From: Dastarcus helophoroides
Lineage: Eukaryota > Arthropoda > Insecta > Coleoptera > Bothrideridae
Assembly (NCBI GenBank): GCA_028583605.1
Contig: CM053337.1
Coordinates: 14,021,709-14,085,708 of the forward strand
Length of the DNA: 64,000 nt
Direction of reading: 5' to 3'
The notes under the pieces are model-generated. The model saw nothing but the letters and a program-made list of their open reading frames with translations, did no database searches and was not told the origin of the DNA. The position numbers were made by a program, and so were the translations under genes. Every line of letters begins with the position of its first letter. Position 1 is the first letter of the stretch. Positions 1 through 64,000 of the stretch are shown in pieces.

Positions 1-487
1 ATTGTTAATTTGAATATAAAAAAACCGCGAAATAAAATCCAAAATTTAGAACAATTTCCTAGAACGAATGTCAAGAACAGTGGCTTGAATAGCGGGATTA
101 CTCCCGCCCCCCTATGGCTTTACGTCTCCACGCCCCAACGTCACTCTATGTCATAAATAGTCGATTTGAATTTTAAAAAAAAATCGCGAAAGAAAATCCT
201 AAATTTAGAGAAAAATCTTGAGCTTGTACTTGGGTCTTTGAAAGAGTCATTTTGGGATTAAAGACAAAACTTCAAAAAAAGTGACAACATCGTTCGATCA
301 TTCGAAAACAATTCGCGTTTAATCAATTAGGACAAAGATAATATACATCTTCCTAATTGTATTGAAAGTATAAATCTAGAAGCAGAAAAACCTGTAAGAA
401 TGGAATAGATTATGCCATAATTGATTTAGGAAAATTTCAAATTTTAGGACTAAGAGCTGCTAATCGATCCACTCATTTATTTTCAGT
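1..487. other. Upstream region of CRAL-TRIO gene, no gene seen
   Basis: AT-rich sequence without a credible coding region. A short stretch near 1-55 is repeated in diverged form near 160-215. A splice-acceptor-like TTTCAG lies at 481-486, directly before the ATG at 488, so a 5' UTR intron may end here and an upstream non-coding exon may lie in or before this stretch. Confidence 0.4.
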
Positions 488-1933
488 ATGGGGTTAGGAG
501 GCGAAAGCAACGTACAAGACTACGTATGTCAGCTACCCGAGCCGGAAAAGAAAAGAGCTTTGGAAGAACTCAGAGAAGATGACAGCATGCGGGAGCAATC
601 CCTCGATCAAATGAGGGAATGGATTCAAAAACACCCCAACATTAAAAAGTGTAGAATGGGTACATCCTCAACAATCGAGTAAACTTCACAATTAATTATG
701 AACGTTTCAGACACCCCATTTCTGTTGAGATTCCTCCGAACGAAGAAATTTAGTGTCCCACAAGCTTGCGAAATGTTGGAACGATACCTAACCATACGGC
801 AACTCTATCCCCAGTGGTTCCAAAATTTAGACAGCGAAGATAAAAGTTTGTCCGAGATTTTGGAGGCCGGATACTTGGTGCCTCTCATACGGAGAGACGA
901 GGGACGTTTGGTGATCTTCAGCTGCGCTGGAAAATTCGATCCTCATAAGTACACTTCAGCTGATATGGTCAGAGTGCATAGTTTGGTCACTGAAGCTCTC
1001 ATGGACGATGAAATTAACCAAATCAATGGGTACACTTACATCAACGACGAAAGCGGCTTCCAGATGGCCCACTTGTCTTTGTGGTCGCTTACGGACATCA
1101 GAAATATACTGAGGTGCATTCAGGTGAGATTAAATCAATTATATTTAACAACTTGCACTAGGTATAACAGAATTTAATGCATAGACCAATAACTTTTGGT
1201 TTAATTCTCAAATTTGTTCAAACGTATTGGTCAGTGCATTTGAATAGTCTCAGGACTTTTCCAGTGATACTTCCAGCCAAATAACAGTGAGTCAACTGCT
1301 GGCATTGATTTTTGAAGTAAGTTGTTGGTACATTTGGTGCTTTCAGCTACCATACTGGGCCCAAAATGTCTCCTTTGCTCTTAATAATCTTGTCTGAAAG
1401 TTAACAATATGGAAAGCTTAAGAAGCATCGTGAGATGTAAAAAAAGTTGGACAAGAAGCCTGCAAAATTTTGTTATGCCACCACTAATAGTTACTATTCT
1501 TTTAGAATACAACCCCCATGAGACACAAAGCAAACCATTTCCTGAATATTTCACCCAGTGCAATAAAAATAATAGAATTCGCTATTTCCCTCCTCAATGA
1601 AAAACTGAAAAACAGGATATTTGTAAGTATTGGGTGCCCCAATAATTCACAGTTACCATATTTGGTCAAATTTCCAGATATACAAATCCCTCGACGAGCT
1701 TCATGCTAAAATTGATACCAAACTTCTACCTAAGGAGTACGGAGGTGAAATCCCTCTGGCTGACATGGTGAAGAAATTTAAGGACGAATTGAAGGAGAAA
1801 CGGAAGCAGCTTTTGGCTTTGGACGAAATGTACTATTGAAATCGACGAGAAGAATTGCCCACTGCTGTCGGAAATGAACGAGGAATTGGGAATGGGCATC
1901 GAAGGTACTTTCAAGAAGTTGACCGTTGATTAA
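488..1933 (+). CDS. CRAL-TRIO (Sec14-like) lipid-binding protein, four exons, one apparent frameshift
   Basis: Proposed exons are 488-659, 711-1123, 1506-1622 and 1678-1933, all with GT-AG introns and matching phases. They encode about 318 residues, normal for insect alpha-tocopherol-transfer/clavesin-like proteins. The N-terminal CRAL-TRIO-N helix region contains HPNIKKCR followed by [13 protein letters not shown]. The lipid-binding domain runs through exons 2-3, and LLPKEYGG, the family signature after the binding pocket, is in exon 4. Family members carry a hydrophobic ligand (retinoid, tocopherol or phosphoinositide) in the cytosol; the ligand here cannot be told. In exon 4 the frame closes at TGA 1837-1839, but a one-base shift at about 1831 restores the conserved acidic tail, with [12 protein letters not shown], up to TAA 1931-1933. 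This is either a recent lesion or a base-calling error. The gene may have a non-coding exon upstream. Confidence 0.85.
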
Positions 1934-2139
1934 ACTTGCAGATCTAGTCTTGGACATGTATTGTGATCAGATCGTAATTAACAATAGATATCAATGTGAT
2001 AGAAATACTCCTGTAAGATTAAGTATTATTACTTGGTATTACTGTGCTGTCAACCAGTGTATGTCGTCTGAAATTAAAATAATATTAAATTTAATCTTAA
2101 TTTAATATTCTTTTATTCGACTACTTAATGCTAGACATA

Positions 2140-2500
2140 ACTTTACAATTAAGTTTGTTTTGTTTACAGCTCGATATTTTCTATAAAATATAATTAAATT
2201 TGTTATAATTTAAGTTACATATAATTTACAATTAGTCCTTGGTGGAACACAGTTACCTCTTGAATCAAACAATTTATTAAGTTAGTAATATATTGTTGTA
2301 TTTAAATTAGCAATAATTTTTACATTTCACTTTGTTTTCATTTATAAGGTATATATTTTTGTTACTTTTTATTGTTTTAGAGATTACAGATATAAAGCAC
2401 GTTATTTTCATAATTATCTTCTTCTCCTTCTTTAAAAAAATCACTCTGGGAACTGCTGTCAGAGGTGAAAACTCCCTAAATGTAGTTTAGATTCGTATTC
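2140..2500. other. Intergenic AT-rich stretch
   Basis: Downstream of the CRAL-TRIO gene; only AT-rich sequence with possible poly(A)-signal variants around 2075-2100. I see no gene or clear repeat. Confidence 0.3.
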
Positions 2501-2508
2501 TTGTGAAT

Positions 2509-2590
2509 GGTCGCGTGGTTCAGCGATTAAGGCGATAGATGGGTCTAATAAGTTGCGGGTTCAAATCCCGCTGTCGTCAACGCGCTTTTT
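2509..2590 (+). other. tRNA-like Pol III unit (tRNA pseudogene or SINE head)
   Basis: An A-box-like TGGTTCAGCGATTAAGG and a B-box GGTTCAAATCC are spaced as in a tRNA. The T arm pairs perfectly (GCGGG with CCCGC). A run of five Ts, a Pol III terminator, follows at 2586-2590. The acceptor stem and anticodon stem do not close properly, so this is not a convincing functional tRNA. A diverged relative with the same 3' tail lies on the minus strand near 33885-33975. Confidence 0.5.
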
Positions 2591-2689
2591 AATTCCATTA
2601 CACGTCTTACTCATAGTAGGCAATAGTACATACTACATAGTACATGCTATAATGCTATACATAGTAATGTTAACATTAGACTCTGTCGA

Positions 2690-2935
2690 ATGCAAGTTAC
2701 CTATGATTCACTAGAGATTCACTCCAGACGTCTGGAGGGTTGCATGAATTTGTAGTCTAGGTTGCAGTTTCCTTGCATACGACATTGTTGGCGATGGCCA
2801 TAGTTTCTCTATGGACCAATAGGTGTCGGTAGTACTAAGAAATCACACGCTTGACGTCCGTGAATTCTTTAGTACTTACTTGTCGGAACATTTGTTAGCA
2901 TTCGAGTTCTAACGAGACGAGATCTAACAAGATCG
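2690..2935. repeat. Dispersed repeat, copy 1
   Basis: A block including the words TTGCATGAATTTGTAGTC and GCATACGACATTGTTGGCG is repeated at about 62375-62525 with a few substitutions. Part of it also occurs inverted at about 15155-15195. No coding potential. Class unknown; probably a short non-autonomous element. Confidence 0.6.
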
Positions 2936-4599
2936 AAACCGGTATTTGGTTTGCAAACTTCGAATCTAATACTAATAAATGTTCAAACCTATTAGTCTTG
3001 TGCATTAGAATCCTTTTTAATTCGTCGGTTATTTTTAATTTCGACTTTACTTTTAAAATTCGATTTTTGCTCAAAATTTGGTCCTCCTTAAGTCAACTTT
3101 TTCTAAACTCTAGCTTTTGCTCTAAAATTTGCCCACTTTATTTTCAAAATTCCCCTCTACTTGTAAGAATTCGACTTTTTCTGAATATTTATACTATAAT
3201 TCGATTTTTTGGAAGTTTAGATTTATTTGTCAAAAATTCGTCTTTTGCTAGAAATTTAATCGATCTGTTAATAAAAGATTAAATATTTTAAGACAATTTT
3301 GAGACAAAAAAAAATTTTAAAATTGGCTCTTTTCTCTAAATTCGTACTTGTCTTTTTTTCGAAATTTCGTCCAACTTTTTTTTAACAAATGACTTCTTTT
3401 CGACTTTATTTTAAATTATGCTTTCAGCGAAATTCGTTTCTCTTTCGAATTTCGCCACGTTTCTCAAGTATCGATTTTTTCCTCAAAATTTATGACGTTT
3501 CGCCTTCTATAAGCAATCCAACTTTTTGCAAAAACTTGCTTCTCTCGAAATTAGAGGATTTCGGCGACTTTCGAAAATTTTTTTGAATATTATTATTACT
3601 ATCGTTTGAACGTTTGACATTATTCTCAAAACTTTCGACCTTTTTTGTCATGATTTCATAAACGAAACTTGGTTGCATAATTTCTTCTTACAATTTCAAT
3701 TTTGAAGCCAAAATGTGCAGTTTAAAGGCAGAACTGCGAGATTTTGGGTTTCGTTCGACCTTTCGTCCAAAGCTACAACTATTTTTCTTAAAATTTCAAA
3801 TCTGAACTTAAAAGTGCTAATTTGTTTCTCAAAATCTGAACTTTAAACTCAAAATTTTTCAATTAAAGGCAGAACTAAAGAATTGTAACCTTTTTTGAAA
3901 TAGTGACTGAATTTGAAACGACTTTTGTTTGGAAATGTTGACGATTTTTCGTGCTTTCGAAGCGGACCTTAGAATTTCTGATAATTTCAATATTGCAAGC
4001 CGAGATTTTTAGTTTGAAAATTAAAAGATTTTGGGTTTTGTTTTTCTTGAAATTTCAACTATTTTTCTCCGAAATTTCAACTATTTTTCTCGACATTTCA
4101 AATCAGAACTTAGAATTTCTAAGTTGTTTCTCAAAATTTCAACTTTAAACTAGAGATATTTTCAATTAAAGGCAGAACTAAAGAATTGTGACTTTTTTTG
4201 AAATTGTGAGTTTTGGATTTGAAATTTCGACTTTTGTCTGGAAACTGTTGACGTATTTTTTGTAATTTCGAAGCGAAACTTTAGAATTTCTGACTATTTA
4301 AATTTTGAAATCGAAATTTTCAGTTCAAAACTACAAGATTTTGGATTCTGTTTTGAAATGTCCAGTTTTATTTTGAAATTTCATCTATTTTTTTCAAAAT
4401 TTCAACTCTGCACTTAGAATTTCTTAATTTGTTTCTCAAAATTTCAACTTTAATCTCGAGAATTTAAGGTTAAAAGTCAGGAATTACAAAATATTGATTT
4501 TGTTTCGAAATTTGGATTTTCTTTTAAAGTTTTCGACTTCTTTTCTTATGGTTTCAAATGTGAACTTAGAATTTCTAAATTCTTTCTCAAAATTTCAAC

Positions 4600-6115
4600 T
4601 TTGAACTCAAGATTTTTAAATAAAGGTAGAACTAAAGAATTGTGACTTTTTTTTGAAATTGTTTAGTTTTGGATTTGAAATTTCGACTTTTGTCTGGAAA
4701 CGTTGACGTATTTTTTGTAATTTCGAAGCGAAACTTAGAATTTCTGACAATTTCAATTTTGAAGCCGAGATTTTTAGTTCAAAACTACAAGATTTTGGGT
4801 TCTGTTTCGAAATGTCCACTTTTATTTTGAAATGTCACCTATTTTTTTCAAAATTTCAACTCTGCACTTAGAATTTCTTAATTTGTTTTTCAAAATTTCA
4901 ACTTTAATCTCGAAAATTTAAGGTTATTACAAGATATTGATTTTGTTTCGAAATTTGGATTTTCTTTTGAAATTTCGACTTCTTTTCTTATGGTTTCAAA
5001 TGTGAACTTAGAATTTCTAAATTCTTTCTCAAAATTTTAATTTTAAACTGAAGAGTTTAAGGTTAAAGTCAGAACTACAAGATTATAATTTTGTTTCGAA
5101 ATTTCGACTTTTCTTTTAAAATTTCGACTTCTTTTCTCCTAGTTTCACCTTTTTGTTTATAACTTTCATTCTGTAACATTTTGGCATTTTTGCAGTTCGA
5201 CAATTTTCTCAAACTTTATTTTTAAAATTCCTTCTTTCGAAGTTGTACAAATTTTCTCAAAATTGGATCTTTTTTCAATATTTTAAGTTCTAATTCAATT
5301 CATTCTCAAGATACGATTTTTTTTCAACTATTTTTTCTCGAAATTTCAAATCAGAACTTAGAATTTTTAAGTTATTTCTCAAAATTTCAACTTTAAACTC
5401 AAGATTTTTTAAATAAAGGGAGAACTAAAGAATTGTGACTTTTTTTGAAATTGTGAGTTTTGGATTTGAAATTTCGACTTTTGTCTGGAAATGTTGACGT
5501 ATTTTTTGTAATTTCGAAGCGAAACTTAGAATTTCTGACAATTTCAATTTTGAAGCCGAGATTTTTAGTTCAAAACTGCAAGATTTTGGGTTCTGTTTTG
5601 AAATGTCCAGTTTTATTTTAAAATTTCACCTATTTTTTTCAAAATTTCAATTCTGCACTTAGAATTTCTTAATTTGTTTTTCAAAATTTCAACTTTAATC
5701 TCGAGAATTTAAGGTTATTACAAGATATTGATTTTGTTTCGAAATTTGGATTTTCTTTTGAAATTTCGACTTTTTTTCTTATGGTTTCAAATGTGAACTT
5801 AGAATTTCTAAATTCTTTCTCAAAATTTTAATTTTAAACTGAAGAGTTTAAGGTTAAAGTCAGAACTACAAGGTTATGATTTTGTTTCGAAATTTCGACT
5901 TTTCTTTTAAAATTTCGACTTCTTTTCTCCTAGTTTCACCTTTTTGTTTATAACTTTGACTCTGTGAAATTTTTGCATTTTTGCAGTTCGACGATTTTCT
6001 AAAACTTTATTTTTAAAATTCCTTCTTTCGAAGTTGTATAATTTTTCTCAAAATTGGATCTTTTTCAATATTTTAAATTCTAGTTTAATTCATTCTCAAG
6101 ATGCGATTTTTTTTA
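4600..6115. repeat. Tandem duplication of about 785 bp
   Basis: The segment from about 4615 to 5330 recurs from about 5400 to 6115 with few differences. Both copies contain, in order, the word AGAACTAAAGAATTGTGAC, a TTATGGTTTCAAATGTGAAC word and a TCCTAGTTTCACCTTTTTG word. A third, partial copy begins near 4165. Confidence 0.75.
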
Positions 6116-6559
6116 AGTTGAAATTCAAGCTAATTTTTCTAAGGTTTTCATTTTCTCTCGAAATTACTCATTTTCTATCTAAATTTCTCATTTTTCCTCG
6201 ATATTTATCTTTTTCTCTTCAAATACGGATTTTTTTTCCTCAAAATTCAATTTTTTTTAATATTTCTTATTATTTATTAAACTTTTGGCAATTTTTTTTT
6301 AAATTTAGCTTTTTTTGAGTTTTATGTTATTCAAAAATAATTTTTTTTGCCTAAAATTTGTTTCCATTCTTGTATTTCGGGTTTTAAAAAATCAAAGTGT
6401 GTTCAAAGTGTTTTCAAAAATGAACATAAATAGAATTCTGCAATTTGTAGGATCAAACTATCCTATTAGCAGAAATCTACTCTTCAGAGATGATCTCAAT
6501 ATTACTGAAATTAAAAAAAATCAGTTTTTAAATGAAAAAATTCGTTTTTGTGTTTCTTC

Positions 6560-7430
6560 AATATTTCGAAAAAATTGCCCGTTTCTCCTAAATAGCATAA
6601 AGATTTTGGTTAATATATATTTTTTAATATAGCTTTTATACGTCTCTATAATATGTTAACATTTGATGCAAATCGCTTGAGTAGTTTTTGAGAAAAAATA
6701 TTTTTCTATATTTTGGTTTTTTTGATTTTATTCAAAAACCAAAATAGATAGAGATTTGAAACTTGCATAATTCAAAGTATCTTAATATTCGCAACACACC
6801 TTTAAAAGATGATCCAGATATCCTTCTGAAGCCGATTCACTGGAAAAAAAAAATAATTTCGAAAAAAATTGCCCGTTTCTCCTAAATAACATACAGATTT
6901 TGGGTTAATATATTTTTTTTAATATAGCTTTTATACGTCTCTATAATATGTCAAAATTTTATTTCAAGTGCTTGAGTAGTTTTTGAGAAAAAATATTTTT
7001 CTATATTTTGGTTCTTTTGATTGTTCTCAAAAACCAAAATAGATAGAGATCTGAAACTTGCATAATTAAAGTATCTTATTAGTAGCAACACATCTTTAAA
7101 AGATGATCCAGATATCCTTCTGGGGCCGATTCACTAGAAAAAAAGTTAATTTCGAAAAAATTGCCCGTTTCTCCCAAATAGCATAAAGATTTTGGGTTAA
7201 TATATTTTTTTTAATATAGCCTTTATACGTCTCTATATATGTGTTAACATTTTATTCAAATCGCTTGAATAGTTTTTGAGAAAAAAATATTTTTCTATTT
7301 TTTGCTTTTTTTGATTTTTTTCAAAAACCAAAATAGATAGAGATCTGAAACTTGCATAATCAAAGTATCTTATTAGTAGCAGTACGCCTTTAAAAGATGA
7401 TCCAGATATCCTTCTGGGGCCGATTCGCTA
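6560..7430. repeat. Three tandem units of about 290 bp
   Basis: The word AAATTGCCCGTTTCTCC occurs near 6574, 6869 and 7157, each time followed by an ATACGTCTCTATA word and by AAAAGATGATCCAGATATCC. Units are about 295 and 288 bp long. Each unit contains a local inverted repeat built from TTTTGGTTTTT and AAAAACCAAAA, so a transcript could fold. Confidence 0.75.
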
Positions 7431-7619
7431 TCGTCTTATTGGCTTTCTCAGAATTTTCTTCTTCTTTAGAAAAGTTCTATCTTTTGCAAGTTCGACAATT
7501 TTCTCAAGGCTTTGAGTTTCTTTTTACAATTTGTCTTTTATTTCCGAGTTGTACAATTTTTGTTCAATTCGTCTTCAATTTATTCTCAAAATTCGACGTT
7601 TTTTCAAATGAATATATAA

Positions 7620-8350
7620 TTTCTTTAGGAAATTTCTCTCAAAATTTTGACTTTTTTGACAAAATTCAAATTCAGATTCCGTTTTTTTGCTCGAAATTTA
7701 CTTATATCGTAATTAGGCGTTTTTTTATACTGTATTTTTAAAAATTTCTTTTAGTTTGGCTTTCTTTAGGAATTTTCGACTTGTTCTCAAATTGGGAAAT
7801 ATTCTCGAAGTTTCGAGTTCATTTTCAAAATCCATCTCCTCTTTCAAAATATTTCAAGTCATCCCAACTTGACTTTCTCTGAAAGTTTTAAGTTTCGACG
7901 TTTTTCTTTTCCTCGAAATTTAACTTTCTCGGGATTAGTCGACTTTCTTCTCGAAATTACGATTTTTTTTTCTTCAAATTCGATTTTTTACAGATGTGGA
8001 CTCTTTCTAAAAGATAAACCCTCAAAATTTACGGTTTTCTTTTAAAAAATTAATATTTCATGTTTGCACTTGAAGATTTAATTTTTTAAAGAAATTTCTC
8101 TCAAAATTTTGACTTTTTCGATAAAATTCAAATTCAGATTCCGTTTTTTTGCTCGAAATTTTACTTATATCGTAATTTAACGTTTTGTTATATTGTATTT
8201 TTAAAAATTTCTCTTTAGTTTGGCTTTCTTTAGGAATTTTCGACTTGTTCTCAACTTGGAAAATATTCTCGAAGTTTCGAAGTTCATTTTCAAAATCCAT
8301 CTTCTCTTTCAAAATATTTCAAGTCATCCCAACTCTACTTTCTCTACAAG
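7620..8350. repeat. Direct duplication of about 290 bp
   Basis: The segment 7620-7900 is repeated at 8080-8365 at a spacing of about 460 bp with small indels. Shared words include AATTCAAATTCAGATTCCG and CAAGTCATCCCAACT. No coding content. Confidence 0.65.
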
Positions 8351-8837
8351 TTTGAAGTTTCGACGTTTTTTTACTTTTTATTTGAAGAAGAATTGATACA
8401 AATGTGAGAAGACATCGCAATTACAAAATCAACGTTTAAAAAAAGTTGACTTTTCGAAATTGGACTCTCTCGAAAAAAATATCGAAAAAAATTCAAAAAA
8501 ATCTAATAAATAATTGTAAATGCTTACAGTAGCGTAACGCTAGCGATATATCACGGCAACAGCTTCAGTATTGACATTGACAATTAAAACAAAGGCAGAA
8601 AATTCTCTGTATTGTTTGATACTTTATTTAGAAGCTGAGTCTGTTTTTAAAAATAATATTCTAATCACGTATTGATGTATCTTATCGTTTGTAAATAAAT
8701 TAATTACAAAGCGATAATTTCATGCTGTTTTACCAAACTTATTTTGCAATCAATTTCCAATTTCTAAACAACGCTTAGTATTCGTTGTACAGTTAAAACA
8801 TTTTTAACTGTTTATCGTTTGACCGACTGGTTTTGAT

Positions 8838-9085
8838 TTGAATATACACTTAAAATCGCATCGAGATTACCATTTAGGTCAGTGCGAACCCAACCGTACT
8901 CTACTACAACCAAATCCAAATCATGCGACTCGTGGGTGCATTTATTATTATTATTTATTACATCAGGCAGCGAAATTCAATGGGCTCGACAACGGTCTAG
9001 CAAGGACCCCACCGATGGGCTGGATGCACTGGCAACGCTACAGGTGTCTAATAGACTGCGAAGCTTATCCCGATGACTGCGTGAG
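8838..9085 (+). other. NAGA paralogue A exon 1 with split reading frames
   Basis: The frame from ATG 8838 runs without a stop into the mature domain ([21 protein letters not shown]), but its first 50 residues are polar and not leader-like. ATG 8923 begins a typical leader, [11 protein letters not shown], in the +1 frame. A one-base change within the TTA repeat would join leader and mature part. Paralogues B and C encode clean leaders ([13 protein letters not shown] and MYELILVLCALIG) at the same place, which supports 8923 as the ancestral start. Confidence 0.7.
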
Positions 9086-12000
9086 GTGAGTGTCAACGGT
9101 GCAACCGAACTTCCCCCTAAAAATCGATTTTTAGTGAAAAACTGTTTCGAAAAATGGCCGATCACTTGGCCTCGGACGGATACCTCGAAGCAGGATACAA
9201 TTATATTATCGTGGACGACTGCTGGTCGGAAAAGGAGCGAGGCCCGGACGGCAAACTCCAATCTGACAGGATAAGGTTCCCCAGCGGGATGAAGGCCTTA
9301 GCTGACTACGTAATATTTTTGTTTAATATTTTTTGGGGGCACTTTTTACTTAATATGACTACTAACCGATAGTACAGTTGAGCAATAACATCAAATAGAA
9401 AGTTCTTTAACGTTTTTTTTTTTAAAATGTAAATTTGTAAATTTCTGATAAGATAAATGTCGAATTGTTCAATACAAAACGAAATTTCGAGAAAAAAAAT
9501 CGAAAGTTGATACAAGACGAATTTTGAAAACGAATTCTCGAGCAAAAGATCAATTCAAAAAAAAAAGACGTGTGGTGACGCGTGTTGGTCACAGTAAACC
9601 ACAAGCTTATCCCCTATCTCAAATCACTCAACGCGCCCAAAGTATTCACTTCAGAAATCGATAATTTGTGGTTAAAAAAAAATAACGAAAAAATTTGTAC
9701 AAAAAATGTTGAGTTTTTTGGTGCTTGGTTATCTTCAAAAATTGAAGTATAAATCTTGTCCCCTGAAACCAAGAAAAATTAAAAAACAGAACAAAGGTTG
9801 CTGTAACGCGTTTCGACAGCCAAGCTATCTTCTTCAGAAAGATACTGATAGCTTAGCTGTCGAAACGCTTTAGAGCCACCTTTGTTGTGTTTTTTAATCT
9901 TTCTTGGCTTCAGGGGGCAAGATTTATATTTCAATTTTTGAAGATCACCAAGCAGCAAAAAAAACTCAACATTTTTTGTACAAATTTTTTCGTTATTTTT
10001 TTTTAAACTACAAAGTATCGATTTGTGAAGTGAATACTTTGGGCGCGTTGAGTGATTTGAGATAGGGGATAAGCTGTGACCAACACGCGTCACCACGCGT
10101 CTTTTTTTTTTGAATTGATCTTTTGCTCGAAATTTCAATTCATTTTCAAAATTCGTCTTGTATCAACTTTCGATTTTTTTTCTCGAAATTTGATTTTGTA
10201 TTGAAATTGTACAGAAATTTACAAATTTTAAATTTTTTCTTTAAAATTAAACTAAAAAAAAGTAAAAACTTGCCATTCATTTGATATTTATTCAAAATTC
10301 TGACACCAGGTGCATTCGAAGGGTCTCAAATTTGGTATCTACGCAGATTTCGGTGCCAAAACCTGCGGTGGTTACCCCGGAAGCATCGACTATTTGCAGT
10401 TGGACGCCCAAACTTTCGCCGAATGGGAAGTCGACTATTTCAAATTTGACGGATGTTACGCCAAAATCGACATAATGCCTGAAGGTCTCAGAGATAAAAA
10501 AGCAATTTTTGGTAACTTAATAGAAGACGTTGCAGGTTATGCCAAAATGGGGAAATTTCTTAACAAAACAGGTCGACCCATCGTCTACTCCTGCAGCTTT
10601 CCCGCTTACATGGAACCCAAAAATATACACGTGAGGAAAATATAATTGTTACTGAAACAGATTTTTAAATAGGACAATAGGGCCCAAGTTTGCTACCCAA
10701 TTTATAGCTGGAGACTCGCTGCAAGGCAGCTAAATATATGTAGCAACGAATTTGAACAAAACATCATTCAGCAATCTACACGAACTCTTTAAAGCTCTGC
10801 ACAAGTGATTAAGTTAGCTTCTTATTTAGTTAGTTTCATTACATTTATCCAAACTTGTGTTATAGAAGAACCAAGAAAGCAATCTTTCTTGGTTTCAGGG
10901 GACAAGTTCTGTATTTCAATTTTTGAAGATAACCAAAGACCAGTCCGTTGCACCAAAATTAAAATGTAAAAATTCGTAGAAAAGTATTTTTGGAAATTTC
11001 GACTTCTGTGGGTCAAAAAATGAGTACTCGTTTTCTGCGTGTCTGTTCACTCTAGCTTTTGTTTATTTATTTTTTCAAGGGATTTAAGGAGCCGCAATTG
11101 TCTTTTAAAAGGGCCTCATGTGGCTCGCGAGCCGCGGTTTGCCGACTCCTGTTATAAACGAAAAAATGTATTTGATCAACAGCACCATCTATCCAACTCC
11201 TTAAGTAATCTTCTACATCTGATTCTTAATCAGAACCAGAAACAAATTAATACATTAATCTATTAATTAAACAAATTTAAAAACTCTCGTGCGATTGCAG
11301 AATGATATTTTGTTCAAATTCGTTGATATGTTCAGCAGACTAACACACTTTCTCATTTATATATTAGCTAAGATGCAATTTTTTAACGAGTTAACGTTTG
11401 ATGGAACGGACTGGTCCTTGGTTATCTTCAAAAATTGAAACACAGAACTTGTCCCCTGAAACCAAGAAAAATTAAAAATCACAACAAAGGTTGCTCTAAC
11501 GCGTTTCGACAGCCAAGCTGTTATTTTCAGAGAGAAACAGTTTCTCTCTAAAGATGACAGCTTGGCTGTCGAAACGCGTTAGAGCAACCTTTGTTGTGTT
11601 TTTTAATTTTTCTTGGTTTCAGGGGACAAGTTCTATGTTCGAGTTAACGTTACGAAATATTGAAAGGGTACACAGATGTCCAAAGCTATACATCTCTAAT
11701 TTGAACTTTGTCGTAGCCGGATTACGCGAGTGCCACCCAATTTTGCAACCTCTGGCGCAACTGGGACGACATTGACGATTCCTGGCAAAGCGTCTCCAGC
11801 ATTGTGAGTTGGTTCAGTCAAAATCAGGAGCGTTTGGCGCCGTTTGCAGGTCCCGGCCACTGGAACGATCCAGATATGGTAAGTGTGGTGGTTTATTGGT
11901 CTAATTTCGTACGCTTAGTGTTTTAGTTACTCATAGGCAACTATGGTCTCAGCGTGGAGCAATCGAAGGCTCAAATGACCATTTGGTGCATAATGGCCGC

Positions 12001-15000
12001 CCCTTTGATCATGTCCGTGGATCTCGCTAGTATGGAGCCGGCGTTCAAAGGGATACTTCTGAATAAAGCCTCCATTAAGATCAACCAAGATCACTTGGGA
12101 ATACAAGGTTGTAATTTTACCAGAGTAAGTGTTTGAAGTTATAAGGAAAAAAGAAGACTTTAAAAGTGTAGTGGCTTGGATTTTTTATTTTGTTTTAGTT
12201 TCGACATTAGTTTATTTTACGTCAAATGAAGTCAAAGAACAAAATGTTTAAAGATAGCTTTGGTAACCAAATACGACTAACAACATATTTTCTGGCACAA
12301 TTATTCTATCTAAAAGCGCTTTAGTTTTGTAGAAATACTTCCCTTTAGCTTTTGGTCTTTTTGTGGCAGTGAAACTCTGAGTCTTCTACTCCGTCTCTAT
12401 GATTTTCTCAAAAGCTAATGTAGTCAACTAAAGATGGAGTACCAGACTCAAGAATCTCATCAATTTGAGAAAGAAACCAAAGAGATAGCGATTCATCATA
12501 TTATTTTGTCTGTAGTAGAGTTAAAAATGTGTGATCAGCGACTGGGAGTCGAACCCAGAACCTGCGCGTTACAAGCAGGTGTCCTAACCGCGCAACCATC
12601 GCCACAACTCTACTCATTCGCTTCACATACCGTACTCCCAGTATCTGTTATCTGTGTCTTTAGTGGAATTGGGTTTACCACTTCATTTGTCATTAATTGC
12701 AGCTTTCGATCTTTCTAGATTTCATCAGTTGGATCGAAGAAGTCAAAGAGCTAGTGATTTATTATATTATTTGTCTGCAGTAGAGTTAAAAAATGTGTGA
12801 TCAGCGACTGGGAGTCGAACCCAGAACCTTCGCGTTACAAGCAGGTGTCCTAACCGCGCAACCATCGCCACAACTCTACTCATTCGCTTCACATACCGTA
12901 CTTCCAGTATCTGTTAACGTGTCTTTAGTGGAATTGGGTTTACCACTTCATTTGTCATTAATTGCAGCTTTCGATCTTTCTAGATTTCATCAGTTGGATC
13001 GAAGAAGTCAAAGAGCTAGTGATTTATTATATTATTTGTCTGCAGTAGAGTTAAAAATGTGTGATCAGCGACTGGGAGTCGAACCCAGAACCTTCGCGTT
13101 ACAAGCAGGTGTCCTAACCGCGCAACCATCGCCACAACTCTACTCATTCGCTTCACATATCCGTACTCCCAGTATCTGTTATCTGTGTCTTTAGTGGAAT
13201 TGGGTTTACCACTTCATTTGTCATTAATTGCAGCTTTCGATCTTTCTAGATTTCATCAGTTGGATCGAAAAAGCCAAAGAGCTAGTGATTTATTATATTA
13301 TTTGTCTGTAGTAGAGTTAAAAATGTGTGATCAGCGACTGGGAGTCGAACCCTGAACCTTCGCGTTACAAGCAGATACCCTAACCGCGCAAACATCGCAA
13401 CAACTCTAAGCTAATGTAGTAAACTAGAGATGGAGCAGAAGACTCAAGTATTTCATTAATTTGAGGAAGAAGCCAAAGAGCTAGTGATCTATCATATTAT
13501 TTGTCTGTAGTCAAGTTAAAAATGTGTGATCAACGACTGGGAGTCGAACCCAGGACCTTCGCGCTACAAGCAGACATCCTAACCGCGCAAACATCGCAAC
13601 AACTCTAAGCCAGGGGTCGGCAAACTTTTAATCCAAAAGAGCCAACTGCTCTAAGAAAACTGGTTTCGTGAATTCCAAAGAGCCATAAATTTTTACTTCT
13701 TACATTTTATTTCAAAATTAAATCAGATAAATCAGACGAAATATGGAACAAGAAGACACCTCTAACTCATGTAGTCAAACGAAAACATATACAACCCAAA
13801 ATACCTTTTATTTCTCAAAATTTGGAGATTTATTTAAAAATTTGCCTTTTTCTCGTAAATTCGATTGTTTTAGCTCTTCTCTATATTCGTTTTTATTTTA
13901 ACTATGTATTTTGTTCTTAAAATTAGATTTTTTCCCCTAAATCTTCCCTTATTATCAAAACTCGACAATCTATGAAAACGTTTACTTTTTTCTAATTCGA
14001 CTGGAAGATTCGACTTACATCTCAAAAATTCATCTTTTGTCGATATTTTAACAAAAAAAAAGGTAAACATTTGAAGTAATAATTTGGGGATGTTAAATAA
14101 AATAGTTCTTGAATATTTCGACCTTCTTCTCAAATTTTCGTTTTTCGAAATTTAGATCTCTTCTTAAATTTAGATCTATTCTTAAATTTTCTAGAACATT
14201 TGATAAGGGGAAGCGGCCGCAATAATGAATCAAACGGCAGAGAAGCGTTCCAGAAATTTCAGCAAACGATAAGTCTGCTTGTTCCTTCTAGAACCCGTGG
14301 CGGGACCTATATAAAGCGGTCGGCTTTCCCTCAGTTAGTTGGAATTCAGTGAATAGGTTAGTTAGACAGTGTTAGTGAATTGTAGTGTTCCGAGTTCAGT
14401 TTAGAAATAAAGTGGTTACAATTCACCAAGTGTTAATCATTCGAAGCGATAACGCGCAACAATATTTTATTTTAGATAAGAAACTCCTTGTCTAATTATC
14501 TTCCTTCTCTTAGACTTTGGTTAAATAAAGTATCTCAGACTTATCTAAGATAGCTTCTAAGGAAGCTCTTCCTTAGAAGCTTCCTTAGAAGCTTCCTTAG
14601 AAGCTTCTTGTCTAAGTATCTTGTATATTTTTTAATTCGTTCTTTTGAAATATTTTTGCAGAAGGATCACATCGATGTGTGGATTAGGCCTGTAGCGGGT
14701 CCTTTTGAAGACACCTACTCATACGCCTTGGGTTTGGTCAGCAATCGCACTGATGGTTACCCTTACAGACTCAATTTTACCCTAAATGAATTCAAAATAA
14801 ACTCAGATGAAAATTTTACTATAAAGGTTAGTTTCTTCAATTGAGGTTAAATATTTATTGATATGCCAACGTTTTTAGAACGTTTTCGAAGACTCTCAAC
14901 AATTTAACGTGAAGGTAGACGAAACAATATTTGTCAGAGTTAAACCAACTGGTAAGTAAATTGGATCAATCAAAGCGATTATTTGGTTGTGATTGTGAGG

Positions 15001-17973
15001 GTTCGTTTCGATTAGACACTTTATTCCGCACTGACATAAGTATCAACTATCTTGACAGAAGCTATCCGAGACATATCTACGCAACTAGAACGAGATAGCT
15101 TCCCTTATGATAGTTGACACTTAGTCAGAGAGAAAACATTGTAACGCAACGTAAATATGCAAGTCGAATGCAACCTAAACTACAAATTCATGCACCCTGC
15201 AATCTAAATAGATAGAATAGAATTTAGGGCGTAAGAAAAGTTTCTAGAAAGATCTGATAAGGGGAAAGCGGTCGCGATAACGAAACAAACTGCAGTTCCA
15301 GAAATTTCATGATACGCTTCATCTGCAAGATTATTCTAGAACCTGGAAGCCAAAACTATACAGAGTGTTACAAAAGTCCGGGCCGCTACTTCAGGAGCAT
15401 ATTCTACACATTAAAATATGAAAAATGTTGGAATACATTTTTTTCTTTAAATTGCCCCCTAACGGAGATATGACCATTTAAAGATGGCGCCCCTAAAGTG
15501 GTTTTTTTACTACAAAAAGTTAACGGTTAGTAGCAAAGTCATGAAATTGGGCAAGCAGTTAAAGAATTGGATTAGGCGTATTCTCATGTAAATATTTTTT
15601 AAATAAGCAGTAGCGTGGTGTGTAGGGGGTTGCCCGCGATTATTTTTTACCGTAACTTTTTTGTATTGCAATATTTCGACACAAAAGTGTCATAATCGTA
15701 AAAAGCAACATTTTTTATACAAAAAAGTTACTCTTTCTCAAAGTCGCTAAAAGTAACCGTTTCCGAGAAAAAGGCGTTTAAATAATCCTATCCCGTCTTC
15801 GAAATTCTAATTTGTATAAGAAGAAATAAGTTGGTCATGCAAACTGATCGTAAAGAAAACAATTGTACTTGACAATATCTGCCAGAGATTGACGTTGTAT
15901 CACTGATAAAATTTGGTCGTAAGCTGTAAACTTTAGCAGTTTTTGTTGTCAATAGTAAGTGTAGTAGTTTTTTAACTTTTCATTATTTTGATAAAATGGA
16001 CTATTCAAATCAAGAAATCGCCGATATGCATTTAATGTACGGGCTTGCAAATTGTAATCGTGCTGAAGCAAGACGGCTTTATGCTGAACGTTTTCCTAAT
16101 AGACATCTACCAGGAGAAAAATTGTTCCAGAAAATTCATGCTCGTTAATGTGAAACAGGAAATTTTGTTTTCAAAGGCGAACGTGTTGGAAGGCCAAACG
16201 CAGAAGTTGCTAATTTAGAGGAGCGTGTGCTTCAGCGAGTTGAAGAAGATCCATGTGTCAGCACTAGACAACTTGCTTTAGCCGAAGGACTAAATCACGT
16301 AACTATCTGGCGAATTTTGAAATTTTACCAATTTTACCCCTATCATTTTCAAAGAGTGCAAGGGTTACTTGCTGCTGATTATTCTCCAAGAATAGAATTT
16401 TGCAACTGGCTATTGCATAAGATCGCTGAAAATGAGAACTTTCCATCGCTCATATTATTTACGGACGAAGCGGGTTTTACCAGAAACGGGATACTTAACT
16501 TTCACGACATGCATCAGTGGCAAGTTGAAAATCCCAATGCAGTTATTCAGTCGAGACATCAGCAACATTTTTCACTTAACATTTGGGGAGGAATAATAGG
16601 GGACTCTATAATTGGACCGTTTTTTTTACTTCATAGGTTAACAGGAGCATCATATAGACATTTTTTGCAAACAGAGTTACCCGTGTTACTTGAAAATGTT
16701 CCACTCATAACAAGACAGCGAATGTGGATAATGCACGATGGGGCACCTGCCCATTTTAGTGCAGTTGCTAGGGAATTTTTGAATAACAACTATCATCAAC
16801 GATGGATAGGTCGAGGAGGTCCGATACCATGGCCAGCTAGGTCTCCTGACCTCAACCCACTCGATTTTTACTTATGGGGACATCTAAAGCAGATCGTCTA
16901 CTTCACACCAGTTGACAATATCAATGATCTTCGTGAACGAATTGAAAATGGGTTCAACCAGATTCACAATACACCAGGCATTTGCGAAAGAGTTCCCTTT
17001 GAAGAAGAGCCGAGCAATGTATTGCTCCAGGGGGCAGTAATTTCGAACACTTGCTTTGATTTTTTTTTTCTTAATTTTGTACTATTTTTATATCAATGCA
17101 GTTAGTAGTGGATAAATTAGAAATTTGCAAAACGAATTCTAATAAATGCAACAATTTTGTTTAAACGCTTTTTTCTCGGAAACGGTTACTTTTAGCGACT
17201 TTGAGAAAGAGTAACTTTTTTGTATAAAAAATGTTGCTTTTTACGATTATGGCACTTTTGTGTCGAAATATTGCAATACAAAAAAGTTACGGCAAAAAAT
17301 AATCGCGGGCAACCCCCTACACACCACGCTACTGCTTATTTAAAAAATATGTTACATGAGAATATGCCTAATCCAATTCTTTAACTGCTTGCCCAATTTC
17401 ATGACTTTGCTACTAACCGTTAACTTTTTGTAGTAAAAAAACCACTTTAGGGGCGCCATCTTTAAATGGTCATATCTCCGTTAGGAGGCAATTTAAAGAA
17501 AAAAATGTATTTCAACATTTTTCATTGTTTAATGTGTAGAATATGCTCCTGAATTAGCGGACTTTTGTAACAGCCTGTATAAGGCGGTCGGCTTTCTCTT
17601 GAGTTAGTTAGAGTCGGTGTAGTTAAGTAGTGAGTTAGCAGTTAGAAGTCAATAAGTGAGTAGTGATCCGAGTTGAGTTTGAAAATAAAGTGGGTATTAT
17701 TCAATTCACGTGTTAATCAATTCGAACCGATAAGCCCGTAACAATATATTTTATGTCAAAGAGAAATATACTGGAATAAAGTATCGAATGTAAACGCATC
17801 GTAACCATATACTTATAAGTATATGACCGTAACAATTGGGTACATTTTTAGGAGCTGTCATGTTGCTGGTGGCGCCAACATCACCTCAGGCGCGAAAACA
17901 ACAAAAATGGCACTTTTGCACCAAGGACGTTCAGCATCCAAAAAAAAATGAGAATATGACGGAGGAGAATTGA
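8923..17973 (+). CDS. NAGA: Alpha-N-acetylgalactosaminidase-like GH27 enzyme, paralogue A, nine exons
   Basis: Exons: 8923-9085, 9135-9309, 10310-10484, 10536-10630, 11717-11878, 11927-12124, 14662-14826, 14879-14951 and 17852-17973. It should be a lysosomal or secreted retaining glycosidase that removes terminal alpha-GalNAc, encoding about 442 residues (human NAGA has 411). The order is signal peptide, (beta/alpha)8 barrel ([16 protein letters not shown], nucleophile Asp in KFDGC at 10448-10450, acid/base Asp in [10 protein letters not shown] at 11768-11770, [10 protein letters not shown]), then a beta-sandwich domain. The loop YSCSFPAY has Ser and Ala where NAGA does; alpha-galactosidase A has Glu and Leu. 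The only defect is in exon 1: ATG 8923 opens a hydrophobic leader, but the mature frame is shifted by one base inside a TTA run near 8940-8962. The in-frame upstream ATG 8838 would give no leader. The C-terminal tail (exon 9) is unlike the other paralogues. Confidence 0.9.
9421..10232. mobile_element. 800-bp near-perfect palindrome with fold-back repeat at its centre
   Basis: Arms of about 400 bp, roughly 9421-9830 and 9840-10232, are reverse complements with small differences and almost no spacer. The inner part of each arm carries the fold-back repeat family found across the window (words TTGGTTATCTTCAAAAATTGAA, split here as TTGGTTATCTT then CAAAAATTGAA, and CTTGTCCCCTGAAACCAAG). The centre holds two oppositely oriented, degenerate hammerhead-like cores ending in GTCGAAACGC. 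It sits in intron 2 of NAGA paralogue A and would make a large hairpin in the pre-mRNA. Confidence 0.8.
11060..11152 (-). mobile_element. hAT-like terminal fragment
   Basis: The sequence ends in TTTGCCGACTCCTG, the reverse complement of the CAGGGGTCGGCAAA terminus common in non-autonomous hAT elements, preceded by GGCTCGCGAGCCGCGG. Only one end is recognisable. A second terminus of the same type begins at 13613. Confidence 0.5.
11399..11639. mobile_element. Fold-back retro-insertion with 12-bp target duplication
   Basis: A 241-bp palindromic element flanked by the identical 12-mer CGAGTTAACGTT at 11387-11398 and 11640-11651. Each arm runs from TTGGTTATCTTC through CTTGTCCCCTGAAACCAAG to GTTGCTCTAACGCGTTTCG. 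The middle carries hammerhead-like cores on both strands (minus 11493-11535, plus 11541-11585), each with one core base altered. The long target duplication points to target-primed reverse transcription, not a cut-and-paste transposase. Confidence 0.75.
12500..13615 (-). repeat. Tandem array of five tRNA-like Pol III units
   Basis: Five units start at about 12529, 12795, 13059, 13325 and 13524 (spacing 266, 264, 266 and 199 bp). On the minus strand each has an A box (TGGTTGCGCGGTTAGG), a perfect B box (GGTTCGACTCC), a T stem CTGGG/CCCAG and a TTTTT terminator just after the 3' end. The anticodon loop reads CTTGTAA, Thr(TGT)-like, but the anticodon stem closes poorly; in the first unit it closes only with a nine-base loop. 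Best read as tandemly amplified tRNA-derived units (SINE-like or tRNA pseudogenes). They lie in intron 6 of paralogue A, antisense to it. Confidence 0.75.
13613..13720 (+). mobile_element. hAT-like terminal fragment
   Basis: Begins CAGGGGTCGGCAAACTTTT, a common hAT terminal inverted repeat, followed by AGAGCC words typical of such non-autonomous elements. The other end was not found in intron 6. Confidence 0.5.
13800..14180. other. AT-rich intronic filler
   Basis: Degenerate TTTCGAC-type motifs in intron 6 of paralogue A; no gene seen. Confidence 0.4.
14185..14461 (+). mobile_element. Solo LTR, copy 1 (5' end unclear)
   Basis: Carries the family landmarks: TCTAGAA, GATAAGGGGAAGCGGCCGC, a TATA box in CCTATATAAAGCGGTC, AATAAAGTGG as poly(A) signal, and an end near CGCGCAACA. 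The first bases (TGTAAC) are not recognisable. It lies in intron 6 of paralogue A. Confidence 0.7.
15361..17577 (+). mobile_element. Tc1/mariner-superfamily transposon with long inverted repeats
   Basis: The 2,217-bp element is flanked by TA on both sides (15359-15360 and 17578-17579), the superfamily's target duplication. Its inverted repeats are unusually long, about 420 bp (15361-15780 and 17161-17577), with ends CAGAGTGTTACAAAAGTCCG and, on the other strand, CAGGCTGTTACAAAAGTCCG. It contains one transposase gene. The repeats are still highly similar, so the insertion is fairly recent, but the transposase is damaged. Confidence 0.9.
15996..17059 (+). pseudogene. Tc1/mariner transposase, one nonsense codon and one frameshift
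   Basis: About 354 codons from ATG 15996. An N-terminal helix-turn-helix region is followed by a second HTH ([20 protein letters not shown]), then the DDE domain: [16 protein letters not shown] and [13 protein letters not shown], with 36 residues between the second and third acidic residues by my count. It would act in the nucleus, cutting and joining the element's ends. TAA at 16146-16148 interrupts the N-terminal part, and a one-base shift near 16990-17003 moves the last 18 residues (ending NFEHLL, TGA 17057-17059) out of frame. The open stretch after the nonsense codon (ATG 16227) lacks most of the DNA-binding region. Not active as it stands; a proteinaceous source elsewhere could still mobilise it. 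Confidence 0.88.
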
Positions 17974-18018
17974 AGCTCAAATGGTTTAACCTAATTTCGA
18001 TATTAATTTTATACAAAA

Positions 18019-18024
18019 AATAAA
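18019..18024 (+). promoter_or_regulatory. Poly(A) signal of NAGA paralogue A
   Basis: AATAAA lies 46 bases after the TGA at 17971-17973. The minus-strand paralogue B ends at 18226, so the two genes converge with about 200 bp between their 3' ends. Confidence 0.6.
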
Positions 18025-18225
18025 AGTGACACAGTTTATTCCTTATTCTATTTCATGAACTAGAATCAAATTCGACATCCTCTGGTCCATGCTGATTGAA
18101 GTTATCAAAATCCTAGCATTTTATTGCAAATTCCAAAACCACAAAAATGCGTTACACAAAAAAAAAAACCTAAATTGAAAGACGAAATACCCAAAATGTT
18201 GGAACAAACACGATCATTGTGGCAA

Positions 18226-21200
18226 TCAAAATGGTTGTCCAATCCCCCAAATTGCTTCAGCTTCTTCAGTTGCGCTTACGTTCTGAGGAGTTGCCAGGAG
18301 TAGAACGCCACCTAACGAAAAACGAAAATTTGTTTATTTTTTCGCGGTTGCATTCGTTTGATTTTTCCCCAAGTTTTGTAAAAAAATAAGGGAAAAAACC
18401 AAAAGAAATCACATCATCATTACATCCCCAAGACCATACCTGATGGTGGTATTTGCAAAACTAGTTCGGCATCGATTTGGACCACAATGGGGAGAGTTTT
18501 GTCGAAGGCGTTCTGAAAAAAGAACAATTTTAGCGTAATTATGGCGTCGAGTCTTTGCATGCTACGTCTTTACACACTACGTCTTTGCATACTACGTCTT
18601 ACACACTACGTCTTTGCATACTACGTTTTTCGATATTTTCGAAATTTCAAAAAAAGTGTGCCAGAGAGTATCGGTTTCTGGGGGGTGAGAGAAGTATCTA
18701 AGCATCCAAATATTTGATTAGTTTAGCGTAATTATGGTGTGGAGTCTGAATACTACGAAAAGATTCGTTTTTCAATATTTTGGAAGGTTTCAAAAAGTCT
18801 GCCACAGATTATCGCTTTTTAGAGTGAGAGAAATGTCTGAACTTCCAAAAATTTGATTAGTTTAGCATAATTATAGAGTGAAGTCTTTGCATACCACGAA
18901 AAGATTCGTTTGTCAGTATTTTAGAACGTTTCAAAAAGTCTACTAGAGAGTATCGGTTTCTGGAGTGAGAGAAGTGTCTGAGCTTCCAAATATTTGATTG
19001 GTTTAGCGTAATTATGGTGTGGAGTCTTTGAATACTACGAAAAGATTCGTTTTTCAATATTTTGGAAGGTTTCAAAAAGTCTGCCACAGATTATCGCTTT
19101 TTAGAGTGAGAGAAATGTCTGAACTTCCAAAAATTTGATTAGTTTAGCATAATTATAGAGTGAAGTCTTTGCATACCACGAAAAGATTCGTTTGTCAGTA
19201 TTTTAGAACGTTTCAAAAAGTCTACTAGAGAGTAACGGTTTCTGGAGTGAGAGAAGTGTCTGAGCTTCCAAATATTTGATTGGTTTAGCGTAATTATGGT
19301 GTGGAGTCTTTGAATACTACGAAAAGATTCGTTTTTCAATATTTTGGAAGGTTTCAAAAAGTCTGCCACAGATTATCGCTTTTTAGAGTGAGAGAAATGT
19401 CTGAACTTCCAAAAATTTGATTAGTTTAGCATAAATATAGAGTGAAGTCTTTGCATACCACGAAAAGATTCGTTTGTCAGTATTTTAGAACGTTTCAAAA
19501 AGTCAACTAGAGAGTATCGGTTTCTGGAGTGAGAGAAGTGTGTGAGCTTCCAAATATTTAATTGGTTTAGCGTAATTATGGCGTGGAGTCTTTGAATACT
19601 ACGAAAAGATTCGTTTTTCAATATTTTGGAAGGTTTCAAAAAGTCTGCCCCAGATTATCGCCTTTTAGAGTGAAAGAAATGTCTGAACTTCCAAAAATTT
19701 GATTAGTTTAGCATAATTATAGAGTGAAGTCTTTGCATACCACGAAAAGATTCGTTTGTCAGTATTTTAGAACGTTTCAAAAAGTCTACTAGAGAGCATC
19801 GGTTTCTGGAGTGAGAGAAGTGTCTGAGCTTCCAAATATTTGATTAGTTTAGCGTAATTATGGTGTGGAGTCTTTGAATACTACGAAAAGATTCGTTTTT
19901 CAATATTTTGGAAGGTTTCAAAAAGTCTGCCACAGATTATCGCTTTTTAGAGTAAAAGAAATGTCTGAACTTCCAAAAATTTGATTAGTTTAGCATAATT
20001 ATAGAGTGAAGTCTTTGCATACCACGAAAAGATTCGTTTGTCAGTATTTTAGAACGTTTCAAAAAGTCTACTAGAGAGTAACGGTTTCTGGAGTGAGAGA
20101 AGTGTCTGAGCTTCCAAATATTTGCTTAGTTTAGCGTAATTATGGTGTGGAGTCTTTGAATACTACGAAAAGATTCGTTTTTCAATATTTTGGAAGGTTT
20201 CAAAAAGTCTGCCACAGATTATCGCTTTTTAGAGTGAGAGAAATGTCTGAACTTCCAAAAATTTGATTAGTTTAGCATAATTATAGAGTGAAGTCTTTGC
20301 ATACCACGAAAAGATTCGTTTGTCAGTATTTTAGAACGTTTCAAAAAGTCTACTAGAGAGTATCGGTTTCTGGAGTGAGAGAAGTGTCTGAGCTTCCAAA
20401 TATTTGATTGGTTTAGCGTAATTATGGTGTGGAGTCTTTGAATACTACGAAAAGATTCGTTTTTCAATATTTTGGAAGGTTTCAAAAAGTCTGCCACAGA
20501 TTATCGCTTTTTAGAGTGAGAGAAATGTCTGAACTTCCAAAAATTTGATTAGTTTAGCATAATTATAGAGTGAAGTCTTTGCATACCACGAAAAGATTCG
20601 TTTGTCAGTATTTTAGAACGTTTCAAAAAGTCTACTAGAGAGTATCGGTTTCTGGAGTGAGAGAAGTGTCTGAGCATCCAAATATTTGATTGGTTTAGCG
20701 TAATTATGGTGTGGAGTCTTTGAATACTACGAAAAGATTCGTTTTTCAATATTTTGGAAGGTTTCAAAAAGTCTGCCACAGATTATCGCTTTTTAGAGTG
20801 AGAGAAATGTCTGAACTTCCAAAAATTTGATTAGTTTAGCATAATTATAGAGTGAAGTCTTTGCATACCACGAAAAGATTCGTTTGTCAGTATTTTAGAA
20901 CGTTTCAAAAAGTCTACTAGAGAGTATCGGTTTCTGGAGTGAGAGAAGTGTCTGAGCTTCCAAATATTTGATTAGTTTAGCGTAATTATGGTGTGGAGTC
21001 TTTGAATACTACGAAAAGATTCGTTTTTCAATATTTTGGAAGGTTTCAAAAAGTCTGCCACAGATTATCGCTTTTTAAAGTGAGAGAAATGTCTGAACTT
21101 CCAAAAATTTGATTAGTTTAGCATAATTATAGAGTGAAGTCTTTGCATACCACGAAAAGATTCGTTTGTCAGTATTTTAGAACGTTTCAAAAAGTCTACT

Positions 21201-24200
21201 AGAGAGTATCGGTTTCTGGAGTGAGAGAAGTGTCTGAGCTTCCAAATATTTGATTGGTTTAGCGTAATTATGGTGTGGAGTCTTTGAATACTACGAAAAG
21301 ATTCGTTTTTCAATATTTTGGAAGGTTTCAAAAAGTCTGCCACAGATTATCGCTTTTTAGAGTGAGAGAAATGTCTGAACTTCCAAAAATTTGATTAGTT
21401 TAGCATAAATATAGAGTGAAGTCTTTGCATACCACGAAAAGATTCGTTTGTCAGTATTTTAGAACGTTTCAAAAAGTCTACTAGAGAGTAACGGTTTCTG
21501 GAGTGAGAGAAGTGTTTGAGCTTCCAAATATTTGATTGGTTGTGCGTAATTATGGTGTGGAGTCTTTGAATACTACAAGATTTGTTTTTCAATATTTTGG
21601 AAGGTTTCAAAAAGTCTACCACAGATTATCGCTTTTTAGAGTGGGAGAAATGTCTGTCAGTATTTTAGAACGTTTCAAAAAGTCTACTAGAGAGTATCGG
21701 TTTCTGGAGTGAGTGACGTGTCTATGCTTCCACATATTTGATTAGTTCGTTTTTCTAAAGACTTCCAGACAAAATCAGTCTCTTGTATGAGATAGTCAGT
21801 GAGTTTTCAAATATTTTAATAGTTTCTTAAGACTGACAGTCTCCCGTATGTGTGCGGAATTTGTTAATTTTTCAAATATTTAATTAGTTTGTCTTCCCAA
21901 AGATTTCCAGAGAGTATCAGTTCTTTGTGTGAGATTAATCAGTTAGTGAGTATTTCAAAAATTTTACTTCCGCAAAAACTGAAATCCAAACTGCATCCAA
22001 TATTACCAAAATGGAAAATAATGATTAATATAATTGACCAAAACTAGAACCAAATGTGATAGTACCTCTATCCTAAACATCTCAGTGGATCTGACCCCAA
22101 GATTCGCTAAAGAGATCGCAACTTGGTACTTGTAACCGTCAGTTCTCCTGCTGACTGCCGCAATCCCATAACCAGTTCTATTGGTTGAAGTTCTTAATGG
22201 TTTCACCCAAAATTCGATGTTATTTTTCTGCAGACAAACTCACAAAGTGAAATCATTGAACGATCACCAAATAGAACGTTACCGTTAAGATTTTCCTTCC
22301 TTGGATTCCCAATGTGTCCTGGTTGATCCTTATAGCGTGCTCATTGAGAAGAATCTCGCGGAATTTCGGATCGATATTCATTAGATCCACAGACATGATC
22401 AACGGGGCTGCCATGATGGACCAAACAGCCATTTGGACCTTCGCTTGCTCGTAGCTGAGTCCAAAGTTGCCTATAATAAGCTAATACATGTGTTAGATTC
22501 AGTTATATACGTAATACTTCTATATGGCTAGCTCCCCATTCTCTTCGCGAATTTGTTCTGACCAAATCCGATAAAGATGGAATATGGATAAATGGCGAGT
22601 ATTGCGCATGAATGAACGAAATGAACCAATCGCTACGCGCGGGTTAAACGGGTGTTTATGTTTGGCCGTGCACAGCTGACTTTGGCCATGCGCAGACGAT
22701 TTGTAACACCTGCGCATTGCGACTCATGACTGCATGTGAAGGTCAGCGAGAAAGAGAAGTCTTTCCCATAAGAGACGAGGAACTGGCCATATAGAAGTAT
22801 TACATATATGGTTTCTTCTGAACAAATTCGATACAGATGGAACATCCGTTGTTAGCGAGTATTGCGCATGAATAAACGAAATGAACGAATCGCTACGCGC
22901 TGGTTAAACCGGTGTTATGTTTGACCGTGAAAAGCTGATTTTGGCCATGCGCAGATGATTTGTAACATGACTCTTCACTGAGTCTAGAAGTCAGCAAGAA
23001 GGAGAAGTCTTTCCCACAAGAAACGAGAAACTGGCCATATAGAAGTATTACATATATGAATTCAGTGAACTCTAAATAAAAGACTGATAGAGTTCACTGG
23101 TTACATTATGTCAATTCGAATTCCTCTATCCTATCTAATAAAAAATGACAAGCTGTCATTTTTTCTGAGTTTGAAATTGCCTACAATGAGCTGCAATACT
23201 AATGCTAATGTCGTAAATGACGTAAATTGGGGGTTCTTACCATATCAGGATCATTCCAATGGCCTGGTGCCGCAACCGGAGCGAGCCGGTTTTGGTTCTT
23301 GCTGAACCAATCCATGATGTCCAAAACGTCGGACCAAGAATCGCTTATATCGCCGTAATTCCTCCACAGGTTGCAGTACTTCCCAGCAAACGTGTAATTG
23401 ACCTAAACAAAACTAATGTTAGGAAAACTCGATGCAGTAGAACTCCGTTGGTGCGACCTCAGATAGTTCGACTTTCCGGATAATCCCACCTTCATCTTGG
23501 ACTACATAAATATTGTAACAAAATGTAATTATAGAATTTAGTAAGGAAATTTTCTGGAATAATTTGATAAGGGGAAGCGGCCGTGATAATGAATCAAACG
23601 TCAGATAAGCGCTGCGGAACGTTTCCGCAAACGATAAGTCTTTTCTGTACGTTCCTTCTAGAAACCGGAACGGGATCCTATAAATAGGGCGTCATGTCGG
23701 CTTTCCCTCAGTCCTGTCAATGATTAAGTTAGTTAATTAAACAGTGTTAGTGAGTTAATTAGACAGGTTGGAAATAAAGTGGTTACAATTTACGCAGTTT
23801 TAATTTCGGACAGATATTTTTAATTTGTAGCTTATGGTTTTTCTTTTACGTAAACTTTGTAAACAAAAGAGGCTTTTGATCTATCTCTTAGTCCCGTCTC
23901 GGTTGGATTAACAGAGTTCTACTGTAATAATTCCACGTGTAATGAGTCGTCGATTTCGAAAAATTCAATATTCTACTGAAGCAACAACCAAATTAGATAT
24001 GATGTAACTAAAATAGTGTAACGAAATATAAATTGTAGAATTTAGTATGTAAGAAAATTTTCTAGAAAGATCTGATAAGGGAAAACGGCCGCGATAATAA
24101 AGCAAACGGCAGATAAGCGTTCCAGAAGTTTCGGCAAACGATAAGCCTTATTTGCTGAAAACTTCTAGAACCCAAACCAGAGATCTATATAAAGGGGCTC

Positions 24201-26744
24201 CGGTTAGCTTTCCCTTAATCTGGAGTCAGTTACTCAGTGTAGTTAATTAGTGAATTAGTAGTTAGAAATCGATAAGTGAGTTAATAATTCAGTTGAAGTG
24301 TTCCGAGTTTAGTTTGGAAATAAAGTGGTATAATTCACAAGTGCAATCATTCGAACCGATAAGCCCGTAACAATATTGTAACAAAATTATAGAATCTAAT
24401 AAGGAATTTTTCTAGAAAAATTTGATGGGGGAAAGAGGCCGTGATAATGAATCAAATGGCAGATAAGCGCCCAAGAAATTTCCGCAAACGATAAGTCTTA
24501 TCTATACGTTCCATCTAGAAACCGAAACGGGATCCATAAATAGGGCATCCGGTCGGCTTTCCCTCAGTCCTGTCAATAAATAAGTTAGTTAATTAAACAG
24601 TGTTAGTGAGTTAATTAGTCAGGTTGGAAATAAAGTGGTTGTAATTTACGCAGTTTCAATTTCGAACCGATAACGCGCAACCATATAATATTTTTAATTT
24701 GTAGCTTATGGTTTTTCTTTTACGTAAACTTTGTAAACAAAAGATGCTTTTAATGCTATCCCTTAGTCCCGTCATGGTCGAATTAACGGAGTTCTACTGT
24801 AATGATTCCACAGTCGTTGATTTCGAATTCAATATTGTAACGAAATGTAAATTGTAGAATTTAGTACATAAAAATAATTTCTAGAAAGATCTGATAAGGG
24901 GAAAGCGGCCATGATAACGAAACAAACGGCAGATAAGCGTTCCAGAAATTTCGGCAAACGATACGCCTTATCTGCGAGATTTTTCTAGAACCTGGAAGCC
25001 AAAACTATATAAGGTGGTCGGCTTTCCCTTAAGTTAGTTAGATTAGGTGTAGTTAAGTAGTGAGTTAGCAGTTAGAAGTCAATAAGTGAGTAGTGATCCG
25101 AGTTGAGTTTGAAAATAAAGTGGGTATTATTCAATTCACGTATTAATCAATTCGAACCGATAAGTCCGTAACAATATATTTTATGTCAGAGAGAAATATA
25201 CGGAATGAAGTGTCTAATGTAAACGCATCGTAACCATACACTTATAAGTCTATGACCGTAACAATTGGGCGTAAGAAAAGTTTCTGGAAAGATCTGATAA
25301 GGGGAAAGCGGCCATGATAACGAAACAAACGGTAGATAAGCGTTCCAGAAATTTCGGCAAACGATAAGCCTTATTTGCCGAAAAGTTCTAGAAGCCGAGA
25401 GCCAAAACTATATAAGGCGGTCAGCTTTCCCTCGAGGAGGTTACTTATAGTCAGTGTAATTAGTGAGTTAGTAGAAGTCATTAATAAGTGAGTTAATATA
25501 CACTTGTGGTGATCCGTTTAATAATAAAGTGGGTATTCGATTCAGCAAGTGTTAATTCGAACCGATAAAGCCCATAACAATATTCTATTGAAGCAATACG
25601 AGACCAACAACCAAATTAGGTACGATATAACTAAAATAGTAAAGGTCACTAGTTAAAATACTACCTTGTTTCCACCATCTTCCATATAAGCTGGATAACT
25701 GCAAGAAAACACGATTGGTCGACCTGTTGCATTCAAGTAATTACTCATATTGGCGTAACCTTAAACGAAAATACCTTTTCGGTCCCCAAATTTATCCTCA
25801 CTTGTACACAAACCTAATTCCATATTTTCAGTATGAAGCGTAACACCCATCAAATTTAAAGTAGTCAACTTCCCACTCGGCGAGAGTTCGCGCATCCAGC
25901 TCTAAGTAGTCGATGCTCCCCGGATAACCAGCGCAAGTATGAGTGCCATAATCCCCATAAATCCCCAATTTTAATCCTTTGGCATGCACCTGAAACCCCC
26001 CAAGTTGATATATGGGCACGTAGATATACAAAATCATTTTTTTTTGGTGGAACCTTCAAAAATTGAAATACAAATCTTGTCCCCTGAAACCAAGAAAGAT
26101 TAAAAAATACAACAGAGGTTGCTCTAACGCGTTTCGACAGCCAAGCTATAATCTTCAGAGAGATACTCTCAACTAATCCTAAAATTAATCCTTACATACT
26201 AAGAATATTCGCTTTGTGCATGATCGACCGCATCCGAACGCGCATGCGCATCTAATCATACACGTCGTAGTGTCACAATTCCTTATCTATCAACTTCATA
26301 TATGTAATACTTCTATATGGCCAACTTTCTATTCTCTTCACGAGTTTGTTCCAACCAAATCCGATAAAGATGGAACTTAGATAAATAGCGAGTATTGCGC
26401 ATGAATTGAACCAAATGAACCAATCGCTACGCGCGGGTTAAACGGGTGTTTATGTTTGGCCGTGCACAGCTCACTTTGGCCATGCGCAGATGATTTGTAA
26501 CACCTGCGCATTGCGACTCATTAATGCGTGTGAAGGTCAGCGAGAAAGAGAAGTCTTTTCCATAAGAAACGAGGAACTGGCCATATAGAAGTATTACATA
26601 TATGATCAACTTTAACTATTTCTACNNNNNNNNNNNNNNNNNNNNNNNNNNNNNNNNNNNNNNNNNNNNNNNNNNNNNNNNNNNNNNNNNNNNNNNNNNN
26701 NNAAGATAGGAATTAACGAAAGAAAGGAAGAAAGGAAGAAAGAA

Positions 26745-26783
<39 letters not shown>

Positions 26784-27920
26784 GAAGAAAGAAGAAAGAA
26801 AGAAAGAAAGGAAGAAAGGAAGAAAGGAAGAAAGGAAGAAAGGAAGAAAGCAAGAAAGGAAGAACGGAAGAAAGGAAGAAAGGAAGAAAGGAAGAAAGTA
26901 AGAGGGAAGAGAGAAAGAGAAGAGAGAAGAGAGAAGAGAGAAGAGAGGAAGAGAGAAGAGAGAAGAGAGAAGAGAGAAGAGAGAAGAGAGAAGAGAGAAG
27001 AGAGAAGAGAGAAGAGAAAGACAGAGAGAAAGAGAGAAGAGAGAAGACAGAAGAGAGAAGAGAGAAGAGAGAAGAGAGAAGAGAGAAGAGAGAAGAGAGA
27101 GAGAGAAGAGAGAAGAGAGAAGAGAGAAGAGAGAAGAGAGAAGAGAGAAGAGAGAAGAGAAAAGAGAAAGAGAGAAGAGAGAAGAGAGAAGAGAGAAGAG
27201 AAAAGAGAGAAGAGAGAAGACAGAAGAGAGAAGAGAGAAGAGAGAAGAGAGAAGACAGAAGAGAGAAGAGAGAAGAGGGAAGAGAGAAGAGAGAAGAGAG
27301 AAGAGAGGAGAGAAGAGAGAAGACAGAAGAGAGAAGAGAAAAGAGTGAAGGGAGAAGAAAGTTCGACATTGCCTACAATGAGCTGAAATACTAATGTCGG
27401 AAAGGAAGAAAGGAAGAAAAAAAGAAAGGAAGAAAGAAAGAAAGGAAGAAAGGAAGAAAGGAAGAAAAGAAGAAAGGAAGAAAGAAAGGAAGAAAGGAAG
27501 AAAGGAAGAAAAGAAGAAAGGAAGAAAGGAAGAAAGGAAGAACGGAAGAAAGGAAGAAAGGAAGAAAGGAAGAAAGGAAGAAAGAAAGAAAGAAAGAAAA
27601 GAAAGAAAGAAAGGAATAACGGAAGAAAGGAAGAAAGGAAGAAAGAAAGAAAGGAAGAACGGAAGAAAGGAAGAAAAGAAGAAAGAAAGAAAGGAAGAAA
27701 GGAAGAAAGGAAGAAAGGAAGAAAGGACGAAAGGAAGAAAGGAAGAAAGGAAGAAAGGAAGAAAGAAATAAAGGAAGAAAGGAAAAAAGGAAGAAAGGAA
27801 GATAGGAAGAAAGGAAGGAAGAAAGGATAAAAGGAAGAAAGGAAGAAAAGAAGAAAGGAAGAAAGGAAGAAAGGAAGAACGGAAGAAAGGAAGATAGGAT
27901 TAACGAAAGAAAGGAAGAAA

Positions 27921-28009
<89 letters not shown>

Positions 28010-31000
28010 GAAGAAAGGAAGAAAGGAAGAAAGGAAGGAGGGAAGAAAGGAAGCAAGGAAGTAAGCAAGAAAGAAACAAAGGGAGAAAGGAAGAAAGTAA
28101 GAGGGAAGAGAGAAAAGAGAAGAGAGAAGAGAGAAGAGAGAAGAGAGAAGAGAGAAGAGAGAAGAGAGAAGAGAGAAGAGAGAAGAGAGAAGAGAGAAGA
28201 GAGAAGAGAAGAGAGAAGAGAAAAGACAGAAGAGAAAAGAGAGAAGAGAGAAGACAGAAGAGAGAAGAGAGAAGAGAGAAGAGAGAAGAGAGAAGAGAGA
28301 AGAGAGAAGAGAGAAGAGAGAAGAGAGAAGAGAGAAGAGAAAAGAGAAAAGAGAGAAGAGAGAAGAGAGAAGAGAGAAGAGAAAAGAGAGAAGAGAGAAG
28401 ACAGAAGAGAGAAGAGAGAAGAGAGGAGAGAAGAGAGAAGACAGAAGAGAGAAGAGAAAAGAGTGAAGGGAGAAGAAAGTTCGACATTGCCTACAATGAG
28501 CTGAAATACTAATGTCGGAAAGGAAGAAAGGAAGAAAAAAAGAAAGGAAGAAAGAAAGAAAGGAAGAAAGGAAGAAAGGAAGAAAGAAAGGAAGAAAAGA
28601 AGAAAGGAAGAAAGGAAGAAAGAAAGGAAGAAAGGAAGAAAGGAAGAAAAGAAGAAAGGAAGAAAGGAAGAAAGGAAGAACGGAAGAAAGGAAGAAAGGA
28701 AGAAAGGAAGAAAGGAAGAAGAAAGAAAGAAAGAAAGAAAGGAATAACGGAAGAAAGGAAGAAAGGAAGAAAGAAAGAAAGGAAGAAAGGAAGAAAGGAT
28801 TAACGAAAGAAAGGAAGAAAGGAAGAAAGGAAGAAAGGAAGAAAGGAAGAAAGGAAGAAAGGAAGAAAGGAAGAAAGAAAGAAAGAAAGAAAGGAAGAAA
28901 GGAAGAAAAGAAGAAAGGAAGAAAGGAAGAGGGAAGAGAGAAAAGAGAAGAAAGAAAAAAGAAAAGAGAAGAGAGAAAAGAGAAGAGAGAAGAGAGAAGA
29001 GAGAAGAGAGAAGAGAGAAGAGAGAAGAGAGAAGAGAGAAGAGAAAAGAGAGAAGAGAAAAGAGAGAAGAGAGAAGAGAGAAGAGAGAAGAGAGAAGAGA
29101 GAAGAGAGAAGAGAGAAGAGAGAAGAGAGAAGAGAGAAGAGAGAAGAGAGAAGAGAGAAGAGAGAAGAGAGAAGAGACAAGAGAAAAGAGTGAAGAGAAG
29201 AGAGATGAGAGAAGAGACAAGAGAGAAGAGCAAAGAGCGAAGAGAGAAGAGAGAAGAGAGAAGACAGAAGAGAGAAGAGAGAAGAGAGAAGAGAGAAGAG
29301 AGAAGAGAAAAGAGGGAAGAGAGAAGAGAGAAGAGAGAAGAGAGAAGAGAGAAGAGAGAAGAGAGAAGAGAGAGAGAGAAGAGAGAAGAGAGAAGAGAGA
29401 AGAGAGAAGAGAGAAGAGAGAAGAGAGAAGAGAGAAGAGAGAAGAGAGAAGAGAGAAGAGAGAAGAGAGAAGAGAGAAGAGAAAGAGAAAAGAGAAAGAG
29501 AAAAGAGAAAGAGAAAGAAAGGAGAGAAAAGAGAAAAGAGAAAAAAGAAAAGAGAGAAGAGAGAAGAGAGAAGAGAGAAGAGAGAAGAGAGAAGAGAGAA
29601 GAGAGAAGAGAGAAGAGAGAAGAGAGAAGAGAGAAGAGAGAAGAGAGAAGAGAGAAGAGAGAAGAAAGCTCGACATTGCCTACAATGAGCTGAAATACTA
29701 ATGTCGTAAATGTCGACGCGATTTTTTTATCTTCAATCCAAATTCAAATTCTTCCACTTTTTCTATTTTAATAAAAAAAATGGCCACCTCCTTTTTTCCA
29801 GAAATTAACAATTTAAACTTAATTTTTTTCCAGCCAAGTTGCCTATAATAAGCCACGTTCTATATTATTTCAAATGAAAGTTTTCTTTTCTAATCAGAAA
29901 TGACATTTAATTCTGACATTTGTCCAGAAATGTTGGCTTCCAAAATTTGGAATCTTTTCGAAGTTTTGAGTTTCCAAAAATTCCGTCTCCATTTCGAGAA
30001 GAATTTGCGTTATTTTGACAATTTTGAGTTTAAATATTTTGCCCATTTTTAAACATTTTGGCTAAAAAATTCGAGTAAACGTTTACTATTGGTAAAATTT
30101 CAAAAGTTTCTCAAAAATTTGACTTTTTTTTAATATTAAACATAAATAAATCGATATATCAAGAGAAAAAACGAAATTTCGACTAAAGTCCAATTTCGAA
30201 GGAATTCGAAATTAAAAAAAAAAGCGAATTTCGAAAGATCTCTTTTGAGAATATTTCCACAACTGGATTCGTGTGTGCAACAAGAAATCAAATTATCAGG
30301 CGACGGATTGCAAAACATTGGTCGATAATTGGTAATATCGTTGTTTAAATAAATTTTCTTTCGTGTGAAACGAAATGAATAAAAAAATGAATTTTATTGG
30401 AATTGTTACCATATCGGGGTCGTTCCAATGGCCTGGTGCCGCAGCCGGGATAAACCTGTTTTGGTTCTTGCTGAACCAACTCATGATGTTCACAACGTCA
30501 GACCAAGAATCGCTTATGTCACCGTAATTCCTCCACAGGTTGCAGTACTTGCCAGCAAACGTGTAATTGACCTAAACAAAACTAATTTTAAGAAAAAAAA
30601 AAGCATAACTTATTAATAATGCGAAAGAAAACTAGATGATTTACAGTCGACTGATTGATGCTGATTGAAGCAACATGGAAATAACAACCAGATGTAACGA
30701 TGTAATTAAAGTCACAAAGATCACCAGTCTAAATATTACCTGTTTTCCATTACCTTCCATGTAAGCTGGATAACTACAAGAAAATACGATTGGTCGACCC
30801 GTCGCATTCAAGTAATTACTCATATTGGCGTAACCTTAAACGAAAATACCTTTTCATACCCAAATTTGTCTTCGTTTCTATACAAACCTAGATCCATATT
30901 TTCAGGTGAAGCATAACACCCATCAAATTTAAAATAGTCAACTTCCCACTCGGCGAAAGTCTGCGCATCCAGCTCTAAGTGATCGATGCTCCCCGGATAA

Positions 31001-33576
31001 CCAGCGCAAGTCAGAGTACCATAATCCCCATATATCCCCAATTTCAACCCTTTGGCATGCACCTGAAACCCCCCAAGTCGATATATGGACACGTAGATAT
31101 GCAAAATCTTACAAAATCCGCTAGTGCTTTGATTCCACTGGGAAACCTTTCCTTGTCTGCTTGCAATTTGTTGTTTTCGTCCCTTTCACGCGCCATCCAA
31201 CAGTCGTCTATGATGACGTATTCGTAGCCGGCGTCTTTGTACCCATCCCGGACCATGGTGGTGGCAATTTTTTTAAAAAGTTTCTCGCTGAAATTATGTG
31301 GATGGATTTAGACTGGGCGCATGATCAGTGACTAAATAATTATGTTTGGTGGAACGGACTGGTCCTTGGTTATCTCAAAAATTGAAATACAGAACTTGTC
31401 CCTGAAACCAAGAAAGATTAAAAAACACAACAACAAAAATCTCGCATGATCAGTGACTTTAAATAATTATGTTTGGTGGAACGGACTGGTCCTTGGTTAT
31501 CTTCAAAAATTGAAATACAGGATTTGTCTCCTGAAACCAAGAAAGATTTTTTTTTAATCTTTCTTGGCTTCAGGGGACAAATCCTGTATTTCAATTTTTG
31601 AAGATAACCAAGGACCAGTCCGTTCCACCAAACATAATTATTTAAAGTCACTGATCATGCGAGATTTTTTTTGTTGTGTTTTTTAATCTTTCTTGGTTTC
31701 AGGGGACAAGTTCTGTATTTCAATTTATTAAATAATTACTGGCCATCATTCGTAATACAATAACTTTTGCAATCATGACGCAATACTTATTATATCATGA
31801 TACAGCACTTATTGTATCATGATATAACACTCATTGTCTCATAATATAGCACTTATTGTATCATGATATAGCACTTACTGTGTCATGACACAGCACTTAT
31901 TGTATCATGATACAATCAATAATTGTTGTACATGATTGGGCGTGTTATCCAGATATGTTAGTCTTGACGCACACAGAAAGAGCAAAAAATTGAAATACAA
32001 ACAGAGAGATACTATATCTAGTATCTCTCTAAAGATGATCAGACCGTTCCACCAAAAAAAAAGACCAAAACAAAATTTTTGAAAGAGATTTGAAAAAACC
32101 CAATTTTCAAAAAAGGCGAAATGTTTCAAATCGTACTAATTTCATGTTTGGCCATGTTCAGCCCCAAAGCACATTTTAGCTCTCTTGGATTCAATTCTAA
32201 GAAGAGCGATTCGTCTAATTGATGACGAGAGTCTGATCGATTCTCGTGAAACACCAGAGCATAGGCGTATGGTTGGTGACTTGTCTCTTTTCTACAAGTA
32301 CTATCATGGAAGATGCTCGCAGGAACTAATAGGATTGATCCCCCCAAGGGCAAGATTCTTGAGGAGTACTAGATAGTCGGAGACAGCAAATTCCTGTGCG
32401 GTCCAGCTTGACACAGTGAGTACTTCTGTCTATGGAGACTCTTTTTTATATGGAACTTCCAAGTTATGGAACTTGTTACCGAAAGGAATTTTCCCCAAAA
32501 ATTACAACCTATCCTTGTTTAAGAAGGCGCTTCATCGCCATCTATCCTTATTTCCGCATCCTACTCGCAGTGCTTTGAAGGCATAATGGAGTTACCCTTT
32601 GCGAATGGATTAAACTTTAAAAAAATTGCAATTTTGACCAAAGTAAAGATTTTGAAAAAGGTCGAAATTTTGATAAATAATCAAAATTTCAAAAAGAACA
32701 AAATTTCGAAATGATGTTTAAAATTGAAAAATACAGAAATGCTTAGAAAGAAAGTCGAAATTTTTCGGACAATTGAAAAACTTCAAGATGCTTTTCACTC
32801 AAAATTCAACATTTTTCATTAAAAAACGAAATTTTCAAAAAAGCCCAAGTTTTTTAAAAGTGGTTCTAATTAAACATTAAAAAATGTAATTCTGAAAACG
32901 TAAGGATTTAAAAAAAGTTTGAAAATTTGAGAAATAGTCAAAAATTTCAAAAATAGATAAAATTTCGAAAAAATTTGATTTGAAAAAATCTGATTTTTCG
33001 AAAAAATGCGATTTGGAAAAATGTGAATTTTCAAAAAAGTTGAAATTTTAAAATAAAATCAAAATTTAAAAAAGTAATTAACAATTGAAAAACCTCGACA
33101 TATTTAAAAAAAGTTCAAAGTTATCAAAAAGTGAAATGTTTAGAAAACTACGAATTTTCCAATTTTAAAAATAAATAATTTAAATAAAAATAATAATTTT
33201 AAATAATTCAATCACAAATCTTGTCCCCTGAAACCAAGAAAGATTAAAAAACATCCCAAAGGTTGCTCTAGAGCGTTTCGATAGTCAAGCTATCATCTTC
33301 AGAGAGATAAATTTTTGAAAAATTAACAATTTTGAAAATCAATCAAAAACGTTTTTGACTAAAAACTGTTTTTCTTTTTTTTTGTGTGCGTCAAGCACAG
33401 ATGGGTAAGTTACTAGGGTTTTACCTTACGCATTCATCGGGGTAAGCGTCGCAGTCGGTGAGACATCGGTATCTTTGCCAGTGCATCCACCCCATCGGTG
33501 GCGTAAGGGCCAAACCGTTATCTAGGGATGCGATCGGACCTATTACGGCACACAACACTAAAGTCAGCTTGTACAT
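18226..33576 (-). CDS. Alpha-N-acetylgalactosaminidase-like GH27 enzyme, paralogue B, with exons 3-5 duplicated
   Basis: Minus-strand exons: E1 33425-33576, E2 31113-31287, E3 30888-31062, E4 30740-30834, E5 30410-30571, then E6 22283-22480, E7 22066-22227, E8 18440-18512 and E9 18226-18311. Together they are 1,278 nt, an uninterrupted 425-residue frame. It has a clean leader ([13 protein letters not shown]), the nucleophile Asp in KFDGC, the acid/base Asp in [17 protein letters not shown] (Ser and Ala, NAGA-type) and [11 protein letters not shown] second E3-E4-E5 set (23241-25989) lies between E5 and E6 and would have to be skipped. Only a 14-nt relic of an E6 start remains next to the outer E5 (about 29838-29851), so this is either two genes fused by unequal exchange or a misjoin near the N gap at 26626. 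Confidence 0.72.
18540..21660. repeat. Higher-order minisatellite: about eleven 282-bp units, each two 141-bp halves
   Basis: Marker words (GCATACCACGAAAAGATTCG for one half, AATACTACGAAAAGATTCG for the other) recur every 282 bp, for example starting at 18857, 19139, 19421, 20267, 20549, 21113 and 21395. Units are almost identical. The array fills intron 7 of paralogue B. Single, diverged copies of the same sequence stand at the same place in paralogues C (35220-35280, 35625-35880) and D (52050-52390), so the monomer is old intron sequence that expanded only here. The 76-codon frames it creates are by-products. Confidence 0.92.
22504..23058. mobile_element. MITE dimer with 8-bp target duplication
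   Basis: Two head-to-tail copies of a MITE of about 260-308 bp inserted as one unit. The outer ends are TATATACGTAATACTTC and GAAGTATTACATATATG, flanked by GATTCAGT (22496-22503) and AATTCAGT (23059-23066). Inner words include ATTGCGCATGAATGAACG. Same family as 26297-26604. No coding capacity. Confidence 0.8.
23514..23810 (+). mobile_element. Solo LTR, copy 3
   Basis: Starts TGTAACAAAATG and contains GATAAGGGGAAGCGGCCG, a TATA-like CCTATAAATAGGGCG and AATAAAGTGG. The 3' end is worn. It lies in the intron between the duplicated exons 4 and 5 of paralogue B, antisense to the gene. Confidence 0.75.
24017..24372 (+). mobile_element. Solo LTR, copy 4
   Basis: TGTAACGAAATAT to CCCGTAACA, with ATCTATATAAAGGGGC as TATA region and GAAATAAAGTGG as poly(A) region. 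Copy 5 begins four bases later. Confidence 0.8.
24377..24684 (+). mobile_element. Solo LTR, copy 5
   Basis: TGTAACAAAATTATAG to ACGCGCAACC. Separated from copy 4 only by ATAT, which matches the 4-bp AT-rich duplications of this family. Confidence 0.75.
24836..25173 (+). mobile_element. Solo LTR, copy 6, with 4-bp duplication ATAT
   Basis: TGTAACGAAATG to GTCCGTAACA, preceded and followed by ATAT. TATA box in AACTATATAAGGTGGTC. About 85 bp of extra sequence ending GACCGTAACA follows and also follows copy 2, so it may be part of a longer LTR variant. Confidence 0.82.
25255..25579 (+). mobile_element. Solo LTR, copy 7
   Basis: Begins without the usual first bases at GGGCGTAAGAAAAGTTTC and ends AGCCCATAACA. 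TATA box in AACTATATAAGGCGGTC. Fifth of the same-strand LTRs clustered between 23.5 and 25.6 kb. Confidence 0.75.
26044..26170 (-). mobile_element. Single fold-back-repeat arm with hammerhead-like core
   Basis: Contains CTTGTCCCCTGAAACCAAG and GCTCTAACGCGTTTCGACAG. On the minus strand 26121-26163 reads stem I TCTCT, core CTGAAGA, an imperfect stem II closing on GGCTGTC, GAAA, and AGAGC for the other side of stem I. One extra base follows CTGAAGA. It sits exactly where exon 2 of the duplicated NAGA segment is lost. Confidence 0.6.
26297..26604. mobile_element. 308-bp MITE with 27-bp perfect inverted repeats
   Basis: Ends CATATATGTAATACTTC and GAAGTATTACATATATG, extending inward through ATGGCCA/TGGCCAT, flanked by the 8-mer ATCAACTT at 26289-26296 and 26605-26612. 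Eight-base duplications fit hAT or another 8-bp superfamily; no transposase present. Confidence 0.88.
26626..26702. other. Assembly gap (77 Ns)
   Basis: A run of N directly before the GA-rich array. The true distance and even the linkage of the two sides are uncertain. It lies between the inner exon-3 copy and the outer exon 5 of NAGA paralogue B. Confidence 0.99.
26703..29710. repeat. GA-rich composite microsatellite, about 1.1-kb higher-order units
   Basis: Blocks of 8-bp GGAAGAAA repeats alternate with blocks of 7-bp AGAGAAG repeats. Each composite ends in a 38-base non-GA spacer containing GCCTACAATGAGCTGAAATA, flanked by CGACATT and AATGTCG (spacers at about 27362-27396, 28481-28517 and 29671-29706). 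The plus strand is almost pure purine over 3 kb. It lies in the intron upstream of NAGA exon 6. A smaller array of identical design lies in intron 5 of paralogue D. Confidence 0.93.
29711..30400. other. AT-rich intron with relic of NAGA exon 6 start
   Basis: TTGCCTATAATAAG at about 29838-29851 matches, on the minus strand, the first 14 bases of exon 6 (as at 22467-22480), then homology stops. The remainder is AT-rich TTTCGAC-type filler. Confidence 0.6.
31343..31728. mobile_element. Fold-back retro-insertion with 10-bp target duplication
   Basis: A 386-bp palindrome centred near 31547, flanked by TAAATAATTA at 31333-31342 and 31729-31738. Each arm contains GGTGGAACGGACTGGTCCTT and the CTTGTCCCCTGAAACCAAG-type word, and the left arm also contains a partial second copy. 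Intron 1 of paralogue B. No hammerhead core remains at the centre of this copy. Confidence 0.75.
31770..31920. repeat. Short tandem repeat of palindromic TATCATGATA words
   Basis: Six or so units of about 25 bp built on CACTTATTGTATCATGATA. Each unit contains the self-complementary TATCATGATA. Confidence 0.75.
32150..32586 (+). pseudogene. C-terminal fragment of a non-LTR retrotransposon ORF2
   Basis: The frame from about 32185 gives [12 protein letters not shown], then [15 protein letters not shown] and LIPP, a well-known stretch C-terminal to the reverse transcriptase of Jockey/CR1-like elements. After a stop and frame change at about 32370, a second piece reads SKLWNLLP and ends at TAA 32584-32586. 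Reverse transcriptase itself is absent; this is a 5'-truncated, decayed copy in intron 1 of paralogue B. Confidence 0.75.
32590..33200. other. AT-rich intronic filler
   Basis: Degenerate GTCGAAATTT motifs, the reverse orientation of the TTTCGAC filler elsewhere; no gene seen. Confidence 0.4.
33215..33310 (-). mobile_element. Fold-back-repeat arm with hammerhead-like core
   Basis: Contains CTTGTCCCCTGAAACCAAG. On the minus strand 33264-33307 reads TCTCT, CTGAAGA, an extra T, stem II GATAG with CTATC, GAAA, and AGAGC. Stem II differs from other copies at both sides yet still pairs. Confidence 0.55.
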
Positions 33577-33884
33577 GTTTAAAGCTGCTTATGAAGAATG
33601 AATTTTGAGATAGGAAAATTTGATTTTTATACTTACAACCACTTAAAAGTTGTTTAAATGACAAGTCATATTACAATCCGGTTTTTATCAAATTTTGTTG
33701 AAAATTTTATTTCTTTTAAAATTAAACTTGCAGATTCTTTGTTATTCATCGAAAACTAATCTCGATTTTATCTTAGAACATATAGTTTTGCTTTATTTTT
33801 AAGTATCTTAGATTTTTATCGATAAAAGTACTTAACACTTGTTTGATAAAGTAAAGGGTACGTGGATTATGAGTAAAAAACGTA

Positions 33885-33978
33885 ACAGAATCAAAAAACG
33901 CGTCGTGGCAGCGGGGTTTCAACTCGCGACCCACCCACCACACGAGAAGCAATGGTCCTATTTATCGCGTCATAACCT
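33885..33978 (-). other. tRNA-like relic, relative of 2509-2590
   Basis: On the minus strand a B-box-like GAGTTGAAACCCC is followed by CTGCCACGACGCG and a TTTTTT run; the unit at 2509 has the same 3' layout (CTGTCGTCAACGCG then TTTTT). Acceptor and anticodon stems do not close. Probably a tRNA pseudogene or SINE head. Confidence 0.4.
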
Positions 33979-34262
33979 CGCTCGTTTAACTCGCTTGATA
34001 ACCTATCCTTACGCCTAAAATATATAAGTTAAATTGACTACGTGGAAAGCTCGTTTAACTCGCTTGATAATCTATCCTTACGCCTAAAATATATAAATTA
34101 AATTGACTACGTGGAAAGCTCGTTTAACTCGCTTGATAACCTATCCTTACGCCTAAAATATATAAGTTAAATTGACTACGTGGAAAACTCGTTTAACTCG
34201 CTCGATAACCTATCCTTACGCCTGCAATATATAAATTAAATTGACTACGCGAAAAGCGTGTA
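33978..34262. repeat. Minisatellite, four units of 69-70 bp
   Basis: GCTCGTTTAACTCGCTTGAT followed by CCTTACGCCTAAAATATATA recurs four times upstream of paralogue B, about 400 bp before its start codon. Confidence 0.85.
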
Positions 34263-34916
34263 TATTCGTGTTATTTAAATTATATTTTAATTTGAGTATA
34301 CGGCGTGCGAGATTAAAACAGAAATCTCGTTCCCACAATATTACACAGTCAGCAGACAAAGGCATAATAAACAAAATCTAGATCGTAAACCAATATAAAA
34401 TATATAAAAACTAGAAATAATAATTTTAATTTAAAAATTATAAAATTTTAATTTTTGAGGTTATAATTTAAAAATTCAAAAACACCGTTCTACCATAGTT
34501 ATAAGTTTTTATTTTTGCCGGCAATCCCCATATCCCATTTTTATGTAATTTTTGCTCAAAATGTAGGCTCTTTTTTATGAAAATTCCAAACTCGAAAATT
34601 CTTTGAAATTTCTACTTTAATTTGAAACTTTTTAGGAAAAATCCTCCTTTTCAAAATATCAGCTTTAAGTTCGTAATTTAAAAGTCAGATTTTTCAAATT
34701 ATTCGAATAGTTCAAGAAAAAGCGAATGTTTTAAAAAGGTTGTCGGAGCGAAATTTAATCTTAAAATAATAAAATTAAAAAAAAAAAATCGATGACAATA
34801 GTGGGTCGAGTCGAGTAAAATATCAGCTAAAACACTTATAAAAATGTATTACAGAAAAGATACTCTTAACTGAAATACAAAAGGTGCCAAATGTCGGAAT
34901 AGACTGATTTTGTCAA
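34263..34916. other. Intergenic AT-rich region between paralogues B and C
   Basis: Separates the ATG of paralogue B (33576) from the stop codon of paralogue C (34917). AT-rich, with no gene or conserved promoter element that I can identify. Confidence 0.4.
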
Positions 34917-35281
34917 TCAAAGTGATTTTTCCAGTTCCCCAAATTCCTTCACCTTCTTCAGTTGAGGTTGCCTCTGAGGAGTTGCCAGGAGTAGGACGCC
35001 ACCTAATAAAAAATTTGTTTACATTTTTGTGTTTGAATTTGTTCGACTTTTTCGCAAGTTTTTGGGAAAAGACAAGAGGTAAAAAGCCAAACGAAGTCAT
35101 TGTTACATCCTCAAGACCATACCTGAAGGTGGTACTTGTAAAACTATTGTCGTATGCGTTTGGACCACAATAGGGGGAGTTTTGTCGAAGACGTTCTGAA
35201 AAAAAAAGGGTAATTATGACGAGAAGGCTTCGCATGCTACAAGAATATTCGTTTTTTAATATTTCGGGAGTTTTCAAATAT

Positions 35282-35624
35282 TGTTGCGTGCTCTCGGTTC
35301 GAATTGATTAACACGTGAATTGAATAATGCCCACTTTATTTCTAAACTAAATTAGGAACACTACAACTGAATAATGAACTCACTTATTGACTTCGAACTA
35401 CTAACTCACTAATTAACTGCATTGACTCTAAGTGACCCGAGGGAAAGGCGTGTGCCTTATATAGTTTTGGCTCCCGGCTTCTAGAAAAGTCCCGCTGATA
35501 AGGCGTATTGTTTGCCAAAATTTCTGGAACACTTATCTGCCGTTTACTTCGTTATCGCGACCGCTTTCCCCTTATCAGATCTTTCTAGAAAATTTTCTTG
35601 TGTACTAATTTACATTTCGTTACG
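35282..35624 (-). mobile_element. Solo LTR, copy 8
   Basis: On the minus strand it starts CGTAACGAAATG and ends GCACGCAACA, with AACTATATAAGGCAC as TATA region and AATAAAGTGGG as poly(A) region. It interrupts a monomer of the intron-7 minisatellite sequence in paralogue C, and so has the same orientation as the gene. Confidence 0.8.
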
Positions 35625-35892
35625 GTATGTTAGAGAGTATAGGTTTCTGGAGTGAGCGAAGTGTCAGTGACATTCCAAATATTTAACTAATTCATTTTTC
35701 TAATGACTTCCATACAGAATCAATCTTCTGTATGAAGTAGTCAAATATAATTTAATAATTTCTTAAGACAGACTCTGGTGTGACCGAAATTCATTAGTTT
35801 GTTTTCCTAAAGATTTCCAGACAGTATCAGTTCTTTGTATGAGGTTACACAGTGGGTTTTCAGATATTTCAAAAGTTATACTTTCGTTAAAA

Positions 35893-36704
35893 CTAGCGTG
35901 GCTGCCATGCGATTAACGGCCTCCACGGGATACGGAGAAATTACAGAACGGAGAATGGAGAAACTGCAGAACACACCACGTTAAAGCTAGCGCGGGGTAC
36001 ACCGCTCCGCACGTATGCGATATTGCCAAATGTACGAGTCAGAGTTTGAAGTGTGTATTTACGGTTTACGATGCTAAATGCATAGGCGCCGACTAATCTG
36101 ATTGCGATTGCTAATTGTGCCGCTGACAGCCCTAACTGCTATTCACAAAGAAATAGCAGTACCCGTTCTAGGGTCTAATTATTAATTTGTAAATTTGGAT
36201 TGATGAGAAAGTAATGAACACTTTGTTTTTTAAAAGATCGTAGAGCGTAATTTGTTTAAAAATATATTTTTTTTGTGTTTTTGTAGAATTTAATTAGAAC
36301 TTTGTAATAAAATATATTTTATTTTCAAATGCAGTTTTCACGAAAAAGTGATATAATTTTATTCCTGTGAAAGCAATCAATTTTAATTAAGTAACCTATA
36401 GCCATAACGACGTGCAATCGAACAGAGTACTTTAAAGGGGCTCAAAAATGTCGATAATGTTTTTTTTTTGTACTGGATAAAAATAGTTTAGAGATGATAA
36501 CCCAAAAATATTTTGGAGGTTATAAGATCCTAATTAAATTTAATTCGTAAAAATACTATCAAATATCACACCTTTTGTATTACTTTAGTTTTTCTTAAAT
36601 TTAATACCTTGCTATAGCACTGGAGTCACCTAAAGTTCTAACTACTAATATTTTTGCATCTGCACACCCCCTGTTAAAAAGTCACCAGCCCCCACTGTAA
36701 ACTA
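35893..36704. mobile_element. Probable hAT-like insertion in intron 7 of paralogue C
   Basis: The homologous introns of B and D run straight from a CGNNAAAACT word into TAAACTNCATCCAATATT; here about 810 bp intervene. The right end, AGCCCCCACTG, is the reverse complement of a hAT-like CAGTGGGGGCT terminus. The left end is not a clear match, so the class is tentative. No coding content. Confidence 0.45.
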
Positions 36705-36776
36705 CATCCAATATTGCCAAAATGGAATATAATTCTTAACATAATTGACCAAAACAAGAACCAAATAGGATAGTAC

Positions 36777-36837
36777 CTCTATTCTAAACATCCCAGTGTA
36801 TTTGATCCCAAGATTCGCTAAAGAGATCGCAACTTGG
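36777..36837 (-). pseudogene. Truncated second copy of NAGA exon 7
   Basis: Encodes [20 protein letters not shown], the last 20 residues of exon 7, with an intact donor site, then breaks into the 410-bp tandem repeat. The full exon 7 of paralogue C is 5.3 kb upstream in the gene at 42155-42304, so the intron-7 region was duplicated or rearranged. Confidence 0.8.
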
Positions 36838-38700
36838 AACGAATTAAATATGATTTATATGTGATAAGCGACATCAATTTTTTATTGGTAGAACGGACTA
36901 GTCTTTTGTTATCTTCAAAAATGATACACAAATCTTGTCCCCTGAAATCATAAAGAATAAAAAACACAACAGCTGCTTTAACGCGTTTCGATAGCCAAGC
37001 TAAATGTCTAAAAATAAAGTCAATATTCGAGGAAATTTTGCCTTATTTACGAAATTTTAATTTGTTTTATAAAACAAGTCGAAATTGAAATATCCTACAT
37101 CAAGGGTTGTACTCTCCCACATAAAAGCGGTATCTGGTACCTGTCACGTTAACGTAATCAGAAAAAAAGTTGACTGTTGACGCAAATTATAAACAAATTC
37201 GTCTCCTATCATAATCGTTATCATCCAAACACCCGGTATGAACGACTGAGCGAATTAAATATGATTTATGTGATAAGCGACATCAATTTTTTATTGGTAG
37301 AACGGACTAGTCTTTTGTTATCTTCAAAAATGATACACAAATCTTGTCCCCTGAAATCATAAAGAATAAAAAACACAACAGCTGCTTTAACGCGTTTCGA
37401 TAGCCAAGCTAAATGTCTAAAAATAAAGTCAATATTCGAGGAAATTTTGCCTTATTTACGAAATTTTAATTTGTTTTATAAAACAAGTCGATATTGAAAT
37501 ATCCTACATCAAGGGTTGTACTCTCCCACATAAAAGCGGTATCTGGTACCTGTCACGTTAACGTAATCAGAAAAAAAGTTGACTGTTGACGCAAATTATA
37601 AACAAATTCGTCTCCTATCATAATCGTTATCATCCAAACACCCGGTATGAACGACTGAGCGAATTAAATATGATTTATGTGATAAGCGACATCAATTTTT
37701 TTTGGTAGAACGGACTAGTGTTTGGTTATCTTTAAAAATGATACTCAAATCTTGTCCCCCGAATTGAAGAAAGAATAAAAAACACAACAGTTGCTCTAAC
37801 GCGTTTCGATACCTAAGCTAAATGTTTGAAAATGGAGTTAATATTCTAGAAATTTTCGCCTATTTACGAAATTTTAATTTGTTTTATAAAAAAAGTCCAA
37901 ATTAGTATATTCGACACCAAGGGCTGTACTCTCCTGCATAAAAACGGTATCTGATACCTGTCACGTTAACCTAGTAAGAAAGAAAGTTGACTATTTACCC
38001 AAATTATTAAAAAAATCGTCTCCCATCATAATCATTATCATCTAAAAACCCGGTATGACCGACTGAGCGAATTAAATATGATTAATATGTGATAAAAGGC
38101 ATTAATTTTTTTTGGTAGAACGGGCTAGTCTTTGGTTATCTTCAAAAATGATACACAAATCTTGTCCCCTGAAATCAAGAAAAAATAAAAAATACAACAG
38201 CTGCTTTAACGCGTTTCGATAGCCAAGCTAAATGTCTAAAAATAAAGTCAATATTCTAGGAAATTTTGACTTATTTACGAAATTTTAATTTGTTTTATAA
38301 TAAAAGTCGAAATTGGTATATCCGACACCAAGGGCTGTACTCTCCCACATAAAAGCAGTATCTGGTACCTGCCACGTTAACGTAATGAGAAAGAAAGTTG
38401 ACTGGTTACCCAAATTATAAACAAATTCTTCTCCCATTATAATCGTTATCATCCAAACACTCAGTATGAACGACTAAACGAAGTAAATATGATTGATATG
38501 TGATAAACGATATCAATTTTTTTTTGTAGGACTGATCCTTGGTTATCTTCAAAAATTGATACACAAATCGTGTCCCCTGAAATCAAGAAAAATTAAAAAA
38601 CACAACAAATGCTCTAACGCCTTTCGATAGCCAAGGTATCATCTTCAAAGAGATAACTATTGAATTTATACGAAATTGGATTTAATTCTGAATTTTCAAT
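36838..38700. repeat. Tandem array of about 4.5 units of 410 bp containing a fold-back-repeat arm
   Basis: Units start with GAATTAAATATGATT at about 36841, 37252, 37661, 38069 and, diverged, 38479. Each holds CTTGTCCCCTGAAATCA, GCTTTAACGCGTTTCGATAG and, 200 bp on, GGGTTGTACTCTCCC with AAAAGCGGTATCTGG. The first two units are nearly identical. Detached pieces of the unit occur at about 39745-39895 and 41060-41230. Confidence 0.88.
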
Positions 38701-39329
38701 ACTAACCTCTCAGCTGAGGCTGATTGTGGTAAGCTGCTCCAACGCAAGAGTTTGACTCAGTTCTTCCATCTTACATCCCCGAAGGCGATCAATTCAAAAA
38801 TTGGATACCTTCTCACAAAATTGACACTTTAAATTTAAACTCGATCACTTTCTCTACAGTTTGACTTAGCGACTTCTAATTTAATTAAATTAATTGAACT
38901 TTTTCCCAAACTTCCTATTTCTAATTTAGAAGTCGATTTTTTGTGAAACAATGTCGCCTTTTTTTTTAAATTTTGAATTCAATGTATAAAAAGTTAAAAT
39001 CTTGACATAAATGTTTAAATTTCAATTTTTTGTAGCGTATAGCGTCTATATTTAACATTTTTGATTTAAAACCCAATTTCCCAATAAAATAAAGTTGTTT
39101 CTAGATAAATCTCAATTTTGTGATCAAAATTTTGAGATTGAGATTGAATTTTTGAGTTCGAAATTTTGAGATTGAAATTTTGCGATCGAAAGTTCGAGAT
39201 TGAAATTTTGAAATCGAAATTTCGAGATTGAAATTTTGAGATCGAAATGTTGGGAAACAACTTGAAGTTTCAGCATTAAGTTTCGAAATTGGCGACCAAA
39301 TTAAATCTCGATAATTTATTTCGTTTCAG

Positions 39330-40610
39330 GTTTATCGATTTTATGAAAAATTGGAGCGCTTCTTTGGAAGATGAAAATGAACGAATACTGGATGTGGCAT
39401 TTTCCTCTGAGAGATCAATTCAAGATGAAATAGCGAGAGAATCTCAATCGGAAATTTTGACTGTCGTGATCAGCTATCTGGTCATGTTTATATACATTTC
39501 GGTGTCTCTGGGCAAATTTTCTTATCTGGTAAGTAGTTTTCTACTCACTTTTTTGCACGCTAAAATTGCATTTCACTTCTTACTTGTTTTTCATTCTTAT
39601 AGAAATTCCCAGTCTACTGTTTTGTTTATTTTTTGATTTTTATTGTAAGCTCTAAAGTTCAGAATTTTAATACTATGGGCTTTTTTTGAGAAACTTCAAT
39701 TTTCGTTCTCAAAAATTGGATTATAATTTTTACTTTTTTTCCTAAATGTTCGAAAGTTAAGTCAGTATTCTAGAAATTTTGGTTCATTTACGAAATTTTG
39801 ATTTATTTTATTTAAAAAGTCGTAATTGGTATTACCGACACCAAGGGTTGTACTCTCCCGCATAAAAGCGGTATCTGGTACTTGTCCGTTAGGTCCGTTA
39901 AGTTGATATTATTGTATACTGATGAGGTCAAGGAATGTCGAAACTCCTCTCGGGTTGTTGGTTGCAAAAATGTTTAACTGTAGCACGTTCGACTGTTTCA
40001 GTACAAACTATTTAATTCGCTAACAGAACTTCCTCTTTCTAAAAGTAGAAATATTCTGGTGGGCTGGATCAGTAACGACCGGTGCCACGATCGTTATTGA
40101 TCATACGACTCTTTTATTACAAAATATTGAATTGACTAACACAAACACTTCAATAACGATGGGTGTCACGATCGTTATATTGATACCAACAAGCAGCCGG
40201 TGATCAATAAAGATCGGTGCCACGATCGTTATTGATTCCACCAATCTATGCAACCTTTCAGTCTGAGACCAAATATTCTCGGTCTCGGGGGAGTTCTGGT
40301 GGTTCTCGCCCCCGTTTTGTGTTCCATTGGTATGTGCGGCTACGTGGGGATCGCCACATCTCTTCTGACCATTGAAGTTATCCCATTCCTCGTTTTGGCG
40401 GTCGGCGTTGACAACATATTCATCATAGTTCAAACTTACGACAGACAACCAAGGCACGTGATCCGTACGTATCATAGCGCGATTGTGTTAACCTCAGCTC
40501 GCTCAGAATTTCAGAAAATGTTGAAGACAACGTCGCTGAAGTCATGGCGAATATTGGCCCTAGTCTACTACTGACAAGTACCACGGAAATCTTCTGCTTT
40601 GCAATCGGTG
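39330..40610 (+). pseudogene. NPC1: NPC1-like sterol-sensing-domain fragment
   Basis: Three exon-like blocks: 39330-39528 (ILDVAFSSERSIQDEI, then SYLVMFIYISVSLGKF), about 40259-40453 ([15 protein letters not shown], then [15 protein letters not shown], the most conserved part of the NPC1 sterol-sensing domain) and about 40490-40610 ([20 protein letters not shown]). NPC1 exports cholesterol from lysosomes and is normally about 1,300 residues with 13 membrane segments; only about 170 residues from the middle are here. Frames of the blocks cannot be joined by ordinary GT-AG introns: block 1 to 2 is off by one base, and block 2 to 3 needs either a 29-nt intron or a frameshift. It is plus-strand inside intron 7 of the minus-strand NAGA paralogue C. 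Probably a captured gene fragment. Confidence 0.85.
40065..40240. repeat. Three copies of an ACGATCGTGGCACC-type palindromic word
   Basis: Between NPC1-like blocks 1 and 2, GGTGCCACGATCGTTATTGAT or a one-base variant occurs three times (about 40080, 40160 and 40218), each preceded by a near-complement such as AATAACGATGG or AATAAAGATCGG, so each copy can fold on itself. Function unknown. Confidence 0.6.
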
Positions 40611-41731
40611 AGTAAAACCTTGGTTTCAACTTTTTATTGCTCTTCCAACTAAAAGAGCCAAGAAGCGAAGCAAAGATGGAATTAGAAAAAAGAGGGATGC
40701 TAAAAGAGACATTTTTAGAAAATTTAAACGTTTCTAGAAAATGTTTAATGATATTCTTTTCGCAACTGCTTTTATCTCAAAATTTATCACAATCTTTTAT
40801 TTTTTTCACAAAAGTACGCAATTAAACTGGAAATTAAAGCTTTAGGAATTGTTATTTTATTTGGAATTTTAACTCCAAACATTTTTTTCTTGAGATTTCG
40901 AGTTTAAATTTGGAATTTTTACATAAATTCTTAGTCTACTGTTTAAATTTTTATTTTTTAATTACTATTGTAAACTCTCAGGTTCAGAATTTTAATATTA
41001 TGGGCCTGTTTTGAGAAACTTCATATTTTCGGTTTTAAAAATTGGATTTCAATTCCAACTTTTTTACTAAATGTTTGAAAATGAAGTCAATATTCTAGAA
41101 ATGTTGGTCCATTTACGAAATTTTAGTTTGTCCTATAATAAAAGTCGAAATTGGTTTATCCGACACCAAGGGTTGTACTCTCCCGCATAAAAGCGGTATC
41201 AGGTACCTGTCACGTTAACGTAATGAGTAAGAAAGAGGGAGAGTTTGCTAAAAGAGACGAGCCAATTTTTCTTCGAACTTCGTTTTTTTATAGAAATTTC
41301 GACATTTTAGTCGAAATTCGTCTTTTTTCGAAATTGGGATTTTCTGGAAATTCGACGTTGTTTTTGAAATTTCGATTTTTTGTTCAAAATTTGTCTTTAT
41401 TATAATCAACCATCCTCAAACTTGACTTATTTTTGAAAATTCGACTTTCCATGTAAAAATTCCATTTTTTAAATTAGTCGTTTTCCACGAAATACGTCTT
41501 ATTCTCGGAATTTCGACTACGTTTTTCAAAATTTTAAGAACAATTTTAAAATGTGGAGTCAAGTTTTCTTAAATAATTATCGAAATTTCAACTTTTAAAA
41601 GTCAAAGTTAGAGTTCTGTTTCACAAAATTTTGACCAAATTCGATATTTTGACTTCATGAGAAAAGGAGAGAATCAAAGACACGAAAATTAAGCTGGATA
41701 ACTCAAGTAGACACATTTTTTTCTAACTTAT

Positions 41732-42079
41732 TGTAACGAAATGTAAATTGTAGAATTTAGTGCATAAGAAAAGTTTCTAGAAAGGTCTGATAAGGGGAAA
41801 GCGGCCGCGATAACGAAGCAAACGGCAGATAAGCGTTCCCGAAATTTCGGCAAACGATAAGTCGTATCTGCCGGATTGTTCTAGAACCTGGAGGCCAAAA
41901 CTATATAAAGCGGCCAGCTCTCCCTCGAGTTAATTAGAGTCAGTCACTGTAATTAGTGAGTTAGTTGTTAGAAGTACATAAGTGAGTTATTGTTCAGTTG
42001 TAGTGATCCGAGTTTAGTTTGATAATAAAGTGGGTATTATTCAATGTGTTAATCAATTCGAACCGATAAGTCCGTAACA
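41732..42079 (+). mobile_element. Solo LTR, copy 9, with 4-bp duplication TTAT
   Basis: TGTAACGAAATG to GTCCGTAACA, flanked by TTAT on both sides (41728-41731 and 42080-42083). TATA box in AACTATATAAAGCGGCC; AATAAAGTGGG near the 3' end. Only about 75 bp from the end of exon 7 of paralogue C, antisense to it. Confidence 0.88.
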
Positions 42080-43284
42080 TTATCATAAAAGACTTGCTGA
42101 TCTTTTTTTTTAAATCCTTCAGGTGGGTTATCAACCATGCCGGCGTGATAGTACCTCTATCCTAAACATCTCAGTGGATCTGACCCCAAGATTCGCTAAA
42201 GAGATCGCAACTTGGTATTTGTAACCGTTAGTTCTTCTGCTGACCGCCGCAATCCCACAGCCCCCTCCCGTGATTGGTTTCAACCAAAATTCAATACCAT
42301 CTTTCTGCAGACAAAATCACAAAGTGCAACTATTTAGCTACTACTAAATCAGACATTACATTTAAAATGATCATCCCCTGGCGTCCCAATGGATCTTGAT
42401 TGATTCTTATAGCCTTCTCGTTGAGAAGAATCTCACGGAATTTCGGGTCGATATTCATAAGATCCACAGACATGATCAATGGGGCTGCTAAGATGGACCA
42501 AATTGCCATTTGGGCCTTCGCTTGCTCATAGCTAAGTCCAAAATTGCCTATAACAAGCTAATATTTGTGTTAAATTATTTCAATTCGAATTCTTCCACTT
42601 TTTTTAATAAAAAAAATGGCAACCTCTCACTGTTTTCTCGAAAATAACAGCTCGAATTACTACTAAGACGTCAACGCCATCACGGTATCACATCCAATGC
42701 GACAATGCGAAAAAGCCAAGAGAGCCGTTTCTAAGATACACGACGATAGCGCCATCTCTGTAGGTACAGAGATGGCGCGGATGTCTACTACTACTAGATT
42801 AAGAAACGGACGAATTTTAAAAAAAAATGTATTTTTTTTGTTACCATATCAGGGTCGTTCCAATGACCTGGTCCATTAGACCAATAGAACCTATTTTGGT
42901 TCTTGATGTACCAATTCATTATGTTCGAAACGTCGGACCAAGAATCCCCTATATCACGATAATTCCTCCATAGATTGCAGTAGTTCCCAGCAAATGCGTA
43001 ATTGACCTAAACAAATAATTTGAAATTTAAATGAAAACTTACAAACAAAACCAAATAAGAATTGATTAATTTCAGGATTCGATTCAGGATCGTGTAAACA
43101 TCTTAAAGTAATAATTCGTTTTTTAAAACCTCTACCGTTTTCCAAAGTAGCCATTTTTTTTTAACAGTTCCACCTACCTTCGAACTTATAACTGTTTCCT
43201 CGAAGTGTTTGGAAAATTTGGACTTTTTATTGAAAATTTCGACTTTTTATCAAAAATTTCGACTTTTCATCGAAAATTTCGACT

Positions 43285-43640
43285 TTCGACAGTATCTCTA
43301 TGAAGATGATAGCTTGGCTGTCGAAACGCGTTATAGCAACTTTTGCTGTGTTTCTTAATCTTTCCTGGTTTCAGGGGACAAGATTTGTATTTCAATTTTT
43401 GAAGGTAACCAAGGACCAGTCCGTTCGAAGTGTTTGGAAAATTTGGACTTTTTATTGAAAATTTCGACTTTTTATCAAATATTTCGACTTTTTATCGAAA
43501 ATTTCGACTTTCGACAGTATCTCTATAAAGAAACGCGTCGAAACGCGTTATAGCAACCTTTGCTGTGTTTCTTAATCTTTCTTGGTTTCAGGGGACAAAT
43601 CCTGTATTTCAATTTTTGAAGATAACCAAGGACCGTCCGT
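43285..43640 (+). mobile_element. Two tandem fold-back-repeat arms with hammerhead-like relics
   Basis: Two copies (about 43285-43430 and 43495-43640), each followed by CAAGGACCAGTCCGTT or a shorter version. The first reads TCTCTATGAAGATGATAGC, then GGCTGTCGAAACGCG; the second has lost stem II. They lie in intron 4 of paralogue C. Confidence 0.6.
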
Positions 43641-43789
43641 TCCGCCAAACTTTCGACTTTTTATCGAAAATTTCGACTTTTTATCGAAAATGTCCACTTT
43701 TTTGTTAAAGTCTCCACTTTCATGTCGTAAACTGGACTTTTATTTGAAACAATAAAAAATTTGACTAATTTCGGGAAATTTTCATTTTT

Positions 43790-46700
43790 TCGAAAAATTG
43801 AATTTAACTAAAATTTCGATTTATGAAATTTGCTAACCATTTTCCGAATTTTGGCTTTTTTTTGATCATTTTGACTTTTTATCGTTAAATTTCGAGTTTT
43901 TCTGAAAGTTATGACCATTTTTGGAATTTGAACTTTTTTCAGAATTTCAAAAAATTCAGAATTTCGACTTTTTGCGAAAACTTCGAGTTTTTTAGTTGTT
44001 TGAAAACGTTGACCTTTTAAATTTCGAATTTTTGTAGTTTTGATTTTTTGATAAATTAACCTATTCTTGAAAACCTTAACTTTCTTCTTCTTCTTGTGAA
44101 GAACTCTGAATCTGAAGATTAAATTGATTTTTTTCAAAATTTCGATTTATGAAATTCGCAACCTTTTTCCGAATTTTCACTTTTTTCGATCATTTCGACT
44201 TTCTATCGTTAAATTTCGAATTTTTCTGAAAGTTATGACCATTTTTGGAATTTGAACTTTTTTCAGAATTTCAAAAAATTCAGAATTTCGACTTTTTGCG
44301 AAAACTTCGAGTTTTTTAGTTGTTTGAAAACGTTGACCTTTTAAATTTCGAATTTTTGTAGTTTTGATTTTTTGATAAATTAACCTATTCTTGAAAACCT
44401 TAACTTTCTTCTTCTTCTTGTGAAGAACTCTGAATCTGAAGAATAAATTGAATTTTTTCAAAATTTCGATTTATGAAATTCGCAACCTTTTTCCGAATTT
44501 TCACTTTTTTCGATCATTTCGACTTTCTATCGTTAAATTTCGAATTTTTCTGAAAGTTATGACCATTTTTGGAATTTGAACTTTTTTCAGAATTTCAAAA
44601 AATTCAGAATTTCGACTTTTTGCGAAAACTTCGAGTTTTTTAGTTGTTTGAAAACGTTGACCTTTTAAATTTCGAATTTTTGTAGTTTTGATTTTTTGAT
44701 AAATTAACCTATTCTTGAAAACCTTAACTTTCTTCTTCTTCTGAAGAACTCTGAATCTGAAGATTAAATTGATTTTTTTCAAAATTTCGATTTATGAAAT
44801 TCGCAACCTTTGTCCGAATTTTCACTTTTTTCGATCATTTCGACTTTCTATCGTTAAATTTCGAATTTTTCTGAAAGTTATGACCATTTTTGGAATTTGA
44901 ACTTTTTTCAGAATTTCAAAAAATTCAGAATTTCGACTTTTTGCGAAAACTTCGAGTTTTTTAGTTGTTTGAAAACGTTGACCTTTTAAATTTCGAATTT
45001 TTGTAGTTTTGATTTTTTGATAAATTAACCTATTCTTGAAAACCTTAACTTTCTTCTTCTTCTTGTGAAGAACTCTGAATCTGAAGATTAAATTGAATTT
45101 TTTCAAAATTTCGATTTATGAAATTCGCAACCTTTTTCCGAATTTTCACTTTTTTCGATCATTTCGACTTTCTATCGTTAAATTTCGAATTTTTCTGAAA
45201 GTTATGACCATTTTTGGAATTTGAACTTTTTTCAGAATTTCAAAAAATTCAGAATTTCGACTTTTTGCGAAAACTTCGAGTTTTTTAGTTGTTCCAAAAC
45301 GTTGACCTTTTAAATTTCGAATTTTTGTAGTTTTGATTTTTTGATAAATTAACCTATTCTTGAAAACCTTAACTTTCTTCTTCTTCTTGTGAAGAACTCT
45401 GAATCTGAAGAATAAATTGAATTTTTTCAAAATTTCGATTTATGAAATTCGCAACCTTTTTCCGAATTTTCACTTTTTTCGATCATTTCGACTTTCTATC
45501 GTTAAATTTCGAATTTTTCTGAAAGTTGTGACTATTTTTGGAATTTGAACTTTTTTCAGAATTTCAAAAAATTCAAAATTTCGACTTTTTGCGAAAACTT
45601 CGAGTTTTATTTGTTTTTTTGAAAATGTTGACCTTTTAAATTCCGAATTTTTGTAGCTTTGATTTTTTGATAAAATAACTTATTCCAGAAAACTTTAACT
45701 TTCTTCTTTTTCTGAAGAATAAATTGGATTTTTACAAAATTTCGATTTATGAAATTTGCGAAGCATTTTTCGAACTTTCGCCTTTTTTGAACATTTCGAC
45801 TTTTTATCGTTAAATTTCGAATTTTTCTGATAGTTGTGACTATTTTTGGAATTTGAACTTTTTCAGAATTTCAAAAAATTCAAAATTTCGACTTTTTGCG
45901 AAAACTTCGAGTTTTTTTAGTTTTTTTTGAAAATGTTGACCTTTTAAACTTCGAATTTTTGTAGTTTTGATTTTTTGATAAAACAACTTATTCCAGAAAA
46001 CTTTAACTTTCTTCTTTTTCTGAAGAATAAATTGGATTTTTACAAAATTTCGATTTATGAAATTTACGAACCTTTTTCCGAATTTTCGCTTTTTTCGATC
46101 ATTTCGACTTTCTATCGTGAAATTTCGAATTTTTCTGAAAGTTATGACTATTTTTGGAATTTGAACTTGTTTCAAAATATCGACTTTTTGCGAAAACATC
46201 GAGTTTTTTTAGTTTTTTTGAAAATGTTGACCTTTCAAATTTCGAATTTTTGTAACTTTGATTTTTTGATAAAATAACTTATTATTGAAAACTTTAACTT
46301 TCTTCTTTTCTGAAGAATAAATTGGATTTTTACAAAATTTCGATTTATGAAATTTACGAACCTTTTTCCGAATTTTCGCTTTTTTTCGAACATTTCGACT
46401 TTCTATCGTTAAATTTCTAATTTTTCTGAAAGTTATGACTATTTTTGGAATTTAAACTTGTTTCCAAATTTCGAATTTTTGTAGCTTTGAATTTTTGAGA
46501 AAATAACTTATTCCTGAAAACTTTAACTTTCTTTTTTTTCTGAAGAATAAATTGGATTTTTTCAAAATTTCGATTTATGAAATTTGCGAACATTTGTCAG
46601 AATTTTCGATTTTTTCGAACATTTCGACTTTCTATCGTTAAATTTCGAATTTTTCTGAAAGTTATGACTTTTTGAAATTTGAACTTTTTTCACAATTTCA

Positions 46701-48300
46701 AAAAATTCAAAATTTCGACTTTTCGCGAAAACTACGAGCTTTTTATTTTTTTGAAAACGTTGACCTTTTAAACTTCGAATTTTTGTAGCTTTGATTTTTT
46801 GATAAAACAACTTATTCCTGAAAATTTTAATTTTCTTCTTTTTCTGAAGAATAAATTGGATTTTTTCATAATTTCGATTTATGAAATTTGCGAACTTTTG
46901 TCAGAATTTTCGATTTTTTCGAACATTTCGACTTTCTATCGTTAAATTTCGAATTTTTCTGAAAGTTATGACTATTTTTGGAATTTGAACTTGTTTCAAA
47001 ATTTCGACTTTTTGCGAACACTTTCAAGTTTTCTTAGTTTTTTAAAAACGTTGACCTTTTAAATTTCAAATTTTTGTAGCTTTGAATTTTTGAGAAAATA
47101 ACTTATTCCTCAAAACTTAAACTTTCTTATTTTTCTGAAGAATAAATTGGATTTTTTCAAAATTTTGATTTATGAAATTTACGAACATTTGTCAGAATTT
47201 TCGATTTTTTCGAACATTTCGACTTTCTATCGTTAAATTTCGAATTTTTCTGAAAGTTATGACTATTTTTGGAATTTGAACTTGTTTCAAAATTTCGACT
47301 TTTTGCGAAAACTTCGAGTTTTTTCAGTTTTTTGAAAACGTTGACCTTTTAAATTTCAAATTTTTGTAGTTTTGATTTTTTGATAAAATAACTTATTCCT
47401 GAAAACTGTAACTTTCTTCTTTTTCTGAAGAATAAATTGGATTTTTACAAAATTTCGAATTATGAAATTTACGAACCTTTTCCCGAATTTTCGCTTTTTT
47501 CGATCATTTCGACTTTTTATCGTTAAATTTCGAATTTTTCTGAAAGTCATGACTATTTTTGGAATTAGAACTTGTTTCAGAATTTCGAATTTTTGAGAAC
47601 ACTTCGAGTTTTTTTACTTTTTTGAAAATAAGGACCTTTTAAATTTCGAATTTTTGTAGCTTTGATTTTTTGATAAAATAACTTGTTCCTGAAAACTTTA
47701 ACCTTCTTCTTTTTCTGAAGAATAAATTGGATTTTTTCAAAATTTCGATTTATGAAATTTGCTAACTTTTGTCAGAATTTTCGATTTTTTCAAACATTTC
47801 GAATTTCTATCGTTAAATTTAGAATTTTTCTGAAAATTACGAGTATTTTTTAAATTTGAACTCTTTTCAAAGCTTCGACTTTTTGCGAAAACTTTGAGTA
47901 TTTTAGTTTTTTGAAAATGTTGACCTTTTAAATTTTGAATTATTGTCGCTTTGATTTTTTGATAAAATAACTTGTTCCTGAAAACTTTAACCTTCTTCTT
48001 TTTCTGAAGAATAAATTGGATTTTTTCAAAAATTTCGATTTATGAAATTTGCTAACTTTTGTCAGAATTTTCGATTTTTTCGAACATTTCGAATTTCTAT
48101 CGTTAAATTTAGAATTTTTCTGAAAATTACGACTATTTTTTAAATTTGAACTCTTTTCAAAGCTTCGCGCGTTTTGCGAAAACTTTGAGTATTTTAATTT
48201 TTTGAAAATGTTGACCTTTTAAATTTCGAATTATTGTCGCTTTGATTTTTTGATAAAATAACCTATTCCTGAAAATTTTAACTTGCTTCTTTTCTGAGGA
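43790..48300. repeat. Satellite of about fourteen 320-bp units
   Basis: Six near-identical units (starts of the recurrent minus-strand frame at 44137, 44461, 44782, 45106 and 45430, spacing 321-324 bp) are followed by about eight increasingly diverged ones to 48300. Markers: GACTTTCTATCGTTAAATTTC, given here as GACTTTCTATCG and TTAAATTTCG, and CTGAAAGTTATGAC. Frames of 93-94 codons (lysine-rich) recur once per unit but carry no family resemblance and decay across the array, so they are not genes. Lies in intron 4 of paralogue C. Confidence 0.9.
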
Positions 48301-49070
48301 ATCCGACTTTAAATTTAGAATTTTAAAAATGTTGCATCAACTATTCAAGATTTAATCAAGTTTCGATTTTAATGGAAATTTTAAAAAGGAGTGTTTTCAA
48401 GTTTAAGTTGCTCACCTACGTATTACGGGCAACACCTATGTTAAACTGCATGCTCCTACACACACCGGTTTAGTCTGTCAGTTCTTAGAAATACCTTATG
48501 AAGAAATACAATTATTTAGCCAAAAAATTTAAGCTATAACACCATATTTCGAGAAAAAAGTTCATATTTCGCAAGACTCAAAATTGACACAAATATTACG
48601 TTCAACACGAAATTTTGATAAATCAGATAAACTTAAAATTCTTAATTACAAGTTTTTTAGAGAAGCTTCTAAAAAAGTAAAAATTTTAGGTTGAAGGTCA
48701 AAATTTCCCTCAAAACTCGAAAATTTCTGTAAAAAAGTCGAACTTTTAAGATGATTTTTGATTTTTTTAAAACTTTGATTTCGTTTTAAAAACTCATTTT
48801 ATTTTCTAAAACTACTTCGAACCTAAAATGTTGGCTACTTTTTTTTCGAAATTTGAATTTCTAAAAGTTTACTCTTTTTTAGAAATTTAAAGATAAAATT
48901 CTTCAAAAACTTCAAAAATTCAAGTTTAAACTTAAACTAATTTGGCAGTAAATGTGGTTAAAGCAGTAGCTAAACATCTAAATTGTTGTTGCTTGTTACT
49001 GTTTTGTTTCAATTGTACGTGTACAATTTTCGTATGTTTCGGTTTCGTTTTCGGCCGAAATCAGAGTAGA
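48300..49070. other. AT-rich intronic filler
   Basis: No gene or distinct repeat seen between the satellite and the reverse-transcriptase fragment, except TTTCGAC-type words. Confidence 0.4.
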
Positions 49071-49074
49071 AGCC

Positions 49075-49545
49075 GAATCTCTTTTCGCAAAATTAACATC
49101 TTATGGTCTTCCTTCTCGACTCTGCCATTTGATATCCATTTTTCTCGTTGAGAGATCTCTTCAGATCGTCGTCGATGGCATTTTATCAGAGACATTTGCG
49201 ATTAACGCAGGGGTGCCTCAGGGATATGTTCTGTCTCCTACTCTATTTCTGTTACACATAAACGATCTCTTAGCTTTAACTTTCAATCTTATATACAGCT
49301 ACGTAGATGATAGTAACCTCGTGTCATCTTTTTTCTCCGACAAACCATTATCCATCGCTGCTTCAGATTGGTTAAGGTAACAGCAGATACAGACGATTAA
49401 TTGGGATCTCTTCAAGTCGTCGTCGATGGCATCTCATCCGAGACATTTGCGATGCAGGAGTGCCTCAGGGGTCTGTTCTGTCTCCTACTCTATTTCTGTT
49501 ACACATAAACGATCTCCTAGCTTCAACTTCCAATCTTATTACGTA
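49075..49545 (+). pseudogene. Non-LTR reverse transcriptase fragments, two partial copies
   Basis: Copy 1 (about 49081-49380) encodes SYGLPSRLCHLISIFL, then VDGILSETFAINAGVPQG, LSPTLFLLHINDLL and the catalytic-box variant YVDD (consensus Y-A/M-DD). Copy 2 (about 49409-49545) repeats part of the same region with a frameshift just before VPQGSVLSPTLF and ends before YVDD. Layout resembles Jockey/RTE-type elements, like the ORF2 end at 32150-32586. Both are dead fragments in intron 4 of paralogue C. Confidence 0.82.
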
Positions 49546-50394
49546 ATTGTCTGTTTTGAAACTTTGAGATATTGAATATTCTAGTTTTGTTAGAAAAACA
49601 ATGCAGATCAGGAATCGCACCCTAAATCAATCAGTTATACGAATAAGGTATTCAATTGAATACTGTTATAACTTCACAATTATGTGAACCAGTAACGCGT
49701 AATATTAACCAAATAAGAACTCAGAATATGGAAATATTACCTTTTTTCTATACATTTCCTTGTAAGCTGGATAACTACAAGAAAATACGATGGGTCGACC
49801 TGTCGAATTCAGGAAGTAACTCATATTGGCGTAACCTTAAACGAACCTATTAATTCCTAAATCGACCTTCGCTTTTAAACCAACCTAATTCTACTGTTTG
49901 ACTAAATTCATTTGGAACGCTACACCCATCAAGTTTTAAGTAATCAACTTCCCATTCGGCGAAAGTCTGTGCATCCAGCTCTAAGTAATTGAAGCTCCCC
50001 GGATAACCAGCGCAAGTTTTAGTACCATAATCCGCATAAATCCCCAACTTTAACCCTTTTGCATGCACCTGAAACCCCCCAAGTCGATATATGAGCACCT
50101 AGATATACAAAATCTTACAAAATCAGCTAGCGCTTTGATTCCACTGGGGAACCTTTGCCTGTCTGCTTGCAATTTGTTGTTTTCGTCTCTTTCAAGCGCC
50201 ATCCAACAGTCGTCTATGATGACGTACGTATTCGTAGCCGGCGTCCTTGTACCCATCTCGGACCATGGTGGTGGCGATTTTTTTGAAAAGATTCTCGCTG
50301 GAAGACAATGTAAGAACTTGTTACTGAGCGTCTTGTTACTGAGCGTCATTGTGTTGTTTTACCCAAAGATGTTGGACAGTTAAGTAAATAATAC

Positions 50395-50756
50395 TGCTCC
50401 GGGCTTTATCGGTTCGAATAAATTACCACGTGTGAATTACACCACTTTATTACCAAATTAACTCGACACACTTCAACTGAACAGTAACTCACTACTTATT
50501 TATTAATTGCTAACCCACTAACTACACTGACTTCTAACTGACTTACTAGAGGGAAAGCTGACCGCCTTTTATAGTTGTGGCCCCCGGCTTCTAGAATTTT
50601 CGGCAGATAAGGCTTATCGTTTGCCGAAATTTCTGGAATGCTTATCTGACGTTTGTTTCGTTATCACGGCCGCTTTCCCCTTATCAGAACCTTCTAGAAA
50701 CTTTTTTTTATTTACTGAATTCTACAATTATATTCTAACTATTACATTGCGTTACA
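50395..50756 (-). mobile_element. Solo LTR, copy 10, with 4-bp duplication ATAC
   Basis: On the minus strand it runs TGTAACGCAATG to CCCGGAGCA, flanked by ATAC on the plus strand at 50391-50394 and 50757-50760. Minus-strand AACTATAAAAGGCGGTC is the TATA region and TAATAAAGTGG the poly(A) region. Inserted in intron 1 of paralogue C in the sense orientation. Confidence 0.88.
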
Positions 50757-50959
50757 ATACTGTTCATTCAACGGTTAGAGTCTATGGTTTTTACCTTACG
50801 CATTCATCACGGTAAGCATCGCAGTCTGTGAGACATTGGTATCGTTGCCAGTGCATCCACCCCATAGGTGGGGTAAGCGCCAAACCGTTATCTAGGGATG
50901 CGATTTGTCCTATTAGGGCACACAACACTAAAATCAGCTCGTACATGTTTAAAGCTGCT

Positions 50960-51757
50960 TATTTTTGATTTATAACCACTTCAAAGCTATTTGAATTACA
51001 AATCAGTTTAAATTCCAATTTGATTTTTTAAATTTTTTGTCGCAAATATTTTTTCTTTTCAAAGCTAGGCGTATTCTTTGTTAGTTATCAGAAAACTTGA
51101 TTTTATATAGTTTTTGCATGATTTTTAAATGCATTAGATTATTACCTGCGACACGACATTAGTACTCATAAAAATGATAGCTGCAGTATATTGCTATTAG
51201 CTACAAAATATACGCGGTGAGTATTTTATGATCGTATCACGTCTCATTTTTAAAATTCAGGGCGGGAAATCCTCCTTTTAGTATATCGGTACTTAGGTAT
51301 TTGGTAAAAGCCATCATCATATTACATTAATTATGTACTAGCATGGCTTGTGGTTGAAATTCGAACAATTGCATCTGTAAAAACAGAAATTGTTTTCCAC
51401 ATAATTAACTGGTATTTACTTAAATGCAAATTCTCAATTCTTAACTTGGCGATGTCATGAAAATTTTACGACCTCCCATTTTGGTATATTTTTCAATTCT
51501 AGACTTTTGAAAACGTTGACTTCAAAAATTTCGACACTTTCAAACATTTGACCTTTTAAAAGTTTCCATATGTAACATGTTAAAAAAAGTACTGTCCATG
51601 CATGAAAATAGTAAATAGTGAGTGGGGTCAGGTAGAATGTCACTTAGAATAATTATAAAAATATATTACAGAAAAGATTCCTTCAATTGAAATACAAAAC
51701 ATGGAAAAGATAGGAAGAAACGCGTCATTTTGTCAATCAAAGTGAATTTCCAATTCT
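50960..51757. other. Intergenic region between paralogues C and D
   Basis: About 800 bp from the start codon of C to the stop of D. AT-rich; holds the presumed promoter of C, but I cannot point to a specific TATA box. Confidence 0.4.
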
Positions 51758-54700
51758 TTAAATTTTTCCAGCTTCATAAAATGGGCTTCTGCTATAAGGT
51801 GTTACCAGGAGGAGAACGACACCTAATGAAAAACAAAAATTAGTTTACATTTTTGAGGCTGCATTCGTTTGACTTTTTCATAAGTTTTGGGAAAAGACAG
51901 GAAGAAGAAAAAGCCATACGAAATTAAATCATTATTACTTTTTCCAAGAACATACCTGATGGTGGTATATTCATGACTATTTGTTCATCCAGTTCGACCA
52001 CAATAGGCAGAGTTTTTTCGAAGACGTTCTGAAAAAAGAATAATGTTGGCGTAATTATGGGGTGGAGTCTTTCCACACTACAAGAATATCACTCGTTTTT
52101 CAATATTTCAGTAGTTTTCGAAGAGTGCCAGAGAGTATCAGTTCCTGAAGTAAAAAAAAGTGTCAGGAAGCTTTCAAGTATTTGATTACTTCATTTCCCA
52201 GAAAACTTCCACACAGAATCAATCTTTTGTATAAGATAGTGAGCTTTCAAATTTTTTAATAGTCAACACCGACACAGTCTCTGGTATCAACGAAATTTGT
52301 CAATTTTTCAAATATTTAGCTAATCTGTTTTCCTAAAGAGCTCCAAACAGTATCAGGTTCTTTGTATGAGATTAATTAGTCAGTGAATTTTCAGATATTT
52401 CAAAAATGTTACTTGACTAGTGTTGGGCTATCCGAATACAAGTTGTGAGATGTATTCGATTCTGCCAAGATCTTGAATACATCCGATTCTCAACTGAAGT
52501 ATTCGAATACTTCCAGACTCCGTGAGTTGAAGTGAGAATATGAATAGAATCGGTTCTCGCCTCGCGCAAGCAACATCTCATCATCGCATGATTCATAAGT
52601 TTTCGGGTACTTGCTTGCATTCGAATACAAAATATGTATTCGAATACAATATATGTATTCGAGATTGTGGTAGTCTGATACAACAAAATATTGGAATGCT
52701 GAGTAGTGAATAGAATCGGTCTCCCAACTACGCTACATATCCGATTCTTAACTTCTCCGATGTTGAATACTGTACCCGATTCTAGTATTCGAGATCTTAG
52801 ACATGCATTTTGAATGCGTATTTTATTCCAGACAGTGGCGGCTCGCGTATATGCACTGATGAACTGCAGCACCCCCAGTTCCGCTTTCGAGTTTTTTCTT
52901 AAAAAGTTTGGTCTTTTTTGAAGACTTTTCCTTGAAAACATTTTAATAGAAATTTTAAATTTTCTCTGATTTCTTTTATAGAAACTTTACCTTCCTTTCA
53001 TGTTATGATCTGCTAAAATCTATTTTTATTTTTAATTTTGATCAAAAACTCCTTTTTAAGAACTAACTTTTGTAAAACTTTTGAAAAAGAAATCAGTATT
53101 TCGAGAAAGAATTGAGTTTTGAAAAAAAAGGTTAAATTTTTCTAAAAGGGTCAACATTTTGAGAAGATAATGAAAATTTCAAGCAACAATCTGTATCCAA
53201 CTCTTTTCGCATTATGATTTCCCTGAAAAAAAAAAAGAATAATACCAAATCTTCAAGTTTTTACCTGATTTCGCAATTTCTACTGTATTGTGAAAAAATT
53301 TTTAGGTTTTTCTAATATTTTTACTTTTTTTTGTTGAAAAAATTTATATTTTTCTAAATATATTATATAAACAAAATTTCTCGAAATTTCTACTTTTCCA
53401 GCAAATTTTGTTCTTAAAATTTTTTCTGGAAATTTCAACTTCTGATTTTTTATGTTCCTTTAATTTGCTTTAAAAATGTTAGGTTTTTTTACGGGATTTT
53501 GACATTTTAAAGTTCATTTTATAATTTTCACTAACAACTTTTAGAAAATAATCCTCACATTTCTATAAAAATGTCAAGATTTTGGAAAGAAACGAAAAAG
53601 TGTTGAGAAAATTTTCCATTGCTTCCACATTTTGCTTTATTTTAAAAGTAATAGCCGATGGATTATTTTCCTAAAATTTCGTTTTTTTTTGCACAGATAT
53701 TTCAAATTTTTTCTCGAGATTTCGATTTTCTTTCAACGAAAATTAGAATCTTTTAAAATTTTGACCTTTTTCAAGATTTCGACTTCATTTGAAAATTTCC
53801 ACTTTTGTTAAGAATTTCGTTCGTATGTTCCTAGAAATTTTGACTTTTTGTGAGAATTTCGCTTCTTCTGACATTTTTGATTTAATTGCAAAATCTCAAC
53901 CTCAAAAATGTCCACATTTTACAATCTATTTTTTAAAATTTGACCTGTTTTCAAAAATTTGATCGTTTTCTCAATTTTAACTTTTTTTGAAAAGTTTGAA
54001 ATTTTCAAAAAATCGCACTGTTTTAAAAACTACGGTTTTATGAAAATATTTACTTTTGTGGAAAGTTAATATTTTTTTAAATGTTGAATCTTTCAAAATT
54101 CTACCCTTCTTGAAAATTCGATTTTTATTTCAAATTTGTTCAGGAATTTTAATATTTTTTTTCTTGTTAATATCGACTATTCTGATGTGGTGTTATTTTC
54201 CAAAATTTAGAAAATTTCGATTTTCCAAAACTTGGTAAATTTCGATTTTTCAAAATTTGGAAAATTTCGATTTTTCAAAATTTGAAATATTTTGATTTTC
54301 GATGATTTTTATTTTTATTTAAAATTCCAATTATTTTTTAAATGTTCGATCTTTTCTCGAGGTTTTGACTTTTCCTTTGAAAGTTACGAATTATTTTCGA
54401 AATTTCGGCTTTTCTTTTGAATTTCGACTTGTACTTGAAACATTTTGTGAAAATTTCGATTTTTTTGAAAATCTGGACCTTTTTGAATATTTTGTCTTGA
54501 TTTTATTCGACCCTTTTTAAAAATTTCGACTTTTTTAAAACAGTTTTTCAAAATGTTAATTAAGGAAATTTTCAATTTTTGTCGAAACTTTCAACATTTC
54601 AAAATTTTGTCTTGTTGAGCCAAAATTGCAAACCTAATTTTTAGCTTATAAAAGAAAGTGATGATATTTTGCAATTGCCCCTTGCGTCTTGTTTTGAAAA

Positions 54701-57700
54701 TTCTGTTTTTAAAAGTTTTTCGACAATTTCGACCTTTTCAAAGTTGCCTTGTTCGAGCAAAATTGTTTTCCAAAACCCAATTTTTGGCTTGTAAAAGAAA
54801 ATTTTAAATTTGAATGTTCAGTTAAATATCGTTTTTCACCCCGCTTGGGGTTCACATTTTTAAAATCGATTAAGTACGTGTTTAGTGATTGCTTTTATCT
54901 ATTCTTTATATACAAATTTTGACAAAAAATATTTAAAAAAAAAACCCTGAAATTTCTCTAAGAATGTCAACATTTTGGGGAAAAAACGAAGAAATTAAAA
55001 AAAAAGTTCAATTTTGACATAAATGCTGAATTTCAAAAAAAAATGAACCTTCTAAATTTCAACTTTTTTGCGATTTAATATTTCACTAAAAAAAACTTAC
55101 CACTATTGTAGAACCGAAGAAAATTCTGAATCGAAATTTCCAATTTTTCTTGAACTGTTATTTTTATTTGTTAAATTTATTCTTGAAATTGTCAAGTCCT
55201 TCAAATTGCGATAAAAAATATATTGAAATTTAAAGATTAAGCTCAAAATTTGGAGAAAAAGCAGACAACATTTCTAGAAATTTGTTATTGGTTTATAAAA
55301 TTTTTGAAAAAAGTAATAAATAATAAGGAATAAATTAATTGTCAAAAATATTCTCAAAATTTCGACTTTTCAAGTAGGACTTATTGAAATTTTCAAAAAT
55401 GAGTCAACATTTCTAGAAAAGTCGAAATTTCGAAATTAAAAATAGTCAAAATATTAAATTAATTAACAATTTAATGTTCTAATTTAAATTTTTTCTAGTA
55501 ATTTTAAAGTTCCCAGAGAAACTTCAAAGATCAAATATTTCAGCGTGAAGTCGATTGTGATTAAAATTCACATTTTGGGAATGTATTTGTAATTGAACTC
55601 CAAATGATTATTCGAAATTTGTCTCAAAACTTCGAACAATTTTAAAAATAGATACTATTTCTTAATTTTGAGTTTTAATTCGACATTTTTTTGAAAAAGT
55701 TTATGTTTAAAAAGAAAAAAAAATATCTATTTAAAAAAAATATATTTCAAGCTCAGGAAAGTTTCTAAAAAACAGATAAAATTTATTGTTTAATCACAAA
55801 ATTCCAATTTTTCCCCGAATTTTGCCTTTTTTCCTGAAGTTGAGGTTTCTATTGGAGGTTCATTGAGAAGCAACAGAGCTGATTTGTTATTAATTTTCTG
55901 AACTCATTTGCTTTTACACAATTTTAACACACAAACACCATCGCAGCAACCCCTCCAGTTTTAGCTACTAGCCGCCACTGATTCGAGATCATTTTTATTC
56001 GGGATGGTTGGTTACGCATTATGCTCGCCCACTCCTGCATTCGAATATGTATCTAATTTTTAATTTATGTCTTCATCTTTCTCATAAAATTATTAAATAA
56101 CGAAATGCTTAAGTACTTTTTAAAATCTGGCTCTCAATTTTAATAATGAAATTTAGCAATATCTGGAAATACAGTTCCAATATGCGAATCCAATCAAAGT
56201 TAAAGATACGTATGTGAATTCTAAAGCTTTAAGATTTATTTATATTAAGAAATTTATATACATTCAATTAGGAAATTACCAATTATGGGCATAGGTACGG
56301 AAGTAGTGAAATCGAAAGTCATATCTCGCCACCACATGCCTCGAATAGGCCGCCGAGACAATTTTTCTAGTAGGTATTTTATTATCCCATAATTCGATTC
56401 TTTGTATTCGAATACTTATTCGATTCTCAAAAGTATTCGAATTCAATGTATTCGATTCTGAAAATCCTTCGATTATTCCAACACTAGTTACTTAAAAATT
56501 GAAATCTAAACTATACAAAATATTGCCAAAATGGAAAAAAAATGATTGACATAATTGACCAAAACAAGAACCAAATGTGAAAATACCTCTATTTTATACA
56601 ACCCAGAGGTTTTGACGTGGAGATTGGTCAAAGAGGTCACAATTTGGGGTTTGTAACCTTCCGTGCTTCTGTTGATTATCGCAAATGCATAGCCGGTTCC
56701 ATTATTTGAAGTCCGTAATGGTTTCCCCCAATATTCGACATCATTTAGCTGTAAACAAACTCCCAAAGTGAAATTATAGAGACGATCACCAGATAGAACA
56801 TTACCGAAAAGATAAACTTTCCCTGGATTCCCAATGGGTCCTGGTTGATTCTAATGGCGTGCTCATTGAGGAGAATCTCGCGGAATTTTGGGTCGATATT
56901 CATAAGATCCACAGACATGATCAGCGGGGCTGACATGATCGACCAAACTGCCATTTGGACCTTCGCTTGCTCGTAGCTGAGTCCAAAGTTGCCTATAATA
57001 AGCTAATATCTGTGTTAGATTTAGTGAAATCTAAATAAGAGACTTATAGAGTTCATTGGTTAGATTATAGCAATTCGAGCTCTTCTATATCCTATCTAAT
57101 AAAAATAGCAACAGAGGAAGAAAGGAAGAAATGAAGAAAGGAAGAAAGGAAGAAAGGAAGAACGGAAGAAAGGAAGAAAGGAAGAAAGGAAGAAAGAAGA
57201 AAGGAAGAAAGGAAGAAAGGAAGAAAGGAAGAAAGGAAGAAAGGAAGAAAGGAAGAAAGGAAGAAAGGAAGAAAGGAAGAAAGGAAGAAAGGAAGAAAGG
57301 AAGAAAGTAAGAGGGAAGAGAGAAAAGAGAAGAGAGAAGAGAGAAGAGAGAAGAGAGAAGAGAGAAGAGAGAAGAGAGAAGAAAGCTCGACATTGCCTAC
57401 AATGAGCTGAAATACTAATGTCGAAAAGGAAGAAAAGGAAGAAAAAAAGAAAGGAAGAACGGAAGAAAGGAAGAAAGGAAGAAAGGAAGAAAGGAAGAAA
57501 GGAAGAAAGGAAGAAAGGAAGAAAGGAAGAAAGGAAGAAAGGAAGAAAGGAAGAAAGGAAGAAAGGAAGAAAGGAAGAGGGAAGAGAGAAAAGAGAAGAG
57601 AGAAGAGAGAAGAGAGAAGAGAGAAGAGAGAAGAGAGAAGAGAGAAGAAAGCTCGACATTGCCTACAATGAGCTGAAATACTAATGTCGAAAAGGAAGAA

Positions 57701-59319
57701 AGGAAGAAAAAAAAAAGGAAGAACGGAAGAAAGGAAGAAAGGAAGAAAGAAAGAAAGGAAGAAAGGAAGAAAGGAAGGAAGAAAGGAAGAAAGGAAGAAA
57801 GGAAGAAAGGAAGAAAGGAAGAAAGGAAGAAAGGAAGAAAGGAAGAAAGGAAGAAAGGAAGAAGTTGCCTATAATAAGCTAAGATCTGTGTTAGATTATT
57901 TCAACTCGAATTCTTCTAACTTTCCTAGTTTATAAAAAATAGTAAGATCTCACTTTTTTCTGAGTTCGAAATTGCCTATTGTTAGATTCTCTGTCAGACA
58001 AACCAAACTTATTTTTACACCCCTCGGTGCTCACCAACCAAGCATCTGAATCAAATCTGAGAAATGCCAAAATCTAGAAGTTGCATAACTTCCATTCACA
58101 ATAAAAGTTTATAAGCACAAAAACGACACGTTAGCCCCACACCTGATGTTAGAAACTTTATATATCTTTTGAATTTGGCGCATTAAAGCAAATAGGAGCA
58201 TCGAACAATCAGTCATTGATGCGTGGGTCTTCCGTATCGACTGCGTGTACGAAGAGCTAGATGTCGTAAAACCACTTAAACTGTTCATGCGTAACTCTGT
58301 TCTGTTAATAGATCAGCCGCCAAGCTTAAATATTTTTAAGAGAATCTAACACTATAATGAGCCGAAATACCAATGCTAACGTCGTAATGAAAAACGATAC
58401 AATAAAAAAAATTTGTAGTTGTTACCATATCAGGGTCGTTCCAGCGGCCTGGTCCCCCTGGAAGGAGTTTATAATTGTTCCTGGTATACCAATCCATGAT
58501 GTTCAAAACGTCCGACCAAGAATCGTTTATATTTATGTAATTCCTCCACAGGTTGCAGTACTTCCCAGCAAGTTGGTAATCGACCTAAACAAAACTAATT
58601 TTGCAAAAGAAAACTCTATACGGATTCCACAGCCGATTTCGAAAAATTCAGTGCAATATGGGAGCAACAACCAGATGTATGATGTAACATGAAGCAATAT
58701 GGGAATAACAAACAGGTGTAACTAGTAACGATGTAACTAAAATCGCAAAGCTAACTAGTGAAAATATTACCCATTTTCCTTCAGCTTCCATATAAGCTGG
58801 ATAAGTGCAAGAAAAGACGATTGGTCGACCTGTCGCATTCAAGCATTTACTCATAGTGGCGTAACCTTAAACGAAAATACCTTTTGATCCCTAAATATAT
58901 CTTCACTTTTACCCAAACCTGATTCCATATCTTCAGTAGAAGCGTAACACGCATCTAATTTTAAGTAATCAACTTCCCATTCGGCGAAAGTTTTCGCATC
59001 CAATTCTAAGTGATACATGCTTCCCGCATAATTAGAGCAAGTAAGAGGACCATAATCCGCATAAATTCCCAACTTTAACCCTTTTGCATGCACCTGAAAC
59101 CCCCAAGTCGATATGTGGCGCCGCATAAATACAGAAAATCTTACAAAATCCGCTAGTGCTTTGATTCCATTGGGGAACCTTGTCTTGTCGGCTTGCAATT
59201 TGTTGTTTTCATCTCTTTCACGATCCATCCAATAGTCGTCTATGATAACGTATTCGTAGCCGGCGTCCTTGTAGCCGTCCCGGACCATGGTGGTGGCAAT
59301 TTTTTTAAAAAGATTTTCA
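51758..59319 (-). CDS. GH27 NAGA-like paralogue D, probable pseudoenzyme, exon 1 not in view
   Basis: Minus-strand exons: E2 59145-59319, E3 58919-59093, E4 58771-58865, E5 58426-58584, E6 56805-57002, E7 56587-56748, E8 51956-52028 and E9 51758-51822. All frames and phases are open (1,102 nt). The nucleophile Asp remains but its motif is KLDAC instead of KLDGC. The acid/base Asp of the RNYxDI motif is Asn (RNYININD; codon 58531-58533). The conserved DDCW is DDYW, losing a Cys expected in a disulfide, and [10 protein letters not shown] is GPGRWNDPDM. SCTYPAY keeps the NAGA-type Ala, with Thr after Cys. The protein should fold as GH27 but probably cannot hydrolyse. No exon 1 was found within 4.7 kb upstream, so it is either far away or lost. 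Confidence 0.82.
52417..56488. mobile_element. hAT-like element, 4.07 kb, 8-bp duplication, non-autonomous
   Basis: Ends CTAGTGTTGG and CCAACACTAG, flanked by TTACTTGA (52409-52416) and TTACTTAA (56489-56496). The subterminal 300 bp on the left and 100 bp on the right are packed with TATTCGAATAC words, a typical transposase-binding arrangement. No transposase; the middle is a second, nested element. Intron 7 of paralogue D. Confidence 0.8.
52833..55980. mobile_element. Nested hAT-like element, 3.15 kb, 8-bp duplication
   Basis: Ends CAGTGGCGGCTCG and, reverse-complemented at the right, CAGTGGCGGCTAG, flanked by ATTCCAGA (52825-52832) and ATTCGAGA (55981-55988). The inside is AT-rich TTTCGAC-type sequence with no transposase. 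A third terminus of the same family begins at 59823. Confidence 0.82.
57110..57880. repeat. GA-rich composite microsatellite in intron 5 of paralogue D
   Basis: Three composites of GGAAGAAA and AGAGAAG blocks, two of them ending in the same CGACATT...AATGTCG spacer as the array at 26.7-29.7 kb (spacers about 57388-57423 and 57653-57689). Purine-rich on the plus strand. It ends in TTGCCTATAATAAGCTAA at 57865-57882, a duplicate of the exon 6 acceptor. Confidence 0.9.
57980..58351. mobile_element. LTR-like or MITE insertion, 372 bp, duplication CTAT
   Basis: Perfect 12-bp inverted ends TGTTAGATTCTC and GAGAATCTAACA, starting TG and ending CA, flanked by CTAT at 57976-57979 and 58352-58355. AATAAAAG near 58102 could be a poly(A) signal, so a solo LTR of a second family is the best reading. 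Not related in sequence to the other LTR family. Confidence 0.7.
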
Positions 59320-59399
59320 CTGAAATATATAGGCGTAGCTAGAATAGGGGACTCCCCCTGGATCATGCAGCAAATGAAAAATTTATATTCAACCGCGGG

Positions 59400-61079
59400 A
59401 ATTTTTTTAGAAAATTTCATTTTCTTCGAAATTCATCTTTTCCTTGATACATTCTTTCGAAATTTAAACTTTTTTCTCAAATTTCGTATTTTCCAAAAAA
59501 ATGAACTTTTTTGAAACTTCGCATTTATTCATATTCTTTTATCAAACATGACTTTCACAAAATTTCGAATTTTCTAAATATTCGTTGGTTTTTTTTTTGA
59601 AATTTCGCAATTTCTAGAAATTCGATATTTTCTGAAAAAATCGACGTTTTTTTATTTCAATGTAAATTTTGGCATATTTATTAAAATTTGCCATTTCCTT
59701 GTAATGTGGTCGAACTTCTGGTAAAAAATTAAAGCCTTTATTGCATTTATCTGGAAATTTTGAAAGATATTTTTAGAAATTTTATAAAAAGAAAACAATT
59801 ACGAGAACATTCTAGGTTTTACCAGTGGCGGCTCGTAGCCAAAACTAAAGGGGATGCTGCGACAATATTTAATATTTTAGAATTTTTAACATTTCGACTG
59901 AAAATTTCGACATTTTCAAAACGTTACTTTTCGAAAACTTTAGATTTTCTGACAATGAAAACTTTTGATAATGTCGCGTTTTTTGAAAGGTTGGATTTTT
60001 TTTCCAAATTTCGACTGTATTGCAAAATTTAATTTTTACCATTTGAAAATTATTACTTTTTCTCAAAATGTAATTTTTTTCAAATCTGCACTTTAGACTT
60101 TTTAAATTTTCGACTTTTTTCTAAATTTCATCTTTGTTTATAATTTTTTTTTGGAAAATTATGATTTTTTTATTGAAAATTTCAATTCTTAATAACTTTG
60201 ACTGGTTTTTATTAAAATGTCAACTATTTTTCAAAATTTCGACTTTTTTTGCAGTTTCGATTATTTTTTAATTTTTTTGTTGTTGATAATCTCGCTATTT
60301 CTTAATTTTCAAAATTCTCTGAAAATTTCAATTTCTTTGAAAATTTTGAAATATTACGAAATCTTAAATTTTAATTTTTTTGATCTAAAATTTCAACTTT
60401 AAAAAAAAATGTTCCATTTTGATTCAAAATTTTAACCACTAAAAATTTAAACTTTTTCCAATATTTTTTCTCAATATTTCGATTTTTGAAAACCTCGATC
60501 TATCTGATAATTTTCACTTGTTTTCAATATTCCGGTTTCGCAAATTTTGATTTTTATTGAAAAGTCGAGTGCAAATTTCCCAACTATTCAAAATTTAAAT
60601 TTTTTTAAAATTTCGAATTATTTCGTAAATTCGATAAAAATTCTCAAATCCTTTGCAAGTTTTGATATTTTTTTAATTTCGACCATAAATTTCGACCTTT
60701 TCTTTTTGAAAATTTCTTCTTTTCCAAAACTTTGACTTCTTTTGGACATTTAAAAGATTTTGAAAATGTTTACCTTGACAACAAATTTCGACTTTCTTTA
60801 TTGAAAATTTTAACCTTTTCTTTAAATCTGCACTTCTTTGAAATTTTCGACTTTATTTTAATTCCCACTTTGTTGAAAATTCCGGCCTTTTTCAAATGTT
60901 CGAATTCTTCAAAATTTTAGTTATTTTCCAAAATTTAAACTTTTTGGAAAACTTAAAAATTTTTACTATATTTTTGATTTCAACTATTTTCAAAATTTTA
61001 ACATTTTTTGCAAACTGTCGATCATTTACTTGAAAGTTGTGATTTTTTATAAGTCAGACATTTCTTAAAACCATTTATT
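59400..61079. other. AT-rich region upstream of paralogue D
   Basis: TTTCGAC-type filler. A hAT-like terminus CAGTGGCGGCTCGTAGCC begins at 59823 and matches the right end of the element at 52833-55980, but no partner end was found. No exon 1 of paralogue D and no gene. Confidence 0.5.
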
Positions 61080-61743
61080 CTTCATGGTAGACCCTTATTG
61101 ACCGGAAATATTATGTTTTCTTCAATTTGTTTAACATTTCTTCGGCCCAGTTTGGAAATATTTAAATTTTTATGGTTTGTTGACAATTTTATAAACAGTT
61201 TTTGAAATGCGACTACGTGATATTTAAATTTATTGAAAACGTCACCTCATGACAGTTTACAAATTAAAAGGTTAGTTTATTTTACATAGAAAAGGAAAAA
61301 TGAAAAATAGGAGACCAAAAATTAGATATGGAAAAAATAAAAATTTTGTTTTTTTGATAAATTAGGAAAATACAAAAAAATACATAAAAGAGGTTGTAGC
61401 ACTGGACATCGACGTTTCGCTCTCATTTGAGCTCGTCAGCAGTGCATAACATGGAAAGGGAACAATGGGGAATAAATACTTAAAAATAAAAATTTTTTTT
61501 AAATATAAAAAAAAAAAATTATTTTTTCCATATCTAATTTTTGGTCTCCTATTTTTCATTTTTCCTTTTCTATGTAAAATAAACTAACCTTTTAATTTGT
61601 AAACTGTCATGAGGTGACGTTTTCAATAAATTTAAATATCACGTAGTCGCATTTCAAAAACTGTTTATAAAATTGTCAACAAACCATAAAAATTTAAATA
61701 TTTCCAAACTGGGCCGAAGAAATGTTAAACAAATTGAAGAAAA
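61080..61743 (-). mobile_element. Penelope-like retro-insertion with 16-bp target duplication
   Basis: The 16-mer CTTAAAACCATTTATT occurs at 61064-61079 and again at 61744-61759. Between them are 230-bp inverted repeats (about 61115-61345 and 61515-61743) around a 170-bp unique loop that contains the hammerhead at 61399-61445. Long target duplications, internal inversion and a minimal type I hammerhead are features known from Penelope-like elements. No reverse transcriptase or GIY-YIG frame is present, so this is a short, non-autonomous copy. Confidence 0.75.
61399..61445 (-). ncRNA. Minimal type I hammerhead ribozyme
   Basis: Reading the minus strand from 61445 down: stem I GCACTG; core CTGACGA (matches CUGANGA); stem II GCTC, loop AAATGA, GAGC; core GAAA; short stem III whose last pair leads to GTC; then CAGTGC, the perfect complement of the first six bases. 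Every invariant core base is present. Self-cleavage is predicted after the GTC, between plus-strand positions 61405 and 61404. The very short stem III is the form known from Penelope-like elements. I checked this by eye only. Confidence 0.85.
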
Positions 61744-61759
61744 CTTAAAACCATTTATT

Positions 61760-63570
61760 GAAATTTTCGACTGATATTTCGTAAATTTCGGCTCCATTTC
61801 AAAACTTCGACTTTTTTTTCAAAGTTTCGGCTCTTTTTGAAAACTTGACTTTTTTTTTGAAAAGTTTAAATTTTTTTAAAAATTTTATTTATATATTTTT
61901 TAAACATTTCCAAGTAAATCTTCGACTTAATAGAAAAGATTCTTTTTAAACTTGAACTATTGAATATTTCGACTTTTTTCAAAATTTTAGGGTTTCAAAA
62001 TTTCAACTTTATTCGATAATTTTAAATTTTCTCCAATATTCAAAAAATTCAGCTTTTTTGAAAACTTAATTAAAAAATCCGCAATTTATTTTGAATATCG
62101 ATATTTTTCCAAAAATTCGTCTTTTATTCACATTCCCAAAATTATTGAAAATGTCGACCATTTTAAATTCAATTTTTCTTAAAAAACTGCTTTTCTGATA
62201 ATTTTAGCTTTATTTTTTAAAAGTGGTAAAGTTTTTCTTTTTAAATTTACATTTTTTTGGAAAAATTTCGAAATAACCCTCGAATTAAAAACAAATTAAT
62301 AACAAAAATTTCTGTTTTTAAAATTGAGCAAAACTAAAACAATTTTCCATAAAAAACTGGCATATACACGCCTGGATGGCTGCATGAATTTGTAGTCTAG
62401 GTTGCATTCTTCTTGCATACGACATTGTTGGCGATGGCAATAGTTTCGCTATGGACCAATAGGTGGTAGTACTAAGAGTCACTCGCCTCGACGCCTGTGA
62501 ATGTTTTAGTACTTACTTGTCGCGTTGATTGAATACATATTAGATATATATAGCTTATGACAAAATGCGTATACCACTTTTCTCTATGCATACTCCAAAA
62601 CGTTGTTAAGGAAGTGCTTGGTACCTAGTGGTCAATAGTAAAACCTCTGAGTAAAAGTATTACACTTTGGCAGGGGAAAACAGAGTTCTTTATGGTTTTG
62701 GTCATTTATCCAAGATCTACACCAAAGTCAAACAATAATTATTTTCTCTTATTGATATGTCCAAGGTCGCCGCGTGATGGGATGGCAATTGGACTGATTT
62801 CTATACCCAGGTTTCTTAAGTTTCACTTCAATGAATACACTTTTAAATTATGAAACTTTGACAAAACACCTTTTTCTTATAGAGTTTAAGACATTTTATT
62901 AACTTCGAATTTTTAAGCCAAATTCTCATCTTTAACTTGAAATATACTGTTCAAAATTTTCAAATTTTTAAAAAAATTAGAAATTACTAAACGAATGCAG
63001 TAAATTTTAAGAAATAACTCCAAATTTAAAAAAAAAACCGTGAAATTTATCCTTTTAATTTACAACTCGTTATTAATTGAATATTTTCAATTTGAAGTCA
63101 ACATTTTAGGAAAAAGAGAAATAATAATAATTGTTAATTTAAAGTTAGAATTTAAAGTAAAAAAATTAAATTTATTTACAAAAATGTTTTCAAAATTTCA
63201 AGTTAAACTTGCTACTTTTTTTCCTTCGATTCAAAATTTTATTTTTTTTAAATTGTTCCAATAACTCGCGTTTAAATTGGAAAATTCGAGACATTTTTTT
63301 AACAAAATGTTTATTATTCTAGTAATTTCAACTTTTTATAGACGTGTGGAAAATCTCTTTTTATTTTTAAAATCATAACTTTTTCTCAACATTTCGAATT
63401 GTAAATTTACAAGTTTATTCTTCTCTTCATATTTCCACTTTAATCACGAAATCGGATTTTTCTAGAAATCTTGTATTTTCGAACGAACTTTTATTTAAAG
63501 TCGTGACCGTTATATTTTTTACTCTTCAACTTGAAACGTGTCGTGAGCATTTTATGTATTCAATCAACGT
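61760..63570. other. AT-rich region with dispersed repeat copy
   Basis: Mostly TTTCGAC-type filler. The block 62375-62525 repeats 2735-2880 (words GCATGAATTTGTAGTCTAGG and GCATACGACATTGTTGGCG). No gene seen. Confidence 0.5.
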
Positions 63571-63576
63571 TCTAGT

Positions 63577-63918
63577 GAACAGATCGCAGAAGAAGTTAAT
63601 GTGCCATCGCGAACAGTGCGAAATAGAAATAGGTACAACTGTTATAAAGTTTCTGAAACCTAAGAAATATTTCCTGAAGATCGATACAAACGTCTTGAGT
63701 TTTGTGAGTCTATGAGAGAAAAAGTTGATGTCGATGGACATTTCTTAACCCACGTACAAGAAAGACCATGTAATTTAGACCATTTACGGGATCGAATTGT
63801 AGAAGTCCTAGATAATATTTCTCCTGAGATGTTGGCACGCGTAAGAACTGAATTTTACGACAGATTAGGTTATTGCGAAACACCAGGAGGGAACATTTTT
63901 GAACCACTTGTTACATAA
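63577..63918 (+). pseudogene. Tc1/mariner-like transposase relic lacking its catalytic core
   Basis: One frame with a stop at 63661-63663. It reads an HTH end (EQIAEEVNVPSRTVRNRNRY), the linker EDRYKRLEFCESM, then jumps directly to the C-terminal part (LRDRIVEVLDNIS, then GYCETPGGNIFE). In the complete relative at 15996-17059 about 150 residues with all three catalytic acidic residues stand between these parts. An internal deletion of that size explains it. Different subfamily from the 15-17 kb element. Confidence 0.75.
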
Positions 63919-64000
63919 GCATTTTTTCTTCCATTTTTTTGTTGAATCATTTTTTAAGTTTTTAGTTTAGATTGTCATCACACCGGCTGATTATTTTACA

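Follow-up and report, generated by a model that had tools for sequence, protein, structure and literature searches.

The hammerhead motif described here forms the center of a 664-bp inverted-repeat insertion (61080–61743) in the window, by which we mean the whole 64-kb stretch of DNA that was analyzed (Table 1). On balance, we read the locus as a genuine type I hammerhead carried in a small non-autonomous retroelement of the retrozyme/Penelope-associated type, and the element is probably young. This insertion setting, with its inverted arms and 16-bp direct repeat, best explains why a ribozyme is present at this site. The initial annotation had recognized the motif, its coordinates and its non-random character, all of which stand; the surrounding insertion and the direct repeat had been missed.

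Direct reading of the minus strand over 61360–61480 gave the hammerhead segments in the order listed in Table 1. No base of the core (CUGACGA, GAAA and GUC) is missing. Stems I and II comprise 6 and 4 bp, and stem III has 3 bp (A-U, C-G, G-U). The sequence is of type I, with a CUGANGA...GAAA...UH core, three stems and an open stem I. Cleavage is predicted between 61405 and 61404 (minus), a position that came out the same in both readings of the strand; the core, the coordinates and the lengths of stems I and II had likewise been read correctly. We then scanned both strands for a full motif, requiring the core, UH and at least 5, 4 and 3 bp in stems I, II and III, respectively. The site at 61399–61445 is the only one in the window, and none appeared in 150 × 128 kb of sequence simulated under a dinucleotide model of the window. 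This bears out the earlier statement that the chance of such an arrangement in AT-rich filler is small. A scan for cores had also turned up a second candidate at 39919 (+); its 3-bp stem II fails the full definition, and it was rejected.

Table 1. Features of the insertion and of the hammerhead motif at its center
Feature	Position	Strand	Basis or remark
Target-site duplication (presumed), left copy, 16 bp	61064..61079	+	CTTAAAACCATTTATT
Tail, 35 nt	61080..61114	-	outside left arm; 3' end of ribozyme-sense RNA
Left inverted arm, 226 nt	61115..61340	+	reverse complement of right arm
Spacer, 178 nt	61341..61518		between arms; holds the single ribozyme
Right inverted arm, 226 nt	61519..61744	-	last base doubles as first base of right direct repeat
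Target-site duplication (presumed), right copy, 16 bp	61744..61759	+	CTTAAAACCATTTATT
Type I hammerhead, core and stems I–III	61399..61445	minus	direct reading; motif scan and simulations; Rfam HH9
Stem I, 5' strand, GCACTG	61445-61440	minus	
Core, CTGACGA	61439-61433	minus	
Stem II, 5' strand, GCTC	61432-61429	minus	
Loop II, AAATGA	61428-61423	minus	
Stem II, 3' strand, GAGC	61422-61419	minus	
Core G12-A14, GAA	61418-61416	minus	
Stem III, 5' strand, ACG	61415-61413	minus	
Stem III loop, TCGA	61412-61409	minus	
Stem III, 3' strand, TGT	61408-61406	minus	
C17	61405	minus	
Stem I, 3' strand, CAGTGC	61404-61399	minus	
Hammerhead_HH9 full-length match	61382..61454	minus	Rfam alignment; includes bases aligned to stem I internal loop

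For comparison with known families, we searched Rfam. Across the whole window, no family reached its gathering score. A permissive search of 61040–61800 (761 bases) gave Hammerhead_HH9 (RF02275) as the best match, with the whole model covered, at 36.1 bits (E 2.3e-7) versus a gathering score of 52; the score was 36.0 bits with only 57 bases supplied. A hammerhead family is thus matched at a low E-value, though below gathering. HH9, which we take to be the RECK intron hammerhead, shares with 61399–61445 the stem II GCUC/GAGC, the length of stem I and the bases flanking stem I. Moreover, UUAU/UAC next to stem I aligns to the HH9 internal loop UUAC/UAC, which speaks against the minimal form that the initial annotation had proposed. 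In this sequence, however, four of the five outer-stem pairs of HH9 are non-standard, so that the loop lacks an equivalent closure, and the predicted fold carries a different 3-bp outer helix; the form may still be a minimal one. In addition to the outer stem and the lower score, the insect-like host and the mobile-element setting distinguish this hammerhead from HH9.

Pattern searches for relatives were made in two collections, viral_contigs and genome_contigs. A tight ribozyme pattern had no match in either; in viral_contigs, neither the tail pattern nor the two patterns for the arms had any. These zeros say little about insects, because the collections hold viruses and prokaryotes. A loose ribozyme pattern matched at least 117 loci in genome_contigs, bacterial by title among the 80 listed, and these loci were used as a control; full motifs were present in three of the 117 (four sites). 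Two of these three loci also gave no gathering match in Rfam, a weak control because they may or may not be real ribozymes. In literature searches, none of the listed titles and abstract openings (up to 20 papers per search) mentions a hammerhead within a tailed, inverted insertion present as a single copy, which is a weak form of absence. The empty pattern searches and the Rfam score below gathering are what might be said for a hammerhead-like string assembled by accident in an AT-rich region. Yet the simulated sequence held no such site, the HH9 match has a low E-value, and the searched collections are viral and prokaryotic, so that an accident is hardly credible. The hammerhead string is no chance product of AT-rich sequence.

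Self-cleavage of the predicted ribozyme is plausible. In predicted folds, the ribozyme strand alone favors a UGACG/CGUCG helix, tying the core to stem III. This competing fold has an energy of -16.6 kcal/mol versus -11.8 for the best open core (a gap of 4.8 kcal/mol), and the open core with stem III formed comes to -10.9 kcal/mol. Stems I and II are present in competing and open folds alike. The 10 core bases are free in about 0.03% of the ensemble, versus 29% for the HH9 consensus, in a folding model that omits the core's non-standard pairs as well as tertiary and loop–loop contacts. Folding stability alone is unremarkable: z was -2.20 for a 52-nt fold (5 of 200 shuffles equally stable) and -1.11 for a 91-nt fold (22 of 200). 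In this model, the competing helix counts against fast cleavage. One could thus argue that the mobile element is real and its ribozyme a relic, cutting poorly or never, with C7 and stem III paired in the competing helix. The energy gap, a stem III of just 3 bp including a G-U pair, and the ordinary z-scores are all consistent with a relic. But the core letters are all intact, and the undiverged arms (see below) would have left little time for decay. Nor is C at position 7 odd in itself, because two of the four full motifs in the bacterial control loci have it (CTGACGA), and nearest-neighbor models leave out stabilizing contacts. We regard a relic as unlikely.

The arms of the insertion are 100% identical over 226 nt, with a GC content of 25%, and form one of three inverted pairs in the window (≥80 nt, ≥85% identity, <6 kb apart; 61115–61744 in this case). 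Zero differences in 226 paired positions point to a recent insertion, provided that gene conversion has not homogenized the arms. The ribozyme-sense RNA (minus) runs from the spacer through the ribozyme and the arm to the tail, followed by the left direct repeat; the 35-nt tail has no counterpart beyond the right arm. There is no ORF of ≥80 aa in 61080–61743, and BLAST found no second copy of the element within the window. With regard to the direct repeat, none of 20000 simulated flank pairs had a 16-bp match, the longest being 15, seen once. Four 16-mers recur in 60000–62600, of which the three others are A/T-rich and lie away from the ends of the element. Exact 16-mer pairs 500–800 apart are common window-wide: there are 9870, spread over 31 bins of 500 bases, and a large share of the pairs fall in bins containing tandem arrays. 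Because such pairs are common, the 16-bp repeat stands out by its placement at both ends of the element.

These features bear on two further explanations. One is that an assembly or library chimera made the inverted repeat and that there is no biological element. Perfect arm identity is what inverted artefacts show, but neither a one-sided tail nor a 16-bp direct repeat on the outer side of each arm is expected from an artefact, and we consider this origin highly improbable. The other is that a non-autonomous DNA transposon, or a foldback MITE, whose arms would be long terminal inverted repeats, acquired the hammerhead as cargo from a retrozyme. Long, perfect arms do flank a short spacer, and elsewhere in the window inverted repeats of 430 bp enclose a DDE_3 transposase ORF. 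The hallmark of TIR transposons and MITEs, however, is inverted repeats that extend to both ends, together with a short target-site duplication (TSD) of fixed length, and cut-and-paste elements normally leave duplications shorter than 16 bp. Here, 35 nt at one end are unpaired, with no equivalent at the other, and the 16-bp duplication is too long for typical cut-and-paste elements. A DNA transposon therefore seems quite improbable.

Other contents of the window were surveyed as well. Pfam domains were matched by 7 of 10 ORFs: CRAL-TRIO, Melibiase_2 (three), a sterol-sensing domain, an RT fragment and DDE_3. For the CRAL-TRIO exon, the best named match among the 120 of 165 matches listed was from Exocentrus adspersus (79% identity), and the next named were from Cryptolaemus montrouzieri, Psylliodes chrysocephalus, Rhamnusium bicolor and Oryctes borbonicus, then Diuraphis noxia. 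Most of the listed matches carry no species name. We take the first five to be beetles and the last an aphid, so that the host is probably beetle-like. The three Melibiase_2 (alpha-galactosidase) exon pieces lie on both strands (10304–10642, 30823–31185 and 58854–59432), which suggests a local gene family. A mariner-like ORF (16149–17102, +; DDE_3 at 26.5 bits, below the cut-off of 28.6) is flanked, within 15357–17581, by inverted repeats of about 430 bp with 95.8% identity. A 266-bp tandem repeat at 12471–13408 contains a tRNA-like stretch, GGGAGTCGAACCC, in which ARAGORN called no tRNA. Satellite-like arrays at 18624–21656 and 43795–48302 have units of 141/282 bp and about 290–324 bp.

An interspersed repeat of roughly 110 bp is found at 9733–9951, 11426–11630, 26038–26188, 33199–33309, 36913–38655 and 43288–43621; in two places inverted copies abut head to head, and the repeat recurs within a 409-bp array. 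CTGAAGA sites at 33302, 26158 and 9837 (minus) belong to this repeat. BLAST gave 19 matches to it; the 13 of ≥80 nt were aligned, and the 6 shorter ones were dropped. CTGAAGA is kept in just 3 of the 13 aligned copies and absent in 10, so the repeat was not taken as a hammerhead family.

How might the ribozyme-bearing element have arisen? The motif, arms, tail and direct repeat are seen in the sequence itself, whereas transcription, catalysis, the enzyme involved and the course of insertion given here are inferred. A target-priming reverse transcriptase, of Penelope type (GIY-YIG) or another, would have nicked AT-rich host DNA; the implied nick at the left end would follow ...ATTTATT. The tail occupies the RNA 3' end, where target-primed cDNA would begin, and synthesis would have proceeded from there across the left arm and on into and past the ribozyme. 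The right arm, inverted and tailless, could stem from self-priming of this cDNA or from another cDNA made on the opposite strand, and repair would then have left the 16-bp duplication. If two cDNAs had begun at start sites separated by 35 nt, one arm would have the tail and the other would lack it. Alternatively, the cDNA may have self-primed in an A/T tract at the inner junction. In the life cycle of such an element, cleavage by the ribozyme would yield RNA of unit length for circularization and reverse transcription.

In its most specific form, which we advance tentatively as a possibility, a hammerhead retroposon was inserted by Penelope machinery via two target-primed cDNAs from adjacent start sites of a Penelope-like element (PLE). 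If true, this would account at once for the inversion of the arms and for a 35-nt tail at one end alone. It would also provide structural evidence for the proposed, unproven mobilization link from PLEs to retrozymes, and it would define a new class of retrozyme, inverted and with a single ribozyme. As to how animal hammerhead retroelements are mobilized, a probably young element with a full hammerhead and PLE-style scars makes the PLE link testable within one host. Under such a link, sibling copies would be expected to have the same tail boundary, along with the start sites used by the resident PLE.

Published descriptions of PLEs offer the closest anatomical parallels. In Adineta vaga, Pen2a has 218-bp pLTRs, a 181-bp inverted pLTR, a 31-bp tail and a 9-bp TSD, and other copies have TSDs of 8 or 10 bp, or none (PMC3846280). 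The frequent head-to-head inverted repeats of PLEs are attributed there to self-priming, which is held to need an antisense template (PMC3846280), a restriction that counts against our reading. For an Anolis PLE, a 30–40 bp tail corresponds to the stretch between two RT start sites, AT-rich ATT sites are preferred for cleavage, and cutting and extension take place on both strands (PMC11167929). Set against these published passages, the present insertion is similar in its inverted head-to-head arms of ~0.2 kb, one-sided tail in the 30–40 bp range, presumed TSD and AT-rich target (PMC3846280, PMC11167929, PMC7761336). It differs in that the 16-bp repeat exceeds the published TSDs of 8–10 bp (PMC3846280). 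Moreover, the ribozymes of PLEs are described as minimal and inside the pLTR, whereas the ribozyme here lies outside the repeated arms (PMC3846280, PMC11167929, PMC7761336). Lacking an ORF of ≥80 aa, and with it any candidate for the PLE RT/GIY-YIG endonuclease, the element was rejected as a PLE itself. An ATG in loop II (61426–61424, minus) opens a 34-codon frame (61426–61325) 22 nt before the cut. This recalls the start of PLE ORFs at the hammerhead, as in PAc, whose ORF begins at stem II, 26 bp upstream of the cut (PMC11167929); the coincidence is not used as evidence.

The second comparison is with elements that carry hammerheads and no coding sequence. Animal retrozymes, reported in insects among other animals, are described as non-coding and low in GC, with type I hammerheads that have a stem III and TSDs of >4 bp (PMC7229834). 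The AT-rich arms, the lack of an ORF and the 16-bp repeat of our element agree with this description. Retrozymes are, however, tandem direct repeats (dimers and up), each unit with a hammerhead, and are expressed as linear and circular RNAs of about 170–400 nt (PMC7229834). With one ribozyme in 64 kb and arms that are inverted rather than direct, the element was rejected as a tandem retrozyme in the published sense. By description, it can also be likened to Sm-alpha and Sj-alpha of schistosomes, which are non-autonomous retroposons with a type I hammerhead and whose descriptions, as far as they extend here, make no mention of inverted arms. PLEs are regarded as strong candidates for moving retrozymes, a hypothesis of the retrozyme authors (PMC7229834). 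The element has the look of a retrozyme that is non-autonomous and was mobilized by machinery of the PLE type.
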